This document shows, in pieces, positions 1 to 64,000 of a DNA stretch of 64,000 bases; position 1 is the stretch's first letter, and each line of letters starts with the position of its first letter. This DNA comes from Acetobacter lovaniensis (GTDB lineage Bacteria > Pseudomonadota > Alphaproteobacteria > Acetobacterales > Acetobacteraceae). The translations under genes were made by a program, and so were the position numbers. The notes beneath the pieces are model-generated. The model was not told where the DNA came from. It searched no databases and worked only from the letters and a program-made list of their open reading frames with translations. The DNA lies in NCBI RefSeq assembly GCF_014207635.1, contig NZ_JACHIE010000002.1, forward strand, positions 248,001 through 312,000. Direction: 5' to 3'.

Positions 1-2
1 GT

Positions 3-110
3 GCGCGTTGTGTCGGTTGGCTGGAACGCACCCTGACCCCTGAACGCAGAAAAACAGTGGGCGTAAAACCGATCATGTCGGAACTGGCAGAAGAGGATAA
101 CACCTTATGA
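3..110 (+). CDS. C-terminal end of an ABC transporter permease (partial)
   Basis: An open frame runs in from the left edge of the window and ends at a TGA that overlaps the ATG of the following ATPase gene (ATGA). The 35 visible residues end in a basic LERRT-like tail (WLERTLTPERRK is visible), as in membrane permeases of polar amino-acid ABC importers. The four-base overlap with an HisP/GlnQ-type ATPase supports this assignment. Nothing of the membrane-spanning part is inside the window, so substrate and family rest on the neighbour alone. Confidence 0.6.
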   Translation, partial: ARCVGWLERTLTPERRKTVGVKPIMSELAEEDNTL

Positions 111-889
111 GCCGTGCACCCTCTCCCGTTCTTCATCTTGAGCAGGTCTATAAATCCTATGGAGAAACGACTGTTTTACGCGGTGTTGACCTGAAGGTTT
201 TCCAAGGTGACGCTGTTTTTCTGATCGGTCCCAGTGGCGGAGGCAAATCAACCCTCTTACGCTGCATCAATTTTCTTGAATACCCAGATGCCGGAACCAT
301 TACTGCTCTAGGGGAAAAGCTTTGCAGCCAGAACCGCACTCATTTTGAAATTGCTCCAGAAAAAACACTGCGCCATGCACGAGCCCGCATGCCCATGGTT
401 TTTCAGCAATTCAACCTGTTCTCACATCAGACCGTGTTGGAAAATGTTATGGAAGGCCTCATAACCGTTAAAAAAATTCCACGGCTGGAGGCTATGACTT
501 TGGCACGTACGGCACTTGACCGTGTTCACATGCTCCAAAAACAGAACAATTATCCAGATCAACTATCCGGCGGACAAAAACAACGCGTAGCGATCGCCCG
601 TGCACTGGCCATGGACCCACCTGTTATTTTGTTTGACGAGCCAACCAGTGCGCTTGATCCAGAACTGGTCAGTGGCGTGCAGGCCATTATACAGGACCTT
701 TCCGCGCAGGGGCTGACTTTGCTGGTAGTCACCCATGATCCCGCTTTTGTACAGTCCACAGCCCATACAGTCTGTTTTTGTGGTGATGGCTACATTCTGG
801 AAAGCGGCACGGTGAATGATATTTATGGCAATCCTCGCAACGAGCGCGTACGTAAATTCGTTCAATCTTCAGGTATCCAGCGTGTCTGA
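107..889 (+). CDS. Amino-acid ABC transporter ATP-binding protein (GlnQ/HisP type)
   Basis: This is the cytoplasmic ATPase of a polar amino-acid importer, 260 aa, the usual length for the family. Visible motifs are Walker A GPSGGGKST (about residues 42-50), a Q-loop in VFQQFNLF, the ABC signature LSGGQKQR (about 153) and Walker B VILFDEPTSALDPE. The start is fixed by the ATGA overlap with the upstream permease. The substrate is not given by sequence. Because a complete histidine-degradation set lies about 6 kb downstream, histidine or another amino acid is a reasonable guess, but the two are separated by other transporters. Function as an ABC ATPase is near certain; substrate is inference. 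Confidence 0.93.
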   Translation: MSRAPSPVLHLEQVYKSYGETTVLRGVDLKVFQGDAVFLIGPSGGGKSTLLRCINFLEYPDAGTITALGEKLCSQNRTHFEIAPEKTLRHARARMPMVFQQFNLFSHQTVLENVMEGLITVKKIPRLEAMTLARTALDRVHMLQKQNNYPDQLSGGQKQRVAIARALAMDPPVILFDEPTSALDPELVSGVQAIIQDLSAQGLTLLVVTHDPAFVQSTAHTVCFCGDGYILESGTVNDIYGNPRNERVRKFVQSSGIQRV

Positions 890-994
890 TTCTCTTGTTT
901 TTATTTCGATAAAGAAACATGATAGCGCTCTCGTAACCATACTCCAGCAAGCAAGCGCACACTCTCAGACGCACACGGCATTCAGGACCCAAGC

Positions 995-2461
995 ATGACT
1001 TTAAACCAGACCAATGCACACGCCCCTGCCAGTGCTGCAACCATAGAACAGCGCACGATTTACCCCATCCCTCATTCTGAACGCATGGGGCATCCACGTG
1101 ACCTGTTTTCTGTGTGGTTTGGCACTAACACGACCATTCTTACCGTTATTACGGGAGCACTGGCGACAATCATGTTCCAGCTCCCTCTCACAGCGGCCTG
1201 CGTGGCCCTGCTCCTAGGTAATCTGGTCGGGGGCGTTTTTATGGCTCTGCATGCAGCGCAGGGACCACGTCTTGGCGTGCCACAAATGGTGCAAACATGC
1301 GGGCAGTTCGGCTCAATGGGTGCCGTTCCCATGATCTTGCTTGTTGTGTTCATCTATGTCGGATTTTCGGCTTCGAATCTTGTTGTAGGAGGAGAAGGAT
1401 TTCAACTAGCCTTGCCCTGGCTAGGTTACACAGGCGGAGTGCTGGCCGTTACCATACTCTCGGCTTTTCCTGCATTCTGGGGTTACAGAACCATCCACAC
1501 CATTACCAAGCTCATATCCTGGAGTTGTGGCATCGCGATTATATGGGCTCTTGTTTGCATTTTTGGTAACACGCAAGCTTATGTGCTTCTGGGCAGTTTT
1601 GGCCATACCTCATTGTCTGGCTTTATGGGGGCTGTGTCGGTTGCGGCTCTCTGGCAACTGGCTTATGCGCCTTACGTTTCCGATTATTCACGTTACCTGC
1701 CTAACAGCAAACAGGGGGCACGACATGCTTTCCACGCCACCTACTGGGGATCAGCGCTCGGCACACTTCTGCCTATGTTTCTTGGAGCCATACTCGGCAT
1801 CATCACTCCAAGAGGCAATGAAGTCCTACCTACGCTCATGCAGTATCTTGGTGGGTCTGGCTCCCTGATCATGACCATGCTTGTCATTGGTATTACAGTC
1901 GCCAACGGCATGAGCATTTATTGCGGAAGCCTGTCATCACTCATGCTGCTACAAATGTTCTACCCTAAAAGTCACTTTGGCGTACGGACACGTATTGCTG
2001 TTACGGCGAGCCTGATGCTTTTTGTACTGATCCTGACTATGCTCATGACTCATGATTTTATGGAAACATATACAGATTTCCTAAATCTTCTCATGATTAT
2101 CATGATCCCGTGGACCTCCATCAATCTTATTGATTACTATCTGGTGCAGCACGGTTCTTACGATGTACCGTCTTTTTTTCGGTCAGATGGAGGTTGTTAT
2201 GGGTATTACAATGTTCCTGCTCTCATATGTTATGCGCTAGGCATTGCTGTCCAAATTCCTTTTGTATCCAACCATCTTTATACAGGTCCATTAGCGCTAC
2301 AACTGGGGCGTACAGATATCTCCTGGGCGGTTGGTCTGGTTTTAACATCGCTGATCTATCTACTCATGACAAAAAATATCTCCCGACCACTTCATTCTGA
2401 AAATCTGTACAACAAGGTCGACAGTGATGATGATAGCACCAATGCTGGATCGTCATTCTGA
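995..2461 (+). CDS. NCS1-family nucleobase/cation symporter (cytosine/purine permease type)
   Basis: This is an inner-membrane permease of 488 aa with about 12 hydrophobic segments. The N-terminal signature region (PIPHSERMGHPRDLFSVWFG, about residues 24-43) is typical of the NCS1 family, whose members carry cytosine, purines, hydantoins, allantoin or thiamine with H+ or Na+. It lies 105 bases downstream of the ABC ATPase on the same strand and may be cotranscribed. Next to hut genes an imidazole-ring substrate such as urocanate is conceivable, and nucleobase uptake is equally possible. The family call is firm and the substrate is open. Confidence 0.85.
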   Translation: MTLNQTNAHAPASAATIEQRTIYPIPHSERMGHPRDLFSVWFGTNTTILTVITGALATIMFQLPLTAACVALLLGNLVGGVFMALHAAQGPRLGVPQMVQTCGQFGSMGAVPMILLVVFIYVGFSASNLVVGGEGFQLALPWLGYTGGVLAVTILSAFPAFWGYRTIHTITKLISWSCGIAIIWALVCIFGNTQAYVLLGSFGHTSLSGFMGAVSVAALWQLAYAPYVSDYSRYLPNSKQGARHAFHATYWGSALGTLLPMFLGAILGIITPRGNEVLPTLMQYLGGSGSLIMTMLVIGITVANGMSIYCGSLSSLMLLQMFYPKSHFGVRTRIAVTASLMLFVLILTMLMTHDFMETYTDFLNLLMIIMIPWTSINLIDYYLVQHGSYDVPSFFRSDGGCYGYYNVPALICYALGIAVQIPFVSNHLYTGPLALQLGRTDISWAVGLVLTSLIYLLMTKNISRPLHSENLYNKVDSDDDSTNAGSSF

Positions 2462-3021
2462 CACGCTCTCAAAATACCCATCGGCATGAACGGATCAATG
2501 CGCTTACGGTGAATGAGCTGCCTGATCGAGAAAAGATCAGGCAACTGGCGCGCAAGAACCGCGACCTACGGTAGATCTGTAAGATCCCGCTTAATGCCTC
2601 TACATATCCGCTGGTTCATGCCATAACATGCTCCATTGATGAAGCACCGGCGGGTATATGGTTCCGGGCCAGACAGAAAAATCCCTCTGTTCCACGTCCA
2701 CAATTCAAGCATTGCCTGAACAGACGTACCACCCGCCATCATATCCTGAAACAGGGTTAGGCGTAGATTCAGCACTCTCCACCCAATGCAACTATAGTGC
2801 TTATCCATCTGACATCTGCATTAAAATTCTCTCAAAAACCACAGATAAAAAATATTTCGATTCCGTTTTAAAATTCTATTGACCTAACTCGTATGGACAA
2901 CCTAGGGTTCCTACATATCTTGGTTCGCCAAAGAAACGAGTCACGAACCCAAGACGATAAAATATCTTGTCTATATCTATTTTTATCCTGCGCCTCTAGC
3001 AGCCCGGTGGAGTTCAGACGC
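2462..3021 (+). other. Intergenic region, possible transposase remnant
   Basis: These roughly 560 bases carry no convincing intact gene. An open stretch at 2462-2574 in the frame of the NCS1 stop reads like the coiled end of an IS3-type OrfA (REKIRQLARKNRDLR) and ends at a TAG. A hairpin with arms CCTGATC and GATCAGG lies at 2521-2541 inside it, without a T-run. The rest contains only short frames. Upstream extension of the TonB receptor frame to 2893 is possible but lacks a ribosome binding site or a signal peptide. Confidence 0.3.
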
Positions 3022-5436
3022 ATGAGACACAGCACCTTTTCTCTGACCAGACTTTTACTCTTCTCCTCCATGTTCATCTCTGTTGGCAGCGCAAATGCCC
3101 TGGCAGCAACATCCACAGCAACCGATAAGCCCTCCAAGGTTGTTGCAAAGCGGAAGGCCGCCCCCACGCATGAACCGGCAAGCTATCTGAGCTCCACCTC
3201 AGAACAGTTTGAGGTCACATCAAGCCATGTACCCCATGGTGCGGTTGTTACCATCGGTCAGAAGCTTTTGTCCCAAGCCCCAGCTGGAACCAATCCACTT
3301 AAAACTCTGGCGCAGTTGCCGGGTATCATGTTCCAGTCTGCCGAACCACAAGGTATTGATATTTGGTCTAACCAAGTGTTCATGCACGGTTTTCAGCAAC
3401 AGCAGATCGGTATGACTCTGGATGGCATGCCATTGGGCGAACAGAGTGTACGAAACTATAATGGCCTCAACACCATTCAGGCCATTTCATCAGAAAACGT
3501 GTCGCGCATTGTCGTATCCCAGTCAGCTGGAGCGGAATCGGTTGCAGCGACCAACAACCTTGGCGGCTCGTTTGACTATGTCTCACGCGATCCCTCCCAC
3601 AAACTTGGTGGCACAATAAACCAAGGCTTTGGTAGCTATGGGAATTTCCATACCTTTCTGCGTGGTGACAGTGGTGACCTGAACAGCTCAGGAACCCGCT
3701 TCTATACCTCTTACATGCGTCAGGACGGACAGATATGGAAGGGAACGGGCGACCAGTTCATGCAACAGGTCAACGCCAAATTCGTACAACCCATCGGGCA
3801 AAGCAGCAGTGTTTCCGCTTTTTTCGACTGGGCTGACCTACACCAGTTCTCTACGGCCGATGCATCGCCCGAAGTGCTGAACAACGTAGGTTATAATGTT
3901 TCCAACTACTACAATGGCAAACAGAGTGGTCTTCAGCAGGCAATCAATGCGGCGAATGGCCAATACCCGGCGGGCTTTAACAAGCTACAGGACCCTGCGG
4001 ACTCTGCTTATTATGATGCCGTACTGAACACAACCGACACTTTTGGTGGCATTAAGGCGCACCTGCAACTCACCGACAAACTCACGTGGGACACAACTGC
4101 TTACGGACACGGTGAAACCAACCAGACGACATGGACAACTCCTTATTACCCCTCCCCCAACGGCTCGCCTCTTTCCGAACTGGTCAAAGAGCCGTCCATC
4201 CGACGTTTTGGTATGATTTCCCAACTGCACTACAACATTGCACATAACGAAATCAGTGGTGGCGTATGGTATGAAAACAACCACTACCAGTCACCCATGT
4301 ATGCCTATTCAATGCCCAATATTGTTAACGGGCAATTGACATCACCACTGCCCGATCCTCTTGGGCATTGGTCAGACCCCTTCGCCAAAATTTATAACCA
4401 GACATACAACACCAATACCTTTACCGCTTTTGTGCAGGACACTTACCGGATTTTGCCCAATCTTGCGCTACATTTTGGCTTTAAGTCTGTTCTGGCAACA
4501 ACCAATGTTGGTAACGGCTACATTAACGATGACTACTATGGCGCAGGTTCCAACATTACGAGTGGCGTTGGGCTAACAACGTCCAAACCCTTCCTGCCAC
4601 ACATCAGCGCCGACTGGCACTTCCTCAAACACCATGAACTGTTTTTTGATATTTCAGAAAATGTTCATACATACGCACAATCTGGCTACAAACTCTCCGC
4701 ATCGCCTTTTGCGATCTCTCAAACCGCATTCGATACAGGCCGCAACTCTTTCCGTCCAGAAACGGACTGGACCTATGCTGCTGGCTACCGCTACAGCAGC
4801 CAGATCATTGGTGCCTCCGTTTACGCCTACCGCACCAACTTCAACAACCGTTTGCAGCAAGTCACATCAGGTTCCGCCGTCAATCCCATTTCCACCGTTG
4901 CCAACGTGGGTGGTGTCACCATGAACGGCGTGGACGCGGCAATTACCATCATGCCCATCAAGAACCTGTCCTTTACGAACAGTGTTAGCTACAACCATGC
5001 GACTTATGACAATGATCTGGTAGAATCTGGCACTCCCTACCAAACACGCGGCAAACAGATTATCAATTATCCGCGCTTCATGTATAAAACACGCCTGTCA
5101 TATGAATGGAAAGGCCTGACAGCTTACGTGGATGCAAGCTACACGGGCAAGCGTAACTACAGCTATATTGGGGACGTCAAGGTTCCTTCATACTGGATGA
5201 CCAACTTGGGCGTACAGTACAATCTGGCCAAACTGCCCGCCTTCAAAAAGTCGGTTGACTTTGTACATGACCTGACTCTCAACCTGAGTGTTACCAATAT
5301 TCAGAACACCCGCTATATCGCCACCATGGGCGAAAACGGCAACCCGCTCAGCATTTCCAAAGGAGCGATGGACTTCCAGTCCATGCTGGTAGGTGCGCCG
5401 CGTATGTTCTTTGGATCAATCAGCACCAATTTCTGA
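3022..5436 (+). CDS. TonB-dependent outer-membrane receptor
   Basis: This is an outer-membrane gated channel for energised uptake of a scarce ligand. I chose the ATG at 3022, preceded by GGTGGAG at 3006-3012, because it begins a clean signal peptide (MRHSTFSLTRLLLFSS ending in ALAA). The mature protein has a plug domain (about residues 70-200, including FMHGFQQQQIGMTLDGMP) followed by a long beta-barrel rich in alternating aromatic residues that ends in the terminal Phe (ISTNF). At 804 aa it is of normal size. No siderophore or cobalamin gene lies beside it. The upstream NCS1 permease and ABC ATPase could serve the same ligand, but this is only positional. A strong terminator follows. Confidence 0.9.
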   Translation: MRHSTFSLTRLLLFSSMFISVGSANALAATSTATDKPSKVVAKRKAAPTHEPASYLSSTSEQFEVTSSHVPHGAVVTIGQKLLSQAPAGTNPLKTLAQLPGIMFQSAEPQGIDIWSNQVFMHGFQQQQIGMTLDGMPLGEQSVRNYNGLNTIQAISSENVSRIVVSQSAGAESVAATNNLGGSFDYVSRDPSHKLGGTINQGFGSYGNFHTFLRGDSGDLNSSGTRFYTSYMRQDGQIWKGTGDQFMQQVNAKFVQPIGQSSSVSAFFDWADLHQFSTADASPEVLNNVGYNVSNYYNGKQSGLQQAINAANGQYPAGFNKLQDPADSAYYDAVLNTTDTFGGIKAHLQLTDKLTWDTTAYGHGETNQTTWTTPYYPSPNGSPLSELVKEPSIRRFGMISQLHYNIAHNEISGGVWYENNHYQSPMYAYSMPNIVNGQLTSPLPDPLGHWSDPFAKIYNQTYNTNTFTAFVQDTYRILPNLALHFGFKSVLATTNVGNGYINDDYYGAGSNITSGVGLTTSKPFLPHISADWHFLKHHELFFDISENVHTYAQSGYKLSASPFAISQTAFDTGRNSFRPETDWTYAAGYRYSSQIIGASVYAYRTNFNNRLQQVTSGSAVNPISTVANVGGVTMNGVDAAITIMPIKNLSFTNSVSYNHATYDNDLVESGTPYQTRGKQIINYPRFMYKTRLSYEWKGLTAYVDASYTGKRNYSYIGDVKVPSYWMTNLGVQYNLAKLPAFKKSVDFVHDLTLNLSVTNIQNTRYIATMGENGNPLSISKGAMDFQSMLVGAPRMFFGSISTNF

Positions 5437-5462
5437 CCTGACTCTACTTTCGAACACGACCA

Positions 5463-5500
5463 AAATCCTGCCACGGTTAGCCTTGTGGCAGGATTTTTTC
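5463..5500 (+). terminator. Rho-independent terminator after the TonB receptor
   Basis: An 11-base stem (arms AATCCTGCCAC and GTGGCAGGATT) with a 10-base loop is followed directly by a T-run. It begins 26 bases after the receptor stop codon and closes that transcription unit. Confidence 0.9.
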
Positions 5501-5675
5501 ATATTCTGGCCAATCTGTTTTCCAACACAATAGCATGACGGCAAAGCCAGTCTTACTCTACCAACAAGAGATATAGACACGTGCCGGATAGTAACTCCCT
5601 TCATAAACACCAGTCTCGCATTGTAACCGATGGTGTTGCGCGGGTTATACAACGTGCGTTTTACGAGCGACTGGT

Positions 5676-6355
5676 CTAGGCTCAGGACCTATTAATTTAT
5701 TGAACTGAGCGAGAGGTTGTGATTCACAGGCTTACCGATGGAGGGTGGGCCTGTGAATGATGTGTTTACGCTGTCTGAGCGCCAGATGGAGCAGATTGAG
5801 CCGTTTTTCCCTCTGGCGCACGGAGTGCCACGCGTGGATGACCGGCGTGTTCTGAGTGGGATTGTTTATGTAATCCGTAACGGTCTTCAGTGGAAAGACT
5901 CTCCGAAAGCGTATGGTTCGCACAAGACTTTGTATAATCGCTTTATCCGGTGGAGCCGCCTCGGTGTTTTTGACAGGATCTTTGTCGCCCTGACAGAACA
6001 GGCTGGCCGTTCGAAGCGTCTGATGATCGATGCAACACATCTCAAAGCACACCGGACATCGGCGTCCCCGCTCAAAAAGGGGCTTTTCCCCGCCATATCG
6101 GACGGACAAAAGGCGGCCTGAACTCAAAACTTCATGCCATGTGCGATGATCAGGGCCGACCTGTCCGCCTTCATCTGACTGCTGGACAGGTCAGTGATTT
6201 CAAAGGTGCTGATGTACTGCTGGCGGACCTGTCGGATGAGACAGAGGAAGTCATCGGTGATCGGGGATACGACCGCGGCACTCATACATTCATGTCCGCA
6301 ATCCACATCGCAGCAAACTTCATCTTCTATCTTAAAGAATGAGTCCTGAGCCTAG
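5676..6355 (+). mobile_element. IS5-family insertion sequence, internally deleted
   Basis: The ends are inverted repeats GCTCAGGAC (5680-5688) and GTCCTGAGC (6343-6351), each bordered by CTAG (5676-5679 and 6352-6355), the probable target duplication. Inside are two overlapping transposase frames of the IS5 (IS1031/IS427-like) type. At about 670 bp it is shorter than a full IS5 relative because the transposase has lost an internal block. The element sits exactly at the stop codon of the convergent alpha-hydroxy-acid dehydrogenase gene. Confidence 0.85.
5738..6342 (+). pseudogene. IS5-family transposase, two frames with internal deletion
   Basis: The first frame (5738-6121) holds the N-terminal helix-turn-helix region and the first catalytic Asp segment (LMIDATHLKAHRTS). 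It joins a -1 frame around the A5G4 run near 6075, as in programmed-frameshift IS5 elements. The second frame continues with KLHAMCDDQGRPVRLHLTAG and GDRGYDR, then jumps straight to THTFMSAIHIAANFIFYL. Intact relatives have about 50 residues between these blocks, including the region with the last catalytic Glu (RHKIEN-type motif). That segment is missing, so the enzyme should be inactive, although the ends could still be mobilised by a related transposase. Confidence 0.85.
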
Positions 6356-7500
6356 CTCCTGCGCAGCATGGCAGGTCCGGCACTGCGCAGAGTTTCCACG
6401 CACGTTGTACCAGCAAGCGCCATAACATCACGAATTTCACCTTGCAGCCCATCAATCATCTCGGTCAGTGTGGCTTCTCCACCGGCTGCCAGCGCCCATG
6501 CCCACGGCCGCCCCAACGCGACCAGAGAACTTCCCTGCGCCAGCGCGCACACCACATCTGCCCCACGCCTGACACCACTGTCCATGACGACAGAGCAGGT
6601 TGGTCCTGAAGATGCAACAATATCTGGTAGCACGTCCAACGTAGCAGGAGATGGGTCCAGTTGACGCCCACCGTGATTGGAAACCATAACACTATCTGCT
6701 CCCACTGCCACACAGCGCGCCGCATCATCAGGATGCATGACACCTTTAACCACAAGATTGCCCCCCCATTGCGCACGCAGCCATTCCAGATCTTTCCATG
6801 TCAGGCTGGGATCAATTTGCGATGCAGCGGTTTTAGCCTGCTCCAGCAATGTTCGCCCCAACCCATATGGCTGTAAATTCCCCAAAACTGGCATGCCATG
6901 CCGCACCATATTCAAGCTCCAGCGCCATGCCCGCGCAAACGAAAGCATTTGCGCCACAGACGGGTTGGTCAGACGCCTGAATCCGTTTTTTTCATCCCGC
7001 GGTCTCAACGGTGTAATCGGGGTATCAACTGTCAGCATAAGTGTACGCACGCCACATTGCCTGGCGCGGTTTATCATATCACGTGTGATCTCACGATCAC
7101 AAAAAACATAAATCTGAGCCAGGATATCCGTACCTTGCACGGCGCAGATATCCTCCAAGGATGTAATGGAAAATGTTGAAACACAAAAAGGAATTTTTTT
7201 CTTTTCTGCGGCACGCGCCGCCATAAGGTCCGCTCCGCAACGCATCATACCCGCAAACCCGACCGGAGCCAGCATAAATGGGGCCGCACAGTCATAACCC
7301 AACCAACGTGTGGCCGTAGAAACCTGCGAAACATCACGCAGGCAACGCGGCACTATGGTCCATTTTTTAAACGCATCCCTGTTGGCCTGCACACTGACTT
7401 CGCCATGCGCGCCTCCTGCCACATAATCCCGAAACAAGCGGGGCAGCATCCGTTCTGCTTTTTGTTGTAAGTTCTCTAATCCTACAAACACCATAAGCAT
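6352..7500 (-). CDS. FMN-dependent alpha-hydroxy-acid dehydrogenase (LldD/mandelate dehydrogenase type)
   Basis: The enzyme oxidises an L-2-hydroxy acid such as lactate, glycolate or mandelate to the 2-oxo acid through bound FMN, usually at the inner membrane. At 382 aa the length is normal. Visible features are the N-terminal FMN-binding LAPVGFAGM, MLTVDTP, the lysine in LVVKGVMHPDDA and the active-site SNHGGRQLD. It is transcribed from its own upstream region, because the hut terminator lies just before it. Its TAG stop lies in the CTAG target site of the IS5 element, so the insertion left the protein complete. The exact substrate cannot be read from sequence. Confidence 0.88.
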   Translation of the reverse strand: MLMVFVGLENLQQKAERMLPRLFRDYVAGGAHGEVSVQANRDAFKKWTIVPRCLRDVSQVSTATRWLGYDCAAPFMLAPVGFAGMMRCGADLMAARAAEKKKIPFCVSTFSITSLEDICAVQGTDILAQIYVFCDREITRDMINRARQCGVRTLMLTVDTPITPLRPRDEKNGFRRLTNPSVAQMLSFARAWRWSLNMVRHGMPVLGNLQPYGLGRTLLEQAKTAASQIDPSLTWKDLEWLRAQWGGNLVVKGVMHPDDAARCVAVGADSVMVSNHGGRQLDPSPATLDVLPDIVASSGPTCSVVMDSGVRRGADVVCALAQGSSLVALGRPWAWALAAGGEATLTEMIDGLQGEIRDVMALAGTTCVETLRSAGPAMLRRS

Positions 7501-7510
7501 ACCTTACGTA

Positions 7511-7540
7511 AAAACCCCCGGGCTGGATGACCCGGGGGCA
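7511..7540 (-). terminator. Rho-independent terminator of the hutUH unit
   Basis: An 8-bp GC-only stem (CCCCCGGG and CCCGGGGG) with an 8-base loop is followed on the minus strand by a T-run. It lies a few bases beyond the hutH stop and separates hut transcription from the next minus-strand gene. Confidence 0.88.
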
Positions 7541-7544
7541 TTCA

Positions 7545-9104
7545 TCAGCCCGGCAATACACCACACTCAGGCAAGGGTACCAGCGCTTTTACACGCTCAG
7601 CCATAACGCCTTTGGTGATCAGGGCGCGCATAGCTTCAATATCTGGTGTGAAAAGCCTGTCCTGCGCAAAGAACGTAATTTTCTCACGCACGGCATCTTT
7701 TGCCGCCTGCAACGGTTGAGACGTTGCCAGCGGGGCCAGAAAGTCCAGCCCCTGCACCGCAGCCAAACATTCGATAGCGATGATGGTGCAGACATTCTCC
7801 ACAATATCTTCCAGACGTCTGGCAGCAAAGGTGGCCATGCTTACATGATCTTCCTGATTGGCCGATGTTGGCAAACTGTCCACACTGGCAGGATGCGCCA
7901 ATGTCTTGTTTTCCGACGCCAGAGCCGCCGCAGTGACCTGAGCAATCATAAAGCCGGAGTTCAGTCCGCTATCTTGCACCAGAAACGGCGGTAGACCACT
8001 CATCTGCGCGTCCATCAACATGGCAAGACGACGCTCAGAAATGGCCCCGATCTCAGACACGGCAATGGCAATTGTATCCGCTGCAATAGCCACGGGCTCC
8101 GCATGGAAATTACCACCCGAAATCATTTCATCCGTATCGGCAAAATGAATGGGGTTATCCGATACCGCATTTGCTTCCGTCACCAACGTTACAGCCGCAT
8201 TCCGCAATGTATCCAGACATGCCCCCATAACCTGTGGCTGACACCGCAGGCAGTACGGGTCCTGCACACGTTCATCCCCCTCCCTGTGGGAATCACGGAT
8301 GGGCGAGGCCTCCAGCAGGCTACGGTAAACTGCCGCCGTTTCAATCTGCCCGCGTTGACCACGCAGCACATGCAGGCGCGGGTCAAATGGTGCATCAGTG
8401 CCCCGCGCGGCATCCAGCGTCAGCCCCCCGGCAACAAGTGCTGCCTGAAACACGCGCTCTGCCTTGAACAGGCCAGACAATGCCAGCGCGGTGGAAACCT
8501 GTGTGCCATTAAGCAGCGCCAGACCTTCCTTGGGGCCCAGCACAATTGGCGTCAGCCCTGCAGCTTTCAGCGCCTCAGCACCCCTCAGCTTTTCACCCCT
8601 GTAAAAAGCGTGTCCTTCACCAATCAACACCGCACTCATATGGGCCAAAGGCGCTAGATCACCAGAAGCGCCAACAGAGCCTTTTTCTGGAATAACCGGC
8701 ACAATACCGCTGTTGAGCATGGCGAGCAGAAAAGTTACGACCTCTTTACGCACACCCGAAAAACCTCTGGCCAGACCATTGGCTTTAAGCAACAGAATCA
8801 GGCGTACAACGGCTTCGCTCATGGGAGCGCCAATACCTGCGGCATGGCTAAGCACCAGATTGCGCTGAAGATCCTTGAGCCTGTCATCTGGAATGCGGGT
8901 TTTGGCCAGCTTTCCAAACCCCGTATTCACCCCGTAAACAGGCTCTCCACGCGCAACAATCCGTTCTACAGAAAGGGCAGCCTGATGCAGAACGTCCTCC
9001 GCCTCAGCGGCCAGTTCCACTTTGATGGATGTTGAGAAAAAGAAAGAACGGATTTCGGCATAAGTTAATTTGCCGGGGTGCAGAGTGAAGGATGCAGCAG
9101 TCAT
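7545..9104 (-). CDS. hutH: Histidine ammonia-lyase
   Basis: This enzyme catalyses the first step of histidine degradation: non-oxidative deamination of L-histidine to trans-urocanate and ammonia in the cytoplasm. The 519-aa protein carries [16 protein letters not shown] (about residue 145), in which Ala-Ser-Gly cyclises to the MIO electrophile. It also has the downstream [13 protein letters not shown] and DNPIHF segments of the family. It begins 3 bases after the hutU stop, so the two form a tight hutUH unit ending at the terminator at 7511-7540. Regulation is expected through the operator in front of hutU. Confidence 0.97.
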
Positions 9105-9107
9105 GTT

Positions 9108-10805
9108 TTAGGCTCCACGCGTAATCATTGGCAGATCAAGAGATTTTTCGTGAGCGCAAGATACGGCAATATCGTACCCGGCATCCGCGTGACGCATCAC
9201 GCCTGTTGCGGGATCGTTCCACAGAACTCGTTCCAACCTGCGGGCAGCTTCTGGTGTGCCATCCGCCACAATAACCATGCCCGAATGCTGAGAAAAACCC
9301 ATACCCACACCACCACCATGGTGCAGGGACACCCATGTGGCCCCAGACGCCGTGTTCAGCAGCGCATTGAGCAGGGGCCAGTCGGAGACCGTGTCGCTCC
9401 CGTCACGCATGGCTTCGGTTTCCCGGTTCGGGCTGGCAACGGAACCACTATCCAAGTGATCGCGACCAATAACGATCGGGCCTTTGAGCTCGCCGCTGGC
9501 CACCATTTCGTTAAAAGCCAGCCCCAGACGATGACGGTCACCCAGACCTACCCAGCAAATGCGCGAAGGCAGCCCCTGAAACTGGATTTTCTCACGCGCC
9601 ATATCCATCCAGTTGTGCAAATGCACATCATCTGGCAGCAGTTCCTTGACCTTCTGATCGGTCTTGTAAATATCTTCCGGATCACCAGACAGTGCCGCCC
9701 AGCGGAACGGACCAATGCCACGGCAGAAAAGAGGGCGAATATAGGCAGGCACAAAGCCAGGGAAGGCAAAAGCGTCTTCCAGCCCTTCTTCAAAAGCCAT
9801 CTGGCGGATGTTGTTGCCATAATCGAACGTGGGAATACCCATACGATGGAAAGCCACCATAGCTTCCACATGCTCACGCATGGACTGGCGCGCGGCCTTT
9901 TCCACGGCGACAGGGTCAGTCAGGCGTTTATGTTCAGCCTCTTCCAGCGTCCAGCCTTTAGGCAGGTAGCCATTGCGCGGGTCATGGGCCGATGTCTGGT
10001 CTGTTACCGCATCGGGGTGGATACCACGACGCACCAGTTCGGGGAACACGTCTGCCGCATTGCCCAAAAGCCCGACAGAAATAGCCTCCCCTTTTGCGCA
10101 CGCATCGTTAATAAGCTCCAGAGCTTCGTCCAGCGTATCAACACGACGGTCAAGGTAGCCAGTGTCCAGACGTTTCTGAATGCGGCTCGGCTCACATTCC
10201 ACAGCCAGCATGGACGCACCAGCCATGACAGCCGCCAACGGCTGCGCTCCGCTCATGCCACCCAAACCACCCGTCAGGATCCAGCGGCCCTTCAGGCTAC
10301 CACCATAATACTGGCGACCCATTTCTACAAAAGTTTCGTATGTGCCTTGAACAATCCCTTGTGAACCAATGTAAATCCATGAACCGGCAGTCATCTGGCC
10401 ATACATCATCAGCCCCAGACGATCGAGTTCGTTGAACTTGTCCCAATTTGCCCAATGCGGCACAATATTGGAATTGGCGATCAGCACGCGCGGCGCATCA
10501 GAATGGGTGCGAAAAACACCAACCGGCTTACCTGACTGTACAAGCAAGGTCTGATCATCTTCCAGAGCCTGCAAGCTGCGCACGATCTGGTCATAGCATT
10601 CCCAGTTACGTGCCGCACGGCCTATACCACCATAGACGACTAGCTCAGATGGGCGTTCAGCCACTTCCGGGTCCAGATTATTCATCAGCATCCGCAAGGC
10701 AGCTTCTGTCTGCCAGCTTTTAGCTGATTTTTTGGGCCCGGTTGGAGACCGAATTACGCGATCATTTGCAAGGCGATTATTGGAAACTGCGGATGCGTCA
10801 CTCAT
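9108..10805 (-). CDS. hutU: Urocanate hydratase
   Basis: This enzyme converts urocanate to 4-imidazolone-5-propionate using tightly bound NAD+, the second step of the hut pathway. The 565-aa length is typical. Visible family blocks are [12 protein letters not shown] near the N-terminus, [14 protein letters not shown] in the NAD region, the [17 protein letters not shown] block with the conserved Cys, and [19 protein letters not shown]. It is the first gene of the hutUH unit. A GTATATAC-centred operator lies 21 bases upstream of its ATG, the position expected for HutC repression. Confidence 0.97.
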
Positions 10806-10825
10806 TTTCAGTCCCTTGTTCGTAC

Positions 10826-10838
10826 TTGTATATACCTT
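10826..10838 (-). promoter_or_regulatory. Probable HutC operator before hutUH
   Basis: The 13-mer TTGTATATACCTT contains the perfect palindrome GTATATAC, matching the GTnTAnAC consensus of HutC-subfamily GntR repressors. The identical 13-mer recurs at 13207-13219 in the hutF/hutI spacer. It lies 21 bases before hutU. That HutC binds it and urocanate releases it is inferred from known hut systems. Confidence 0.75.
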
Positions 10839-10903
10839 CTTTTTAGGCGTCGAACATTTTCATTGTCAATTAGCAATGTTCTAAAAAATCACCTATTTTC
10901 GTC

Positions 10904-11725
10904 TTATGGCTTAAAAGCCAGTGCACACCTCAAAAACTTCGCCAATGCCTGCTTTAAACGCTCGGTTTTTGCTGGGCTCAAAGGCCACGGCTCTCCTTCG
11001 CTTTCAAGATAGGTTGTCTGGGCAAGCTCCAACTGCACCGCATGAATATGCTGACCCGGCTGCCCATAATGGCGAGTCGTGTAACCACCTTTAAAACGCC
11101 CATCCAGCACATGCGTGTAATGGGGCAACGTGCCCGCTTGCGCACCCAGCGCCCGAGCGAGTTCTGGCGCGCAGGAAGCCCCCATATTTGTACCAAAGTT
11201 CAGGTCTGGCAGAACCCCTTCAAACAAACGCGGTATTTTGGAGGCGATAGAGTGACCATCCCACAGAACAGCCCACCCCCATTTCTCCTTTATACGTGTC
11301 AGCTCCTGCTCAATCCGGGCATGATACGGCCTCCAGAACAGGTCGGTTCTTTCCGCCACCTCCTGTTCATCAGGGATTTGAGCATCCTGATAAATAGGCT
11401 GACCGGAAAATGTCAGATGAGGCACAAGGCCCGTGCTTGGTCGCCCAGGATACAGAACACCATCATCGGCCCCACGGTTAAGGTCCACCACATAGCGCGA
11501 ATAGTTGGCACGCAAAATACCAACACCTAAACTATTCGAAAAATCATATAATTTTTCCATATACCAGTCAGTATCTGGCAAGGTTCTCCCATGCTCGGTC
11601 ATACGTTGCGCAAGGCCATCAGGCAAAAGCTGCCCGGCATGGGGTAACGTTACAAGAACTGGTGCATCACCTGGTATAAAGGAATAAACTGCTTCCATCT
11701 GACCCTGACCTTTCCTGCTTGCCAT
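10904..11725 (-). CDS. hutG: N-formylglutamate deformylase
   Basis: This enzyme hydrolyses N-formyl-L-glutamate to glutamate and formate, the last step of the five-step hut route. The 273-aa protein has the N-formylglutamate amidohydrolase fold. Characteristic blocks are LVTLPHAGQLLPDG, DTDWYMEKLYDF, YSRYVVDLNRGADD and WDGHSIASKIPRLFEG, whose His and Asp residues are expected metal ligands. It starts 3 bases after hutF on the same strand, so HutF and HutG, which act consecutively, are made together. This excludes the four-step HutG (formiminoglutamase) pathway. Confidence 0.95.
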   Translation of the reverse strand: MASRKGQGQMEAVYSFIPGDAPVLVTLPHAGQLLPDGLAQRMTEHGRTLPDTDWYMEKLYDFSNSLGVGILRANYSRYVVDLNRGADDGVLYPGRPSTGLVPHLTFSGQPIYQDAQIPDEQEVAERTDLFWRPYHARIEQELTRIKEKWGWAVLWDGHSIASKIPRLFEGVLPDLNFGTNMGASCAPELARALGAQAGTLPHYTHVLDGRFKGGYTTRHYGQPGQHIHAVQLELAQTTYLESEGEPWPLSPAKTERLKQALAKFLRCALAFKP

Positions 11726-11728
11726 CCC

Positions 11729-13102
11729 TTAAATTTCAGAAAAAATTGTGCGCACGACGTTATGAAACTGCTTTGTCAGAGCCTCCTGGTGTGGATGACG
11801 GCCATCTCTGATGCGCCATTTCCCCGCGCACATTACATGCTTGACCGGCAAAGCCGGGACAGAAAACAACGCCGCATCCAAAACGGCGTCTCCCTGCAAA
11901 TCAGGGAGTGGTAGACATTCTGTATCCAGCACGCATATATCAGCCCGCGCGCCTTCAATCAGCCCCCACTGCGCCAGACCACAGGACTGAGCCCCTCCAG
12001 CAAGAGCCTGCCGATAAAGCCAGCCGCCAGTTGACCCCAGTTCATCTTGCGGAAGAGAGACACAACGACTTTGCGCAGACAAACGCAGACCATATTCCAA
12101 AAGACGGAGTTCTTCTGCTGGGCTGATCAGCACATTACTATCCGACCCAATGCCAAAACGACCTTTTTGCGCCACGTACGACACCAGCGGGAAAAAACCA
12201 TCACCCAGATTGGCTTCCGTAACCGGGCAAAGCCCCGCTACTGCCTGACTTTGTGCAATTTTCGTTACTTCCAAAGGTGTCAGATGCGTTGCATGCACCA
12301 GACACCACCGGGCATCGACCGGCACATGGTCAAATAGATAGTTCACCGGTCGCTGCCCCGTTGCAGCAAGGCACTGCTCCACCTCCCCGACCTGTTCTGC
12401 AATATGAATATGCACAACCCCACTCAATGCAGGGTCCTGTGTCAGCGCCATAACATCCGCCATGTCAACTGCACGCAGGGAATGTAGTCCCAGACCGGCA
12501 GAAACCAGACTATTCTGCTCACTCTGCTGCCGCACCGCCTGTATGATATCCACAATCTGTTCGGGATTCGTGGCAAACCGCTTCTGCTCTTCAAGCAACG
12601 GACATCCACCAAAGCCAGAATACATGTATAATGTTGGTAAAACTGTAATACCAATACCAGAATTCTGGGCAGACGAGGCAATGCGCAACGCCATTTCTGC
12701 TGGATTTTCATAAACATCGCCATTTTTATTATGATGCAGGTAATGAAACTCCGCAACCTGCGTGTAACCGGCACGCAGCATTTCCATATATAAAAATGCA
12801 GCAATGACTTCCATTTGGTCCGGCGTTATCCGTCCGGCCAGACGATACATAAGGTTACGCCATGTCCAGAATGTATCTGACGGGGTTTGCCTATGCTCTG
12901 CCAGACCGGCCATTCCACGCTGAAAAGCATGGGAGTGCAAACTAATCTGGGGAGGCAGCGCCACGTCCACCTTTTCTGCCCCCACAGAAGGCTCGGTATT
13001 GGCACGAACTGAGGAAAAAGTGCCATCTTCCCCCACAACTAATGAAACATTCTTGTGCCAGCCATCTGAAAGAAAAGCCTGCTTCACAAAAAGCTCGGTC
13101 AT
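11729..13102 (-). CDS. hutF: Formimidoylglutamate deiminase
   Basis: A metal-dependent amidohydrolase that deiminates N-formimidoyl-L-glutamate to N-formylglutamate and ammonia. The 457-aa protein shows the amidohydrolase metal motif SLHSHAFQRGMAG (about residues 55-67), VHIHIAEQVGEVEQC, LVHATHLTP and GIGSDSNVLISPAEELR. It leads the hutFG unit and is divergent from hutI. The 120-150 base spacer holds the second HutC-type operator, so both directions are probably controlled from one site. Presence of HutF with the deformylase defines the five-step pathway. Confidence 0.95.
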   Translation of the reverse strand: MTELFVKQAFLSDGWHKNVSLVVGEDGTFSSVRANTEPSVGAEKVDVALPPQISLHSHAFQRGMAGLAEHRQTPSDTFWTWRNLMYRLAGRITPDQMEVIAAFLYMEMLRAGYTQVAEFHYLHHNKNGDVYENPAEMALRIASSAQNSGIGITVLPTLYMYSGFGGCPLLEEQKRFATNPEQIVDIIQAVRQQSEQNSLVSAGLGLHSLRAVDMADVMALTQDPALSGVVHIHIAEQVGEVEQCLAATGQRPVNYLFDHVPVDARWCLVHATHLTPLEVTKIAQSQAVAGLCPVTEANLGDGFFPLVSYVAQKGRFGIGSDSNVLISPAEELRLLEYGLRLSAQSRCVSLPQDELGSTGGWLYRQALAGGAQSCGLAQWGLIEGARADICVLDTECLPLPDLQGDAVLDAALFSVPALPVKHVMCAGKWRIRDGRHPHQEALTKQFHNVVRTIFSEI

Positions 13103-13206
13103 GCAGCCTTATCCATATCTGTTTGTGTTGCGCCCTACTCCCGGCTGAACCGCCAACAGCAGAGTCCTGCCTTTGTCATTTTGGAACCATAACGGATTTG
13201 ACTTAT

Positions 13207-13219
13207 TTGTATATACCTT
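13207..13219 (+). promoter_or_regulatory. Probable HutC operator in the hutF/hutI spacer
   Basis: The same 13-mer TTGTATATACCTT as in front of hutU lies between the divergent hutFG and hutI genes, centred on the palindrome GTATATAC. It overlaps the region where promoters for hutI would be expected and also favours the hutI start at 13256 over the ATG at 13223, which would abut it. Confidence 0.75.
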
Positions 13220-13255
13220 TGTATGGTATCTCATACACAGAGAAAGCAGAATGCC

Positions 13256-14485
13256 ATGTGGGATACACTCTGGACGGACGTTCATCTGGCCACCATGGCC
13301 CCGTCGCACATCACTCCGACAGACCCATACGGGTGCATAAAAAATGGTGCCATCGCAGCAAGTGATGGTAAAATTGTATGGGTTGGCGCAGCTATCGATC
13401 TGCCTGATTTACCCCAAAACCTTGCCAGACAAGTCCATCATATGGCTCATCAGTGGGCAACCCCGGGGTTGGTTGATGCCCATACCCATCTTGTCTATGC
13501 AGGTGATCGTAGCAACGAATTTGCACGACGCCTGGAAGGGACGAGTTACCAACAGATCGCGCGGGAAGGCGGAGGCATTAACGCCACAGTCAGCGCGACC
13601 CGTGCGGCATCGGAAGAAGCGTTGCTGGAACTGGCCATAAAACGCGCCAAACGTATGCTTGCTGGGGGCACAACAACAATTGAAATCAAATCCGGCTACG
13701 GTTTGACATTGCATGATGAGCTTAAGCTCCTGCGTGTTGGCCGTGCTTTGGAAAAACATCTTCCTGTGCGTGTGCATACGACTTTTTTAGGCGCACACGC
13801 CCTGCCACCTGAATATACCGGTCGACAGGATGCTTATGTTTCAGCTCTTGTCGAAGAGATGCTTCCTCGCATAGCTGAAGAAAAACTTGCCGATAGTGTT
13901 GATGCTTTTTGTGAAAGCATTGCATTTTCTCCTCATGAGGTAGAACGTATTTTTGAAGCTGCCACAAAACTGAACCTGCCCGTACGCATTCATGCGGATC
14001 AGATGTCGGATAGTAACAGTTGCGCGCTTGCCGCACGCTTCATGGCACTTTCAGCGGACCATGTTGAATATGCAAATGAGGGTGGCATAAAAGCGATGGC
14101 CGCAGCAGGCACGGTTGCCATGCTGCTACCTGGCGCTTTCTACTTTATCCGCGAAACCAAACTCCCCCCCATAGACCTGTTCAGAATACATAAGGTGCCA
14201 ATGGGGCTTGCCACTGACTGCAACCCGGGCACATCTCCTGTTCTGGACATGACAACCGTCCTGAACATGGCTTGCACCCTTATGCGGCTGACTCCAGCCG
14301 AAGCACTGCATGGGGCAACCACTGTCGGCGCACAGGCTCTTAATATGCAAAAAGACATTGGACTGTTGCAGGAAAGCTATTCCGCTGACATAACATTCTG
14401 GCCTGTATCAGGCCCGCACGAGCTCTCTTATTGGATTGGAGGCGTAACGCCAACAGCCCGTGTTTTTAAAGGACAGATGGACTGA
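13256..14485 (+). CDS. hutI: Imidazolonepropionase
   Basis: This enzyme hydrolyses 4-imidazolone-5-propionate to N-formimidoyl-L-glutamate, the third hut step. I prefer the ATG at 13256 ([14 protein letters not shown], 409 aa) because it gives the usual family length and leaves the operator outside the gene; an in-frame ATG exists at 13223. Metal-binding and active-site blocks are [44 protein letters not shown] and [13 protein letters not shown]. hutC follows after 101 bases in the same direction and may be partly cotranscribed. Confidence 0.96.
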
Positions 14486-14586
14486 AACCTCAAAAAAAGG
14501 CATTGAGACACCTTAATATCTATACAGGATAAAAAAAGACCCATAATTTAAAGAGCACGCCCCTCCCGCCTAAAGGACCAGTCCAT

Positions 14587-15315
14587 ATGATGCAGACCAC
14601 CACGATCGCCCGCCCCCAGTTACGTTACGAGCAGGTCAAGCAATATATTATTGACCATATCAACCGGGGAGACTGGAACGTCGGGGAGAGACTGCCATCC
14701 GAAAGTGAACTGGTTGAGACACTTGGCGTGTCGCGCATGACTGTGCACCGGGCATTGCGGGAACTCATGACCGAAGGGCTGGTCACCCGTGCGCAAGGCG
14801 TAGGGACTTTTGTAGCCAAACCTGTGCCGCGCGCCACACTTCTTGAACTCCATGACATTGCAGACGACATTATAGCCGCAGGGCATGTGCACACACAAAA
14901 ACTGATTACACTCGAAGCCATAAGGGCAGATGTTGATCTCGCCATGGCGTTCGATCAACGACCTGGCGCCAAACTTTTCCATTCTGTTATTGTACATTTT
15001 GAAGATGACATCCCCCTACAAGTAGAAGAACGCTACGTTTCTCCACATTTTGTACCAGACTATCTGGAGCAGGATTTTACAAACCTGCATCCACACCGCC
15101 TGTTAACACATATTTCTCGGCCTGATGAAATGGAGCATGTTATTTTTGCCATTACACCAGACAAGCAGCTTCAACATCTTTTGGAACTGGATGAACCCAC
15201 GACAGCATGCCTTCAGTTAGTACGCCGCACGTGGGTTCAGGGTAAAACCGTTATGAAAGGTATTTTTACCTACCCCGGCAACCGCTATAGTCTGGGTGGT
15301 CGTTACCAGATTTAA
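14587..15315 (+). CDS. hutC: Histidine utilisation repressor, GntR family (HutC subfamily)
   Basis: This is a transcriptional repressor that in known systems blocks hut promoters until urocanate binds. The 242-aa protein has an N-terminal winged helix (about residues 10-77; RLPSESELVETLGVSRMTVH and GLVTRAQGVGTFVA) and a UTRA-type effector domain that ends NRYSLGGRYQI. AAAGGA lies upstream of the double ATG. A weaker operator-like sequence (ATCTATAC, 7 of 8 to GTnTAnAC) at 14518-14525 could allow autoregulation. It sits at the end of hutI and converges on the acyl-CoA dehydrogenase 23 bases away. Confidence 0.95.
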   Translation: MMQTTTIARPQLRYEQVKQYIIDHINRGDWNVGERLPSESELVETLGVSRMTVHRALRELMTEGLVTRAQGVGTFVAKPVPRATLLELHDIADDIIAAGHVHTQKLITLEAIRADVDLAMAFDQRPGAKLFHSVIVHFEDDIPLQVEERYVSPHFVPDYLEQDFTNLHPHRLLTHISRPDEMEHVIFAITPDKQLQHLLELDEPTTACLQLVRRTWVQGKTVMKGIFTYPGNRYSLGGRYQI

Positions 15316-15338
15316 AACCTGTATCGCAAAAAGCCTAT

Positions 15339-16484
15339 TTAACTGGTAAGCAAACGCCCAATGACAGTTCTCTGAATTTCGGACGATCCCTCATAAATAC
15401 GCATGATCCGTGCGTCTCGCACAAACCGTTCCAATGGCAGTTCCTGCGTGTAACCATAACCACCATGCAACTGTAATGCCCGATCTGTGACAAAACTGAC
15501 CATCTCACTGGCAAAAAGTTTCGCCATTGACGCAGCCATTGTAAATGGCTGCTGGCATGCCCTTAAATGAGCAGCTTGCAGTGTTAGTCCCCAAGCTGCC
15601 TCCAGCTGGCACCCCATGTCCGCAAGTGTCCATTGCACGCCTTGACGCATGTTTAATGGTTTGCCGCCCACCATACGCTCCTTTACCCACGCCGTCGTAC
15701 AGACAAGCGCTGCCTGTGCAATTCCAAGACAGGTGGCGGCGACATCAAGCCGACTATTATCCAACACTTTCATGGCCAGTTTGAAACCATCACCTTCGTG
15801 ACCCAACAGGTTGCTGGCAGGTACACGACAGTCCAATGTCAGAGCGTAAGCCTTACCGCCACGAATACCCATCAGATTTTCTGCCCGATCAACCACTAGA
15901 CCGGCTGTATCACGTGGCACAATAAAAGCAGATATTCCCTTATGACCCAGATTTTTATCTGTTTTGGCAAAAACAATCAGTGTTCTTGCTTCCTCCGCGT
16001 TGGAAATGAATTGTTTAGCGCCCACTATTCGGTAAAAACCATCCTCGTGTATCGCATGGGTTGTTAATTCTGCAGGGTTTGAACCGCAACCGGGTTCAGT
16101 CAACGCAAATGCCGCCAATCCTTGACCTTGCGCCAAAGGAGTTAAGAACTGTTCACGTTGCGCATCACTTCCCCCTAGGAGCAAGGCATCCGTGCCCAGA
16201 AAATGCGCCCCGAGCATGGAAGCTGTTGCGGCACACCCTTGCGCAATGATACTTATGGCCAGAATGATGCTGGCAGGTTTTAACGCAACACCACCAAACT
16301 GTTCTGGGATGTTCATACCTGTCAACCCAAGCTCTGCCAAAGCGGGAAGGTGGCATGCGGCAGATAGATTATCCCTATCCAGTACAGCCGCCATTGGTGC
16401 CAGTTTTTCCTGAGAAAAACGTTCAAGCATTTCGGCTAGGATTTTATCCTCGTCTGTCAGACCAAGCCTGTTACAGAAACTCAT
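15339..16484 (-). CDS. Acyl-CoA dehydrogenase
   Basis: An FAD enzyme that introduces a trans-2 double bond into an acyl-CoA and passes electrons to ETF. The 381-aa protein has the three-domain ACAD layout: FALTEPGCGSNPAEL in the middle domain, and LHGGYGYTQELPLERFVRDA with IYEGSSEIQRTVIGRLL at the C-terminus, which bind FAD and the CoA ester. It lies downstream of a class III CoA-transferase gene on the same strand with a 55-base AT-rich gap. Together they suggest activation of a carboxylic acid by CoA transfer followed by oxidation. The chain length or substrate cannot be told. Confidence 0.9.
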   Translation of the reverse strand: MSFCNRLGLTDEDKILAEMLERFSQEKLAPMAAVLDRDNLSAACHLPALAELGLTGMNIPEQFGGVALKPASIILAISIIAQGCAATASMLGAHFLGTDALLLGGSDAQREQFLTPLAQGQGLAAFALTEPGCGSNPAELTTHAIHEDGFYRIVGAKQFISNAEEARTLIVFAKTDKNLGHKGISAFIVPRDTAGLVVDRAENLMGIRGGKAYALTLDCRVPASNLLGHEGDGFKLAMKVLDNSRLDVAATCLGIAQAALVCTTAWVKERMVGGKPLNMRQGVQWTLADMGCQLEAAWGLTLQAAHLRACQQPFTMAASMAKLFASEMVSFVTDRALQLHGGYGYTQELPLERFVRDARIMRIYEGSSEIQRTVIGRLLTS

Positions 16485-16539
16485 CTCATGTCTCCTTTAA
16501 AACCCATTTTTCTTTTTAAAAATAAGTATTTTTTATAAA

Positions 16540-17694
16540 TTAAGAGATAAACTCATGCGTATGTTCACCCAATCTGGGTGCATGTTTTAATCGAACTTGT
16601 GACAACCCACCAAAAATAGCAGGCTGACGCACAAGACACTGCGGCGACAACCGATGATCTTCCAAAGGTACAAGCATATTTCTAGATTTAACCTGTTCTG
16701 ATGAAAGCGCCTGAACAACATCAAGCAATGGTCCGCACGGAACTCCTTCCGATTCAAAAATGGAAATAATATCGACCACATGGCGTAATCTAGACCATTT
16801 TTCTATATGATCCCGCAAAATGCTTTCATATTGGTTTCTTGATGAATCTGTTATAAACCGATCATCATTCAACAAGCTTTCTGCATCAATAACTTTACAA
16901 AGTTTTGAAAAGAGCTTGTTATTCAGAACTGCTAGAGAAAAATACCCATCCAACGCGGCATAACACCCAAATGGTGCTGACAAAGGATGCCTGTTGCCAA
17001 CACGCACCGGCGTTTCTTCTGTAAATAGACTGGATGTTGTTGACGTGACCATTAAGGACAGCATCGAGTCAAACATGGCAAGATCAATATAGCGCCCCGC
17101 AGCATTCCGTCCGCCTTTGCGCTCGCGCTCAAACAACGCGGTTATCAGCGCCCACGCACCAAACAACCCAGCGACAACATCCGCCACAGCTTCACCCACC
17201 AGTGTGGGAGGGCCATCAGGTTGACCTGTTACACTCATAAGGCCGCACAATCCTTGTATAATCACGTCATACGCAGCTTTATTCGCCCACGGCCCTGTTT
17301 GGCCAAAACCGGAAATACTCAAAAATACAAGAGACGGATTGAGCACGCTCAACTCATCCCATCCTATACCCAGACGGGCAGCAACCCCTGGACGAAAGTT
17401 TTCAACAACAACATCTGCCGTTGTGACCAAATGCCTGACTGCTTTTTGCCCTTCTGACGTAAGCAGATCAACGACAACACTTTTTTTGCCTCTGTTAACC
17501 TGCGTAAAAAGAGCACTTTCTCCATTTTTAAACGGTGCGACATGGCGGTAATCATCACCAGCAGGTGATTCAATCTTGATAACCTCCGCTCCCATATCGG
17601 CCAGAAGAGCAGTACAATAGGGACCAGACAAGACACGACTAAAGTCTACCACCCTCACACCAGACAATGGCTGATTTGGTAAATTATTTGACAT
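16540..17694 (-). CDS. CaiB/BaiF family (class III) CoA transferase
   Basis: The enzyme transfers CoA between carboxylic acids through an aspartyl-anhydride intermediate. The 384-aa protein shows the family opening VVDFSRVLSGPYCTALLADM, IKIESPAGDDYR, NRGKKSVVVDL and ENFRPGVAARLG. The conserved Asp region YIDLAMFDSML holds the likely catalytic Asp. It is the first gene of a two-gene unit with the acyl-CoA dehydrogenase and is divergent from a LysR gene only 95 bases away. That LysR protein is therefore the probable activator. Substrate is unknown. Confidence 0.9.
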   Translation of the reverse strand: MSNNLPNQPLSGVRVVDFSRVLSGPYCTALLADMGAEVIKIESPAGDDYRHVAPFKNGESALFTQVNRGKKSVVVDLLTSEGQKAVRHLVTTADVVVENFRPGVAARLGIGWDELSVLNPSLVFLSISGFGQTGPWANKAAYDVIIQGLCGLMSVTGQPDGPPTLVGEAVADVVAGLFGAWALITALFERERKGGRNAAGRYIDLAMFDSMLSLMVTSTTSSLFTEETPVRVGNRHPLSAPFGCYAALDGYFSLAVLNNKLFSKLCKVIDAESLLNDDRFITDSSRNQYESILRDHIEKWSRLRHVVDIISIFESEGVPCGPLLDVVQALSSEQVKSRNMLVPLEDHRLSPQCLVRQPAIFGGLSQVRLKHAPRLGEHTHEFIS

Positions 17695-17789
17695 ATCTTA
17701 TCCTTTTTGAATTTCTCTTTCCTTGTCAGTTGACTTTAGATATCTCTGCGTATAAAACAAATAATATCTTCTTATTGTCTAGATAACTT

Positions 17790-18683
17790 ATGATGATCTC
17801 ATTTACCCTGCGACAACTGGAATACTTCCTTGCTGTAGCCGATACAGGGAGTACTGTTGCCGCCAGTCTTGCGGCCAATGTATCTCAACCGGCCATTTCC
17901 AAGGCCATTCGTGATCTTGAAGAATGTTGGGGAGAAACTTTATTCCTGCGCCTCCATTCCCGTGGTCTTATATTAACCACTGCCGGAGAGCGACGTGCGA
18001 TTCTTGCACGCTCCCTCATTAAAAAGGCATCAATTTTAAATTATACAGATGGTAAAATTACACTTAATGGTCAAATAAAAATCGGACTTCTTTCTACACT
18101 ATCACCATTATATGCGCCTTATATTATAAAAAAATTACAGGAATATTTTCCAAACTGCATTATATCTTTTACTGAAGGTGATATTCATGCACTGGAAAGT
18201 GGAATTACCCAAGGTCAACTAGATGCAGCTGTTCTATACGATACACCCAGCACATCAAAAGCTAAACGTCTACCCGTTATGGAACTTACACCTTACCTTT
18301 TACTCCCTGATAATCATCCTCTTTTAAAATCTGCCCACACAGAAATAAGTTTACATGATGTCGCCAATGAGCCCTATATTCTTATGGATCTTCCCCATAG
18401 TGTAGAATATTTTCTATCCATTTTTTATAATAATGACATTCAACCCCGCATAACCTATCGCAGCGGTTCCATAGAAACAGTGCGTTCTCTTGTAGCACAT
18501 GGATTGGGGTATTCTATATTGACCACATCCCCCAGAGCGGCGCAATGTTACACAGGAAAAGTGGTTGTCGAAATTCCATTAAGAAATATTCGTCCACAAA
18601 AACTCTCCCTTCTTCTGCCTGACAATGAGGAAACCGGCTTACTCGGACTAACTATAAAAAATGCAATTCTGAATAATTATTAA
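17790..18683 (+). CDS. LysR-family transcriptional regulator
   Basis: This 297-aa protein has the LysR winged helix at residues 4-63 (FTLRQLEYFLAVADTGS, SQPAISKAIRDLEECWG) and a periplasmic-binding-like effector domain. It is divergent from the CoA transferase/acyl-CoA dehydrogenase pair across a short AT-rich spacer, the classic arrangement for a regulator and its target. The effector is likely the acid or acyl-CoA used by those enzymes (inference). The 3' part is noticeably AT-rich and leads into a very AT-rich spacer. Confidence 0.92.
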   Translation: MMISFTLRQLEYFLAVADTGSTVAASLAANVSQPAISKAIRDLEECWGETLFLRLHSRGLILTTAGERRAILARSLIKKASILNYTDGKITLNGQIKIGLLSTLSPLYAPYIIKKLQEYFPNCIISFTEGDIHALESGITQGQLDAAVLYDTPSTSKAKRLPVMELTPYLLLPDNHPLLKSAHTEISLHDVANEPYILMDLPHSVEYFLSIFYNNDIQPRITYRSGSIETVRSLVAHGLGYSILTTSPRAAQCYTGKVVVEIPLRNIRPQKLSLLLPDNEETGLLGLTIKNAILNNY

Positions 18684-19119
18684 TAAATTACGAATTTTTA
18701 TCATTTTTTGATATATGCGCGTAATTCAAATTACTTTATGTAGTTAAAAAATTTAAATAAATACAAGTGAACTAATAAAAGTTATATAATTTACTTGATA
18801 TATTAAGTGAATTATTTTTAAATTCTTAAATTACTATAATATATTAAAGAAATTCAACAACAAAGCTCAAATCTCCTCTTGCTCCAAGTGCTATATCACC
18901 AAACAGAGACCCCAACTGGACACTGCATTCAACACCAGAAAACGAATCACAAGCCGGGTACAATGGTGTAAAAAGAAAAACAGATCGGAGTCCCACATGA
19001 CAATCGTCACACTGTGACATCCTCTTGATAGTAGTGACGATTTATCAAAGGATGAAGGCTATCGAGGTGATAAGGACGAAGCTCCGGCAATTGGCGAAGA
19101 TCTTATCGTCTCGGATTAT
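18684..19119. other. AT-rich intergenic region before IS3-family element
   Basis: Bases 18684-18850 are extremely AT-rich with no gene; 18850-19119 is of normal composition with short, stop-interrupted frames only. A frame beginning near 18997 reads MTIVTL, then a stop, then HPLDSSDD. It might be the decayed start of a neighbouring gene, but I could not connect it to the truncated dehydratase on the other side of the IS. Confidence 0.5.
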
Positions 19120-19158
19120 GGTAATCCCCCCCTTTTTAGTGGGGTTCTGACTGAGAAT

Positions 19159-19986
19159 TCAGGCAGCTTCTTTTAGTTTCTGGGCGGGTGTGACCCCGCC
19201 GTTCCCCATGTTGGGTCTGTCATTGTTATATGTCCAGAGCCATTGTGTTGCGACTTCCTGCACGTCCTGAATGGTTTCAAACAGAGACTGCTCAAGCCAT
19301 TCCTGCCGGACAGTTCTGTTGTAGCGTTCGATATAAGCGTTCTGCTGCGGATGACCCGGTTGCGTATAGATCAGGGTAATCCCCTGCTTTTCCGCCCATG
19401 AAACCAACGTATGACTGACATATTCAAGGCCATTATCCATTCTGATAGCCGCTGGTCTGCCACGCCACTCCATAACCTGTTCCAGGCAGCGGACAACACG
19501 ACAGGCCGACAGGGAAAAATCAACCTCTATCGCCAGTCCTTCACGATTGAAGTCATCCAGAATGTTCAGGAGACGAAAAGCGCGGCCATCCAAAAGCCTG
19601 TCCGCCATAAAATCCATGGACCAGACCGTGTTGGGAAGGACCGGAACCGACAGCTTTTCAGGCTTTTCGCGAACCAGACGCCTGCGGGGTTTAATCCGCA
19701 GGTTAAGTTCCAGCTCCCGATAAATCCGATAAACCCGCTTATGGTTCCAGGGCTGTCCCTGCACATTACGTAGATACAGGAAACACAGGCCAAATCCCCA
19801 TCTTCTGTGAGCCTGTGTCAGTCCCGTCAGCAGATCGGCAATCCTGTCGTTCTCCTCAGCCGGTCGTGGACGATAGCGAAAGCAGGTCTCGGATATCTCA
19901 AAAATCCGACAGGCCAGCGCAATGCTGACCCCGTGATGCGCCACAGCCTGTGCGGCCAGTTCCCGGCGCTGGGCTGGCCGCTTCAT
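19159..19986 (-). CDS. IS3-family transposase OrfB (DDE integrase)
   Basis: This is the catalytic part of the IS3 transposase. The rve-type core shows the DDE triad: Asp in [13 protein letters not shown], Asp in [12 protein letters not shown], and Glu in [20 protein letters not shown]. An ATG at 19986 overlaps the orfA stop, and the same frame is open further upstream. The A7 run at 19986-19992 is a plausible -1 slippage site producing the OrfAB fusion. Length and motifs are intact, so the element may be active. Confidence 0.92.
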
Positions 19987-20246
19987 TTTTTTCCCAAAGC
20001 CTCCTTCAGGATATCCGTCTGCATGCTCAGATCCGCATACATCCGCTTCAGCCGACGGTTCTCCTCTTCCAGAGCCTTCATCTGACTGATCATTGACGCA
20101 TCCATGCCGCCATATTTCGCACGCCACCGGTAAAACGTGGCGTTGCTGATCCCATGCTCCCGGCACAGATCAGGAACAGAGACCCCGCCCTCAGCCTGGC
20201 GGATCACACCCATGATCTGGGCATCAGTAAAGCGATCACTCTTCAT
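19983..20246 (-). CDS. IS3-family transposase OrfA
   Basis: An 87-aa DNA-binding subunit with a helix-turn-helix ([40 protein letters not shown]) followed by a leucine-rich coiled segment ([19 protein letters not shown]). It ends in the A7 slippage run shared with orfB. The sequence belongs to the IS51/IS407-like OrfA type. Confidence 0.92.
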
Positions 20247-20315
20247 CAGAATCTCCTCATCCTTACGCTGAGAAAATTCTCATTCAAAAGCCACTCTTTT
20301 TATGGGGGGATTACC

Positions 20316-21038
20316 CTTGCCTTGCAATGCGGTGGATCGGATGGGTATTCGGGCATTACGGCAAACCCCGCTCTGGGGCATGCGGTCGATCTTCTGGTCG
20401 CACAGGGTGGTTCAGCCATTCTGACCGAAACTCCGGAAATTTATGGGGCGGAACACCTGTTAACCCGCAGGGCAGCACGGCGCGATATTGGCGAAAAACT
20501 CGTCAATATCATCCATGGATGGGAACAATACGCAGAGCGCGAACATGGCAGCATTGATAACAACCCCACCCCGGGCAACAAAAAAGGGGGGCTGACAACC
20601 ATATTGGAAAAATCTCTGGGTGCCGTCGCAAAAAGGGGTTCCACCGCGCTACAGGGTGTTTGCCAATATGCCGAACCCATTGATGCGCGTGGGTTATTGT
20701 TCATGGATGCCCCCGGATATGACCCAATGGGCGCCACGGGCCAGATTGCCTACGGGGCAAACCTGCTGGCGTTTACAACTGGCCGAGGCTCCTGTTTTGG
20801 ATCCCGCGTTGCACCTACGATCAAGATCGCAACAAACACCACCATGTATAACCGCATGCAGGATGATATGGACATCAACTGCGGGCGTATTCTGGATGGG
20901 CATTCCAGCGTGACGGACATGGGTGAAGAGATTTTCCGCTTCATTCTCCGCATGGCTTCAGGAGAGCACAGCAAGAGTGAAGCCCTCAATGTTGGTAACG
21001 AGGAAATGGTCCCATGGATGATCGGGGCCCAGATGTAA
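20316..21038 (+). pseudogene. UxaA/GarD-type dehydratase, C-terminal fragment cut by the IS
   Basis: Directly after the IS right end an open frame continues with LALQCGGSDGYSGITANPALG, a hallmark of the UxaA/GarD family (altronate or galactarate dehydratase). It carries on to a natural end at TAA 21036-21038. Only about 240 of the roughly 500 residues of the family remain; the N-terminal SAF domain and first part of the catalytic domain are absent. No matching 5' half is visible on the left of the IS, so it was probably deleted. The fragment has no start codon or ribosome binding site of its own. Confidence 0.85.
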
Positions 21039-21303
21039 TGTAAGGAGCCGTCAAAGAGTGTTTTTACGGCCATAACAGCGCAGGGAGGATGCTCTTCCCT
21101 GCGTCGTTATCCTCCGCCGGAGAAAAATGGAGTATTCCAGTCAACCAGAACGCGGCGTGAGACAGACCCGCCATTCCATTTCATTCCGTTTTCAGAATTG
21201 GCGCGTCATGTGCTCTGGAGAGTCTGACGTCTTTGCCCGCAATCTGTTCTTCCCCGATCGTGCCTGCGTCAATGCTGCACACTTGCCGCACAGAGTTGAG
21301 GGG

Positions 21304-22167
21304 TCAGGCACTGGCGCCCATACTGGCCCCTGCAAACCCTTCCTCCTGCTGCGCGGGATGGAGCAGTTTTTCCACCACTTCGGCGGCTACAAGAGCCGCT
21401 ATCACCTCGGGGCGTTTGTCCCGCACGCCCCTATCCCCTATGGGGCAGACCAGTGCCGCAAGCTGTTCTGGAGAAATCCCCACTTCTGAAAAGGATTTTT
21501 CAAACCGCAAGCGTTTTGTGCGCGAACCGATAAGCCCAACATAGGCCAGACCGGGCTGCAGGAGCGCTGCCTCCACAATCAGCGCGTCCAGTGTGTGTTC
21601 TGGCGTTAACACCAGAACACCCGCACCGGGCTCCGCCGTTGTCAGAACATCGTCCCACGCGGCGGTCACGCGTGCTTCCACGCCTTCGGGCACATGGCCA
21701 AACTCATGCGCGCGCGGGTCCACCCAGACCAGACGCAGCGGCAAAGGGGCCAGTGCGTAGGCCAGCGCACGCCCCACATGCCCCGCCCCAAACAAAAACA
21801 GGGTTGGGCGCCGGGCGTTCTGCTGGGCAAGTTGCTGTTCAAGCTGTGCACATAACGGAGCACTCAGCACTTCCAGCCTTACGGCCACGCGGCCACCACA
21901 GCACTGGCTGACATTACTCCCCCCCAGCACTATCTGGCGCTCGCACAGTGCCTCGCCCGACTGGAGCATGGCACGGGCATGCTGCTCGCACGCCAGTTCC
22001 AGCGCGCCGCCGCCAACCGTGCCCGCCACAACGTCCTGCCCGACCAGCATGAATGCTCCCTCCTCCCTTGGGGTGGAACCGCGGGTAAGCGTTACGCGCG
22101 CCACTACCAGAGGCTGAGGTGCCTGCCGCCAAAGACCAAGTAACTGCTTAGGTGTGTACCTGCGCAT
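21304..22167 (-). CDS. xdhC: Xanthine dehydrogenase accessory protein XdhC
   Basis: XdhC binds molybdenum cofactor, promotes its sulfuration and inserts it into xanthine dehydrogenase. I place the start at the ATG 22167 (MRRYTPKQLLGLWRQ), giving 287 aa and a 20-base overlap with xdhB; the open frame extends further upstream but only over xdhB. Typical blocks are VTLTRGSTPREEGAFMLVG, GTVGGGALE, the Cys pair of QCCGGRVAVRLE, and a C-terminal Rossmann-like LFLFGAGHVGRALA. It is the last gene of the xdhABC set. Confidence 0.92.
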   Translation of the reverse strand: MRRYTPKQLLGLWRQAPQPLVVARVTLTRGSTPREEGAFMLVGQDVVAGTVGGGALELACEQHARAMLQSGEALCERQIVLGGSNVSQCCGGRVAVRLEVLSAPLCAQLEQQLAQQNARRPTLFLFGAGHVGRALAYALAPLPLRLVWVDPRAHEFGHVPEGVEARVTAAWDDVLTTAEPGAGVLVLTPEHTLDALIVEAALLQPGLAYVGLIGSRTKRLRFEKSFSEVGISPEQLAALVCPIGDRGVRDKRPEVIAALVAAEVVEKLLHPAQQEEGFAGASMGASA

Positions 22168-24547
22168 GACCCACTCCACCTTGCTGGCGCAGGCGCTCGG
22201 CCACGCGCAAAATCTGTTCGGGCGTTGCCGGAGCATTCAGCCCCGGATAGGTGCGGTAGTTGTCCACACTGGCCAGCGCATCGGAAATGGCATGCAGCAC
22301 CGCCAGACCATGCACAAACGGTGGTTCCCCCACCGCTTTGGAGCGGAAGATGGTTTCCTCCCGGTTGGGCACGTTTTCCATGAGTTTAACATTAAAAATA
22401 CGTGGCCGGTCGGAACAGGCTGGAATCTTGTAGGTACTGGGCGCATGGGTGCGCAAACGCCCCGATGTATCCCAGAACAGTTCCTCCATGGTCAGCCAGC
22501 CCGCGCCCTGCACAAACCCGCCCTCGATCTGCCCTATATCAATATCCGGGTTAAGGGAGAGACCCGCATCGTGCAGGATGTCCACCCGCTCCATGCGGTT
22601 TTCCCCCGTAAGCAGGTCCACCACAACCTCCGCGCAGGCCGCACCGTAAGCAAAGTAATAAAACGGTCGGCCACGCCCTGTTGCACTATCCCATGAGATT
22701 TTGGGCGTTTTGTAAAACCCTGTGGAGGAGAGAGAAATACGGGCCATATACGCCGCATTGACCAGTGTGGCGAACGGCACCGTAGCCTCCCCCACCACCA
22801 CACCGTCGGCTGTAAAATGCACCTGTTCGGGGGAAACCTGCCATTTGGCAGCGGCAAAGTTTACAAGCCGATCCTTGATGGTGCGCACAGCTGCCAGCAC
22901 GGCCATGCCGTTCAGATCCGCACCACTGGACGCGGCGGTAGCAGAAGTATTGGGGACCTTGCCTGTCGTGGTGGCGGTAATGCGCACCCGCTCATGGGGT
23001 AGCCCGAACTCGCGCATGGCAATCTGCACCATTTTGGTATGCAGGCCCTGCCCCATTTCTGTCCCGCCATGGTTCACCTGCACCGAGCCATCGGTGTAAA
23101 CATGCACCAGTGCCCCAGCCTGGTTAAAATGCGTAGCGGTAAAGGAAATACCAAACTTGACCGGCGTTAACGCAATACCACGCCGCAGGTACCGGCTTGT
23201 CTTGTTAAACTCCCTGATCTGTGCGCGGCGTTTGCGGTAGTCGCAGTCCTGCGCAAGTTGGGTCATGACCTCCCCGGCAATGGAATCCTCCACGGTCATG
23301 TGGTACGGAGTGACGTTGCGTTCGGTCGTGCCATACACATTACGCAACCGCACATCCAGCGGGTCCAGCCCGGTGGCAAAGGCAATCTGCTCCATCATCC
23401 GTTCAGCCGCAGCAGCCCCCTGCGGGCCACCAAAACCGCGAAATGCCGTGTTGGACTGCGTGTTGGTGCGCAGCGGCACCGAGCGCAGGCGTACGTCCGG
23501 GTAGTAATAGGCGTTATCGGCATGGAACAGGGCGCGGTCCGTTACCGGGCCGGACAGGTCGGCCGACCAGCCACAGCGGGCAGCCAGCTCCATATCCACC
23601 CCCAGAACACGGCCCTGCGCATCAAAACCCACGTCATAATCAATCACAAAATCATGGCGCTTGCCCGTGATCATCATATCATCATCACGGTCAAGACGGA
23701 GTTTGGCAGGGCGGCCGGTGCGCGCGGCGGCAAGGGCTGCCAGACAGGCCACAATGTTGGCCTGAGTTTCCTTCCCGCCAAAACCACCGCCCATGCGCCG
23801 GACTTCCACGGTCACAAGGTTGTTGGGGCAACCCAGCACGTGGGCCACCATGTGCTGGGTTTCGGTCGGGTGCTGGGTGGAGGAACAGATACGCATTTCC
23901 CCGTCCTCTCCGGGCCAGGCCAGCGCGGCCTGCCCTTCGAGGTAAAAATGCTCCTGCCCGCCAATGGTCAGTTGGCCTGCAAGCCTGTGCGGGGCATTGG
24001 CCAGAGCCTGAGCGGCGTTACCCCGTGTCATTTCCAGCGAGCGGCAGACCAGTGCTCCCCCTTGTGCGCGGGCCTGCTCTATGTTCAGCACTGTGGGCAG
24101 GTCCTCGTACTCCACCCGTGCCAGCACTGCGGCCTGGCGGGCTGCATGGCGGGTTTGGGCCACCACGGCAAACAAGGGCTGACCACAGAAAAACACATGG
24201 TCTTCGGCCAGCAGGGGTTCGTCCCCCGCCCCCACGGAGCTGATCTGGTTATGGTGCGCTATATCGCGCGCGCTCAACACGCAAACCACACCGGGGTAAG
24301 CCTGCACCGGCCCCAGATCCATGCTGATGATGCGCGCATGGGCGCGGCTGCTCAGGCCAAGGGCAACATGCACCGCATTGGGCGGTGTTGGCATATCATC
24401 CACATACCGCGCCTCCCCCGCTACGTGCAGATGCGCGCTCTCATGCCTGAGCGAGGAAGACGCCGCACCGGCCACCTGTGCGGGACCATGAGGTGCCGGG
24501 CCTCCGGCTTCAGCCGGTTGTGCTGCCATGGTGTAGGGGTCAACCAT
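22148..24547 (-). CDS. xdhB: Xanthine dehydrogenase, molybdopterin-binding subunit
   Basis: The large subunit holds the Mo-pterin centre that hydroxylates hypoxanthine and xanthine to urate. The protein shows GGGFGGKETQ (first molybdopterin contact), FRGFGGPQGAAAAERMMEQI, the MGQGLHTKMVQIA block and the catalytic Glu in SKAVGEPPFVHGLAV. I use the ATG at 24547 (MVDPYTMAAQPAEAGG, 799 aa), which overlaps the xdhA stop by a few bases. The longer open frame to 24661 would overlap xdhA by 120 bases. Subunit order xdhA-xdhB-xdhC is the common bacterial one. Confidence 0.93.
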   Translation of the reverse strand: MVDPYTMAAQPAEAGGPAPHGPAQVAGAASSSLRHESAHLHVAGEARYVDDMPTPPNAVHVALGLSSRAHARIISMDLGPVQAYPGVVCVLSARDIAHHNQISSVGAGDEPLLAEDHVFFCGQPLFAVVAQTRHAARQAAVLARVEYEDLPTVLNIEQARAQGGALVCRSLEMTRGNAAQALANAPHRLAGQLTIGGQEHFYLEGQAALAWPGEDGEMRICSSTQHPTETQHMVAHVLGCPNNLVTVEVRRMGGGFGGKETQANIVACLAALAAARTGRPAKLRLDRDDDMMITGKRHDFVIDYDVGFDAQGRVLGVDMELAARCGWSADLSGPVTDRALFHADNAYYYPDVRLRSVPLRTNTQSNTAFRGFGGPQGAAAAERMMEQIAFATGLDPLDVRLRNVYGTTERNVTPYHMTVEDSIAGEVMTQLAQDCDYRKRRAQIREFNKTSRYLRRGIALTPVKFGISFTATHFNQAGALVHVYTDGSVQVNHGGTEMGQGLHTKMVQIAMREFGLPHERVRITATTTGKVPNTSATAASSGADLNGMAVLAAVRTIKDRLVNFAAAKWQVSPEQVHFTADGVVVGEATVPFATLVNAAYMARISLSSTGFYKTPKISWDSATGRGRPFYYFAYGAACAEVVVDLLTGENRMERVDILHDAGLSLNPDIDIGQIEGGFVQGAGWLTMEELFWDTSGRLRTHAPSTYKIPACSDRPRIFNVKLMENVPNREETIFRSKAVGEPPFVHGLAVLHAISDALASVDNYRTYPGLNAPATPEQILRVAERLRQQGGVGHAQVHT

Positions 24548-26045
24548 GCGCCACCTCCTGCCAGTTCTGTAGTGTTGGGGCGTGGTGCGGGGGGCTGTCC
24601 CTATCAGGCTCAAACAGGCGGACCAGCAGGTTGGCGGCAACCGTTGCACGGTACCACGCACTGGCGCGCATGTCTGACAGAGGGGTAAAATCCTCTTTTA
24701 TGGCCGCTTGCGCTGCAAGGAGTGTCACAGGGGTACGCGTCTGCCCCGTAAGAGCAGCCTCCGCCCGGCTGGCCCGGCAGGGTATGCCCGCCATGCCGCC
24801 ATAGGCCAGACGGGCCTGCTGTATGGTGCCATCCTCTGCCATAACCAGCACAAAGGCCCCCAGCACAGCAGAAATATCCTGATCAAACCGCTTGGAAACC
24901 TTGTACACTCCGCACACGCTCCCAGCAGGCAGCGGCGGAATAAGCACGCCTTCTATAAACTCGCCGGGGCGGATGTCCTGCTTGCCGTATTCGAGAAAAA
25001 ACGCTTCCAACGGCACAACCCTGCGTTCAGGCCCGCAGCGCAGGTGGAGTTGCGCCCCTGCGGCCATAAAAATGGGCGGGCCATCCCCAATCGGTGACGC
25101 ATTGCCGATATTGCCGCACACGGTGGCTGCATTGCGGACCTGCGTAGACCCGATACGCCGCAGCGTATCCGCAGCAGTTGGCAGATGCGCGACCAGATGG
25201 GGCATGGCCTCCGTATAGGTAACACCTGCTCCTATCCACAACGCGCCATCGGGGCGGGTGTGGATTTTGTGCAGGTCGCGGGCGGTACGCACGGCAATAA
25301 TATGGGGGAGCTGGCGCAATCTTTTGGTGACCCACAAGCCAACATCGGTCCCCCCTGCCACCAGCATGGCCGCGGGGTCCTGCGCATAGGCAGTGGCCAA
25401 TGCCTCCACCGTAGCAGGGAGTGTGACACGCCCCTGCGGGCTATGCAGTTCCACCGTTTTGCCATCCTGCAGGGCCTGTAGGCGCGCGCTCAGCTCCGCC
25501 GTGCGGGCACTTATGGGTTCACCATGCCGGGCGCAGTAGGCTGCGGCTTTTTTCATGGCGCGCACAATGGGGGCATACCCCGTGCAACGGCACAGATTGC
25601 CTGCCAGTGCCTCGTTTATAATCCGCTCACCATCCAGCGTGCCCTCAAGTGCCGCCAGATCCGCGCGCGTGGACAACGCAACCATGGACATGACAAACCC
25701 CGGTGTGCAGAACCCGCATTGCGATCCGTGCTCGTCCACCATGGCCTGCTGCACCGGGTGCAATGCACCATCGGGGCCACGCAGGTCCTCCACGGTCAAG
25801 AGCTGCGCGCCATCGAGCATCCACACCATGTGGATACAGGCATTCACCGCGCGCCATACCAGATGCCCCTGCTCCAGCCGCCCGACCAGAACGGTGCAGG
25901 CACCGCAATCCCCTTCGTTACAGCCTTCCTTGGTGCCGGTGCGGGCCTGCTGGTCGCGCAGCCAGTCCAGCAGGGTCAACTCCGGCGGCAGGCTGGACAG
26001 ATGGTGGAGGGTATCCCCCACATAAAAGCTGATGTGCTGGCGCAT
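24540..26045 (-). CDS. xdhA: Xanthine dehydrogenase, FeS/FAD subunit
   Basis: The small subunit carries two [2Fe-2S] clusters and FAD and passes electrons from the Mo centre to NAD+. The 501-aa protein has the plant-type ferredoxin ligands GCNEGDCGACTV (about residues 38-49), the second cluster in CGFCTPGFVMSMVAL and NLCRCTGYAPIV. The FAD domain begins near AGGTDVGLWVTKRLRQ and includes GNASPIGDGPP. It is the first of the three xdh genes, just downstream of the permease gene in the same direction, so uptake and oxidation of xanthine are likely co-expressed. Confidence 0.95.
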   Translation of the reverse strand: MRQHISFYVGDTLHHLSSLPPELTLLDWLRDQQARTGTKEGCNEGDCGACTVLVGRLEQGHLVWRAVNACIHMVWMLDGAQLLTVEDLRGPDGALHPVQQAMVDEHGSQCGFCTPGFVMSMVALSTRADLAALEGTLDGERIINEALAGNLCRCTGYAPIVRAMKKAAAYCARHGEPISARTAELSARLQALQDGKTVELHSPQGRVTLPATVEALATAYAQDPAAMLVAGGTDVGLWVTKRLRQLPHIIAVRTARDLHKIHTRPDGALWIGAGVTYTEAMPHLVAHLPTAADTLRRIGSTQVRNAATVCGNIGNASPIGDGPPIFMAAGAQLHLRCGPERRVVPLEAFFLEYGKQDIRPGEFIEGVLIPPLPAGSVCGVYKVSKRFDQDISAVLGAFVLVMAEDGTIQQARLAYGGMAGIPCRASRAEAALTGQTRTPVTLLAAQAAIKEDFTPLSDMRASAWYRATVAANLLVRLFEPDRDSPPHHAPTLQNWQEVAHG

Positions 26046-26107
26046 GCGTGCCCTCCCGGCTTATGTTTTTATGCGCATCTGGCACAGAGTATGCGAAACG
26101 CCGATGC

Positions 26108-27568
26108 TTACTCGGTCTGGGCGCGGCCAGCCTGCCCAAGGGCCGCCTGAGGTTTGTCCTGCGCGCCCACAACGTTCCAGACCGGGGTTTCGAGTATGAC
26201 CGTATCCTGTTCCACCGTTTGCTCGGAGGAACACAGATTGCCAAAGTTGAACACCAGATGCAGCACAATGGCAGACAGGGCACCCAATGTAATACCGCTG
26301 CCAAAAATAACCTGCATCCATGCGGGAAAATGGTCAGCAATATGGGGCTGTGCTGTTGCCAGCATGCTCAGCCCGATGCTGGTGCCCACAATAACCGTGT
26401 TGTTCAGATTATCAAAATCCACTTTGACAAGGGTCTGAATCCCCACCACAGCCACGGCGGCAAACATGGCCAGTGCGGCCCCACCCAGTACCGGCAGGGG
26501 CACACTGGCAATAATGGCGGCAAGCTTGGGCAGGCAGCCAAGCCCCATCATGATAAACGCCGCCGCCACCACAACCCAGCGGCTGGTCACCCGTGTAAGC
26601 CGCACAAGGCCCACGTTCTCGGCTATGCAGGTGTAGGGAAAGGAGTTCAGCACCCCACCAATTATGGTTGCCAGACCATCCGCACGGATCGCCCGCGTGA
26701 TGTCGGCTGAGGAAATATCCTTTTTAACAATGGAGCCCGTGGCAAACACATCCCCCGTGGTTTCCAGCATGGTAATGATCATGACCACCAGCATGGACAG
26801 CACTGGCACCACATGGAAGGTAGGCATGCCAAAGTAAAAAGGCTGCGCAACGGTCACCCACGGGGCAAACAGCACGCCATCAAAACTGGCATCGCCCAGA
26901 AACCACGCGGTTAACGTGCCAGCCACCAGCCCGAACAGAACGGCAATGCTGGCCACAAACCCCTTGAACATACGCTGGATGAACAGGATGGAAACCAGCG
27001 TACCCAGACCATACGCCACATTGCGCATGTTAACCGGGTTTTGCATGACCCCGGTACCCTGCCCGTTAACAATATCATTCGCAGCCACCGGCAGCAGGGC
27101 CAGCCCGATAACCAGAATAACAGACCCCGTGACCACAGGCGGGAAAAACCTGACCAGCCTGCCAAACCACGGTGCCGCCAGAAAGGTAAAAATCCCCCCC
27201 GCAATGACCGCGCCAAAAATCTGGGGCAGCCCCTGCACGCCCCCACCTGCCGCCACGCCAATGGCGATCATGGGGGTAACGGCCACAAAGGTCACCCCCT
27301 GCAACAGCGGGAGCTTGACCCCGATATAACGCCCAAGCCCCGCGGACTGGATGAAGGAGGCAATGCCACAGGTAAACAGGTCCGCCTCGATCAGATGCTC
27401 AAGTGCGGCACGGGGCAGACCCATGGCACCCGCCAGCAGAACAGGCACAATAACGGCGGCCGCATAGAATGTGAGCACATGTTGTAGGCCATAGAAGCCA
27501 AGCTTCCAGACCGGGAGCATCTGGTCCACGGGGTGGACGGTCTGTGGCGTGTTGCTGGCAGGTTGCAT
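26108..27568 (-). CDS. NCS2-family uracil/xanthine permease
   Basis: This inner-membrane purine or pyrimidine importer has 486 aa and about 12-14 hydrophobic segments. The N-terminus (KLGFYGLQHVLTFYAAAVIV) and later LETTGDVFATG and SFPYTCIAENVGLVRLTRVT are NCS2 signature regions; the latter resembles QNVGV-type motifs of xanthine/urate carriers. It sits between hiuH and xdhA on the same strand, 3 bases after hiuH, so xanthine or urate is the likely substrate. Separation from uracil carriers is by context, not by a decisive residue. Confidence 0.9.
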   Translation of the reverse strand: MQPASNTPQTVHPVDQMLPVWKLGFYGLQHVLTFYAAAVIVPVLLAGAMGLPRAALEHLIEADLFTCGIASFIQSAGLGRYIGVKLPLLQGVTFVAVTPMIAIGVAAGGGVQGLPQIFGAVIAGGIFTFLAAPWFGRLVRFFPPVVTGSVILVIGLALLPVAANDIVNGQGTGVMQNPVNMRNVAYGLGTLVSILFIQRMFKGFVASIAVLFGLVAGTLTAWFLGDASFDGVLFAPWVTVAQPFYFGMPTFHVVPVLSMLVVMIITMLETTGDVFATGSIVKKDISSADITRAIRADGLATIIGGVLNSFPYTCIAENVGLVRLTRVTSRWVVVAAAFIMMGLGCLPKLAAIIASVPLPVLGGAALAMFAAVAVVGIQTLVKVDFDNLNNTVIVGTSIGLSMLATAQPHIADHFPAWMQVIFGSGITLGALSAIVLHLVFNFGNLCSSEQTVEQDTVILETPVWNVVGAQDKPQAALGQAGRAQTE

Positions 27569-27571
27569 GGC

Positions 27572-27904
27572 TTAACTCCCCCTGTAGGTCGAATAGGCGT
27601 ATGGGGCGACCAGCAGGGGCACATGGGCATGCCCGCTGCCGCCAAGACCAAAGCAGATTGGCACAATATCCAGAAACGGCGGGTCCGCCAGCGGTGTGCC
27701 CTGCTGGCGGAAGTAGGCCGCGACCTCAAATTCCAGGCAGTAGGCACCGGCTTCCAGCTCAAGCGCTTTTAGCTCCGGGCAGCGGCCATCGGCATCGGTC
27801 TGCCCTGCAAACAGAACGCCTGTGGCCCCACTCAGGCGCAACGCCACCCCCACCGCCGGACGGCCGGAAACCGTGTTGAGAACATGGGTTGAAAGAGAGC
27901 TCAT
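27572..27904 (-). CDS. hiuH: 5-hydroxyisourate hydrolase (transthyretin-like)
   Basis: This enzyme hydrolyses 5-hydroxyisourate, the unstable product of urate oxidation, to OHCU. The 110-aa protein begins LSTHVLNTVSGRPAVGV and ends with the diagnostic YRGS tetrapeptide of transthyretin-related HIU hydrolases. Its start overlaps the uraD stop by four bases. Presence of HiuH implies that urate is oxidised in this cell, although no known urate oxidase lies in the operon. Confidence 0.96.
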   Translation of the reverse strand: MSSLSTHVLNTVSGRPAVGVALRLSGATGVLFAGQTDADGRCPELKALELEAGAYCLEFEVAAYFRQQGTPLADPPFLDIVPICFGLGGSGHAHVPLLVAPYAYSTYRGS

Positions 27905-28449
27905 GCCACCACCTTATCGTGCAGACGTAATGCGGCTATTGCGTCAATCTGGCTCAAGGCCTCGGCCAGTTCGGCTTGGGGCGTACTGGCAAGCCGCTGT
28001 TCCATGGCTTGTGCAATAACCTGTTTGGCATGCCCGCCCACCTTGCGCACACAAATAACAAACGGCATGCCGAACTTGTGTGTGTACGCATCATTCAGGG
28101 CGCGAAAATGCGTGTATTCCTCAGGCGTTAACCGGTCCAGCCCTGCCCCGCCCTGCTCCTGTGCGGAGGCTGCGGTCAGCCCCGGGTCCACCCCCAGACG
28201 GTGCCCAAGCTCGGGGTGGGCACGCACAAGTGCATACTGTGCCGCCTCGGGCGCGGCACGCATGGCGGTGGAAAACGCCGCACACATGCCGCCAAGGTCT
28301 GCAAACGGGCGGCTTTTGGCTGCCTGCGCCGCAACCCATGGGGAATGTTCATACACACTCCCAAACGCCTCCACAAAAGCGGCATCGGACATGGCGTTGA
28401 CCTGCGCCAGAGTGAGCATGGCGGGGGCGGTCATGCCAGAGATGGTCAT
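27901..28449 (-). CDS. uraD: 2-oxo-4-hydroxy-4-carboxy-5-ureidoimidazoline (OHCU) decarboxylase
   Basis: This enzyme decarboxylates OHCU to S-allantoin. The start at 28449 gives an ATGA overlap with puuE and a 182-aa protein of family length. Signature blocks are VYEHSPWVAAQAA, RAHPELGHRLG with the catalytic His, AQEQGGAGLDRLTPEEYTHF, and KFGMPFVICVRK. It lies between puuE and hiuH with overlaps on both sides, so the three enzymes following urate oxidation are translationally coupled. Confidence 0.95.
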   Translation of the reverse strand: MTISGMTAPAMLTLAQVNAMSDAAFVEAFGSVYEHSPWVAAQAAKSRPFADLGGMCAAFSTAMRAAPEAAQYALVRAHPELGHRLGVDPGLTAASAQEQGGAGLDRLTPEEYTHFRALNDAYTHKFGMPFVICVRKVGGHAKQVIAQAMEQRLASTPQAELAEALSQIDAIAALRLHDKVVA

Positions 28450-29342
28450 GCCGGGTGCACCTTCTGCCAATGGCGGGCAATATCGGCCCGGGTTGCCACC
28501 CATACATCGGCATGGGCTGCCACATGCTCCAGAAAGCGGGCAACAGCCAGTGCCCGTCCGGGCTTGCCTGCCAGACGGCAGTGCAGGCCAACGGACATCA
28601 TACGCCCCCCTTCCTGATAGAGCATGTCAAACGTGTCGCGCAGGTAATGGAAGAACTGCTCGCCCTCGGTAAAGCCGTTCAGGGCGGCAAACTTCATGTC
28701 ATTCACATCCAGCGTGTACGGTACAATCAGTTGGGGTTTGCCGTAGCGCCGGTCGTAATAGGGCAGGTCATCGGCGTAGGAATCCGCATCATACAAAAAG
28801 CAGCCTTCCTCCACGACCAGACGGGCGGTATTGGGGCTGGTGCGGCCCTGATACCAGCCCAGCGGCGGAGCACCCGTAACCTGCGTGTGCAGGGCTATGG
28901 CCTCGCGCATATGGGCGCGCTCCACATCCTCTGGCACGTTCTGGTAATCTATCCAGCGCAGGCCGTGGGTTGCAATTTCCCACCCACTGGCCTGCATGGC
29001 GGCAACGGCTGCGGGGTTGCGGGCCAGCGCCATGGCAACACCAAAAACCGTAACGGGCAGGCCCGCTTTTGCAAACAGGCGGTAAAGCCGCCAGAAGCCG
29101 GCACGACTGCCGTATTCATACAGGCTTTCCATCTGCATGCAGCGCGCACCGACAATGGAGGACGTACCTACCATTTCGGACAAAAATGCCTCGGACCCGC
29201 GATCATTGTGCAGGACGCAGTTTTCCGCGCCCTCTTCGTAGTTGATCACAAACTGCACGGCTATACGCGCGCCACCGGGCCAGTGTGCATCGGGCGGGGT
29301 GGCGCCATAGCCGATCATGTCACGCGGGTATGTCTGGTTCAT
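28446..29342 (-). CDS. puuE: Allantoinase, PuuE type (polysaccharide-deacetylase fold)
   Basis: This cofactor-light allantoinase of the carbohydrate-esterase 4 fold hydrolyses allantoin to allantoate. At 298 aa the protein opens with YPRDMIGYGATPPDAHWPGG and has VQFVINYEEGAENC, the WEIATHGLRWIDYQ block and VPYTLDVNDMKF, all characteristic of PuuE. It is unrelated to the amidohydrolase-type allantoinases. It follows the FAD oxidoreductase gene by 28 bases on the same strand. Enzymes for allantoate breakdown are not in the window. Confidence 0.94.
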   Translation of the reverse strand: MNQTYPRDMIGYGATPPDAHWPGGARIAVQFVINYEEGAENCVLHNDRGSEAFLSEMVGTSSIVGARCMQMESLYEYGSRAGFWRLYRLFAKAGLPVTVFGVAMALARNPAAVAAMQASGWEIATHGLRWIDYQNVPEDVERAHMREAIALHTQVTGAPPLGWYQGRTSPNTARLVVEEGCFLYDADSYADDLPYYDRRYGKPQLIVPYTLDVNDMKFAALNGFTEGEQFFHYLRDTFDMLYQEGGRMMSVGLHCRLAGKPGRALAVARFLEHVAAHADVWVATRADIARHWQKVHPA

Positions 29343-29370
29343 TTTTATCCCGTTTTACGCTTGGTTTTTT

Positions 29371-30798
29371 TCAGGCCTGCTCTGGCGGCGGGTCAAAGCT
29401 GGTCAGTTCATCCACGTTATAATCCAGCAGGCTTTGCAGGTGCAGGGCTCCGTCCTCCACAAACAGGCTGCGGCCTATGCAGTTGGTCAGTTTTTCCACC
29501 CCGAAGCGCATCCCGCTAATGGTTGCCCCGGCAAGCCCCATGCTGGGCATGGCAGAGAACGTAAAGTTGTAGATGCACTGCATCATGGGGGCGAGCGGGT
29601 CATTGGCTTCCAGCGGCTGGAACTGGAAGGCGTTGCTCAGGTAAGGGTGGCTGCCCAGCAGGGCGCTCTGCTCATCTGCGGGGGCTTCAAACCGGTCTTT
29701 CCACAGGGCAACGCGGCTGGCGATGCGCCCCAGTTCGGCCCGCTTGGTCAGGTCGATAATAAAGCCTGTGCCAATAATCAGGAAGTCGAACTCCATCTCG
29801 CCTTTTGGTGTGGTCACGACCACGGCCCCGTTTTCCTCCCGCACGGCGGTCCAGGGGGTGCCGGGGTGATAGGCAAAGTTGGGGTGCTTGCGGCAACGCC
29901 AGAACGTATCCTGCGGGGGCGGCTGGTTCAGGTCATAAATCTTGTACATAAAGCGCCAGCGCAGCAGGTCCGGCAGATCGGCCAGATAGCTGAGAAAGCC
30001 TGCGTTTTCCATCCAGCGATAGGGATTGACTGTGGGGATCTGCTTGCGGCGCAGGCACAGGTCCACGCTGGCAGCGCCATGTTCCAGCACGGTTGCCGCG
30101 TTATCAAACGCCGAGGCACCAGCCCCCAGCACACCAATGCGCTTGCCGCGCAGGGCTTCAAAGTCAATCTGTTCACAGGTATGGGCATAACGGCTTTTGG
30201 GCAGCCCCTCGCGGATAAAGTCGGGGACATGCCACGCCCCACCGCCTTCTATGCCGGTCGCCAGAACCACACGGCGCGCCCAGACCACATGCTCGGCCCC
30301 ACCTGCGCCGGTAAAGGTCAGCCTGAGCAGCCCATCTTCCCACGCAATATCGGCCAGACGGTGTTCGTTTTTAACCGGCAGGTCCAGCACATCACGCAGC
30401 CAGAGCAGATAATCCTGCCAGTCCCGACGGGAAATCTTGTCCAGATCACGCCAGGCCTGCTCGCCGTATTTTGCCTCAAACCAGGATTGGGGGGTCAGGC
30501 TGGGAATACCAAAGTCCGGCCCGGTCACGTGCTTGGGCGTGCGCAGGGTGATCATGCGCGCAAAGGTAACCCACGGCCCTTCTTCCCCCTGTGGGGCCAT
30601 GTCAAAAATACAGGTGTTGGCCACGCCGCGCCGCCGCAGGCCAAAACATGTGGCAAGCCCGCCCTGCCCACCGCCAATAATGGCCACGTCCAGCACATCC
30701 TGTCCGTTATGCTGATGGGGAATGCACCAGTTGCCCGAGGCAAACTCAATTTTGGCAAGATCGTCCCGAACACGTCTGTTTAGCTGTTCCATACCCAT
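29371..30798 (-). CDS. FAD/NAD(P)-dependent oxidoreductase, candidate urate hydroxylase
   Basis: This 475-aa flavoprotein has two dinucleotide-binding motifs, GGGQGGLATCFG (about residues 41-52, FAD) and GVLGAGASAFDNAA (about 215, NAD(P)H), and LATGIEGGG between them. That is the layout of class B flavin monooxygenases and related SidA/IucD-like or potassium-transport-annotated flavoproteins. It is the first gene of the operon leading through puuE, uraD and hiuH to xdhABC. Known urate oxidases (cofactor-free uricase, PuuD, HpxO with a single Rossmann fold) are not visible. The position therefore suggests that this protein performs the urate to 5-hydroxyisourate step. That role is inference; a different oxidation is possible. 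Confidence 0.75.
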   Translation of the reverse strand: MGMEQLNRRVRDDLAKIEFASGNWCIPHQHNGQDVLDVAIIGGGQGGLATCFGLRRRGVANTCIFDMAPQGEEGPWVTFARMITLRTPKHVTGPDFGIPSLTPQSWFEAKYGEQAWRDLDKISRRDWQDYLLWLRDVLDLPVKNEHRLADIAWEDGLLRLTFTGAGGAEHVVWARRVVLATGIEGGGAWHVPDFIREGLPKSRYAHTCEQIDFEALRGKRIGVLGAGASAFDNAATVLEHGAASVDLCLRRKQIPTVNPYRWMENAGFLSYLADLPDLLRWRFMYKIYDLNQPPPQDTFWRCRKHPNFAYHPGTPWTAVREENGAVVVTTPKGEMEFDFLIIGTGFIIDLTKRAELGRIASRVALWKDRFEAPADEQSALLGSHPYLSNAFQFQPLEANDPLAPMMQCIYNFTFSAMPSMGLAGATISGMRFGVEKLTNCIGRSLFVEDGALHLQSLLDYNVDELTSFDPPPEQA

Positions 30799-30943
30799 TT
30801 ATCAGTCCACATTATGCAGATCGGGAATCCTGCGTGGTTCCTGATCGCGTCAAATAAAATCAGACTTACTGTTTCACACACGTATCGTTCTTGTATATGA
30901 CTTAATTCAGCATGGTGCGTTCGCAAAAAGAGAGCAAAAGCTG

Positions 30944-31846
30944 ATGCCCGTTTTTTCCCGCTTCCTGCGGTATTTCATGGCCGTAGCCCAGCATGGCTCT
31001 ATTAGAAAAGCTTCGGACGAGTTGCATATTGCCGCATCCGCCATAGACCGGCAGGTGTTGCAGGGCGAAAAAATTCTGGGCACCCAGCTCTTTGAGCGCC
31101 TGCCATCGGGCCTGCGGCTGACCACGGCGGGGGAACTGCTCCTGACCTCCTGCCGCCGCTGGTCCCGCGACCTGAACGCCCTGCAAACCCAGCTGGATAA
31201 CCTTAAAGGCCTGCGGCAGGGGAGCACGGATATTCTTATCCCCGACGCGCTGACAAAGGGTTTTCTGCCCACCCTTCTGGGCAAGCTGCGCCAGACACAT
31301 CCGGGCATTATGGTGAGCGTGCATGTGCGCAAAAGCCACGATATGGGGGAACTGCTGGTTAAGGGTCACGCCGACTTCGCGCTCATGTTCAACCCCGGCC
31401 ACATGCGCGAATTAACAGTACGCACCCACAAGGAAATACCACTGGGCTTTGTCTGCCTGCCCTCGCACGAGATCGCGGAAATGACCGAAGCCCGCTTCAG
31501 CCTTGCAGCGGAATACCCCATGATCATCCCGGCCCCTCCGCTGGCCCTGTGGCGACCCATTGGGGTGCTGGAGGCGGAAACGGGGGTCAAGGTCGCAACC
31601 GTGGCCAAGGCCGACAATATCCAGATGATCAAATCCATGGTGCTGGAAGGCGCGGGAGTGGGGATTCTAAGCTATCTGGATGCGTATGATGAGGTGCAGA
31701 AAGGCCAGTTGGCCTTTACCCCCATTACCAACCGCAAGCTCCCCCCGCTGACACTGGCCCTGTGCGTGGACCGCTCGCGCCAGCTTTCCACCGCCGCGCG
31801 GTTTATTATTACCGAAATTGAAAACTTTTTTGCCGAACAGTTCTAA
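30944..31846 (+). CDS. LysR-family regulator of the purine cluster (probable)
   Basis: This 300-aa protein has a LysR winged helix in residues 4-62 (FLRYFMAVAQHGSIRKASDE, QLFERLPSGLRLTTAGELLL) and a substrate-binding effector domain. It is divergent from the FAD oxidoreductase-puuE-uraD-hiuH-xdh operon across 145 bases and followed 21 bases later by guaD. It therefore sits between both halves of the purine pathway and is the likely controller, with urate, xanthine or a downstream intermediate as effector (inference). Confidence 0.92.
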   Translation: MPVFSRFLRYFMAVAQHGSIRKASDELHIAASAIDRQVLQGEKILGTQLFERLPSGLRLTTAGELLLTSCRRWSRDLNALQTQLDNLKGLRQGSTDILIPDALTKGFLPTLLGKLRQTHPGIMVSVHVRKSHDMGELLVKGHADFALMFNPGHMRELTVRTHKEIPLGFVCLPSHEIAEMTEARFSLAAEYPMIIPAPPLALWRPIGVLEAETGVKVATVAKADNIQMIKSMVLEGAGVGILSYLDAYDEVQKGQLAFTPITNRKLPPLTLALCVDRSRQLSTAARFIITEIENFFAEQF

Positions 31847-31867
31847 CGGCCCGAAAGCACGCCCCCA

Positions 31868-33217
31868 ATGCCCCACACCCCGGACCGCCACGCCATAAGA
31901 GGCAGTTACGTTACCTTTTGCGCCAACCCCTTTACCACGCCCGATGCACTGGTGCTGGAAGAGGACGGGCTGATTATTATGGAACACGGGCGCATTACCC
32001 AATGCGGCCCCTACGCCACCCTGTCCCCCCTGCTGGGAGACAACACCCCCCTGACCCACTACCCCGATTGCCTGATCAGCGCGGGTTTTATAGATGCCCA
32101 TGTGCATTACCCCCAGATTTCGGCCATTGCCTCCTGGGGGGAGCAGCTTCTGCCGTGGCTGGAACAGTATATTTTCCCCACCGAGGCAGAATTTGCCGAT
32201 GTGGATGTCGCCCGACGGACGGCAAGGCTGTTTTTGTCCGAGCTGCTGCGTAACGGCACCACAACGGCCGCGGTGTACTGCACGGTGCACCCCCAGTCGG
32301 TCGATGCGTTTTTTGAGGAATCCGCCCGCCTTGGCACCCGCATGATCGCGGGCAAGGTGCTGATGGACCGCAACTGCCCCCCCAACCTGCAGGACACCGC
32401 CCAGAGCGGGTACGACCAGTCCGCCGCCCTTATTGCGCGCTGGCATGGCAGGGACCGCCAGCTTTATGCCGTAACCCCGCGCTTTGCCATAACCAGCACG
32501 CCAGAACAGCTTGAACTGGCGGGCACGTTATTCCAGCACACGCCGGGACTGTACATGCAGACCCATCTGGCCGAAAATCTGGACGAAATAGCCGCCGTGC
32601 GCAGCCTGTTCCCCAACCGCTCCTCCTATCTGGATGTGTACGCAAAAGCGGGGCTGGATGGGCCACGCGCCATATTTGGCCATGCCATTCACATGGCTGA
32701 GCATGACTTTGCCCACTGCCACCATTCAGGCTGTACGCTGGCCCATTGCCCGACCTCCAACCTGTTCCTCGGGAGCGGTGCCTTTGCCCTGTTTGACGCG
32801 CTCAAACCCACCCGCCCGGTGCACGTGGCACTGGGGACAGACGTTGGAGCAGGCACATCGCTCTCGCTGCTGGCCACAATGGGGGAGGCTTACAAGGTGT
32901 CACTCATGGCGGGGGATACCCGGCTTTCCGCAGCACAGGCACTCTGGCTGGCCACGGCGGGGGCTGCACGCGCCCTGCACCTGCACGACCATATTGGCCT
33001 GATAGCCCCCGGCATGGAGGCCGACCTCTGTGTTATGGACCCCGCCGCCACCCCACTTATGGCCCAGCGGAGTGCCCGCTGCACCAGTCTGGCCGAGCGC
33101 CTGTTTACCTTAATGGTTCTGGGCGATGACCGGGCCATACGCGCCACATGGGCCAATGGCCGACTGGTGCATGCACGGGCAGAGACGCAGGCGGATACAG
33201 CGGCGCATACGGGCTAG
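31868..33217 (+). CDS. guaD: Guanine deaminase
   Basis: This zinc amidohydrolase converts guanine to xanthine and ammonia, feeding XdhAB. The 449-aa protein shows LISAGFIDAHVHYPQI (HxH zinc ligands), YAVTPRFAITST, QTHLAENLDEIAAV, FGHAIHM and LGTDVGAGTSLSLLATM with the zinc-binding Asp, all guanine-deaminase signatures. It follows the LysR gene closely on the same strand. Its TAG stop overlaps the stop of the convergent GGT-family gene (33214-33216). Early regulator and deaminase in one unit fit a purine-responsive operon. Confidence 0.95.
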   Translation: MPHTPDRHAIRGSYVTFCANPFTTPDALVLEEDGLIIMEHGRITQCGPYATLSPLLGDNTPLTHYPDCLISAGFIDAHVHYPQISAIASWGEQLLPWLEQYIFPTEAEFADVDVARRTARLFLSELLRNGTTTAAVYCTVHPQSVDAFFEESARLGTRMIAGKVLMDRNCPPNLQDTAQSGYDQSAALIARWHGRDRQLYAVTPRFAITSTPEQLELAGTLFQHTPGLYMQTHLAENLDEIAAVRSLFPNRSSYLDVYAKAGLDGPRAIFGHAIHMAEHDFAHCHHSGCTLAHCPTSNLFLGSGAFALFDALKPTRPVHVALGTDVGAGTSLSLLATMGEAYKVSLMAGDTRLSAAQALWLATAGAARALHLHDHIGLIAPGMEADLCVMDPAATPLMAQRSARCTSLAERLFTLMVLGDDRAIRATWANGRLVHARAETQADTAAHTG

Positions 33218-34806
33218 TAAGCCCCCACGCACCCATCGCTCCGGGGGTCTGCCGCCCCTTCAAACAGGCCACTGGCATGGCGCACCACGGCCCCGGCGTG
33301 GCCCATCATGCTGGTAAAGGGGGCCACGCGCTCCACCTCGTGCCCGGCCTGCTCCAGCCGGGCGATAACCCCCGCATCAAACCGGCTCTCCATTTTGAGC
33401 GAATGGCTGTGGCTGCCCCATGTGCGCCCCAGCAGCCAGCGTGGCGCGGTAATGGCCTGCTGCAAGGGCACGCCAAACATGGCGTAGCGCGTAAACAGGG
33501 CGGCCTGCGTTTGCGGCTGCCCTTCGCCCCCCATGGTGCCATAAACCATGACCCGTCCATCATCAAACCGGGCCAGTGCGGGGTTAAGGGTGTGGAATGG
33601 CTTGCGGCCGGGCACAAAGGCATTCCATGCCCCTTCCTCCAGCAGGAAAGACGCGCCACGGTTCTGCCAGAGCAGCCCGGTCTGGGGCAGGAACACACCG
33701 GAGCCGAATTCAAAATACAGGCTCTGGATCATGCTGACTGCCACCCCGTGGGAGTCCACGGCCCCCATCCAGGTTGTGTCCCCCATCTGTGCCGGTGCGG
33801 GCCAGGGCATGGCACGGTGGGGATCTATGCTGGCTGCCATGGCGTTAAAGCGGGCCGTATCATCCAGAAAACCCTGTGCGTCCTCGCTCATCCAGCGCGG
33901 GTCGCCCACATGCGCGTTCCGAAACAGGAAGGCATGCTTGGTGGCCTCGACCAGCGCATGCACATAGGCAAAGCCATCCACCTCCTGCACGTTGAGTTTT
34001 TCAAACAGTTTGAGAATGGCGAGCGAGGCCACACCCTGAGTTGGCGGGGGAGCATTAAAAACCTGTGCGCCCGCCACACGGGCATGCAGGGGGGCTGGCG
34101 TTGCCACCGCGTGGTGGGCAAAGTCCTGCGCGCGCAGGGGGCTGCCAGCGTGGGTCAGGTCCGCCAGCAGCCTGCGGCCAACATCGCCAGTGTAAAAACT
34201 ATCCAGCCCGTGACGCACCAGACTTTGCAGGGTTTCGGCCAGTGCCGGGTTTTTGCGTATATCCCCCGCCTGCGGCAAGCACCCCTGTGGGGCATAGGCT
34301 GCGGCAAAAGCAGCATTGCCCAATAGTTCGACCTGTTTTTCCGCCAGCAGGGAGGCTTCACTCGTGGTCAGGGCGTAACCGTTCCGGGCGTACCAGATGG
34401 CATCTTCCAGCACCACGTCCAGCGGCAGGGCGGGCTGGAGTGCCGCACTGCGCTCAAGTGCCGCCTGCCAGCCCGAAACCGTGCCCGCCATGGTATTGGC
34501 CGCCATGCCCCCCCGCCAGGGTACGCTGGTATGGCCTGCGGCCGTGTAGTCCTGCGCACTGGCATGCAGGGCGGCGGCGCCACAGGCTTCCAGCACCTCG
34601 GTCCGGCCATCGGGGTAGGAGATCAGCCAGAACGCATCCCCCCCCATCCCGGTCATGTGCGGGTAAACCGCGCACAGGGTTGCGGCCATGGCGGTAACCG
34701 CCTCCAGCGCCGTGCCGCCTTTTTTAAGAATAGCCAGACCGCTCTGGCTGGCCAGATGATGCGGGGATGTGACCATCCCCCGGGTGGACTGAAAACTATG
34801 CAGCAT
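33214..34806 (-). CDS. GGT-family N-terminal nucleophile hydrolase, HpxW (oxamate amidohydrolase)-like
   Basis: A self-processing proenzyme of the gamma-glutamyltransferase family, about 530 aa from the ATG at 34806 (MLHSFQSTRGMVTSPHHLAS). Longer frames upstream overlap the divergent gene and read like non-coding. The nucleophile Thr lies in MGDTTWMGAVDSHGVAVS, which begins the small subunit. There is no signal peptide, unlike periplasmic GGT. The segment TLCAVYPHMTGMGGDAFW resembles HpxW, the oxamate amidohydrolase of Klebsiella purine degradation. With xdh, guaD and uraD next door, an HpxW role is more likely than glutathione breakdown, but this is inference. Confidence 0.82.
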   Translation of the reverse strand: MLHSFQSTRGMVTSPHHLASQSGLAILKKGGTALEAVTAMAATLCAVYPHMTGMGGDAFWLISYPDGRTEVLEACGAAALHASAQDYTAAGHTSVPWRGGMAANTMAGTVSGWQAALERSAALQPALPLDVVLEDAIWYARNGYALTTSEASLLAEKQVELLGNAAFAAAYAPQGCLPQAGDIRKNPALAETLQSLVRHGLDSFYTGDVGRRLLADLTHAGSPLRAQDFAHHAVATPAPLHARVAGAQVFNAPPPTQGVASLAILKLFEKLNVQEVDGFAYVHALVEATKHAFLFRNAHVGDPRWMSEDAQGFLDDTARFNAMAASIDPHRAMPWPAPAQMGDTTWMGAVDSHGVAVSMIQSLYFEFGSGVFLPQTGLLWQNRGASFLLEEGAWNAFVPGRKPFHTLNPALARFDDGRVMVYGTMGGEGQPQTQAALFTRYAMFGVPLQQAITAPRWLLGRTWGSHSHSLKMESRFDAGVIARLEQAGHEVERVAPFTSMMGHAGAVVRHASGLFEGAADPRSDGCVGAY

Positions 34807-35027
34807 GGTCTGGGCGGCTCCCGCTCTGGTATGGCCTGTATTGTACGCAGGATACCGCGCTTTTGCGCCATGCCCCATAAACAAAAAAAGCACACCCCCA
34901 TTGCCGGAGTGCGAGAGCCACCCGGCACTGGCCGCCCAAGCACCCCCTTGCCCACCTTTACGCCTGACAGCACACACAAAATCTGACAACCATACCACTT
35001 TGCCCACCACCAGCAGGACCCAACGCC

Positions 35028-35624
35028 ATGCCCCAGAACCATGCAGGCACCCGGCCAGAGCAAAGCACCACACCAGAACCGGCCGTGTACCTGGCCGGGC
35101 CGGGCGTTTTTGCGCTGGATGCCCGCGCACAGGGGGCACAACTGGTGGCGGCCTGCACGCGCGCGGGCCTGCGCGGCCTATACCCGCTGGATGCCGCACT
35201 CGACCCAAAGGTCCATGCTGGCCCCACGGCCCTTGCCGCAGCCATAGCCCGCACCAATATGGGCCTGATCCGCCAGAGCCGGGCTGTTATTGCCGATCTT
35301 TCCCCCTTCCGTGGCCCCAATGTGGATGATGGCACCGCGTTTGAAATAGGGTATGCCCACGCGCTCGGCCTGCCGGTTTTTGGCTATGCCAGCACCACCA
35401 CCCCCATGGCCGCCTACCCCGAACGCGTCCTGGCCAGCGGGGAGAGCATGAGCACGGTCATGCTGGACAACCGCACAACACTGGTGGATGCCCACAATAT
35501 GACAGTGGAAGATTTTGGCTTACCGGTGAACCTGATGATTGCAACGGTTCTGGCCGATTCCGGCACTGTTTTTTCCTCCGCCCAAGGGGCGATCATGGCC
35601 GCGGCGGCCCATCTGCTCACGTGA
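35028..35624 (+). CDS. Nucleoside 2-deoxyribosyltransferase family protein
   Basis: The family exchanges or hydrolyses the N-glycosidic bond of deoxynucleosides. The 198-aa protein has VYLAGPGVFALDA near the N-terminus and the active-site block DLSPFRGPNVDDGTAFEIGY with the catalytic Glu, followed by AHALGLPVFGYAS. Residues 1-17 are low-complexity. It is divergent from the GGT-family gene, 221 bases apart. At the edge of the purine island it would release free bases for guanine deaminase and xanthine dehydrogenase; this link is inferred from position. Confidence 0.88.
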   Translation: MPQNHAGTRPEQSTTPEPAVYLAGPGVFALDARAQGAQLVAACTRAGLRGLYPLDAALDPKVHAGPTALAAAIARTNMGLIRQSRAVIADLSPFRGPNVDDGTAFEIGYAHALGLPVFGYASTTTPMAAYPERVLASGESMSTVMLDNRTTLVDAHNMTVEDFGLPVNLMIATVLADSGTVFSSAQGAIMAAAAHLLT

Positions 35625-35637
35625 ATGCGGGGGCAGG

Positions 35638-36024
35638 TCAGCCTGCTCCATCAGCGGTCAAGGCTGCTTCACACCGGACGTAGGAATCCTTGTCCCTGAA
35701 AAGGAACAGCACATAATAATCAAGTGCCCGCCCACGCCTGCGCGTGGTGTGGGTGTAGAATGGATACACATCCTGCACCGCCCCATACCCCGCAGGCAGC
35801 GGGTCTGATGCCATAATCGTGTTCACACGGAACAGCGGCACATAAACATGCACCGGGCCGGGATTGCGGCGCACATGCCACAACTGCCGGCGGAACTTGC
35901 GCAGACGGTCTGGCAGAATGAACACCATATTTTCTTCAATAAACCGTTCATCCGGCTGGGGGCTGCGCAGGTAGCGCGCATCGTCCGGCATGTCGCAAAA
36001 GTAAGTATAACCCTGAATAATCAT
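35638..36024 (-). CDS. Conserved-looking hypothetical protein
   Basis: A 128-aa basic protein of unknown function with no signal peptide or membrane segment. It is rich in Arg, Tyr and Phe, with RFIEENMVFILPDRLRKFRR near the N-terminal third and YYVLFLFRDKDSYVRCEAAL near the end. The C-terminus comes 13 bases from the convergent deoxyribosyltransferase. Its frame has better codon use than the antisense frame. I do not recognise a family. Confidence 0.6.
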   Translation of the reverse strand: MIIQGYTYFCDMPDDARYLRSPQPDERFIEENMVFILPDRLRKFRRQLWHVRRNPGPVHVYVPLFRVNTIMASDPLPAGYGAVQDVYPFYTHTTRRRGRALDYYVLFLFRDKDSYVRCEAALTADGAG

Positions 36025-36186
36025 ACCCTGCTTTTAATCTCCCTATCCCCGGCAGAACAGGCCCCGGCCTGCACCTTATACCCCCAGTCCCCACCTGCCC
36101 CACACGCCATGGGCAAGAAAGCCGTTGTGCCCACACGCCAAAGGGCCATACTGCTTACGGTCCGCAATAGCATGAGGAGCCATGCC

Positions 36187-36975
36187 ATGGCCCTGCCGCG
36201 TCTTCGTTCCCTTCTGGCGTCCTGCGCCTTGACCCTTGCGGCGGGCTGTGCAACGCAACCACAGCCGCTGAACACACCCGGCACAGACAACGGCGTGTAT
36301 GAAGCCCGTGGGAACGAGCCATTCTGGAACTTCAGCATGGCAGCAGGCACACTGGCCCTGAGCACCCCCGATGGCCCCCGCCTGACCCGCATGATCACCC
36401 GGGCCTATACCCGTGGCGACACCCGCCATTACGAGGCCCCCGATCTGGCCGTAACCATAAGCCCCACCCCCTGCCAGGACAGCATGAGCGGGCAGATGTT
36501 CACACAAAGCGTGCGCATTACCACCAAGGAACAGACCCTTAACGGCTGCGGCGGCAACATTGTGCCCCCTACGCAACTGAATGCCGCACGCTGGGTTGCC
36601 ACACAGCTTGATGGCCATACACTGCACAACGGCAATGTTCTGCCCGATGCGCACGACAGCGCCACGGACGAAAACCCCGACCCGGCGGCAGACATGTTTA
36701 CCCCCACGCTGGATATTAACGACAGCGGCAAGGTATCCGGGTCAGATGGCTGCAACCGTTATGCCGGTGGCCTTGTTTTTGGCCATGATGGCAAGGTGAG
36801 CCAGTCGCCACAGGCGGGCATGAGCACGCTCATGGCCTGCCCGGGTGCGCATGGTCGTGTTTCTGTCCTGTTTTTGGACCTGTTGCACAATGTGCAGTCC
36901 TGGAGCATAGAAGAGGGAACCCTTGTGCTCCATACACGGGAGGGAAAAACCATGCGCCTCCGGCAAACTTTTTAA
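36187..36975 (+). CDS. META-domain lipoprotein with N-terminal COG3650-like region
   Basis: A 262-aa lipoprotein. AGGAG at 36175-36179 selects the ATG 36187. The signal peptide ends in the lipobox LAAGC at about residue 21. Residues 35-125 (YEARGNEPFWNFSMAAGTLAL) match the COG3650-type region of predicted membrane lipoproteins. The rest contains a META domain (FTPTLDINDSGKVSGSDGCNRYAGG, and LMACPGAHGRVSVLFLDLL), as in HslJ heat-shock lipoproteins. It is likely anchored in the outer membrane with a stress or envelope role. No operon partner is apparent. Confidence 0.85.
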   Translation: MALPRLRSLLASCALTLAAGCATQPQPLNTPGTDNGVYEARGNEPFWNFSMAAGTLALSTPDGPRLTRMITRAYTRGDTRHYEAPDLAVTISPTPCQDSMSGQMFTQSVRITTKEQTLNGCGGNIVPPTQLNAARWVATQLDGHTLHNGNVLPDAHDSATDENPDPAADMFTPTLDINDSGKVSGSDGCNRYAGGLVFGHDGKVSQSPQAGMSTLMACPGAHGRVSVLFLDLLHNVQSWSIEEGTLVLHTREGKTMRLRQTF

Positions 36976-37281
36976 AGCGCTGCCACGGCATAAAATTCAT
37001 ATGGACCGGGTTTTGTGCCGCCTTTTTCCTGCGTATGTAAAATACACACAAACACCCCGCAAAACCGCACAAAGGAACTGGTCCATTTTTTGCCACAGTT
37101 CCAAATAAAGATTTCATACCGTCACTAAAGGTAGTTTTTAACAATAAATTTACATTTTTTGTGCAAAAGAGACTGAGTGTATTTTAAGCATAACCTTTCC
37201 CAAAGGATTCAAGGGCACGTCATGATACACCGCATTTTAAAAATCCTATCTGCTTCATCCCCTATTCTTTAAAGTACAACC
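36976..37281. other. AT-rich intergenic region
   Basis: These 306 bases between the lipoprotein and the next gene contain no coding frame of note. Composition drops sharply towards AT at 37110-37200, which could hold the promoter of the following gene, but no clear element is readable. Confidence 0.5.
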
Positions 37282-37974
37282 ATGCCCAACAGCCAACTTT
37301 CCGGGCCTTTTATTCTCACCAAAGCCAGATTTTACGATAAGTTTGTGGAGCTCACCCACGACCATAACCAAAAATTCCGCACAATTATCCATAGCATCAA
37401 TCAGGAAGAACTGCTGGCCATAACCCTGCGTGCATTCAAAGGAGCACAGTTGCGGGTTGCCAGTATTCTCAGCGTTGCAAAACGCTTTGCCGACCTGAAC
37501 GGTACGATTCCGTTTGAAGTCAGCGCCAATCTTTATAAGAATTTTCTCAAGGCAACAGCGCGCGATACTGGCATTTATACAAAAATTACCTTTGCGGAAT
37601 ACCTGTATTATTCAATCCATTATGAACAATGCAAGGAAACCTATAACGCCGAAACACTTATTCCTACCATTTACAACCCGAGCCAGCCACTCGGACGGGT
37701 GATGGGTGGGCATATTGCGCTGGAAATTGTGCTGCTGAACGTCTGCCAGGCCAATGCCCGACGCCTGAACGAGACAGAATGGCTGGACACAACTCCGGAT
37801 ATGGACTGCCATACCCAGATCATGCACATCCTGCTCCGCCACCAGCTTCTGACCTTTGAAGATGTGCAGGAAGAGTTTGAGCGGATTATGCTATACGCAA
37901 CCGGATTTGTGCTTGATACCGTACGCACGCTCTCTTCCCGACATACCCCGCCTGCCTCCACGCCGGAGACCTGA
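37282..37974 (+). CDS. Hypothetical protein, 230 aa
   Basis: The protein is soluble, mainly helical by residue pattern, with no signal peptide. The N-terminal half (KFRTIIHSINQEELLAITLR) and the His-rich middle (MDCHTQIMHILLRHQLLTFE) give no family I can name. Codon use and the lack of competing frames support it as real. The start has only weak ribosome-binding sequence upstream. It stands alone, with 300 bases of AT-rich DNA before it, and converges on the small secreted protein gene. Confidence 0.65.
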   Translation: MPNSQLSGPFILTKARFYDKFVELTHDHNQKFRTIIHSINQEELLAITLRAFKGAQLRVASILSVAKRFADLNGTIPFEVSANLYKNFLKATARDTGIYTKITFAEYLYYSIHYEQCKETYNAETLIPTIYNPSQPLGRVMGGHIALEIVLLNVCQANARRLNETEWLDTTPDMDCHTQIMHILLRHQLLTFEDVQEEFERIMLYATGFVLDTVRTLSSRHTPPASTPET

Positions 37975-38061
37975 TGCAGGCAGGGCCACGCACAGGCATA
38001 CCCTGCCACACCATGCAGCGGCCCTGCCCCTAAAACCGGACAGGCAGGTCATCAAGCCCGA

Positions 38062-38457
38062 TTACAGGCGTTCTTCCCCCTGCTGGCTGGCGGGCTGCTG
38101 TGGCTGGGCGGAGCCAGGCTGGGCACTGGAGGGGGCCATTGTACTGCCCGGAGTGGTGGAATGCTCCACATCATAGGCTGTGGCTTTCTGCTCGTAGGTG
38201 CCTTTTGCGCCGGGATGTTCCTGATCGTACAGTTTGGCTTTATTCCGCGCTTCCTTACGATATTCATGCCGACGGTACATACCAGTGACACACCCGGCCG
38301 TAGCGCCCAGCATGGTATGGTTCGCCAGATGCCCGCCAACCGCACCTGCCGCGCCATATTTAAGGCACCCACCCGGTTCGGCCCGTACAACGGTTGCGCC
38401 CACTGTTGCCGCCATAAGGCTGGCCAGTCCCAGTGTCATCACGCGGTGCAGTCTCAT
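38062..38457 (-). CDS. Secreted glycine-zipper-like small protein
   Basis: A 131-aa protein with a signal peptide (MRLHRVMTLGLASLMAATVG ending near VVRAE). A Gly/Ala-rich segment KYGAAGAVGGHLANHTMLGA follows that resembles glycine-zipper envelope proteins. Next comes a basic stretch YRRHEYRKEARNKAKLYDQE and a low-complexity Ser/Pro/Gln tail. It is probably periplasmic or outer-membrane associated. Function unknown. Confidence 0.75.
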   Translation of the reverse strand: MRLHRVMTLGLASLMAATVGATVVRAEPGGCLKYGAAGAVGGHLANHTMLGATAGCVTGMYRRHEYRKEARNKAKLYDQEHPGAKGTYEQKATAYDVEHSTTPGSTMAPSSAQPGSAQPQQPASQQGEERL

Positions 38458-38709
38458 ACGCCTGTCTCTTTCCCATTCCCAAACTAGCCCTGAATTCAGA
38501 ACCTGTGTTTTTCATACCTGTATCTGGTGGCGGCATTATGGCTTTTAAAGAGCCATTTTTCCATTGGACGCGCTCCAGCCCCAAAGTCCGGCGAAACCCT
38601 TGTAACCGTCAGGCGGAAGCTCCCCCGCTCAGGTGATGTTTGCAGCGTTCTGCCCTCTGGGGCACAGTGCATACCCCGCTTTTCAGCCTGAGCACACAGC
38701 AAGCCCCGC

Positions 38710-39384
38710 ATGCCAGACGTCCCCGCCACCCCCGTAGCTGTATCCGCCCGCCGCATTCTGGTGCTTGGCATTCTGGCAGGGCACATAGATGCGCTCAGCT
38801 TTGCCCATCTGGGTGGCCTGTTCGCCTCGGCCATGACTGGCAACACCACGCATCTTTCCGCAGCACTTGCCCATGCCAACTGGCACTACGCCGTGCTGCT
38901 CGCCTGTATACTGGCCGTTTTTTTTGGCGCGGGCTTTCTGGCCAGTCTTGTGCGCCTGCTGTGGGGGGCCGCCAGTGGCGTAGGACTTATGGCGCTTTTG
39001 CTGCTGGCTGTGCAGGCGGCACAGTTTGGGGCACATGCGCGGCTGAGCGAACTTGTACTGCTCCCCACCCTTATGGCTGTTCAGGGCGAGAGCATTGCCC
39101 GCTTTTCCGGCAATGCAATCCAGACCGTGGTCATCACCAGCAACATACTCAAATGCGCATCAGCTCTGGCCAGCACTCTGGCCATGCGCTGCGGGACCAG
39201 TCGGGGACCGGCATTGCCTGCGGGGGCCATTCTGCTGCCCGGTCTTTCCTGGGTCGGATTTGCCAGCGGGGCCATGCTTGGCGCACTGGCATTGCTATGG
39301 CATGCCCCCCTGCCTTTTTTGTGGCCCCTGCCATGGCTTGCCATTCTGTATGGTGATATTGCCTCTGCAAAACCGGATAGCTGA
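38710..39384 (+). CDS. YoaK/DUF1275 family membrane protein
   Basis: A 224-aa inner-membrane protein with six hydrophobic segments. The opening RILVLGILAGHIDALSFAHL followed by GLFASAMTGNTTHLSAALA is the DUF1275 signature (the G.D...F..LGG.F.s..TGN pattern). Family members are of unknown transport or signalling function. It stands alone; the following 580 bases hold no clear gene. Confidence 0.88.
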   Translation: MPDVPATPVAVSARRILVLGILAGHIDALSFAHLGGLFASAMTGNTTHLSAALAHANWHYAVLLACILAVFFGAGFLASLVRLLWGAASGVGLMALLLLAVQAAQFGAHARLSELVLLPTLMAVQGESIARFSGNAIQTVVITSNILKCASALASTLAMRCGTSRGPALPAGAILLPGLSWVGFASGAMLGALALLWHAPLPFLWPLPWLAILYGDIASAKPDS

Positions 39385-39968
39385 AGCATAAACCTGCCCG
39401 CTACCGGCGATTCGGCGTCCCCTGCCGACACACTGCACAACCTGAACCAGACGCCCCTTGTCTAGGACGAGCCCCCCTGTGTTGCGTCCTCCCGGCTCAT
39501 GGATGACAGGATAACAGGCATGCATTCCTGCGGTAACAACGCCCCGAGGGATGACAGCGTTGGTGTGCGCATCCCCCTTATCATGAGAGGGGTCTGAACA
39601 CCCCAGACCTTCCGCGCGCCAAGATGTCGGGGACGACTTCTGGTCCGGCTTGCGCCTGCCATGCGCTTGATATTGACGGTTTTACCCATCCCCTGCATCG
39701 CACGGGCTTCACCACGCCTGAGGTGCGGATGGCCCGCACTCACGGCCCGAATCTCCTGTTCCGCCCCCACCCTCCCAGTACCCCGGCAGGCAGGCCCCGC
39801 CCGAAAATGCCACAACGCCATGCGACAGATAGCAGTTGACCCCCAAAACCAAAGGAGTAGTGTGACGCTGTCAGATTTGTGAATGAATCCGGCAGGTTCT
39901 GCACAGTAGGCATTCCGCGCCAGAACACCAGCAGCTCCTGCCTTACAGGCTACAAAAGGGTTTTTGGA
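39385..39968. other. Long non-coding or unassigned stretch
   Basis: Nearly 600 bases without a supported protein gene. Open frames exist on both strands but have poor codon character and no family match. A short hairpin (arms GGTCTG and CAGACC) lies at about 39590-39608. The composition is GC-rich and structured enough that an RNA gene or decayed gene is possible, but I cannot identify one. Confidence 0.4.
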
Positions 39969-40145
39969 ATGGGCATTTATCTGTGCGTAACACTTCTGGG
40001 TCTTGACCTGATCGCTTACCTGCTCGGCGGTAACACCGCTGTCATCGGCGTTGCGCTCGTGGCGTTCCTGGTGCCGGTTGTCATTATGAGCAGCTACACG
40101 CTGACCCACATTGAAAAAGACGGCACTCCGAGCGCTCATCACTGA
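39969..40145 (+). CDS. Small membrane protein, 58 aa
   Basis: From the ATG at 39969 the frame reads MGIYLCVTLLGLDLIAYLLG then VIGVALVAFLVPVVIMSSYT and a short polar tail: two hydrophobic helices, the second of about 20 residues. An upstream extension to 39879 is possible but lacks the same character. A strong terminator follows 20 bases after the stop, which supports a real transcript. Function unknown. Confidence 0.6.
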   Translation: MGIYLCVTLLGLDLIAYLLGGNTAVIGVALVAFLVPVVIMSSYTLTHIEKDGTPSAHH

Positions 40146-40164
40146 GCTTTGGTGGATTATCCGT

Positions 40165-40205
40165 TAAAAAAAACCGCCAGCCTGAACGGTCTGGCGGTTT
40201 TTTTG
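40165..40205. terminator. Bidirectional rho-independent terminator
   Basis: A stem with arms ACCGCCAG and CTGGCGGT and a 10-base loop is flanked by an A-run on the left and a T-run on the right. It can therefore stop the small membrane protein transcript on the plus strand and the yggT transcript on the minus strand. Confidence 0.92.
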
Positions 40206-40216
40206 TATCCACTCGC

Positions 40217-40519
40217 CTAGTGCATGATCAGTGCGCTGAACACATCGGCCAGCAAGGGCTGAATAACGTACTGAATACCCAGCAGCACCACCATGGGGCT
40301 AAAATCGATCCCGCCCGGTGTTGGCAGCACCCGTCGGACGGGAGCCAGAACCGGCTCGGTCAACCGTTCCAGGAACATGCCAATCTTCCAGACAAGCTGG
40401 TTGCGGCTGTCCAGTATGCCAAACGCATACAGATTGACAAAAATACAGGATATAAGGAGAATCCAGCAATAAATCTCCAGTATCCGCGTCAGCACCATGA
40501 AGAGCGAAAACACAAACAC
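40217..40519 (-). CDS. YggT family membrane protein
   Basis: A 100-aa inner-membrane protein with two hydrophobic helices (LEIYCWILLISCIFVNLYAF and MVVLLGIQYVIQPLLADVF). Between them is the typical linker LTEPVLAPVRRVLPTPGGID, which identifies the YggT family, implicated elsewhere in cation homeostasis and osmotic stress or in division. It lies alone between the bidirectional terminator and the tRNA-Ala gene on the other strand. Confidence 0.93.
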   Translation of the reverse strand: MFVFSLFMVLTRILEIYCWILLISCIFVNLYAFGILDSRNQLVWKIGMFLERLTEPVLAPVRRVLPTPGGIDFSPMVVLLGIQYVIQPLLADVFSALIMH

Positions 40520-40640
40520 GATATAAAACCAGCTCCTTAAGATTGCAGGCCCGGCAGGGGTACCCTGTGGTTATAGCCCCTACAATACAACTTGACAGAA
40601 AAATCGTAAGCCCTGTAAACCACTGCCTGACAGATCAGGC

Positions 40641-40716
40641 GGGGCTGTAGCTCAGATGGGAGAGCGCCTCGTTCGCAATGAGGAGGTCAGGGGTTCGATC
40701 CCCCTCAGCTCCACCA
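40641..40716 (+). tRNA. tRNA-Ala (anticodon CGC)
   Basis: A complete 76-base cloverleaf. The acceptor stem GGGGCTG pairs with CAGCTCC and contains the G3-U70 wobble that marks alanine. The anticodon loop is TTCGCAA with anticodon CGC, the T-arm is GGGTTCGATCCCC-like, and CCA is encoded at the 3' end. Downstream I saw no integrase or repeated 3' end within the window. Confidence 0.96.
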
Positions 40717-40839
40717 ACCGCCTGAACATACTGTTGTTTTCCTCAAAAATCTTTGCTTGTTGTACATTCCCGGCTCCCGTGTTGAGACGAAGGGCGCGGC
40801 CATCGACATCATGTGGCGATCACACGCTTCCCTGGCGCA

Positions 40840-41229
40840 TTAACCTGCCGTCAGCGCGCCCGGCTCCACAGGGCTTTCCATGCCAATGCTGCGCACACCC
40901 GCAGTTGTCGCCGTGCCTAGCAGAGCGCTTTTCAGGCTTTCCACGGCATCCCTGACGAGTTGCACAACCGCATCCCGGCCCTGATACCCCCCAAGCTCAA
41001 GTGCATTCTGGTACAAGCTCCAGACCGTGGACCAGATAATGCCCGGTGTAAGGTAGAGTGACCATTCATTATCCGCAGGCAATGCGCTTTTGATCTCCTG
41101 CAGAATCTGCGCGATTTCTTTCAGATCGAAGGAAATCGCCGTATCTTCACAGGCCTTGTTTTCAACATCCGCGGCAAGACGTGCCAGCTTCCACAAAAGT
41201 GCATCCGGTGTGCCGGGGGTGGTGTTCAT
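40840..41229 (-). CDS. Hypothetical protein, 129 aa
   Basis: The ATG at 41229 (MNTTPGTPDALLWKLARLAA) has AGGAGGG a suitable distance upstream, so I prefer it to the open frame reaching 41304. The protein is acidic and helical, with LKEIAQILQEIKSALPADNE and VQLVRDAVESLKSALLGTAT, and has no signal peptide or membrane helix. I do not recognise the family. It is divergent from the aldehyde dehydrogenase operon by about 270 bases. Confidence 0.7.
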   Translation of the reverse strand: MNTTPGTPDALLWKLARLAADVENKACEDTAISFDLKEIAQILQEIKSALPADNEWSLYLTPGIIWSTVWSLYQNALELGGYQGRDAVVQLVRDAVESLKSALLGTATTAGVRSIGMESPVEPGALTAG

Positions 41230-41498
41230 GGGGAATCGCCCTCCTGATTGCTGTCTATTCGCACATGATGAACGCAGGAACAGGCTTGTAGCAACACACC
41301 ACATCCCGGCGTGGTGGTCTTTCCCGCACGCTGCAAGGCGCTCTCATCCCTGCATCGGGTCTGCGCGGAGATGCTAATATATTCTTTTGTATACAGATAA
41401 CTTTTCAAAAAAACCGAACACATTCTTCATCCCTCCCATTTCGGAAACAAACCAGTTCCATTACATTACAAGACCCAGACCCACCCCAAGGAGCGACC

Positions 41499-41960
41499 AT
41501 GCTGAGCCTGAACATAAACGGACAATCCCATCAGGTGGATGTCGATCCAGACACCCCCCTCCTGTGGGTTCTGCGCGATGTTCTGGGCATGAACGCCACC
41601 AAGTTCGGCTGCGGCATAGCCCAGTGCGGTGCCTGCACCGTGCATATGGATGGCCGGGCCGTGCGGGCGTGTAACCTGCCGGTGGGGCTGATCGGGGAGC
41701 AGCACATCAGCACGCTGGAAGGGCTGAACCCCGCAGACCCCGTAACCAAAGCCGTGCAGGATGCATGGGTGGCTCTGGATGTGGTACAGTGCGGTTACTG
41801 CCAGCCGGGGCAGATCATGGCGGCCATTGCACTCCTGCGTGCAGTCCCTCACCCCACGGATGAGCAGATAGACAGCGCCATGTCGGCCAATCTGTGCCGT
41901 TGCGGCACGTATGTGCGTATTCGCGCAGCCATTCACCATGCGGCGGGAGCACTGGCATGA
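41499..41960 (+). CDS. [2Fe-2S] subunit of a membrane-type molybdenum aldehyde dehydrogenase (AldS/IorA-like)
   Basis: This 153-aa electron-transfer subunit has four Cys ligands of a plant-type [2Fe-2S] cluster in [18 protein letters not shown] (about residues 40-57). The second cluster is in [16 protein letters not shown] and [15 protein letters not shown]. It is the first of three overlapping genes (small, large, cytochrome). In acetic acid bacteria such AldSLC sets oxidise aldehydes, chiefly acetaldehyde, at the outer face of the inner membrane. Isoquinoline 1-oxidoreductase uses the same architecture, so the substrate is inferred from the organism type. Confidence 0.9.
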
Positions 41961-44167
41961 GCACACCAGCACCACGCCCCACACTGGCCAGCCGCAGGCA
42001 GATGCTGGGGGCCGGGGGCGCCCTTCTGCTGGCTACGTTCTGGCCCACGCCACGCCAGAGCCGGGCGCAGGGCGCGTCCGTGCCCGCAGGCATGGCCCCC
42101 GAACAGGGTCTGCTGGTAGAAAACGCACAGGGAGCCTTTGCCCCCAACGCCTATATCCGCATAGCAACGGACAACCGCATCACCCTTATTCTGCCCAATG
42201 TGGAAATGGGACAGGGCATTTACACATCCTCCGTCATGCTGATTGCCGAAGAACTGGGCATAGACATGGCGCAGGTGGAAATTGAAGCCGCTCCCCCCGG
42301 TGGCGGGGCCGAAATTACGGGCGGCTCCACCTCGGTCATGACCGAGTGGCTCCCGCTCCGGCAGGCCGGAGCCGCGGCGCGCAGCATGCTGGTACAGGCC
42401 GCAGCCACCCACTGGCAGGTGCCGGTGGCGGAGTGCACAACCCGCTCGGCCACAATTATCCACGTGCCTACAGGGCGTTCCCTGCCCTTTGGTGCGGTTG
42501 CCGCTCAGGCAGCCACGCTGCCCGTGCCACAAAAAACCACACTCAAGGACCCTGCCACCTACACCCTTCTGGGCAGGCCCCAGCACCGCATAGATAGCGC
42601 GGTCAAGGTGCAGGGCCACGCCATTTTTGGCATGGACGTACAGGTGCCGGGGCAAAAAATCGGCACCGTGGCCGCCTGCCCGGTGGTCGGTGGCACGCTT
42701 GCGGGCATGAACAAGGCCGCAGCCCTTGCCATACGGGGTGTACAGGCCGTGCTGGTCAACACGACCAACACCACCGTGTGCGTTGTAGCCGACCATTACT
42801 GGGCTGCGCGCAAGGGCCTGCGCGCGCTCAAGCCCCAATGGCACGATGGCCCCAACGCCCATGTGACGACCCAGACCATCTATGACCAGTTGCATGATGG
42901 CCTGAATGGCCCCGCCATTGTGGCCAACACAAAGGGCGATGCCCCAGCCGTTATTGCCCACGCAGCGGCCACGCATACCGCCACCTACCAGCAGCCCCTG
43001 CTGGCCCATGCCACCATGGAACCCATAAACTGCACCGCCCATGTACGCCCCGATGGATGCGACATATGGACCGGCACACAAATTGCCGACCGCGCGCGCG
43101 ACACGGCGATAGAACTGACCGGCCTGCCCAAAGACAAGGTTCATGTGCACTGCCAGTATATTGGCGGGGGTTTTGGCCGCAGGCTGGAGCATGAATACGT
43201 TACCCAGTGCGTAGAGTTCGCCCGGCAGGTGCCCTACCCTCTCAAGATCATATGGAGCCGCGAGGAGGACCTGACGCACGACCGCTACCGCCCCGCCTAC
43301 GTGGACCAGATGACCGCCGCACTGGACAGCAAGGGCTTTATAACCGCGCTGACCCACCGCATTGTCGGCCCCGCCGTGGTTGCCCGCTGGGACCCGCCGG
43401 AACTGACCAAGGACGGGTATGACGAAGATCTTTCCGTCGCTACCGTTATTACGCCTTACACCTACCCCGCCTACCGGCTGGAATTTGCCCGGCGTGAAGC
43501 CCCCGGCGTTGTTACCGCATGGTGGCGCGGTGTAGGCGGCACACGCGGCCTGTTTGTGGTGGAAGGTTTTATTGACGAGCTGGCCCACCGCGCAGGCGCG
43601 GACCCCGTAGCCTACCGGCGCGCCATGCTGGCCCAGAACCCCCGCGCTCTGGCCGTGCTGGACAAGGCCGCACAGGCCGCAGGCTGGAACACCCCCCTGC
43701 CACCGGGCCGCGCACGCGGTGTGGCCGTGCAGTTTGCCTTTGGCTCCTACATGGCCAGCATTGCAGAGGTGGAAATGCCCGAGCCCGATAACGTGATTAT
43801 CCACCGCGTAACCGCAGTGGTGGATTGCGGGCGGGTACTCAACCCCGATCAGGTCATCTCGCAGATCGAAGGGGGGCTGATCTTTGGCTTTAGCGCGGCC
43901 CTTTATAACGAAATCACGCTCGAAGGGGGCCGTGTGCAGCAAAGCAACTTCAACACATGGCGCGTCATGCGCATGAACGAAGCGCCTTGCAAAATTGATG
44001 TCCTGCTCATGCCCAGCACGGAAGACCCCGGCGGCATTGGCGAGGTTGGCACCGCAGCCGCAGCCCCCGTTCTGGCCAACGCCATGGCAGCGGCACAGGG
44101 GCGGCGCTACCGCACATTACCACTCCTTTCCCCCCGCAATGGGGCAGACCACAAGGAGCAGGGCTGA
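41957..44167 (+). CDS. Molybdopterin-binding large subunit of the aldehyde dehydrogenase (AldL/IorB-like)
   Basis: The catalytic subunit, 736 aa, starts at the ATG overlapping the upstream stop (ATGA). It has a Tat-type signal with [15 protein letters not shown], indicating export of the folded cofactor protein. Molybdopterin-contact blocks are [33 protein letters not shown] and the catalytic Glu region [19 protein letters not shown] second copy of the hotdog-like N-terminal domain ([20 protein letters not shown]) is typical of the isoquinoline 1-oxidoreductase beta subfamily. It is predicted to face the periplasm with the cytochrome subunit. Confidence 0.92.
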
Positions 44168-45477
44168 TGCGTAACCCCATGTCCTTCCCCTTTATTTCCA
44201 CCTGTGTGCAGGGCACACGGGTAAAGTTCTCCCGGGTGGGTGGCGTCCTGTCTGGCGTGGTCCTTGGCGGGGCAGCCCTGCTGGCCACCACAGCACATGC
44301 CCATGCAGCGGCCTCTGCCCCCAGTGTGGAAAACGGACGCTATCTGGCCCGCGCGGCCGACTGCGAGGTCTGCCACACAGCCGAAGGCGGAACACCCTAT
44401 GCAGGCGGGCGGGCCTTCAGCCTGCCGGGGGTGGGGGTTATGTACGCCCCCAACATTACGCCGGACAAAACCGCAGGTATTGGCGCATGGACCGACCAGC
44501 AGTTTGTAGATGCCGTGCGCAAAGGTATATCCCCCCACTGGAAGCACCTTTACCCCGCCATGCCCTACCCTGCCTATGCCCGCATGAGCGACGCAGAAGT
44601 GCGGGACATACGCGCCTATCTGGCGACCCTTCCACCATCTGCGCAGAAAACACCTGAAAACTCGGTCAAATTTCCGTTCTCCATCCGCGGCCTCATGGTT
44701 TTCTGGAACATGCTCAACGGCCCTGCCGCCAGCTATGCCGATGACCCGGACAAACCAGCGGAATGGAACCGTGGCCGCTATCTGGTGGAAGGTCCGGGCC
44801 ATTGTGCGGACTGTCACTCCCCGCGCACACGAACCTTCGGGCTTGATAACAGCCGCGCACTGGGCGGCAATGTGGTCAATGGCTGGCGTGCATATAACCT
44901 GACATCGGACAAACAGAGCGGGCTTGGCGCGTGGAGTGATGAGGCCCTCGCCCAGTACCTTTCCACCGGCCATGCCGATGGCCATGGCACAGCGGCAGGA
45001 GACATGGCCGATGTTATTGGCCATAGCCTGCGCTACCTGAGCGCACCCGACATCCATGCCATGGTTGTGTATTTGCGCAGCATTGCCCCCCTGCACACGG
45101 CGGAAGATACGGTGGACGCCCGAACCCCCGCAGCGGGTGATGCCAGCCTGCCCCAGAGCACACGCGGCGCACGCCTGTATGCATCTGCCTGTGCCGGGTG
45201 CCACATGCCCGATGGCACGGGCCGCCAGTCCAGCTTTGGCACCATTACAGGCGCGCGCTCCCTTGGGGCGGATAATGGGCGCAACCTTGTGCAACTGCTG
45301 GTGCAGGGGAGCGGCATGCAAACCACGACAGGTGTGCAGATCATGCCGCATTTTGCCGGTGGCGGGCTGAGCGAGCGGGACCTGGCCGACATTGCCAGTT
45401 TTGTCATGACCCACTTTACCACAGCCACCCCGCACAACATGGAACAGGCAGTGCATGATGCCAGACAGGCTGAATAA
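44167..45477 (+). CDS. Triheme cytochrome c subunit of the aldehyde dehydrogenase
   Basis: This 436-aa membrane-associated cytochrome c has three CXXCH heme sites: CEVCH (about residue 69), CADCH (about 217) and CAGCH (about 344), each with an expected downstream Met ligand. The N-terminus is a long signal peptide ending around TTAHAHA. It takes electrons from the Fe-S subunit and reduces ubiquinone in the membrane. Its ATG overlaps the large-subunit stop by one base (TGATG). A strong terminator follows, closing the three-gene operon. Confidence 0.93.
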   Translation: MRNPMSFPFISTCVQGTRVKFSRVGGVLSGVVLGGAALLATTAHAHAAASAPSVENGRYLARAADCEVCHTAEGGTPYAGGRAFSLPGVGVMYAPNITPDKTAGIGAWTDQQFVDAVRKGISPHWKHLYPAMPYPAYARMSDAEVRDIRAYLATLPPSAQKTPENSVKFPFSIRGLMVFWNMLNGPAASYADDPDKPAEWNRGRYLVEGPGHCADCHSPRTRTFGLDNSRALGGNVVNGWRAYNLTSDKQSGLGAWSDEALAQYLSTGHADGHGTAAGDMADVIGHSLRYLSAPDIHAMVVYLRSIAPLHTAEDTVDARTPAAGDASLPQSTRGARLYASACAGCHMPDGTGRQSSFGTITGARSLGADNGRNLVQLLVQGSGMQTTTGVQIMPHFAGGGLSERDLADIASFVMTHFTTATPHNMEQAVHDARQAE

Positions 45478-45530
45478 ACCCACATCTCCATAAAATATCC
45501 TGACAGAACAGGGTTTATACGAAAAAGACA

Positions 45531-45570
45531 AAAGGCTGCGGAACGTTCTGGTTCCGCAGCCTTTGCTTTA
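45531..45570 (+). terminator. Rho-independent terminator after the aldehyde dehydrogenase operon
   Basis: A 14-bp stem (AAAGGCTGCGGAAC and GTTCCGCAGCCTTT) with a 6-base loop, followed by a short T-containing tract. It lies about 50 bases after the cytochrome gene stop. Confidence 0.85.
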
Positions 45571-45775
45571 ACACCCGCTCCGCAGATGGGCTTTTAGTCC
45601 ATGCGCCCCTCTTCCACCCCGCCTAAACCACCACTCCCCTATCCGCGGCTGGCAGGACCACCAGAACGCCAGAACCAGAGCACTGGAAAGAGAGTTCGTC
45701 TACCAGACAGGATTTCGAAAAGACCTTTCCTCACGGACATACGGCAAAGCTACAAGGGCTGTTTTGTTACATCCT

Positions 45776-46939
45776 CTAGCCATCACACATTGGTGGACCC
45801 TGTGTTTTCTGGGTTGACCCGATGACGGAGAGCGTCCCGACATAGGTTGCAAGCTGGCTCTGACTATTGACATTCAGTTTACGGAATATCTCCTTGAGCT
45901 TGGTTCTTGCATATTGTTCCGATATTCCGGTTAATTCCGCCGCCGTTTTGGGAGGAGTACCCGTACCAACATATCCGGCAAAACGTGCTTCTGATCGTGT
46001 AAGATTACAATTAAGCAGTGCCTGAGAGACATCGAAGGCAACCTCACCGGGCTTGCACGCCAGAAGAAGAAGGGCAGACTGCCTGTTCAAGGCTGATCCC
46101 TTTGTATCTATTTTTGGCAGCCTTATAATTTTTACAATAATTTTTTTATTTGCCGTGCAGTTTACAGAGACAGTTTTGTCTATTTGCATATTGCTGTCGA
46201 TGGAAAGAACATAATCGATAAGTGAAGACATTTGCTGCTTGTTTTCACGGTTGGTGAAAGAGAGCTTTCCGTCTTTATAAGCAAATGCCTCACCAATCAG
46301 GGCTTTGCACTTCTCGTTCATCATGACAACAGTAGCGTCGTTCCCCAGCAACGCGGCCGCACACGTCATATTGTGACATAATCCTGAAAAACCATCACGC
46401 ATGAGATGATATTTTCTATTTCCGATTGAAAATGCAAGTGATCGGCAGATATGTCTGGAAATGATCTTACGAATCTCGCGCTCCTGTGGCGTTTCGTTCC
46501 GTTTTCCATAATAGCGTTGTACGGTTATTTTGGCGTTAACCAGAACAGGGTCTTTATGGATAAATGCGCTGGTGCGACCCCACTCATATTTTTTCAGGAA
46601 CTCCTGATAATAAACGTCATGCGCGATCTCATGATCACTTAGAAAATCCACATCGGAAAAATCACCAATCAGATTTGTTTTATCTTCATAAAATCTATTA
46701 TAGGGGCTGAGTTTATAATACGGGGATTCAATATGGAAATAGTCATTGAATACTGCATCATGCTCATCTTTATTGAGCGAGCTTAACGGCAGGCTTTCTG
46801 TTTCAGGCTCAAGAGGCACAATGGCAGTTGATGCAACATCCATGATCCTGGCAAACTCTTTCAGAACTTCTGGCCACATATTTTCATCAGTGGCGCAATA
46901 ATAAATTCTTTCTATAAGAGCATTGATTTTATGAAACAT
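45776..46939 (-). CDS. LuxR-family transcriptional regulator with large N-terminal sensor region
   Basis: This 387-aa protein has a C-terminal LuxR-type helix-turn-helix at about residues 315-370 (NLTRSEARFAGYVGTG, TAAELTGISEQYARTKLKEI, LNVNSQSQLATYVG). The roughly 310-residue N-terminal part is acidic and does not look like a classical acyl-homoserine-lactone domain. Such regulators usually stand beside their target. Here the 600-base spacer to the divergent autotransporter holds two similar palindromes, so the adhesin is the likely target (inference). The gene is AT-richer than the aldehyde dehydrogenase operon before it. Confidence 0.85.
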   Translation of the reverse strand: MFHKINALIERIYYCATDENMWPEVLKEFARIMDVASTAIVPLEPETESLPLSSLNKDEHDAVFNDYFHIESPYYKLSPYNRFYEDKTNLIGDFSDVDFLSDHEIAHDVYYQEFLKKYEWGRTSAFIHKDPVLVNAKITVQRYYGKRNETPQEREIRKIISRHICRSLAFSIGNRKYHLMRDGFSGLCHNMTCAAALLGNDATVVMMNEKCKALIGEAFAYKDGKLSFTNRENKQQMSSLIDYVLSIDSNMQIDKTVSVNCTANKKIIVKIIRLPKIDTKGSALNRQSALLLLACKPGEVAFDVSQALLNCNLTRSEARFAGYVGTGTPPKTAAELTGISEQYARTKLKEIFRKLNVNSQSQLATYVGTLSVIGSTQKTQGPPMCDG

Positions 46940-47069
46940 GATTTAACTACTTTCCCTGCCAAATATAGAGCGACAGGTTCCTATGGTAGTTGACGGCAGA
47001 CTCACCTCACCAATACGGACGATTTATTATTACAGGCAGTTCATTAGCATGAAGTCATACGGCATACAG

Positions 47070-47085
47070 CCTCCCATATGGGAGG
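47070..47085. promoter_or_regulatory. Perfect 16-bp palindrome, candidate operator
   Basis: CCTCCCATATGGGAGG is a perfect palindrome centred on CATATG. A near copy lies 78 bases further on. It sits 131 bases upstream of the LuxR-type regulator gene and about 480 bases upstream of the autotransporter, a fitting place for a binding site of that regulator. Confidence 0.55.
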
Positions 47086-47147
47086 GGTAATCTCATAAAA
47101 TAGCTGTATATATCGTGTAACTTGGAATTTTAAATTTTTATTCATCA

Positions 47148-47162
47148 CCTCCCATATGGGGG
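47148..47162. promoter_or_regulatory. Second copy of the CATATG-centred palindrome
   Basis: CCTCCCATATGGGGG repeats the first palindrome with one mismatch in the right arm. Centre-to-centre distance from the first copy is 78 bases. Two spaced copies in one spacer favour a cooperative operator over chance. Confidence 0.5.
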
Positions 47163-47232
47163 CTTAGGTCTGACGTTCATCCATGCAATGCAGCACGCCA
47201 CATAACTTCATCTGGATGAAGGAGGTGGAAAA

Positions 47233-47370
47233 GTGAAAGGCAATTTGACTTCGGACGTCAGGTCAGGAAACGCCGGACTGTTCTGGCGTCTCCTGTTGCG
47301 CGGTCGCAGAGAACTGGGCCAATTCAAAGTGAATATCGCCGGAAACGAAGGCGACTCCCAGCGGCTCTGA
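47233..47370 (+). CDS. Small ORF with strong ribosome binding site, upstream of the autotransporter
   Basis: AAGGAGGTG at about 47219-47227 precedes a GTG at 47233 opening a 45-codon frame (begins MKGNLTSDVRSGNAG, then LFWRLLLRGRRELGQFK). The peptide is basic with a short hydrophobic LFWRLLL segment. It could be a leader peptide or small protein made before the adhesin. The Shine-Dalgarno match is the main support; an antisense 84-codon frame also covers the area. Confidence 0.4.
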   Translation: MKGNLTSDVRSGNAGLFWRLLLRGRRELGQFKVNIAGNEGDSQRL

Positions 47371-47548
47371 TGTTGGGCAGGCGAGATACTGTCTGGTCGC
47401 TCTCATACGCGCACGCGGCGCTTTACCTGATGACAGTGAAGCCAATACTTCCTGTAATACTTTATTAATTTTCAAAGTTTTGCAGAAAAACAGGTCATTC
47501 CGCAGTGAAGTGGCCAATTTTTCATGCAGGCACGCAAATGCGGGAAAA

Positions 47549-50500
47549 ATGGAAATGGTTGCTATTTCGCGGAACCGGAAAAATCCGGTTGCATCCTATT
47601 GTGGTGCGGTGAAGATTGGGTTTCTGACAACTCTTTTATGCGGAGTAGCGGCTCAGGCTTTTTCTCCCGCCTATGCACAGACCGCATACCCAAACACTGT
47701 CACGTTTTCTCCTTCCGGCTCGTCCAGTTTATCGACCATTATTGCGGATACCGTCTCTGGCCCCGTGTCCGTGCTCATGAATGGTACAGGCGTACAGAGT
47801 CTGTCGGACGTGAATACCTACACAGGGGCCACCACCATCAGTAACGGCACCCTTGCCCTGATTGGCAGTGGTTCCATTGCCTCCTCCGCCGGGGTGCATA
47901 ACAACGCGACACTGGATATTTCGGGGAGTACACAAAGCTCTGTATCCATTCAGTCTCTGGATGGAACGGGAAATATTGTCACTGGCAGTAACACGGATAG
48001 TCATAATTCAGATATTACCATTACAAATGGGAACAGTACATTCGGCAATACATTTTCTGGATATATTTCTGGCAGTGGCGGTCTGCTGATTTCAGGTGGT
48101 TCGGAAACACTCACCGGGGATAATGTCTACAGCGGATCCACAGGTGTTGCATCAGGAGCCACGTTGACTGTTTCCGATGGTGCTTCCCTGGATGGCACAA
48201 ACAACATCCAAAATGACGGAACAATCGTTGTTGATAATGCTTACATCACCGTTCCAGACAACACGGGAGCAAACTGGACAGGTGTTATCGCGACTGGCTT
48301 TGATAGCGGTTCCACCGCAAATATGACGTTACAAAATGGAAGTATCATTAATTCGACCTGGGGTACTTTGACAACAGGTTTTGGGTCCGGTAGTTCCGGC
48401 ACCGTGACAGTCGATAACTCCAGTATCACAGAAAGTGTTGTTGTCGCCGGGGAGCATGGCAGTGGCGCCATCTCGATCCAGAACGGAGGTTCCGTGGCTG
48501 CGAACCGTGTTATACTGGGCAATCAGAGCACAGGAAGTGGCCGTCTTGCTGTAACGGGGGCTGGTTCACAATTAAACATTGGTTCTGACGGCCTGTACGT
48601 GAACGCTGATGGTTCCGGTACGATTTCCATCCAGGATGGAGGCATAATCAGTTCCGCCGGGCCTATGTCTTTCGGGGATGGCAGCACAGTTGCCTCTGGC
48701 AGCACTGGTACCCTGACCGTTGCTCAGGGAGGCACGCTGGAAGTAGGCGGCACGAATGGTATTGTCGATAACGAAGGGGCTAGTGGTCGTTATGCGTTCA
48801 ATCTGGCAGGTGGCACGCTGGAGGTTGACAATACGGACCTGACAACCTCCGTAAACATGACACTGGTTGATGGCACGAACTCGACGGTTAATAGCCTGAA
48901 CACGACAACCCTGTCCGGCGTCCTGTCAGGTAACGGCAGCTTGACCGCAGCAGGTGGGGGCTCGCTTGTTTTAACGGGAGCGAACACCTACACGGGAAAT
49001 ACGCTGGTGACCGGAAACCTGACTGTTTCTGGCGGTGGTTCCCTGAATGGCACAAACAGTATCATGGACGAAGCCGCAGTCGTTCTTGATAATGGTCACG
49101 TCACTATTCCAGCCAACACGGGAGCAAACGGGACTGGTGTTGTCGCCGTTGGGGTCAATAACAAGAACGGTAGCATGACTTTGGAAAATGGCAGCACCAT
49201 TGTTTCACCAACAGGTACGCTGGCAACAGGTTGGGACGCGTCCAACAGCGGCTCGGTGACTGTAGATAATTCCAGTATCCAGGAAGGCAGTGTTGTCGTT
49301 GGAGAGGCGGGAAATGGCACTATCACGATCAAGAACGGTAGCACGGTAACCGCGGACAAGGTTGTTCTGGGCAATCAGGCTGGCACAAGTAGTGGCCTTC
49401 TTGAGGTCACCGGAACCGGGTCACAGTTAAATGCCGGTTCCGGTGGCGTGTATGTGAATGCAGGCGGGACTGGTACCATTTATGTTGATGAAGGTGGCAC
49501 GCTCAACTCCGCCGGACCGATTTCTTTTGGAGATGGTTCCACCGACACATCTGGCAGTTGGGGTGTTCTGGCGGTTGGCGCGGGTAGTACAATCGCAGTT
49601 GGCGGCACAAATGGTATTGTTGATAATGAGGGAAGTGCTGGTAGTTATGCATTCTACCTGGCAGGCGGCACACTGAAGGATACGGGCTCCGACCTGACAA
49701 GCGCGGTCAATATCTCATTACTCTTTAGCTCGAACTCAACCGTTGATACGAATGGCCTGAACACGACCCTGTCCGGTGTTCTTTCTGGTGATGGCTCCAG
49801 TCTGACAAAGGCCGGTTCGGGCACACTGCTTCTGTCCGGTCAGAATACCTATACCGGGGGCACGGACATTACGGGGGGAACTCTGCTCGGAACGACTTCC
49901 AGCTTCGGTTCGGGCGGGATCGTGGATGACGCCGCGCTGGAAGTCGCGCAGGAGACATCTGGCATTCTGGAAAACCCCCTTTCAGGAAATGGGTCTTTTA
50001 CGAAATCCGGATCAGGTTCAGTCGGGATCGAAGGGGATGACAGCGCCTTTACCGGAGCGACCAGTATTGTCGGGGGCACACTGGACGTAGGTGGCTCCCT
50101 GGCCAACTCGGCTGTCAGCGTCAGTAACGGCGGCACGCTGGCCGGTACGGGTACGGTCGGAAACACGCAGATTATCGCAGGGGGTATTCTTGCACCGGCC
50201 AGTAGCGGCCAGATCGGCACCATGACTGTCAATGGCAATCTGGGCATGACAGCCGGATCGACCCTCGCCATTGACGCGGCCGGAACACCCACAGGTGCAG
50301 GCCTGTCCGTGAATGGCACGTCCTATCAGCGGATGAGCAGTGATCTGGTGAATGTCATGGGAGCAGTCACCCTTTCTGGTGGAACAGTGCGCCTGAATGT
50401 GGCTGGCGCGCCGACACTGCAATATGGTCAGGCTTACCAGATTGTTTCGTCAGCGCAGGGCGTGTCCGGTCGCTATGACGGATTGACCACCAATCTGGGC

Positions 50501-51718
50501 AATACGTACACATTCCTGACGCCCTCTCTGGTTTATGGAGCGGAGAGTGTCGATGTCATGCAGGCCCGCAACGCTGTTACCTTCGCCTCTGTGGGGCATA
50601 GCCGTAATGAACGGACGACAGGCGGGGCGCTGGACAGCCTGCCAGCGGATAACCCCGTGGCTGATGCTGTTTCGCAGTTAGGTGCGCAGGGTGCGCGCAC
50701 GGCTTTTAACGCCCTGTCGGGCGAGGTTCATGCTTCGGCCCGTACAGCGCTTATTCAGGACAGTTTCTTTGTCAGGCAGGCAGCGCTGGACCGGCTGGGT
50801 AATGCCGGGTGCGACAGCGCCTCGGCCGATGGCACCATCCGCACGGCGGACCTGCGCACCCAGCGTGATGACGGATGCCACGCGGACAGGGCCATGCTGT
50901 GGGGCGAAGCCTATGGCAGCCTTGGCCATAACGCGGGCGATGGCAACGCCGCGACCATGCAACATTCAACCGCGGGTTTTGTCATGGGGGTGGATGCGCC
51001 GGTCATGGAAACATGGCGCGTGGGGGGGCTGGTCAGCTATGGCCGCTCCATGTTTGATATCGGAACCGGGCGCGCCTCATCTGGGCATAGTAACAATGTC
51101 TCGGTTGGCGGCTATGCGGGCACACACTGGGGGCGTCTCAACCTGCGGCTGGGGGCGACCTATACGTGGGACATGCTCAGCACGAGCCGGACGGTAGCAA
51201 TTCCGGGGCTGGGTGAGCGTCTGAGCAGCGGCTATCTGGGCGGCACGGCGCAAGGCTTTGGCGAACTCAGCTACAGGCTGCACGCAGGCAGAAGCATTAT
51301 CGAACCTTTTGGCAATGTCGCCTATGTCAACCTGCATACCGACAGTTATCATGAACATGGCAATGCGGGGGCGGTGAACGGAAAAGCCACGGATACCGGG
51401 GTCACGTTCTCCACATTCGGTCTGCGTGTTTCTTCGGCCATACGGGTAGGAAAGCTGGTGCTGGTGCCCCACGGCATGCTGGCCTACCGCCACGCCTTCG
51501 GGCTGACGGTGCCGACCCAGCGCCAGACCTTCGCCAGCATGGGGAGCGCTGGAATGGACATTGCCGGGGTTGCCCTGTCCACCAATGCCGCAGTGCTGGA
51601 TACGGGGCTGACTGCGCGCCTGACAGACCGGATTGATGTCGGGCTTTCCTATATTGGCCAATATGGCAACCAGTCCGTGGAAAGCGGCGCCAAGGCCCAT
51701 GTCCGCTTTCAGTTCTGA
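47549..51718 (+). CDS. Large autotransporter adhesin with duplicated passenger region
   Basis: This type V secreted protein of about 1389 aa starts at the ATG 47549; an in-frame TTG at 47480 would add 23 residues. The N-terminus has an extended signal peptide (basic RNRKNP region, then KIGFLTTLLCGVAAQAFSPA and cleavage near AYA). The passenger is Gly/Ser/Thr/Asn-rich beta-helix with autotransporter-associated repeats such as LTGANTYTGNT and LSGQNTYTGGT. A unit of about 286 residues occurs twice in tandem (about 48110-48965 and 48970-49840). The C-terminal roughly 280 residues form the autotransporter beta-barrel, ending VRFQF. A role in adhesion or aggregation is inferred. Confidence 0.92.
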   Translation: MEMVAISRNRKNPVASYCGAVKIGFLTTLLCGVAAQAFSPAYAQTAYPNTVTFSPSGSSSLSTIIADTVSGPVSVLMNGTGVQSLSDVNTYTGATTISNGTLALIGSGSIASSAGVHNNATLDISGSTQSSVSIQSLDGTGNIVTGSNTDSHNSDITITNGNSTFGNTFSGYISGSGGLLISGGSETLTGDNVYSGSTGVASGATLTVSDGASLDGTNNIQNDGTIVVDNAYITVPDNTGANWTGVIATGFDSGSTANMTLQNGSIINSTWGTLTTGFGSGSSGTVTVDNSSITESVVVAGEHGSGAISIQNGGSVAANRVILGNQSTGSGRLAVTGAGSQLNIGSDGLYVNADGSGTISIQDGGIISSAGPMSFGDGSTVASGSTGTLTVAQGGTLEVGGTNGIVDNEGASGRYAFNLAGGTLEVDNTDLTTSVNMTLVDGTNSTVNSLNTTTLSGVLSGNGSLTAAGGGSLVLTGANTYTGNTLVTGNLTVSGGGSLNGTNSIMDEAAVVLDNGHVTIPANTGANGTGVVAVGVNNKNGSMTLENGSTIVSPTGTLATGWDASNSGSVTVDNSSIQEGSVVVGEAGNGTITIKNGSTVTADKVVLGNQAGTSSGLLEVTGTGSQLNAGSGGVYVNAGGTGTIYVDEGGTLNSAGPISFGDGSTDTSGSWGVLAVGAGSTIAVGGTNGIVDNEGSAGSYAFYLAGGTLKDTGSDLTSAVNISLLFSSNSTVDTNGLNTTLSGVLSGDGSSLTKAGSGTLLLSGQNTYTGGTDITGGTLLGTTSSFGSGGIVDDAALEVAQETSGILENPLSGNGSFTKSGSGSVGIEGDDSAFTGATSIVGGTLDVGGSLANSAVSVSNGGTLAGTGTVGNTQIIAGGILAPASSGQIGTMTVNGNLGMTAGSTLAIDAAGTPTGAGLSVNGTSYQRMSSDLVNVMGAVTLSGGTVRLNVAGAPTLQYGQAYQIVSSAQGVSGRYDGLTTNLGNTYTFLTPSLVYGAESVDVMQARNAVTFASVGHSRNERTTGGALDSLPADNPVADAVSQLGAQGARTAFNALSGEVHASARTALIQDSFFVRQAALDRLGNAGCDSASADGTIRTADLRTQRDDGCHADRAMLWGEAYGSLGHNAGDGNAATMQHSTAGFVMGVDAPVMETWRVGGLVSYGRSMFDIGTGRASSGHSNNVSVGGYAGTHWGRLNLRLGATYTWDMLSTSRTVAIPGLGERLSSGYLGGTAQGFGELSYRLHAGRSIIEPFGNVAYVNLHTDSYHEHGNAGAVNGKATDTGVTFSTFGLRVSSAIRVGKLVLVPHGMLAYRHAFGLTVPTQRQTFASMGSAGMDIAGVALSTNAAVLDTGLTARLTDRIDVGLSYIGQYGNQSVESGAKAHVRFQF
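48110..49840 (+). repeat. Tandem duplication inside the autotransporter passenger
   Basis: Two successive blocks of about 860 bases encode parallel segments: GTNNIQNDG, TVDNSSI, VILGNQ, FGDGST, GTNGIVDNEG, LSGVLSGNGS in the first, and GTNSIMDEA, TVDNSSI, VVLGNQ, FGDGST, GTNGIVDNEG, LSGVLSGDGS in the second. Protein identity is high but not complete, so the duplication is not recent. Confidence 0.85.
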
Positions 51719-51731
51719 TCTTATGTGACTA

Positions 51732-51769
51732 CCGTGTGGTCTGCTCGGAAAGGCTGGCAGACCACACGG
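51732..51769 (+). terminator. Long hairpin after the autotransporter
   Basis: A perfect 12-bp stem (CCGTGTGGTCTG and CAGACCACACGG) with a 14-base loop lies 14 bases after the autotransporter stop. No T-run follows, so it may terminate weakly or protect the transcript end. Confidence 0.55.
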
Positions 51770-51821
51770 CTGATGGGGTCTGGAGGATCAGCCTGAGGCT
51801 GCTCCCCTGCCCCTACCGCTC

Positions 51822-52658
51822 TTAAAACTCCTCGTATGTCGCGGGGTCCTGCCCGAAGGAGCGCCCATCGGGGCGGGCCAGAGTGGCGATGTCCTTCATG
51901 TCCTGATCCGTCAGTTCAAAATCGAACACGGACATGTTCTCCACCTGCCGCTCACGGTGCGATGCCTTGGGAATGGGCACGGAACCAACCTGCACATGCC
52001 AGCGCAGCACAATCTGGGCCGGGGTTTTGCCCAGCCGTCTGGCTATGCCTGCTATCAGCTCATCAGACAGGATTTTGCCACCCCGGCCAATCGGGCTCCA
52101 GCCTTCGGTCACAATACCGTGCTTCTGGTGGTAGGCCCGCATATCGTCCTGTGGAAAGTAGGGCGAAAGCTCGATCTGGTTGATGGTGGGCAGCACGCCT
52201 GTTTCGGCATGCAGCCTGTCCAGATGTTCAGCCAGAAAGTTGCATACGGCAATGGAGCGCACATAACCGCGCTTTTGCGCCTCGATCAGGGCCTGCCATG
52301 CCTCCACATACAGGCCCTGCTTGGGGTTGGGCCAGTGGATGAAATACTGATCATAATAATCCAGCCCGGCGCGGTAGAGGGATTCCTCAATACAGGCAAG
52401 GGCTTCATCATATTTCTGGTGGCGGCCGGGCAGTTTGGAGGCAATGCTCAATTCCTCGCGTGCGCGCCCGCTTTTGCGTATGGCCTCACCCACGGCCCCT
52501 TCGTTTTCGTAATTAAATGCACTGTCCAGCGCACGGTAGCCGACATCAAGCGCACTGAGCATGCTCTGCACGCCTGCCGCACCATTTAATTTGTATGTAC
52601 CAAAAGCTATAACAGGAAAGCTCCGGCCATCGTTCAGGGTTAGTTCAGGAATGCTCAC
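51822..52658 (-). CDS. Aldo/keto reductase
   Basis: A cytoplasmic NADPH-dependent reductase of aldehydes and ketones. I use the GTG at 52658, preceded by AAGGAG nine bases away, giving 278 aa that begin MSIPELTLNDGRSFPVIAFG; the open frame to 52706 lacks such a site. The AKR tetrad is visible: Asp and Tyr in DSAFNYENEGAVG, Lys in SIASKLPGR, His in YDQYFIHWPNPK. The phosphate-binding end is VPIPKASHRERQVEN. Neighbouring amine dehydrogenase produces aldehydes, but the gap of about 170 bases and the family breadth leave the substrate open. Confidence 0.92.
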   Translation of the reverse strand: MSIPELTLNDGRSFPVIAFGTYKLNGAAGVQSMLSALDVGYRALDSAFNYENEGAVGEAIRKSGRAREELSIASKLPGRHQKYDEALACIEESLYRAGLDYYDQYFIHWPNPKQGLYVEAWQALIEAQKRGYVRSIAVCNFLAEHLDRLHAETGVLPTINQIELSPYFPQDDMRAYHQKHGIVTEGWSPIGRGGKILSDELIAGIARRLGKTPAQIVLRWHVQVGSVPIPKASHRERQVENMSVFDFELTDQDMKDIATLARPDGRSFGQDPATYEEF

Positions 52659-52827
52659 GCCTGCGTTCTCCTTGAGTATGGATGGACCCCGCGCAGTCCC
52701 CCGCACGGATTAACTTCAACACGTCTGTGTGCATGAAGGTTCCGCCATCCACAAGGCCGGAACAGGCAGGCCGGGTACGCATGGTACGCTGGCACACGGC
52801 ACAAAGGACCGTGCGCCAGCACTCCTT

Positions 52828-53442
52828 TTACGTGCTGGCGTGGGCTGCTTTGCGGTTATGGGCGATATAGGCCTGCACCGTGTCAAACCCGCTCTCCCAC
52901 GCATTAAGCAGGCTTTCAAGATGTTCACGGTTGTTCACCAGCCCGCGTGCGATCAGCACCCCCTGCTGATCGAGCAGGAAGGCGGCTGGCAGCTTGTCCA
53001 CTTCCAGCGCACGGCCCAAGGCAGGGTCGTTTATGAACAGGGCGGGTGGTGTGGCGGTCTGCTGAGCAAAAAGGGTTTGTGCTGCTGCGTTATCATCCCC
53101 CGCCAGAACCAGTTCCAACTGCTCCTTGGCGCAGAAGCTGCGCGCAATGGGTATGACCTTGCGCGAGATCGGGCAGGTCGCCGACACAAACAGCAGCAGG
53201 CGGGGCATGGCCCCACCAGCCAGAGCCATGGCCTGCCCATCCAGCGTTGCAAAGGAGCCTGCGGGGGCCATATCCCCCGGCTGGGGGCCGCGTGTATTTG
53301 TCAGCGCACCCACAGGTGCGATTTCCTGAAAAAGCCTGCGCAGCCTGAGCACCATGCGATACGCCACAAAAAACGCGACACACAGCAGCAGGCTCAGCAT
53401 GGCGTTTGCAAGGACTAGCGTTTGCAGGCTGGCCTGTGTCAT
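52828..53442 (-). CDS. MauD-like thioredoxin-fold membrane protein with CPIS motif
   Basis: A 204-aa protein with an N-terminal membrane anchor (LVLANAMLSLLLCVAFFVAY) and a periplasmic thioredoxin-like domain. At the active-site position it reads FVSATCPISRKVIPIARSFC, that is CPIS instead of the CPVC of true MauD/AauD (compare the paralogue at 56104). One Cys of the redox pair is thus replaced by Ser. It follows the porin gene by 30 bases as the last gene of the amine-dehydrogenase unit. A role in small-subunit disulfide formation or isomerisation, or a chaperone function, is inferred. Confidence 0.82.
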   Translation of the reverse strand: MTQASLQTLVLANAMLSLLLCVAFFVAYRMVLRLRRLFQEIAPVGALTNTRGPQPGDMAPAGSFATLDGQAMALAGGAMPRLLLFVSATCPISRKVIPIARSFCAKEQLELVLAGDDNAAAQTLFAQQTATPPALFINDPALGRALEVDKLPAAFLLDQQGVLIARGLVNNREHLESLLNAWESGFDTVQAYIAHNRKAAHAST

Positions 53443-53472
53443 GCCTGCGCCTTCCCCCCCGGTACGGGCATA

Positions 53473-54834
53473 TCAGTAAGACCAGATGGCATCGCAACTG
53501 AACCAGAACATGTTGTTGGTGCCGTTATTGGCCAAATTGACGTTTGGATCATCCGTGGGAGAAACACGGTTGAACGGACGGGTGCCATTGAGCGACTTGT
53601 CCAGCCGCACTTCGGGGCGAAGGGAAAAGCTGCCGCGTGGCAGCTTGAGGAACTCCGGCCGGTAGGTCACGCCCACGGTCAGTTCCCCATACGTCGTGCC
53701 GGGCGCCTGATCGTAGGAGTAAGGCCGCCCGCGCAGTTCGTTCACGTAGGACATGGGGGAGGTATTCGCCCCCACAAGCTGGCCGTTATTGTCACGGAAG
53801 ATTTCACCACGCGCGTTAAAGGTCAGCGAGGGGGAGAAATCATGGGCAAAATAGGTGGTCACGCCATACACGTCATCCTGCAAATAGTCGTCGTGGTAAT
53901 AGGTGCCATTGAGCGTGATGGAGGTGGTGGTGTTCAGTTTGTACGTAGCCAGAATATCGCCGACATATTCCATTTTCTGGTTGGCCAGATTGCCAATGGC
54001 ATACACGCTCTGCTGCGGGCCAAGATAGGCAATGGCCGCCACATCCAGATTGCCATCGGCCAGGCCGGTAAGCTGCACGCCAAAATACCCTTTGGGGCGT
54101 TTGTTGTTTTTGGCACCGCCAAATGTGGTGGAGTTACCCGCATTAACCCCCATGACCCAGGCAACCGTGTCGGTCATATGCCATGTGGCCAGCACGCCCA
54201 CGGTTTCAAACGGCACAATATAATCGGATGAATAGTTGTAGGAATAAAAAGGACGTTCCAGCGCATCCGTCCCCTCAAAGCCCTGAATACCGTATTGCTG
54301 GCCAATCTGCAGGTCTATGCCGCCCTTGCTCAGCCAGGGAAGATGCGCATCAATATGGGCCTGTGTCGGCGCCCACTGGTATATGCCCGTCAGATTGCCA
54401 TCGCCCATGCCAATGGTCGGGTTAAAGCGGGCGTCCGAACCGTACAGCACCTCGAACACAAACCCGATGCCATAACCGCCGCCGATGTCGGTCGTGGGGT
54501 GGGAGAGTGTACCCGTAATCTGGTTCAGGGTAGCCGTGTTGGCGCGGTCCACGTAGGACTGTGCCCAGTTACGGCCTGTATGTGTCCACGGGTTGCCGTT
54601 TACGCCAGCTTCGACCACAAGGTGGCCTTCCAGATCATCAAACCATGTATGGTTCTTGGAGGTTTTAAGATTAACCTCCTCCTTGTCCGCCTGTGCTTTT
54701 TCCGCAGGAGTTTCTTCCAGCACCAGCGGGCGTGCGGAATCACCGGGAATTACTTTTTCCTGCGCCAGAGCGGGCAGCGCCGCCAGTTGCATGGTCAGCC
54801 ACATCCCAACGGGCAAAGGGCGGCGAAGAAACAT
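53473..54834 (-). CDS. Outer-membrane porin-like beta-barrel protein
   Basis: A 453-aa protein with a signal peptide (MFLRRPLPVGMWLTMQLAAL, cleavage near PALAQ). A barrel follows with repeated aromatic beta-strands (YGITTYFAHDFSPSLTFNAR-like stretches), ending in the aromatic IWSY. It resembles the large beta-barrel porin-2 type proteins of alphaproteobacteria. It lies between the cytochrome c and MauD-like genes of the amine dehydrogenase cluster, 192 bases after the cytochrome. It may admit amines to the periplasm (inference from position). Confidence 0.78.
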   Translation of the reverse strand: MFLRRPLPVGMWLTMQLAALPALAQEKVIPGDSARPLVLEETPAEKAQADKEEVNLKTSKNHTWFDDLEGHLVVEAGVNGNPWTHTGRNWAQSYVDRANTATLNQITGTLSHPTTDIGGGYGIGFVFEVLYGSDARFNPTIGMGDGNLTGIYQWAPTQAHIDAHLPWLSKGGIDLQIGQQYGIQGFEGTDALERPFYSYNYSSDYIVPFETVGVLATWHMTDTVAWVMGVNAGNSTTFGGAKNNKRPKGYFGVQLTGLADGNLDVAAIAYLGPQQSVYAIGNLANQKMEYVGDILATYKLNTTTSITLNGTYYHDDYLQDDVYGVTTYFAHDFSPSLTFNARGEIFRDNNGQLVGANTSPMSYVNELRGRPYSYDQAPGTTYGELTVGVTYRPEFLKLPRGSFSLRPEVRLDKSLNGTRPFNRVSPTDDPNVNLANNGTNNMFWFSCDAIWSY

Positions 54835-55026
54835 TCTTTTTTTGCTCCACAGATCAGAACCAAATTATTCAGTAAAACCCGGCCGGACAAGAGTAACAGG
54901 TCGCACCGGATACAGGCTGGATAAGAAGCAACCCGAAGTCACTTTAAGTTTTCATGTCATCCACCAGACCTGCCACAACCCGGGCCTGCTCCCTGTTGCC
55001 GCACCACCACAGGGAATACGCCGCAC

Positions 55027-55524
55027 TCACCCTTTGCCGGGTGTATGCGCGCAGGCCGCAAGCGAGCGTTCGAGCACATGCGCACGCAGGCTCATGAAGT
55101 CCGGCCCAGAAAGCGGATGCGCACGCCATGTGTGCACCTCCGCTGCCGTGTAGGGCCTGAAGCTGGGCGGTGTGCTGGCCCCACCCAGTGTGATCAGCAC
55201 AAAATTCATGACATCCGCCAGGGTCTGGTCATCACGGATCAGGGACATAGACACACCTGGCACACGCACCAGATAGGACCGCCCCTCCTCCGTGCAGGCA
55301 AAACTGCCGACAGTGTTGCGCAGCATGGGCACAAAGGTCGGGCCGGATATGCCCTCAATCCCGTGGCACCCACCACAATGCGAAACATACACAGACTGCG
55401 TATGGCTCAGGGCCGTTGCACCCGGCACGGCGTCTGGCACCGCATGGGCGCGCACGGCACCGGCCATAAGGGCCAGCACCGTAACGCAGGCAGGCAGAAC
55501 ACAACGCAACAACGCCATGCGCAT
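55027..55524 (-). CDS. Monoheme cytochrome c of the amine dehydrogenase cluster
   Basis: A periplasmic cytochrome c, 165 aa from the ATG at 55524, immediately after aauA. The signal peptide (MRMALLRCVLPACVTVLALM, cleavage near VRAHA) is followed by one heme site CGGCH at about residue 50 and a probable Met ligand in VPGVSMSLI. The aauBEDA cluster of Alcaligenes also has a cytochrome c gene just downstream of the small subunit. It probably receives electrons from the TTQ enzyme or helps cofactor maturation. It has only one heme motif, so it is not a MauG-type diheme enzyme. Confidence 0.88.
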   Translation of the reverse strand: MRMALLRCVLPACVTVLALMAGAVRAHAVPDAVPGATALSHTQSVYVSHCGGCHGIEGISGPTFVPMLRNTVGSFACTEEGRSYLVRVPGVSMSLIRDDQTLADVMNFVLITLGGASTPPSFRPYTAAEVHTWRAHPLSGPDFMSLRAHVLERSLAACAHTPGKG

Positions 55525-55526
55525 GC

Positions 55527-56117
55527 TCAGGAAGCTTTCCCGACCACGGCGGCGGTAGAGCAGTTGTACATTTCCGACGTCCCTGTGCCAAAGCACCAGA
55601 TGATGTCGTTATTGGCCATGGGGCGGTAGGAGGGCTGGTCCCCGTCCGTGCCAAGGCAGGTTACTTCGTTACACGAATCCTGACCACAGCAGTCGCGGTA
55701 GGCAATCATGTAGGAATTGCCATCCTGCGGGTTGTAGCAGCTCCCGATCCACGATGTGGGGGACGGAGCCGTGCCGGGCGGGCAGCTATGAACCCCACCG
55801 CCACAGGACGTGCACAGGTTGCCGTCAATGGCGCAATAACGCCAGTAATCGCATGCATTGGCATCCTTGACCTGCGCCTTGGCGCCAAAAGGGGTCGGAG
55901 CCTTGGAGGCAGCCTTGCCCGCAGCAGGCGCTGCTGCCGAAGCCCGGCTGACCGGCAGCAGCGGGAACAGCGGCACAGCCGCCGCAAGCCCGCCCAGACG
56001 GGCCACCACACCACGGCGGGACGTACGCCCCGCAAAGTGGCGCAGCACGGATTCAGTCATACGGTCGAACAGGGAGACATCCTGTTCCGTTTTTTGAGTG
56101 TGTTCAGAAGGCAACAT
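55527..56117 (-). CDS. aauA: Amine dehydrogenase small (TTQ) subunit
   Basis: The catalytic subunit carries the tryptophan tryptophylquinone cofactor. From the ATG at 56117 (AGGAG nine bases before it) it has a Tat signal (GRTSRRGVVARLGGLAAAVP) and a Cys-rich mature domain. CDYWRYCAIDGNLCTSCGGG, SWIGSCYN (first cofactor Trp) and NDIIWCF (second Trp) match the small subunits of aromatic amine and methylamine dehydrogenases. YRDCCG holds a conserved Asp. Oxidation of a primary amine to the aldehyde and ammonia in the periplasm is the expected reaction; aromatic versus aliphatic amine is not settled. Confidence 0.93.
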   Translation of the reverse strand: MLPSEHTQKTEQDVSLFDRMTESVLRHFAGRTSRRGVVARLGGLAAAVPLFPLLPVSRASAAAPAAGKAASKAPTPFGAKAQVKDANACDYWRYCAIDGNLCTSCGGGVHSCPPGTAPSPTSWIGSCYNPQDGNSYMIAYRDCCGQDSCNEVTCLGTDGDQPSYRPMANNDIIWCFGTGTSEMYNCSTAAVVGKAS

Positions 56118-56709
56118 GCGCATTCGCTCCTGTATCGGCTGACGCTGCGGAGTGTGTGGGGGCCACGCCATCCAACACCCCTTCAATCTGCCGCCGCGTA
56201 TTAACTAGGTCTTTGGCCAGTATGGTGCCGCGCTCATCAAGCAGTACCACCGCTGGCATACGGTTGATTTGAAGAACCAGAGCCAGTTCAACCCCGGTTA
56301 TAAGTGGAACACCCTGCATTTCTGGCCGGGCCAGTTGCATGGCTTTCAGTTCGGGCTCGGGGCCATCCCCTACAAACACAAGGTCCAGCCCACGTTCGGC
56401 AGCAATCTGGCGCGCAATGGGGGAGACACGCTTGCATACAGGGCACTCCGCCGCCACAAACAGCAGAAGCTGCCTGCGACCTGCGGGAAGAACATCCCCC
56501 ACGGTAAAGGGCTGGCCGTCCAGCGTATGCAGGATCAGGCGCGGGACCACCTGCCCAACGTCCAGTCCGGGCTTGACCTCCTGATTACCCAGCGGTGCCA
56601 GCCGCTCGTGCAGCACACCAATCTGGCGGGCCAGTGCAACCAGCACAACGGCCAGCACAAGCACCAGAACAACCAGAACAGCCTGCCAGAGACACAACAG
56701 CATAATCAT
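56104..56709 (-). CDS. aauD: MauD/AauD, thiol-disulfide protein for small-subunit maturation
   Basis: The start at 56709 gives an ATGA overlap with aauE and a 201-aa protein with one N-terminal membrane helix (LLCLWQAVLVVLVLVLAVVL). A periplasmic thioredoxin fold follows whose redox site is FVAAECPVCKRVSPIARQI (CPVC). MauD is required to form the six disulfides of the small subunit. Its 3' end overlaps the aauA start. The long upstream open frame to 56949 lies over aauE and is not used. Confidence 0.93.
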   Translation of the reverse strand: MIMLLCLWQAVLVVLVLVLAVVLVALARQIGVLHERLAPLGNQEVKPGLDVGQVVPRLILHTLDGQPFTVGDVLPAGRRQLLLFVAAECPVCKRVSPIARQIAAERGLDLVFVGDGPEPELKAMQLARPEMQGVPLITGVELALVLQINRMPAVVLLDERGTILAKDLVNTRRQIEGVLDGVAPTHSAASADTGANAHVAF

Positions 56710-57296
56710 GCGCCGTGCTCCTGCATGCCGGACCCGGGCACATGCACCGGAGGCAATACCTGCATGGCCTGCCACAGCAGATACAGGCACACGCCCCCTG
56801 CAACACCCTGCCCCCACAGTACGGGAGCAACCCCATCCCCAAAGGCAAGGCCCAGACAGGGCACAAGAGCCAGCATGGCACAGGCCAGAGTACGCAGGAC
56901 AACTGCCCAGGAGAGCTTTTGACCAGCCACCCCCGGTGTGCACCCGCACGACAGGTCCTTACGGCCGCGCAACACATTCACGCCCATGGCGCAGGCAAAC
57001 ACGACCAGAAGCACCGCAGCAACAATGCTGCCAGCACCTGCCCCAATACCGGAAAACAGCAGAACAGAGACCCCGATTTCGGCTACAGCCAGTGCCCAGG
57101 CCGCACTTTCGTACGACCATGCGGGCAACAGGCGGTAAGCGGCAAGCGTGCCCAAAAACGTGTCATGCGCCCGCAGTTTGGCAATACCGGCCACCATAAA
57201 CAGGGCACCAATACCACCAGCACACAAAGCCGCTACCAGCTGCCCTGCCTCAGCACACCATGCAGGCACCAGAAAGAACGAAGCCTGCAGGCTCAT
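56706..57296 (-). CDS. aauE: MauE/AauE, membrane protein for amine dehydrogenase maturation
   Basis: An integral inner-membrane protein of 196 aa with about five hydrophobic segments and the conserved GRKDLSCGCTPG motif with its Cys pair, diagnostic of MauE. The family is needed together with MauD for export and stability of the TTQ subunit and is related to DoxX/VKOR-like redox membrane proteins. It overlaps aauB and aauD by four bases each, giving the order aauB-E-D-A as in Alcaligenes. Confidence 0.93.
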   Translation of the reverse strand: MSLQASFFLVPAWCAEAGQLVAALCAGGIGALFMVAGIAKLRAHDTFLGTLAAYRLLPAWSYESAAWALAVAEIGVSVLLFSGIGAGAGSIVAAVLLVVFACAMGVNVLRGRKDLSCGCTPGVAGQKLSWAVVLRTLACAMLALVPCLGLAFGDGVAPVLWGQGVAGGVCLYLLWQAMQVLPPVHVPGSGMQEHGA

Positions 57297-58489
57297 CCTT
57301 CACCCGGCGCAACCGTGAAAATCAGAGACGTACCAAGTCCCTTCATGGTCCGCAACAGCTTGCCGGTGCGGGCGTCGGAGATGAAGAAGTCGCCACTGTC
57401 ATCCGTAGTAAACATCAGCGGACTTGCATCCTGCGTGACACCGACCATGGTGCTGGCCACCTTGAGCGGCATACGGCGAATACGCTTGTGCGTGTCTGTA
57501 TTGTACACCCAGACTTCCGCCCCCGCATCCTTGTGGGTCCAGAACGTACCACGGTGCATGAGAACATACAGTTCATGCGTATCTTTATGCAGGGCGGACA
57601 TCTGCCACCCACCCGGACGCCAGGTGACCTCAAACGGTGCGGTGGCATCGGATGCCGGTTTGAGCCCGGCTCCTTCCTGCAAGGACCATGCAGGCTGCAC
57701 AACGCTATTGGCGGACAGGATGGTTGGATAAACCTTGCCGCTATAACTGATGAAATACGTAGCACCGTCTTTGGCGACACTGGGGCTCTGTTCAAAAATG
57801 CCATCTTTGTCAGGTGCAAAGAACGCAGCACTATGGGTCACACTGGCCTTGCCATCCGCTTCGACGCTGACATTGCTCAGAGTCCCATCACCACACAGGG
57901 AGGAAAAACCGGCATTGCCCCACGCATACGCAAGGGCGCAGCCGGGAATTTCCACCGTATGGGTAACCTTGTGTTCCTTTGTGTCCACCACCTGCACCGC
58001 GTTGGCGGGGCTCATCTGGTACACATAAACCCGTGCGCCATCGGCACTGATGGCCATGTCGTTCCGCTTGGGGGTCACCAGCGCACGGGAGGGCAGTTTT
58101 TCATCCGCAGTCAGCTTGAGTGTCTGGGAATCGTATTCGGCCAGAAGGTCGTTGCGTGCGCCACGGTTGCCGCGCTCCCATGTGGTTTCACCCACATAAA
58201 AATGGCTGGCATCGGGGCTGAGCACCATGTTGGGGTTGTAGGCAGCCTGCACCATACCCAGCAGGACACCACGATCGGCGTCCACCACATCAACACGGCC
58301 ATCCTTGTTATGGGTGTAAACCGCGTCTTCCACCAGAATGGTGTGGGGGCTGTAAGGTTTTAGGGTGACCACGTCGCTCTGCTCGGTTTGCAGGACGGGT
58401 TCGGCGGCCTGAACGGTGGCTGCTGAAAAAAAGGCCGCACTGCCAAGAAGCAGGCCAAGCCATGATTTGCGGGGGCTAAGAAGGGACAT
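57293..58489 (-). CDS. aauB: Amine dehydrogenase large subunit (beta-propeller)
   Basis: The 398-aa large subunit forms the scaffold of the heterotetrameric TTQ amine dehydrogenase in the periplasm. The signal peptide (LGLLLGSAAFFSAATVQAAE) is followed by seven-bladed propeller repeats. Family blocks are YSPHTILVEDAVYTHNKDGR, VDVVDADRGVLLGMV, FYVGETTWERGNRGARNDLL and CGDGTLSNVSV, with the short C-terminal blade ending TVAPGEG. It is the first gene of the aauBEDA-cytochrome unit. The AT-rich spacer before it is a likely promoter region, next to a LysR gene on the same strand. Confidence 0.94.
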   Translation of the reverse strand: MSLLSPRKSWLGLLLGSAAFFSAATVQAAEPVLQTEQSDVVTLKPYSPHTILVEDAVYTHNKDGRVDVVDADRGVLLGMVQAAYNPNMVLSPDASHFYVGETTWERGNRGARNDLLAEYDSQTLKLTADEKLPSRALVTPKRNDMAISADGARVYVYQMSPANAVQVVDTKEHKVTHTVEIPGCALAYAWGNAGFSSLCGDGTLSNVSVEADGKASVTHSAAFFAPDKDGIFEQSPSVAKDGATYFISYSGKVYPTILSANSVVQPAWSLQEGAGLKPASDATAPFEVTWRPGGWQMSALHKDTHELYVLMHRGTFWTHKDAGAEVWVYNTDTHKRIRRMPLKVASTMVGVTQDASPLMFTTDDSGDFFISDARTGKLLRTMKGLGTSLIFTVAPGEG

Positions 58490-58629
58490 GCAGACCTGTT
58501 TTTCTCTCGTTTTCCTTCAGGGTTTTCATATCATAGTCGTTACTGTTGCCTTTTCAACACAAAACTTGCACACACATGTCAACAACCCGACACAACCGGA
58601 AACCGCCTGTGGAAATCCGGTGGTTGATT

Positions 58630-59517
58630 TTAAAAATTCCCTTCTTTTTTAAAAAATCGTTGCAAAAGCCACCGCGCGGCAACCCCGTGGGAACCCTTGG
58701 CGTGCCAGACCACGGCAAGGGGCACCAGACGGTTGCCTGCATCAAATTGTTGCTCCAGCACCACAATGTCTGGTGCGGCGGGGGATGCCGCCAGAACATG
58801 GTCGGACACAAAGGCCCAGCCTATGCCGTGGCGCACCAGTTCCAGAATGACCCAGTGGCTTTCCACCCACCAGACCTCCCCCGCCAGACGCAGGTAATGC
58901 CGCTCGCGCTCCTGCCCACGGGCAGCAACCAGAATCTGGCGGTAGCGTTTGAGGTCCTCCCACGCTACGGGACCACCCTGTGCCAACGGGTGGTTACGCC
59001 CGCAGACCAGCTTGAGCGGTACCCGCCCTATGGTGCGGAAGGCCAGTTCGGGCGGCATGCGGTGCTGCTGCCACATCACCCCAAGCTGGGCGGTACCATC
59101 ACGCACCAACTGGCCGACATCCTCCATGAGTGGAAACAGGATTTCCATTTCCACATGCGGAAAAACCTGCGCAAATTCTGCAAAGACCGGGCCAAGGGCA
59201 TGCTCGGGATACAATTCGTCTATAGCGACAACCAGCTTGTTCTCCACCCCGCTTTCCAAAGAGCGGGCAACACCAATCAGGTGCTCACGCCGCTCCAGCA
59301 CCACGCGGGCTTCGCGCAGCAGGCGCTCACCATCCACGCTCAGCACGGGGGTGCGCCCCGTGCGCACAAACAGAACCACCCCAAGGTCCACCTCCAGATT
59401 GGCCACATGCGTACTAATGGCCGACTGGGCACGCCCCAGCGCCCGCGCCGCCGCGGAAAAAGACCCGGCATCCACCGTGGCCACAAAGGCTTCAAGCTGT
59501 TCGAGAGAAACGTTCAT
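58630..59517 (-). CDS. LysR-family transcriptional regulator
   Basis: A 295-aa protein with the LysR helix-turn-helix in residues 1-60 (LEQLEAFVATVDAGSFSAAA, AQSAISTHVANLEVDLG) and a typical effector domain. It is divergent from the PACE-type efflux gene with only 61 bases between, so that gene is the most likely target. The aauB gene lies downstream in the same direction and could also be affected. Confidence 0.92.
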   Translation of the reverse strand: MNVSLEQLEAFVATVDAGSFSAAARALGRAQSAISTHVANLEVDLGVVLFVRTGRTPVLSVDGERLLREARVVLERREHLIGVARSLESGVENKLVVAIDELYPEHALGPVFAEFAQVFPHVEMEILFPLMEDVGQLVRDGTAQLGVMWQQHRMPPELAFRTIGRVPLKLVCGRNHPLAQGGPVAWEDLKRYRQILVAARGQERERHYLRLAGEVWWVESHWVILELVRHGIGWAFVSDHVLAASPAAPDIVVLEQQFDAGNRLVPLAVVWHAKGSHGVAARWLLQRFFKKEGNF

Positions 59518-59578
59518 CCATCTGTTTTTCTGATAGGTTCCATCTTTCCTTTCCTATCAGGCTCGATAGATTGCCGCT

Positions 59579-60097
59579 ATGTCAATGTCCCCTTCCAGCC
59601 AGCCCCCGGCCCTGAGCGCGGCAGGGCGACCTGCACCCCCTGTGGTTCCCATGCGTTCGGGCATGGACCGCCTGCGCCATGTTCTGCTGTTCGAACTTAT
59701 CGCACTCGCCATTACCATTCCGGCAGGCAGCACCCTGTTTGGCCTGCACGAATCCGCAATGGGCATGATTGGCCTTGGCAGCGCCATAACCGCCATGGTG
59801 TGGAACTACCTGTACAATCTGATTTTTGACCGGGTCATGACCCATCTTTACCGCACAACGCACAAAACCATGCGCGGGCGGCTGGTGCATACCATACTGT
59901 TCGAAGCCGGGCTGCAGGTGGCCCTTGTGCCGGGGATTGCCCTGTACACCCATGCCCCGCTGATGGAGACATTCTCGCTCTCGCTCTCCCTTGCGCTGTT
60001 TTATCTGGTTTACGCTTTTGTCTTCAACATGGCGTATGACCGGGCCTTCCCCCTCCCCCACCAGAGCCTGTCCACAATCAACGTAACCAAGTCATAG
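59579..60097 (+). CDS. PACE-family (AceI-like) multidrug efflux protein
   Basis: A 172-aa inner-membrane protein of four helices made from two bacterial transmembrane pair domains. Each repeat has the pattern RLRHVLLFELIALAITIPAG, VWNYLYNLIFDR then RLVHTILFEAGLQVALVPG, VFNMAYDR. The first-repeat Glu in the FE position corresponds to the proton-coupling residue of AceI. The family exports chlorhexidine and related cationic compounds or polyamine-like substrates. It is divergent from a LysR gene, as in AceI/AceR. Confidence 0.9.
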   Translation: MSMSPSSQPPALSAAGRPAPPVVPMRSGMDRLRHVLLFELIALAITIPAGSTLFGLHESAMGMIGLGSAITAMVWNYLYNLIFDRVMTHLYRTTHKTMRGRLVHTILFEAGLQVALVPGIALYTHAPLMETFSLSLSLALFYLVYAFVFNMAYDRAFPLPHQSLSTINVTKS

Positions 60098-60325
60098 CGC
60101 ACGCGAAACAGACGAAGACGTCTTGAGCGACTGACCCACCCCTATGCCTGCGGGTGGACTTTGTGCATGCGGTTCGCTATCGGCCACGCTTCAACCTCAC
60201 GCTGTGGTCGTGCGGAGCAACAGGCTGCGCATGGATGTTCTTCGGGTAAAAACGATATGCACAGTCATGAATCCCTGAAACCCGGAAGATCACGATAAAA
60301 TTTCAGAACTATACAGATAATATTC

Positions 60326-60346
60326 ATATTGATAATCTATCAATAT
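60326..60346 (+). promoter_or_regulatory. Lux-box-like palindrome upstream of luxI
   Basis: Arms ATATTGATA and TATCAATAT with a 3-base spacer form a perfect palindrome 60 bases before the luxI ATG. The 10-mer CTATCAATAT within it recurs on the opposite strand at 62475-62484 upstream of the convergent unknown gene. The likely binder is the adjacent LuxR protein. Confidence 0.7.
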
Positions 60347-60406
60347 TAACTAATTACAATGAATTGTGCGATGCAATAGATCAGAATCTCCAGAAAGGAG
60401 ACTCCG

Positions 60407-60982
60407 ATGATAAAAGTATTCAGCCACAACCAGCGTCATATTCATTGCCAAACGTACACACAAATGCTTCAGGCTCGTGCTATTGTTTTTGGAGACCGCC
60501 TGAAATGGGACGTTAATGTCGTCGATGGGAAAGAAGAAGACGAATACGATAGAGAACATAATCCTCTTTATTTTGTAGCCGAGAGACCTGACGGTTCCCA
60601 CGCAACATCCATGCGTATTATTCCAACCACGGGACCGACTATGTTGCGTGACAAATTTCATTCCTTTTTTCCAGACTGCCCGGATATTTATAGTTCAACA
60701 ATATGGGAAAGCACCCGTTACTGTGCAACACTACAGCCGGGTGAGTTACACTATACAGGAGAATTGGCGCGTTCTCTTTGTCAGACATGCCTGGAAAACG
60801 GCATAACGCATCTTACAGGTATTTTTTTTCGACCAATGCTACGGATCTATGAACGCGCAGGCTGGCCACCTGAACCCATTATGAGCGCCAACCTCGAAGG
60901 GAAGATGATTACACTGGCAACGTTTGATGTTTCACAGGCACGTCTTGAAGAAATTAATAAAAAGTTTGCATTGGCAGCTTAA
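60407..60982 (+). CDS. LuxI-family acyl-homoserine-lactone synthase
   Basis: This enzyme makes N-acyl-homoserine lactone from S-adenosylmethionine and acyl carrier protein. The 191-aa protein has the invariant charged residues of LuxI: Arg and Phe in MLQARAIVFGDRLKW with the Trp, Asp in VVDGKEEDEYD, Arg in SMRIIPTTGPTML, and Glu and Arg in IWESTRYCA. It resembles GinI of Gluconacetobacter. The luxR gene follows after 8 bases. Regulation through the palindrome at 60326-60346 would make a positive feedback loop. Acyl chain length cannot be read. Confidence 0.95.
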   Translation: MIKVFSHNQRHIHCQTYTQMLQARAIVFGDRLKWDVNVVDGKEEDEYDREHNPLYFVAERPDGSHATSMRIIPTTGPTMLRDKFHSFFPDCPDIYSSTIWESTRYCATLQPGELHYTGELARSLCQTCLENGITHLTGIFFRPMLRIYERAGWPPEPIMSANLEGKMITLATFDVSQARLEEINKKFALAA

Positions 60983-60990
60983 AATCTTAT

Positions 60991-61770
60991 ATGCCAGCCA
61001 AGAACACCTTGGCTGGCCTTATCGCAATGGTTCCTGATACACATAATGCACTGCTTCCCTTAGGGGATACTCTTCTCGAACGCATCCAGTCATGCGAAAG
61101 CATTTCCACGATGCAGGAACTGGCATTTGAGATCAGGGATAACAGTGGCGCAGCCCACCTGACCTATCACTTTCTTTCCAACCCCTGGGTAAGGGAAGGC
61201 GGAGAACTGGGGGTCACGACATATCCACTCTCCTGGCAAATTCTGTATACCGACAAAAATCTCGTTCACTCAGATCCGGTGGTTCGTACTGCATTAAGCA
61301 GCGCGCTTCCGTTTTTATGGTCAGAAATCAAGTTACTTTCCCACAAAGAAAAGCGGGTCATGCAACTTTTTTACCAACAGAATCTGGGTAAAGATGGAAT
61401 GTCCATTCCGTTGAGAGGGCTACGTGGCGAAGTCGGCCTCCTGACCATAACCAGTCGTAATATCAATGACTTCGGACAGGAACGACGGAGAGTTTATGCC
61501 GCGACATTTGCCCAGATTGGGGCTTACATGCATGAGTGGTTTGCCAACTATGCGGGTCGGCGGGAGCCTTTGACGCCTCCCCGGCTATCCGTTCGTGAAC
61601 GAGAATGCCTCGCTTATCATGGCGAAGGTTTAATGACGCAGGAAGTTTCGTTCAGGCTGAATATCTCTGAAGCAACAGTAAGACTGTACCTTGCCACGGC
61701 CCGGCATAAACTTTGTGCACAGACAACCTGTGGAGCCGTGGCGAAAGCAATCAAATTCGGGCTGATATGA
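60991..61770 (+). CDS. LuxR-family quorum-sensing regulator
   Basis: A 259-aa protein with an N-terminal autoinducer-binding domain (about residues 35-175, including FLSNPWVREGGELGVTTYPL and DPVVRTALSSALPFLW) and a C-terminal LuxR helix-turn-helix (LSVRERECLAYHGEG, EVSFRLNISEATVRLYLATA). It is in one unit with luxI. Its 3' end overlaps the convergent unknown gene by 20 bases, an antisense overlap that could itself affect expression. It is the expected receptor for the LuxI product. Confidence 0.94.
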   Translation: MPAKNTLAGLIAMVPDTHNALLPLGDTLLERIQSCESISTMQELAFEIRDNSGAAHLTYHFLSNPWVREGGELGVTTYPLSWQILYTDKNLVHSDPVVRTALSSALPFLWSEIKLLSHKEKRVMQLFYQQNLGKDGMSIPLRGLRGEVGLLTITSRNINDFGQERRRVYAATFAQIGAYMHEWFANYAGRREPLTPPRLSVRERECLAYHGEGLMTQEVSFRLNISEATVRLYLATARHKLCAQTTCGAVAKAIKFGLI

Positions 61771-62395
61771 TTTTAACCTGTTTATAGATTTTATCAAATA
61801 CAGATGACACCCCGGACAGGACATTGATTGACTCAATACAACCATAAAAAAAGAGTTGGTTTATAACATTTTTACTTTCACGTCCTCCGGGGCACAGGAT
61901 GCCAGATACATCATACTCCAGATTCACGGATAGCATACACGTCCAGCTGGCAATACAGTTTGCCGCAAGATATTCCCCAACCTGAAACCCAAGCGATGTA
62001 TTTGCCGTATTATCATTATACGAAGCAATATTAAGATCAGAATACGAAACTTTATTATTATCATACAATGCGCTGGCATAAAGTAATTGCCCTGTACTAA
62101 TTGTTCCAATCCCGAGATCCGGGCTTAATTGAACAATACAGCCAGCTACTGCACCCGCATCCGGGGGTGAAATTTTACCCACTTCGTACATTACGGCAGT
62201 TGCAAGCTTGAGTGCAAATGCCCCTCTACGATTAGTATCATGATAAATCATATCTATAAAATGTCTGCGACCGGCGATATCTGTATTTCCAACAACAGAT
62301 GCAAGAACCTCAATGGATTCAAGAAGAAAAGGCCGGATAATTTCTGTATAAATATCTTTCTCAATATCAAACTGGGGATGTAACTGAGCGCTCAT
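61751..62395 (-). CDS. Unknown protein convergent with luxR, possible quorum-controlled gene
   Basis: The start at 62395 (MSAQLHPQFDIEKDIYTEII) gives 214 aa; an upstream in-frame ATG at 62458 lies only 8 bases from the palindrome and has a weaker start context. No signal peptide or membrane helix; Cys and Asn are frequent, with DAGAVAGCIVQLSPDLGIGT in the middle. I do not recognise a family. A palindrome sharing a 10-mer with the luxI box lies about 70 bases upstream, so expression under the neighbouring LuxR is likely (inference). Confidence 0.7.
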   Translation of the reverse strand: MSAQLHPQFDIEKDIYTEIIRPFLLESIEVLASVVGNTDIAGRRHFIDMIYHDTNRRGAFALKLATAVMYEVGKISPPDAGAVAGCIVQLSPDLGIGTISTGQLLYASALYDNNKVSYSDLNIASYNDNTANTSLGFQVGEYLAANCIASWTCMLSVNLEYDVSGILCPGGRESKNVINQLFFYGCIESINVLSGVSSVFDKIYKQVKIISARI

Positions 62396-62465
62396 CGATA
62401 TTCTCTCTACAGAAATACTGAATAAATATATAATTTTTATACTGTTAAGGCATCCCATTCAAAAT

Positions 62466-62487
62466 GACCTATCGATATTGATAGGTC
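62466..62487 (-). promoter_or_regulatory. Second lux-box-like palindrome
   Basis: Arms GACCTATC and GATAGGTC flank a 6-base centre. On the minus strand it contains CTATCAATAT, identical to the 10-mer in the luxI box. It lies 71 bases upstream of the preferred start of the unknown gene, mirrored with respect to luxI. Confidence 0.65.
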
Positions 62488-63014
62488 GTCAGACGATCGA
62501 AAGTGGTTTAAAAATAAAATTTGTTTCCGTACTGTTCTCATTGCCCCCTGTTTCGAGCAGACATTGCGAGAACACGTGACAGATGTCTTAACAGAAGATG
62601 CTGAAATGTTCTCATTATCGTCATTTCTGTGAAGAAAATTCCTCAAAGACGTTCATTCACAAACGATGCAGGGTTCTGGTATTGACTAATCCTATAAAAT
62701 TGGAATTTACTTAAATTCATTTACAAATTATTGTATATGAAATTTGACTTGTGAAATTACACTTTTATTCTTGTTTTTTATTTGTAGTGCCTCAGTTTTC
62801 GCTCATACAACTCCAACTGCAAAACATTACGAACACACAGTGCGTAGTGGATATACTTCGACGAATTAAAAAGTATGGGATGATGCTAACAAAGGTGAGT
62901 ATTATAGATATTTCGATGACAATGCTGAAAAAACTTAATTTTTCAAGAACTATAAATCCTGAAAAATAAAAACAGGAACAAGAAGTAAATACGATATCAA
63001 AAAATAGCGCAAAA
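62488..63014. other. AT-rich intergenic region
   Basis: About 530 bases of AT-rich DNA. A plus-strand frame at 62751-62969 (72 codons, hydrophobic start) is in the same frame as the following immunity-like gene but separated from it by a TAA. It may be chance in AT-rich DNA. No other element is recognised. Confidence 0.4.
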
Positions 63015-63542
63015 ATATTTGGAGATCTCAATATATTTTTAATTATTCTAAAATTATATGAAGATTATTTTGGATTGTGGTTAAATGGGGAACTCTGTTA
63101 TGTTGTGAATGGATGTGTTCTGGGAGAATTTAAAGGAGGCGTCTCTTTACGCGATGCATGGAGTATATTGCTTGATATAATTCAGAAAAAGAAAAATAGA
63201 ATTAATCTTGAGATATACGAAATGGATTATGAAACCATTTTTTCAATTATAAATGACGCCATTTATTCTAATGATTTCAGAATATATAATATCATTGAAG
63301 AGAAAAAATTTGCTGCCGACTTTAGTGTTTTAATAAATGTAAAGTCAATGCTTGATTGGACAATATATTGTGTCTCTGATGGGAATATGAACAAATTAGT
63401 CTATAAAAAACACAACTGTCACAAAGTTCATGGTGTTTTAATGCCCGATAACCTTGTGGAGAAAACATTGAATGATACTTTTTTATATTTAGATTTTTTA
63501 TACAATTCTGAGTTGAGTAAAAATCAGAAAAATATTCCCTAA
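63015..63542 (+). CDS. Imm42-like immunity protein, non-canonical or lost start
   Basis: The frame around 63015-63200 reads IFGDLNIFLIILKLYEDYFG, then GELCYVVNGCVLGEFKGGVS and LRDAW. This resembles the N-terminal half of Imm42-type immunity proteins, which counter contact-dependent toxins. The expected first codon is ATA at 63015; no ATG lies in frame, and the next usable start is a TTG at 63075 that would remove about 20 residues. Composition is far more AT-rich than the rest of the window, indicating transfer. No matching toxin gene is present, so it may be an orphan or decaying immunity gene. Family assignment is from memory of sequence pattern. Confidence 0.55.
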   Translation: MFGDLNIFLIILKLYEDYFGLWLNGELCYVVNGCVLGEFKGGVSLRDAWSILLDIIQKKKNRINLEIYEMDYETIFSIINDAIYSNDFRIYNIIEEKKFAADFSVLINVKSMLDWTIYCVSDGNMNKLVYKKHNCHKVHGVLMPDNLVEKTLNDTFLYLDFLYNSELSKNQKNIP

Positions 63543-64000
63543 TGAATGATAAAAATTTTTAACATCACGACAGTTCAAAAAACCGAAGGATGCCTGATGT
63601 CGGGCGCGCGGAATGATGCTTTCCGTGTAACATTTTCGGCCGCTGTTTTCCATTCCCAGCGCTTTCAGCCGACTGTATCTTCCCCGATCTGCCTTTCCTT
63701 TAAAAGGGTTCCATTTTTGGAAGGCAAGTCAATATGCCTGCCCATTTTCCCCAAATCACTGTCTTCCCACTTACATGTACGGCTTATGGGAAAACCCACA
63801 CTGTAAACCGCCTCGATGCGATAACGTCGCATTGCCTCCACAGTATCATTTTAATGAATACATAGCCCACCAATCTGGAGGGGGCGCAGGACTGCTGCTT
63901 GAGGGGCACCACCAGTGTTGCGTTCAGGTTCTGGCCTGATATCGGGAGAAACCCGGCACACCTTTCATATGGCATTGAACCGGTCAAACAGCGGACGGTC
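63543..64000. other. Unassigned right end of the window
   Basis: GC content returns to the genomic level. A plus frame at 63546-63806 (86 codons) and a minus frame at 63784-63987 (67 codons) are open but show no recognisable family or convincing start. Either could be the edge of a gene or decayed mobile DNA continuing beyond the window. Confidence 0.4.

Follow-up and report, generated by a model that had tools for sequence, protein, structure and literature searches.

A probable HpyO-type urate hydroxylase heads the purine operon of Acetobacter lovaniensis

The window, the 64,000-nucleotide stretch of contig NZ_JACHIE010000002.1 analysed here, carries a purine operon whose first gene encodes a flavoprotein. 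That this flavoprotein, below called the window protein, is the urate-oxidising enzyme of the operon is well supported by its gene context, its co-occurrence and its predicted fold, which all agree with what a preliminary description of this DNA had proposed for it. Judged from its sequence, the protein is most likely a divergent HpyO, a known kind of enzyme on a divergent branch, and the operon would therefore be complete and the finding largely ordinary. More specifically, we consider it very probable that the protein represents the Acetobacteraceae branch of HpyO, an enzyme of class B monooxygenase fold that hydroxylates urate at C5 with FAD and NAD(P)H. HpyO is a urate hydroxylase known from Xanthomonas (Michiel et al. 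2012) and, in the available part of PMC4562309, is described as a member of another hydroxylase family that is not homologous to HpxO and that uses NAD(P)H and FAD.

The reading frame of the window protein begins with ATG and encodes 475 residues, and the two motifs named in the preliminary description were located in it, GGGQGGLA at residues 42-49 and GAGASAFD at residues 225-232. On the minus strand this gene comes first and is followed by puuE, uraD, hiuH, the permease, xdhA, xdhB and xdhC, while the LysR-family gene and the guanine deaminase gene are oriented opposite to the operon (Table 1). The products of puuE, uraD, hiuH, the permease gene and xdhA/B/C, and also the guanine deaminase, all score above curated NCBIfam cut-offs. 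The operon of xdhABC, purine permease, hiuH, uraD and puuE that had been read from the letters is confirmed. In the case of xdhB the TIGR02965 match begins at residue 69, the listed reading frame having an N-terminal extension. A LysR-family gene stands next to the homologue of the window protein in close relatives as well.

Table 1 Genes of the purine operon and its divergent neighbours in the window.
Feature	Coordinates	Strand	Evidence
HpyO-type FAD-dependent urate hydroxylase candidate, 475 aa	29371..30798	-	Pyr_redox_3/Lys_Orn_oxgnase; 43% to Xanthomonas gene; predicted class B monooxygenase fold
puuE, allantoinase	28446..29342	-	TIGR03212 523.6 bits, cut-off 424.6
uraD, OHCU decarboxylase	27901..28503 (ORF as listed; true start may be internal)	-	TIGR03164 174.2 bits, cut-off 96.25; PF09349
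hiuH, 5-hydroxyisourate hydrolase	27572..27904	-	TIGR02962 99.8 bits, cut-off 87.45
NCS2-family purine permease (model name: xanthine permease)	26108..27568	-	TIGR03173 482.9 bits, cut-off 414.15
xdhA, xanthine dehydrogenase small subunit	24540..26045	-	TIGR02963 594.3 bits, cut-off 467
xdhB, xanthine dehydrogenase molybdopterin subunit	22148..24661	-	TIGR02965 1295.3 bits, cut-off 849.5
xdhC, xanthine dehydrogenase accessory protein	21304..22236	-	TIGR02964 265.1 bits, cut-off 161.6
LysR-family regulator, divergent from operon	30944..31846	+	PF00126, PF03466
Guanine deaminase	31868..33217	+	NF006679 603.4 bits, cut-off 351; TIGR02967 544, cut-off 375.4

The link to HpyO comes from the homologues. 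The window protein aligns over its full length with a protein of X. euvesicatoria (43.4% identity, 398 bits, 477 alignment columns), whose cluster, as judged by eye, also contains allantoate-amidohydrolase-like and aminotransferase-like reading frames. Because this homologue is the only flavoprotein among the reading frames listed in the X. euvesicatoria cluster (by eye), the Xanthomonas gene, which lies between uraD and hiuH, is taken to be the HpyO that was assayed in 2012. A profile whose first row was a protein from a metagenome-assembled genome (MAG) labelled Sulfuricella was scanned against the contigs of named genomes and found at least 550 relatives, the best 80 loci of which (L093-L172) were examined. 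In the stretches around these best 80 of at least 550 loci, hiuH was present at 38, uraD at 37 and puuE at 29, and all six Xanthomonas loci among them have the order puuE, uraD, homologue, hiuH. In sphingomonads, too, the homologue is flanked by uraD and hiuH, and in a Neobacillus locus the permease gene, uraD, the homologue and hiuH are consecutive. The remaining 42 of these best 80 loci (for example L096, L125 and L140), all Bacillota by title, had no hiuH or uraD match within up to 8 kb on each side; their group I proteins (see below) are 56-64% identical to Xanthomonas and 40 of the 42 have the complete five-residue string described below.

A class search gave a match at 1e-40 or better in 3 of 369 genomes, one of them the Sulfuricella MAG, in which xdhABC, puuE, uraD, the homologue and hiuH stand together. 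Of 398 genomes drawn across the phylum, 58 had a match, mostly weak and partial. The 15-20 kb stretches around 20 homologues from other taxonomic families (38-49% identical) contained no match to the HiuH, UraD, PuuE or Xdh of the window, which argues that the broad flavoprotein family has other roles. More distant relatives on plasmids are annotated, where annotated, as NAD(P)/FAD-dependent oxidoreductase, oxidoreductase or hypothetical protein; a homologue is also present on a Kozakia baliensis plasmid record.

Compared with HpyO, the window protein is homologous from end to end (43%) to the gene of the Xanthomonas cluster that is taken as HpyO and shares with it the puuE, uraD and hiuH partners, the two dinucleotide-binding motifs and a residue signature, but it lies on a separate deep branch, its activity is a prediction, and its gene heads the operon whereas the Xanthomonas gene lies between uraD and hiuH. 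The membrane cytochrome c urate oxidase PuuD and the cofactor-free Uox would act at the same step, but are unrelated proteins and both are absent from this genome.

Co-occurrence was tallied from the listed matches in a single set of 200 genomes of the order, which was searched for the window protein, HiuH, PuuD, Uox and UraD, and whose listed genomes all belong to the window's own family. HiuH was found in 142 genomes, UraD in 97, full-length or nearly full-length PuuD in 44 and Uox (PF01014) in one; four PuuD matches of 27.6-31.5 bits (cut-off 26.9) that cover less than a third of the model were dropped. For the window protein a threshold of 419 bits was set after the weakest hiuH-linked place had been seen at 419.3 bits. 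At or above this threshold the protein occurs in 98 genomes and hiuH in all 98 of them; conversely, 94 of the 98 hiuH-positive genomes that lack PuuD and Uox have the protein. At 580 bits or more, 79 genomes have the protein, all 79 of them with hiuH and none with PuuD (Fisher test within HiuH-bearing genomes, 6e-22, kinship uncorrected). Among the 150 places listed for the homologue, hiuH is found within 20 kb of 83, which all score 419.3 bits or more, while 17 places at 419 bits or more have no hiuH that near.

Full-length PuuD stands in for the window-type protein in this order (44 of 200 genomes) or, in four genomes, occurs alongside it. In these four (G117, G142, G188 and G197, one genus) PuuD is accompanied by a homologue that scores 434-453 bits and lies away from hiuH; they count against strict exclusion of PuuD and the homologue, and also against the HpyO assignment. 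In this Acetobacteraceae genus PuuD stands with hiuH and a signature-bearing homologue lies elsewhere (L078 and L080, from G142 and G188), where redundancy or another substrate is possible. The four hiuH-positive genomes with neither the protein nor PuuD or Uox are G024, G062, G093 and G104, in which HpxO above cut-off is likewise absent and in whose hiuH flanks no urate oxidase was recognised by eye (two of the six stretches, L177 and L178, being left out). In G062, UraD and HiuH are fused in one reading frame (L173:8162-9037) and a second HiuH reading frame lies on the other strand. Neither PuuD nor Uox turned up in G062, nor did HpxO above cut-off or a close homologue of the window protein, and this genome is the stronger candidate for one whose urate oxidase is missing.

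In a 64-row maximum-likelihood tree, all 28 hiuH-linked rows fall in one clade of 39 rows (bootstrap 95, SH-aLRT 86) and all 25 rows outside it are unlinked, the flanks behind these calls spanning ~1.5 kb in four rows and 8-10 kb in most of the remaining ones. Within the clade, a branch of 0.78 carries group I (100/100), which comprises Xanthomonas and relatives, sphingomonads, the Sulfuricella MAG, Bacillota and two Acetobacteraceae (L079 and L081). Group II (87/73) is the window's Acetobacteraceae group of 17 rows, including the unlinked L049 from another family, and is placed as the deep sister of group I, although trees that separate the two groups withstand the AU tests (p 0.093 and 0.111). 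The survival of these alternative groupings and the long branch (0.78) to the HpyO group speak for an independent recruitment, in which the Acetobacteraceae group would hydroxylate urate but would have acquired this activity separately from HpyO within the same broad FAD/NAD(P) oxidoreductase family. The identities lean the same way, as the mean identity of group II is 43.4% to group I and slightly higher, 44.2%, to the unlinked group N1 (up to 20 rows each), and the 43% identity of the window protein to the Xanthomonas protein, which like the AU result is a point against the HpyO assignment, is no higher than to some non-purine relatives. Percent identity was discarded as a criterion of HpyO membership, group II being equally far from groups I and N1.

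Against such a recruitment, groups I and II form a single clade (95/86), their operon partners are identical, and they have residues in common that other groups lack. In alignments of 82 (group I), 14 (group II, without L049, L078 and L080), 10 (N1) and 15 (N2) proteins, T87, T207, M263, E264, N291, Q292 and S428 reach at least 95% conservation in I as well as in II, and no unlinked group has them at more than 40%. These are the 7 columns particular to I and II at 95% conservation, where the other five pairings have 0-3 each; the excess depends on the threshold, shrinking to 8 against 1-7 at 90% and disappearing at 80% (8 against 4-10). The string T207-E264-N291-Q292-S428 is complete in 49 of 50 hiuH-linked proteins, the remaining one having TESQS, and in none of the 25 out-group proteins. 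It is also found in 47 of 75 unlinked proteins, all of which belong to groups I or II by the tree if included there and otherwise by identity, while the 28 unlinked proteins that lack it are the 25 out-group proteins, L049 and the Bacillota proteins L151 and L156 (S for T207). Taken together, we regard independent recruitment as unlikely, and we likewise give little credence to a parallel origin of urate 5-hydroxylation in Acetobacteraceae and Xanthomonas that arrived at the same conserved residues. The conserved residues are candidate urate-site positions for a family that has no close solved structure; that they bind urate is a guess based on the alignment.

The genome, which comprises 3.46 Mb in 57 contigs and is 99.99% complete, was surveyed for the known urate oxidases, and the preliminary description, which had seen none of them in the window and had called for a genome-wide search for uricase, PuuD and HpxO, agrees with the result. 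The uricase model PF01014 and the PuuD model PF06181 had no match in the genome, and the same searches were positive in two and one, respectively, of 14 named control genomes. None of the six matches to the HpxO model NF033623 in the genome reaches the cut-off of 500 bits, the best being 99.2 bits; here none of the 14 control genomes scored above the cut-off, and they provide no positive control. Two neighbouring FAD_binding_3 (PF01494) proteins on contig C18 are the HpxO candidates elsewhere in the genome, with matches of 99.2 and 68.3 bits, and were rejected. Their presence is what favours a reading in which the flavoprotein acts in another purine step or in an accessory oxidation, leaving urate to a different enzyme, for example a C18 PF01494 protein. 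We consider this very unlikely: both proteins are far under the HpxO cut-off, the purine proteins of the window have no match within ~1.5 kb of the pair, and the reading leaves unexplained both the co-occurrence and the fact that in other classes, and in Bacillota too, the homologue stands between uraD and hiuH.

By its domains the window protein belongs to a flavoprotein family other than that of HpxO; Pfam and the model predict folds that bind FAD and NAD(P)H. Pfam matches were Pyr_redox_3 (41.9 bits, cut-off 30), Lys_Orn_oxgnase (38.7, cut-off 21.3), Pyr_redox_2 (38.9, cut-off 26.1) and NAD_binding_9 (25.8, cut-off 21.8). FAD_binding_3 (PF01494), which we take to be the HpxO-type domain, is absent from it (Pfam, E up to 0.01). 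The AlphaFold2 model (mean pLDDT 85.2, pTM 0.86, 32 sequences) has as its nearest solved folds the ornithine hydroxylases PvdA, SidA and KtzI and small flavin-containing monooxygenases (4usr, 4c5o), with a Foldseek TM of 0.64 and, for PvdA, a Z score of 28.7 over 372 residues at 3.2 Å. Since the predicted fold is nearest to these enzymes, the earlier assignment as class B-like and not HpxO-like finds support. The resemblance is one of predicted fold, yet identity to PvdA, SidA, KtzI, 4usr and 4c5o is 13-20% in the rows listed; N-hydroxylating monooxygenases of the PvdA/SidA/KtzI type and flavin-containing monooxygenases act on siderophore or other substrates. Relative to the HpxO of Klebsiella, the window protein would catalyse the same reaction with the same cofactors, as far as the available part of PMC4562309 describes them, but belongs to a different family, without FAD_binding_3.

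The window protein had been put forward as a plausible new urate hydroxylase in an operon without any known kind of urate oxidase, a reading that overlooked HpyO. What favours a wholly new class without a described relative is that none of the 25 NCBIfam models listed (of 26 matched, E up to 1) reaches its cut-off and that no solved structure is close in sequence (best E 1.4e-4 with the protein as query, 4.5e-11 over part with a profile). EC 1.14.13.113, which we take to be FAD-dependent urate hydroxylase, has however already been applied within the acetic acid bacteria. Such a class is scarcely credible and was rejected, given the full-length Xanthomonas relative (43.4% identical) in a hiuH/uraD cluster, the description of HpyO in Xanthomonas in the available part of PMC4562309, and the annotation of the acetic acid bacterium Commensalibacter communis with that EC number and further enzymes of the route in the available part of PMC10149009. 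Among the papers on acetic acid bacteria that were consulted, as far as their text was available, PMC10149009 is the one that assigns this EC number to a family member.

For the HpyO assignment, gene content, homology, linkage, co-occurrence and predicted fold were computed here, and we infer reaction, cofactor and chemistry from the reports on HpyO together with what is well established about class B enzymes and about the pathway. The enzyme would be a single component with FAD and NAD(P)H in a class B monooxygenase fold, in which reduced FAD would activate O2 to a flavin hydroperoxide that would hydroxylate urate at C5, giving 5-hydroxyisourate and water. HiuH, UraD and PuuE would then carry the product via OHCU and S-allantoin to allantoate, with XdhAB making urate from xanthine and the permease importing purine. 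This assignment would close the apparent gap in the purine operon and proposes a function for a gene that is common in Acetobacteraceae and has no NCBIfam model over cut-off. In the available part of PMC11936674, uric acid loss was measured for an Acetobacter pasteurianus strain and urate breakdown by an Acetobacter strain was tied to fly fitness, and naming the enzyme of the urate step is useful for this reason. A point against the HpyO assignment is that a "uricase" gene has been reported in Gluconobacter genomes, the protein not being specified in the part of PMC8358223 available; in the 200 genomes of the order, PF01014 matched in one.

Some further features of the window lie around the operon. 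At 33214-35208 on the minus strand, a gamma-glutamyltranspeptidase-family gene adjoins the guanine deaminase gene, and its best solved relative is 5hft, presumably Klebsiella HpxW, the oxamate amidohydrolase of urate catabolism; its product may be an HpxW-like enzyme. HpxW is described in PMC5270733, as far as its available text goes. A reading frame similar to this gene, judged by eye, lies by the Neobacillus hiuH cluster (L149). At 19159-21038, beside the end of the purine operon, a transposase gene with an integrase core domain (minus strand) abuts a reading frame whose match to galactarate/altronate dehydratase is confined to the C-terminal domain, which suggests a gene truncated by insertion. 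Finally, a 2Fe-2S subunit, a molybdopterin subunit and a multi-domain cytochrome c are encoded in tandem at 41499-45477 on the plus strand, a trio that resembles a membrane-linked molybdenum aldehyde dehydrogenase.
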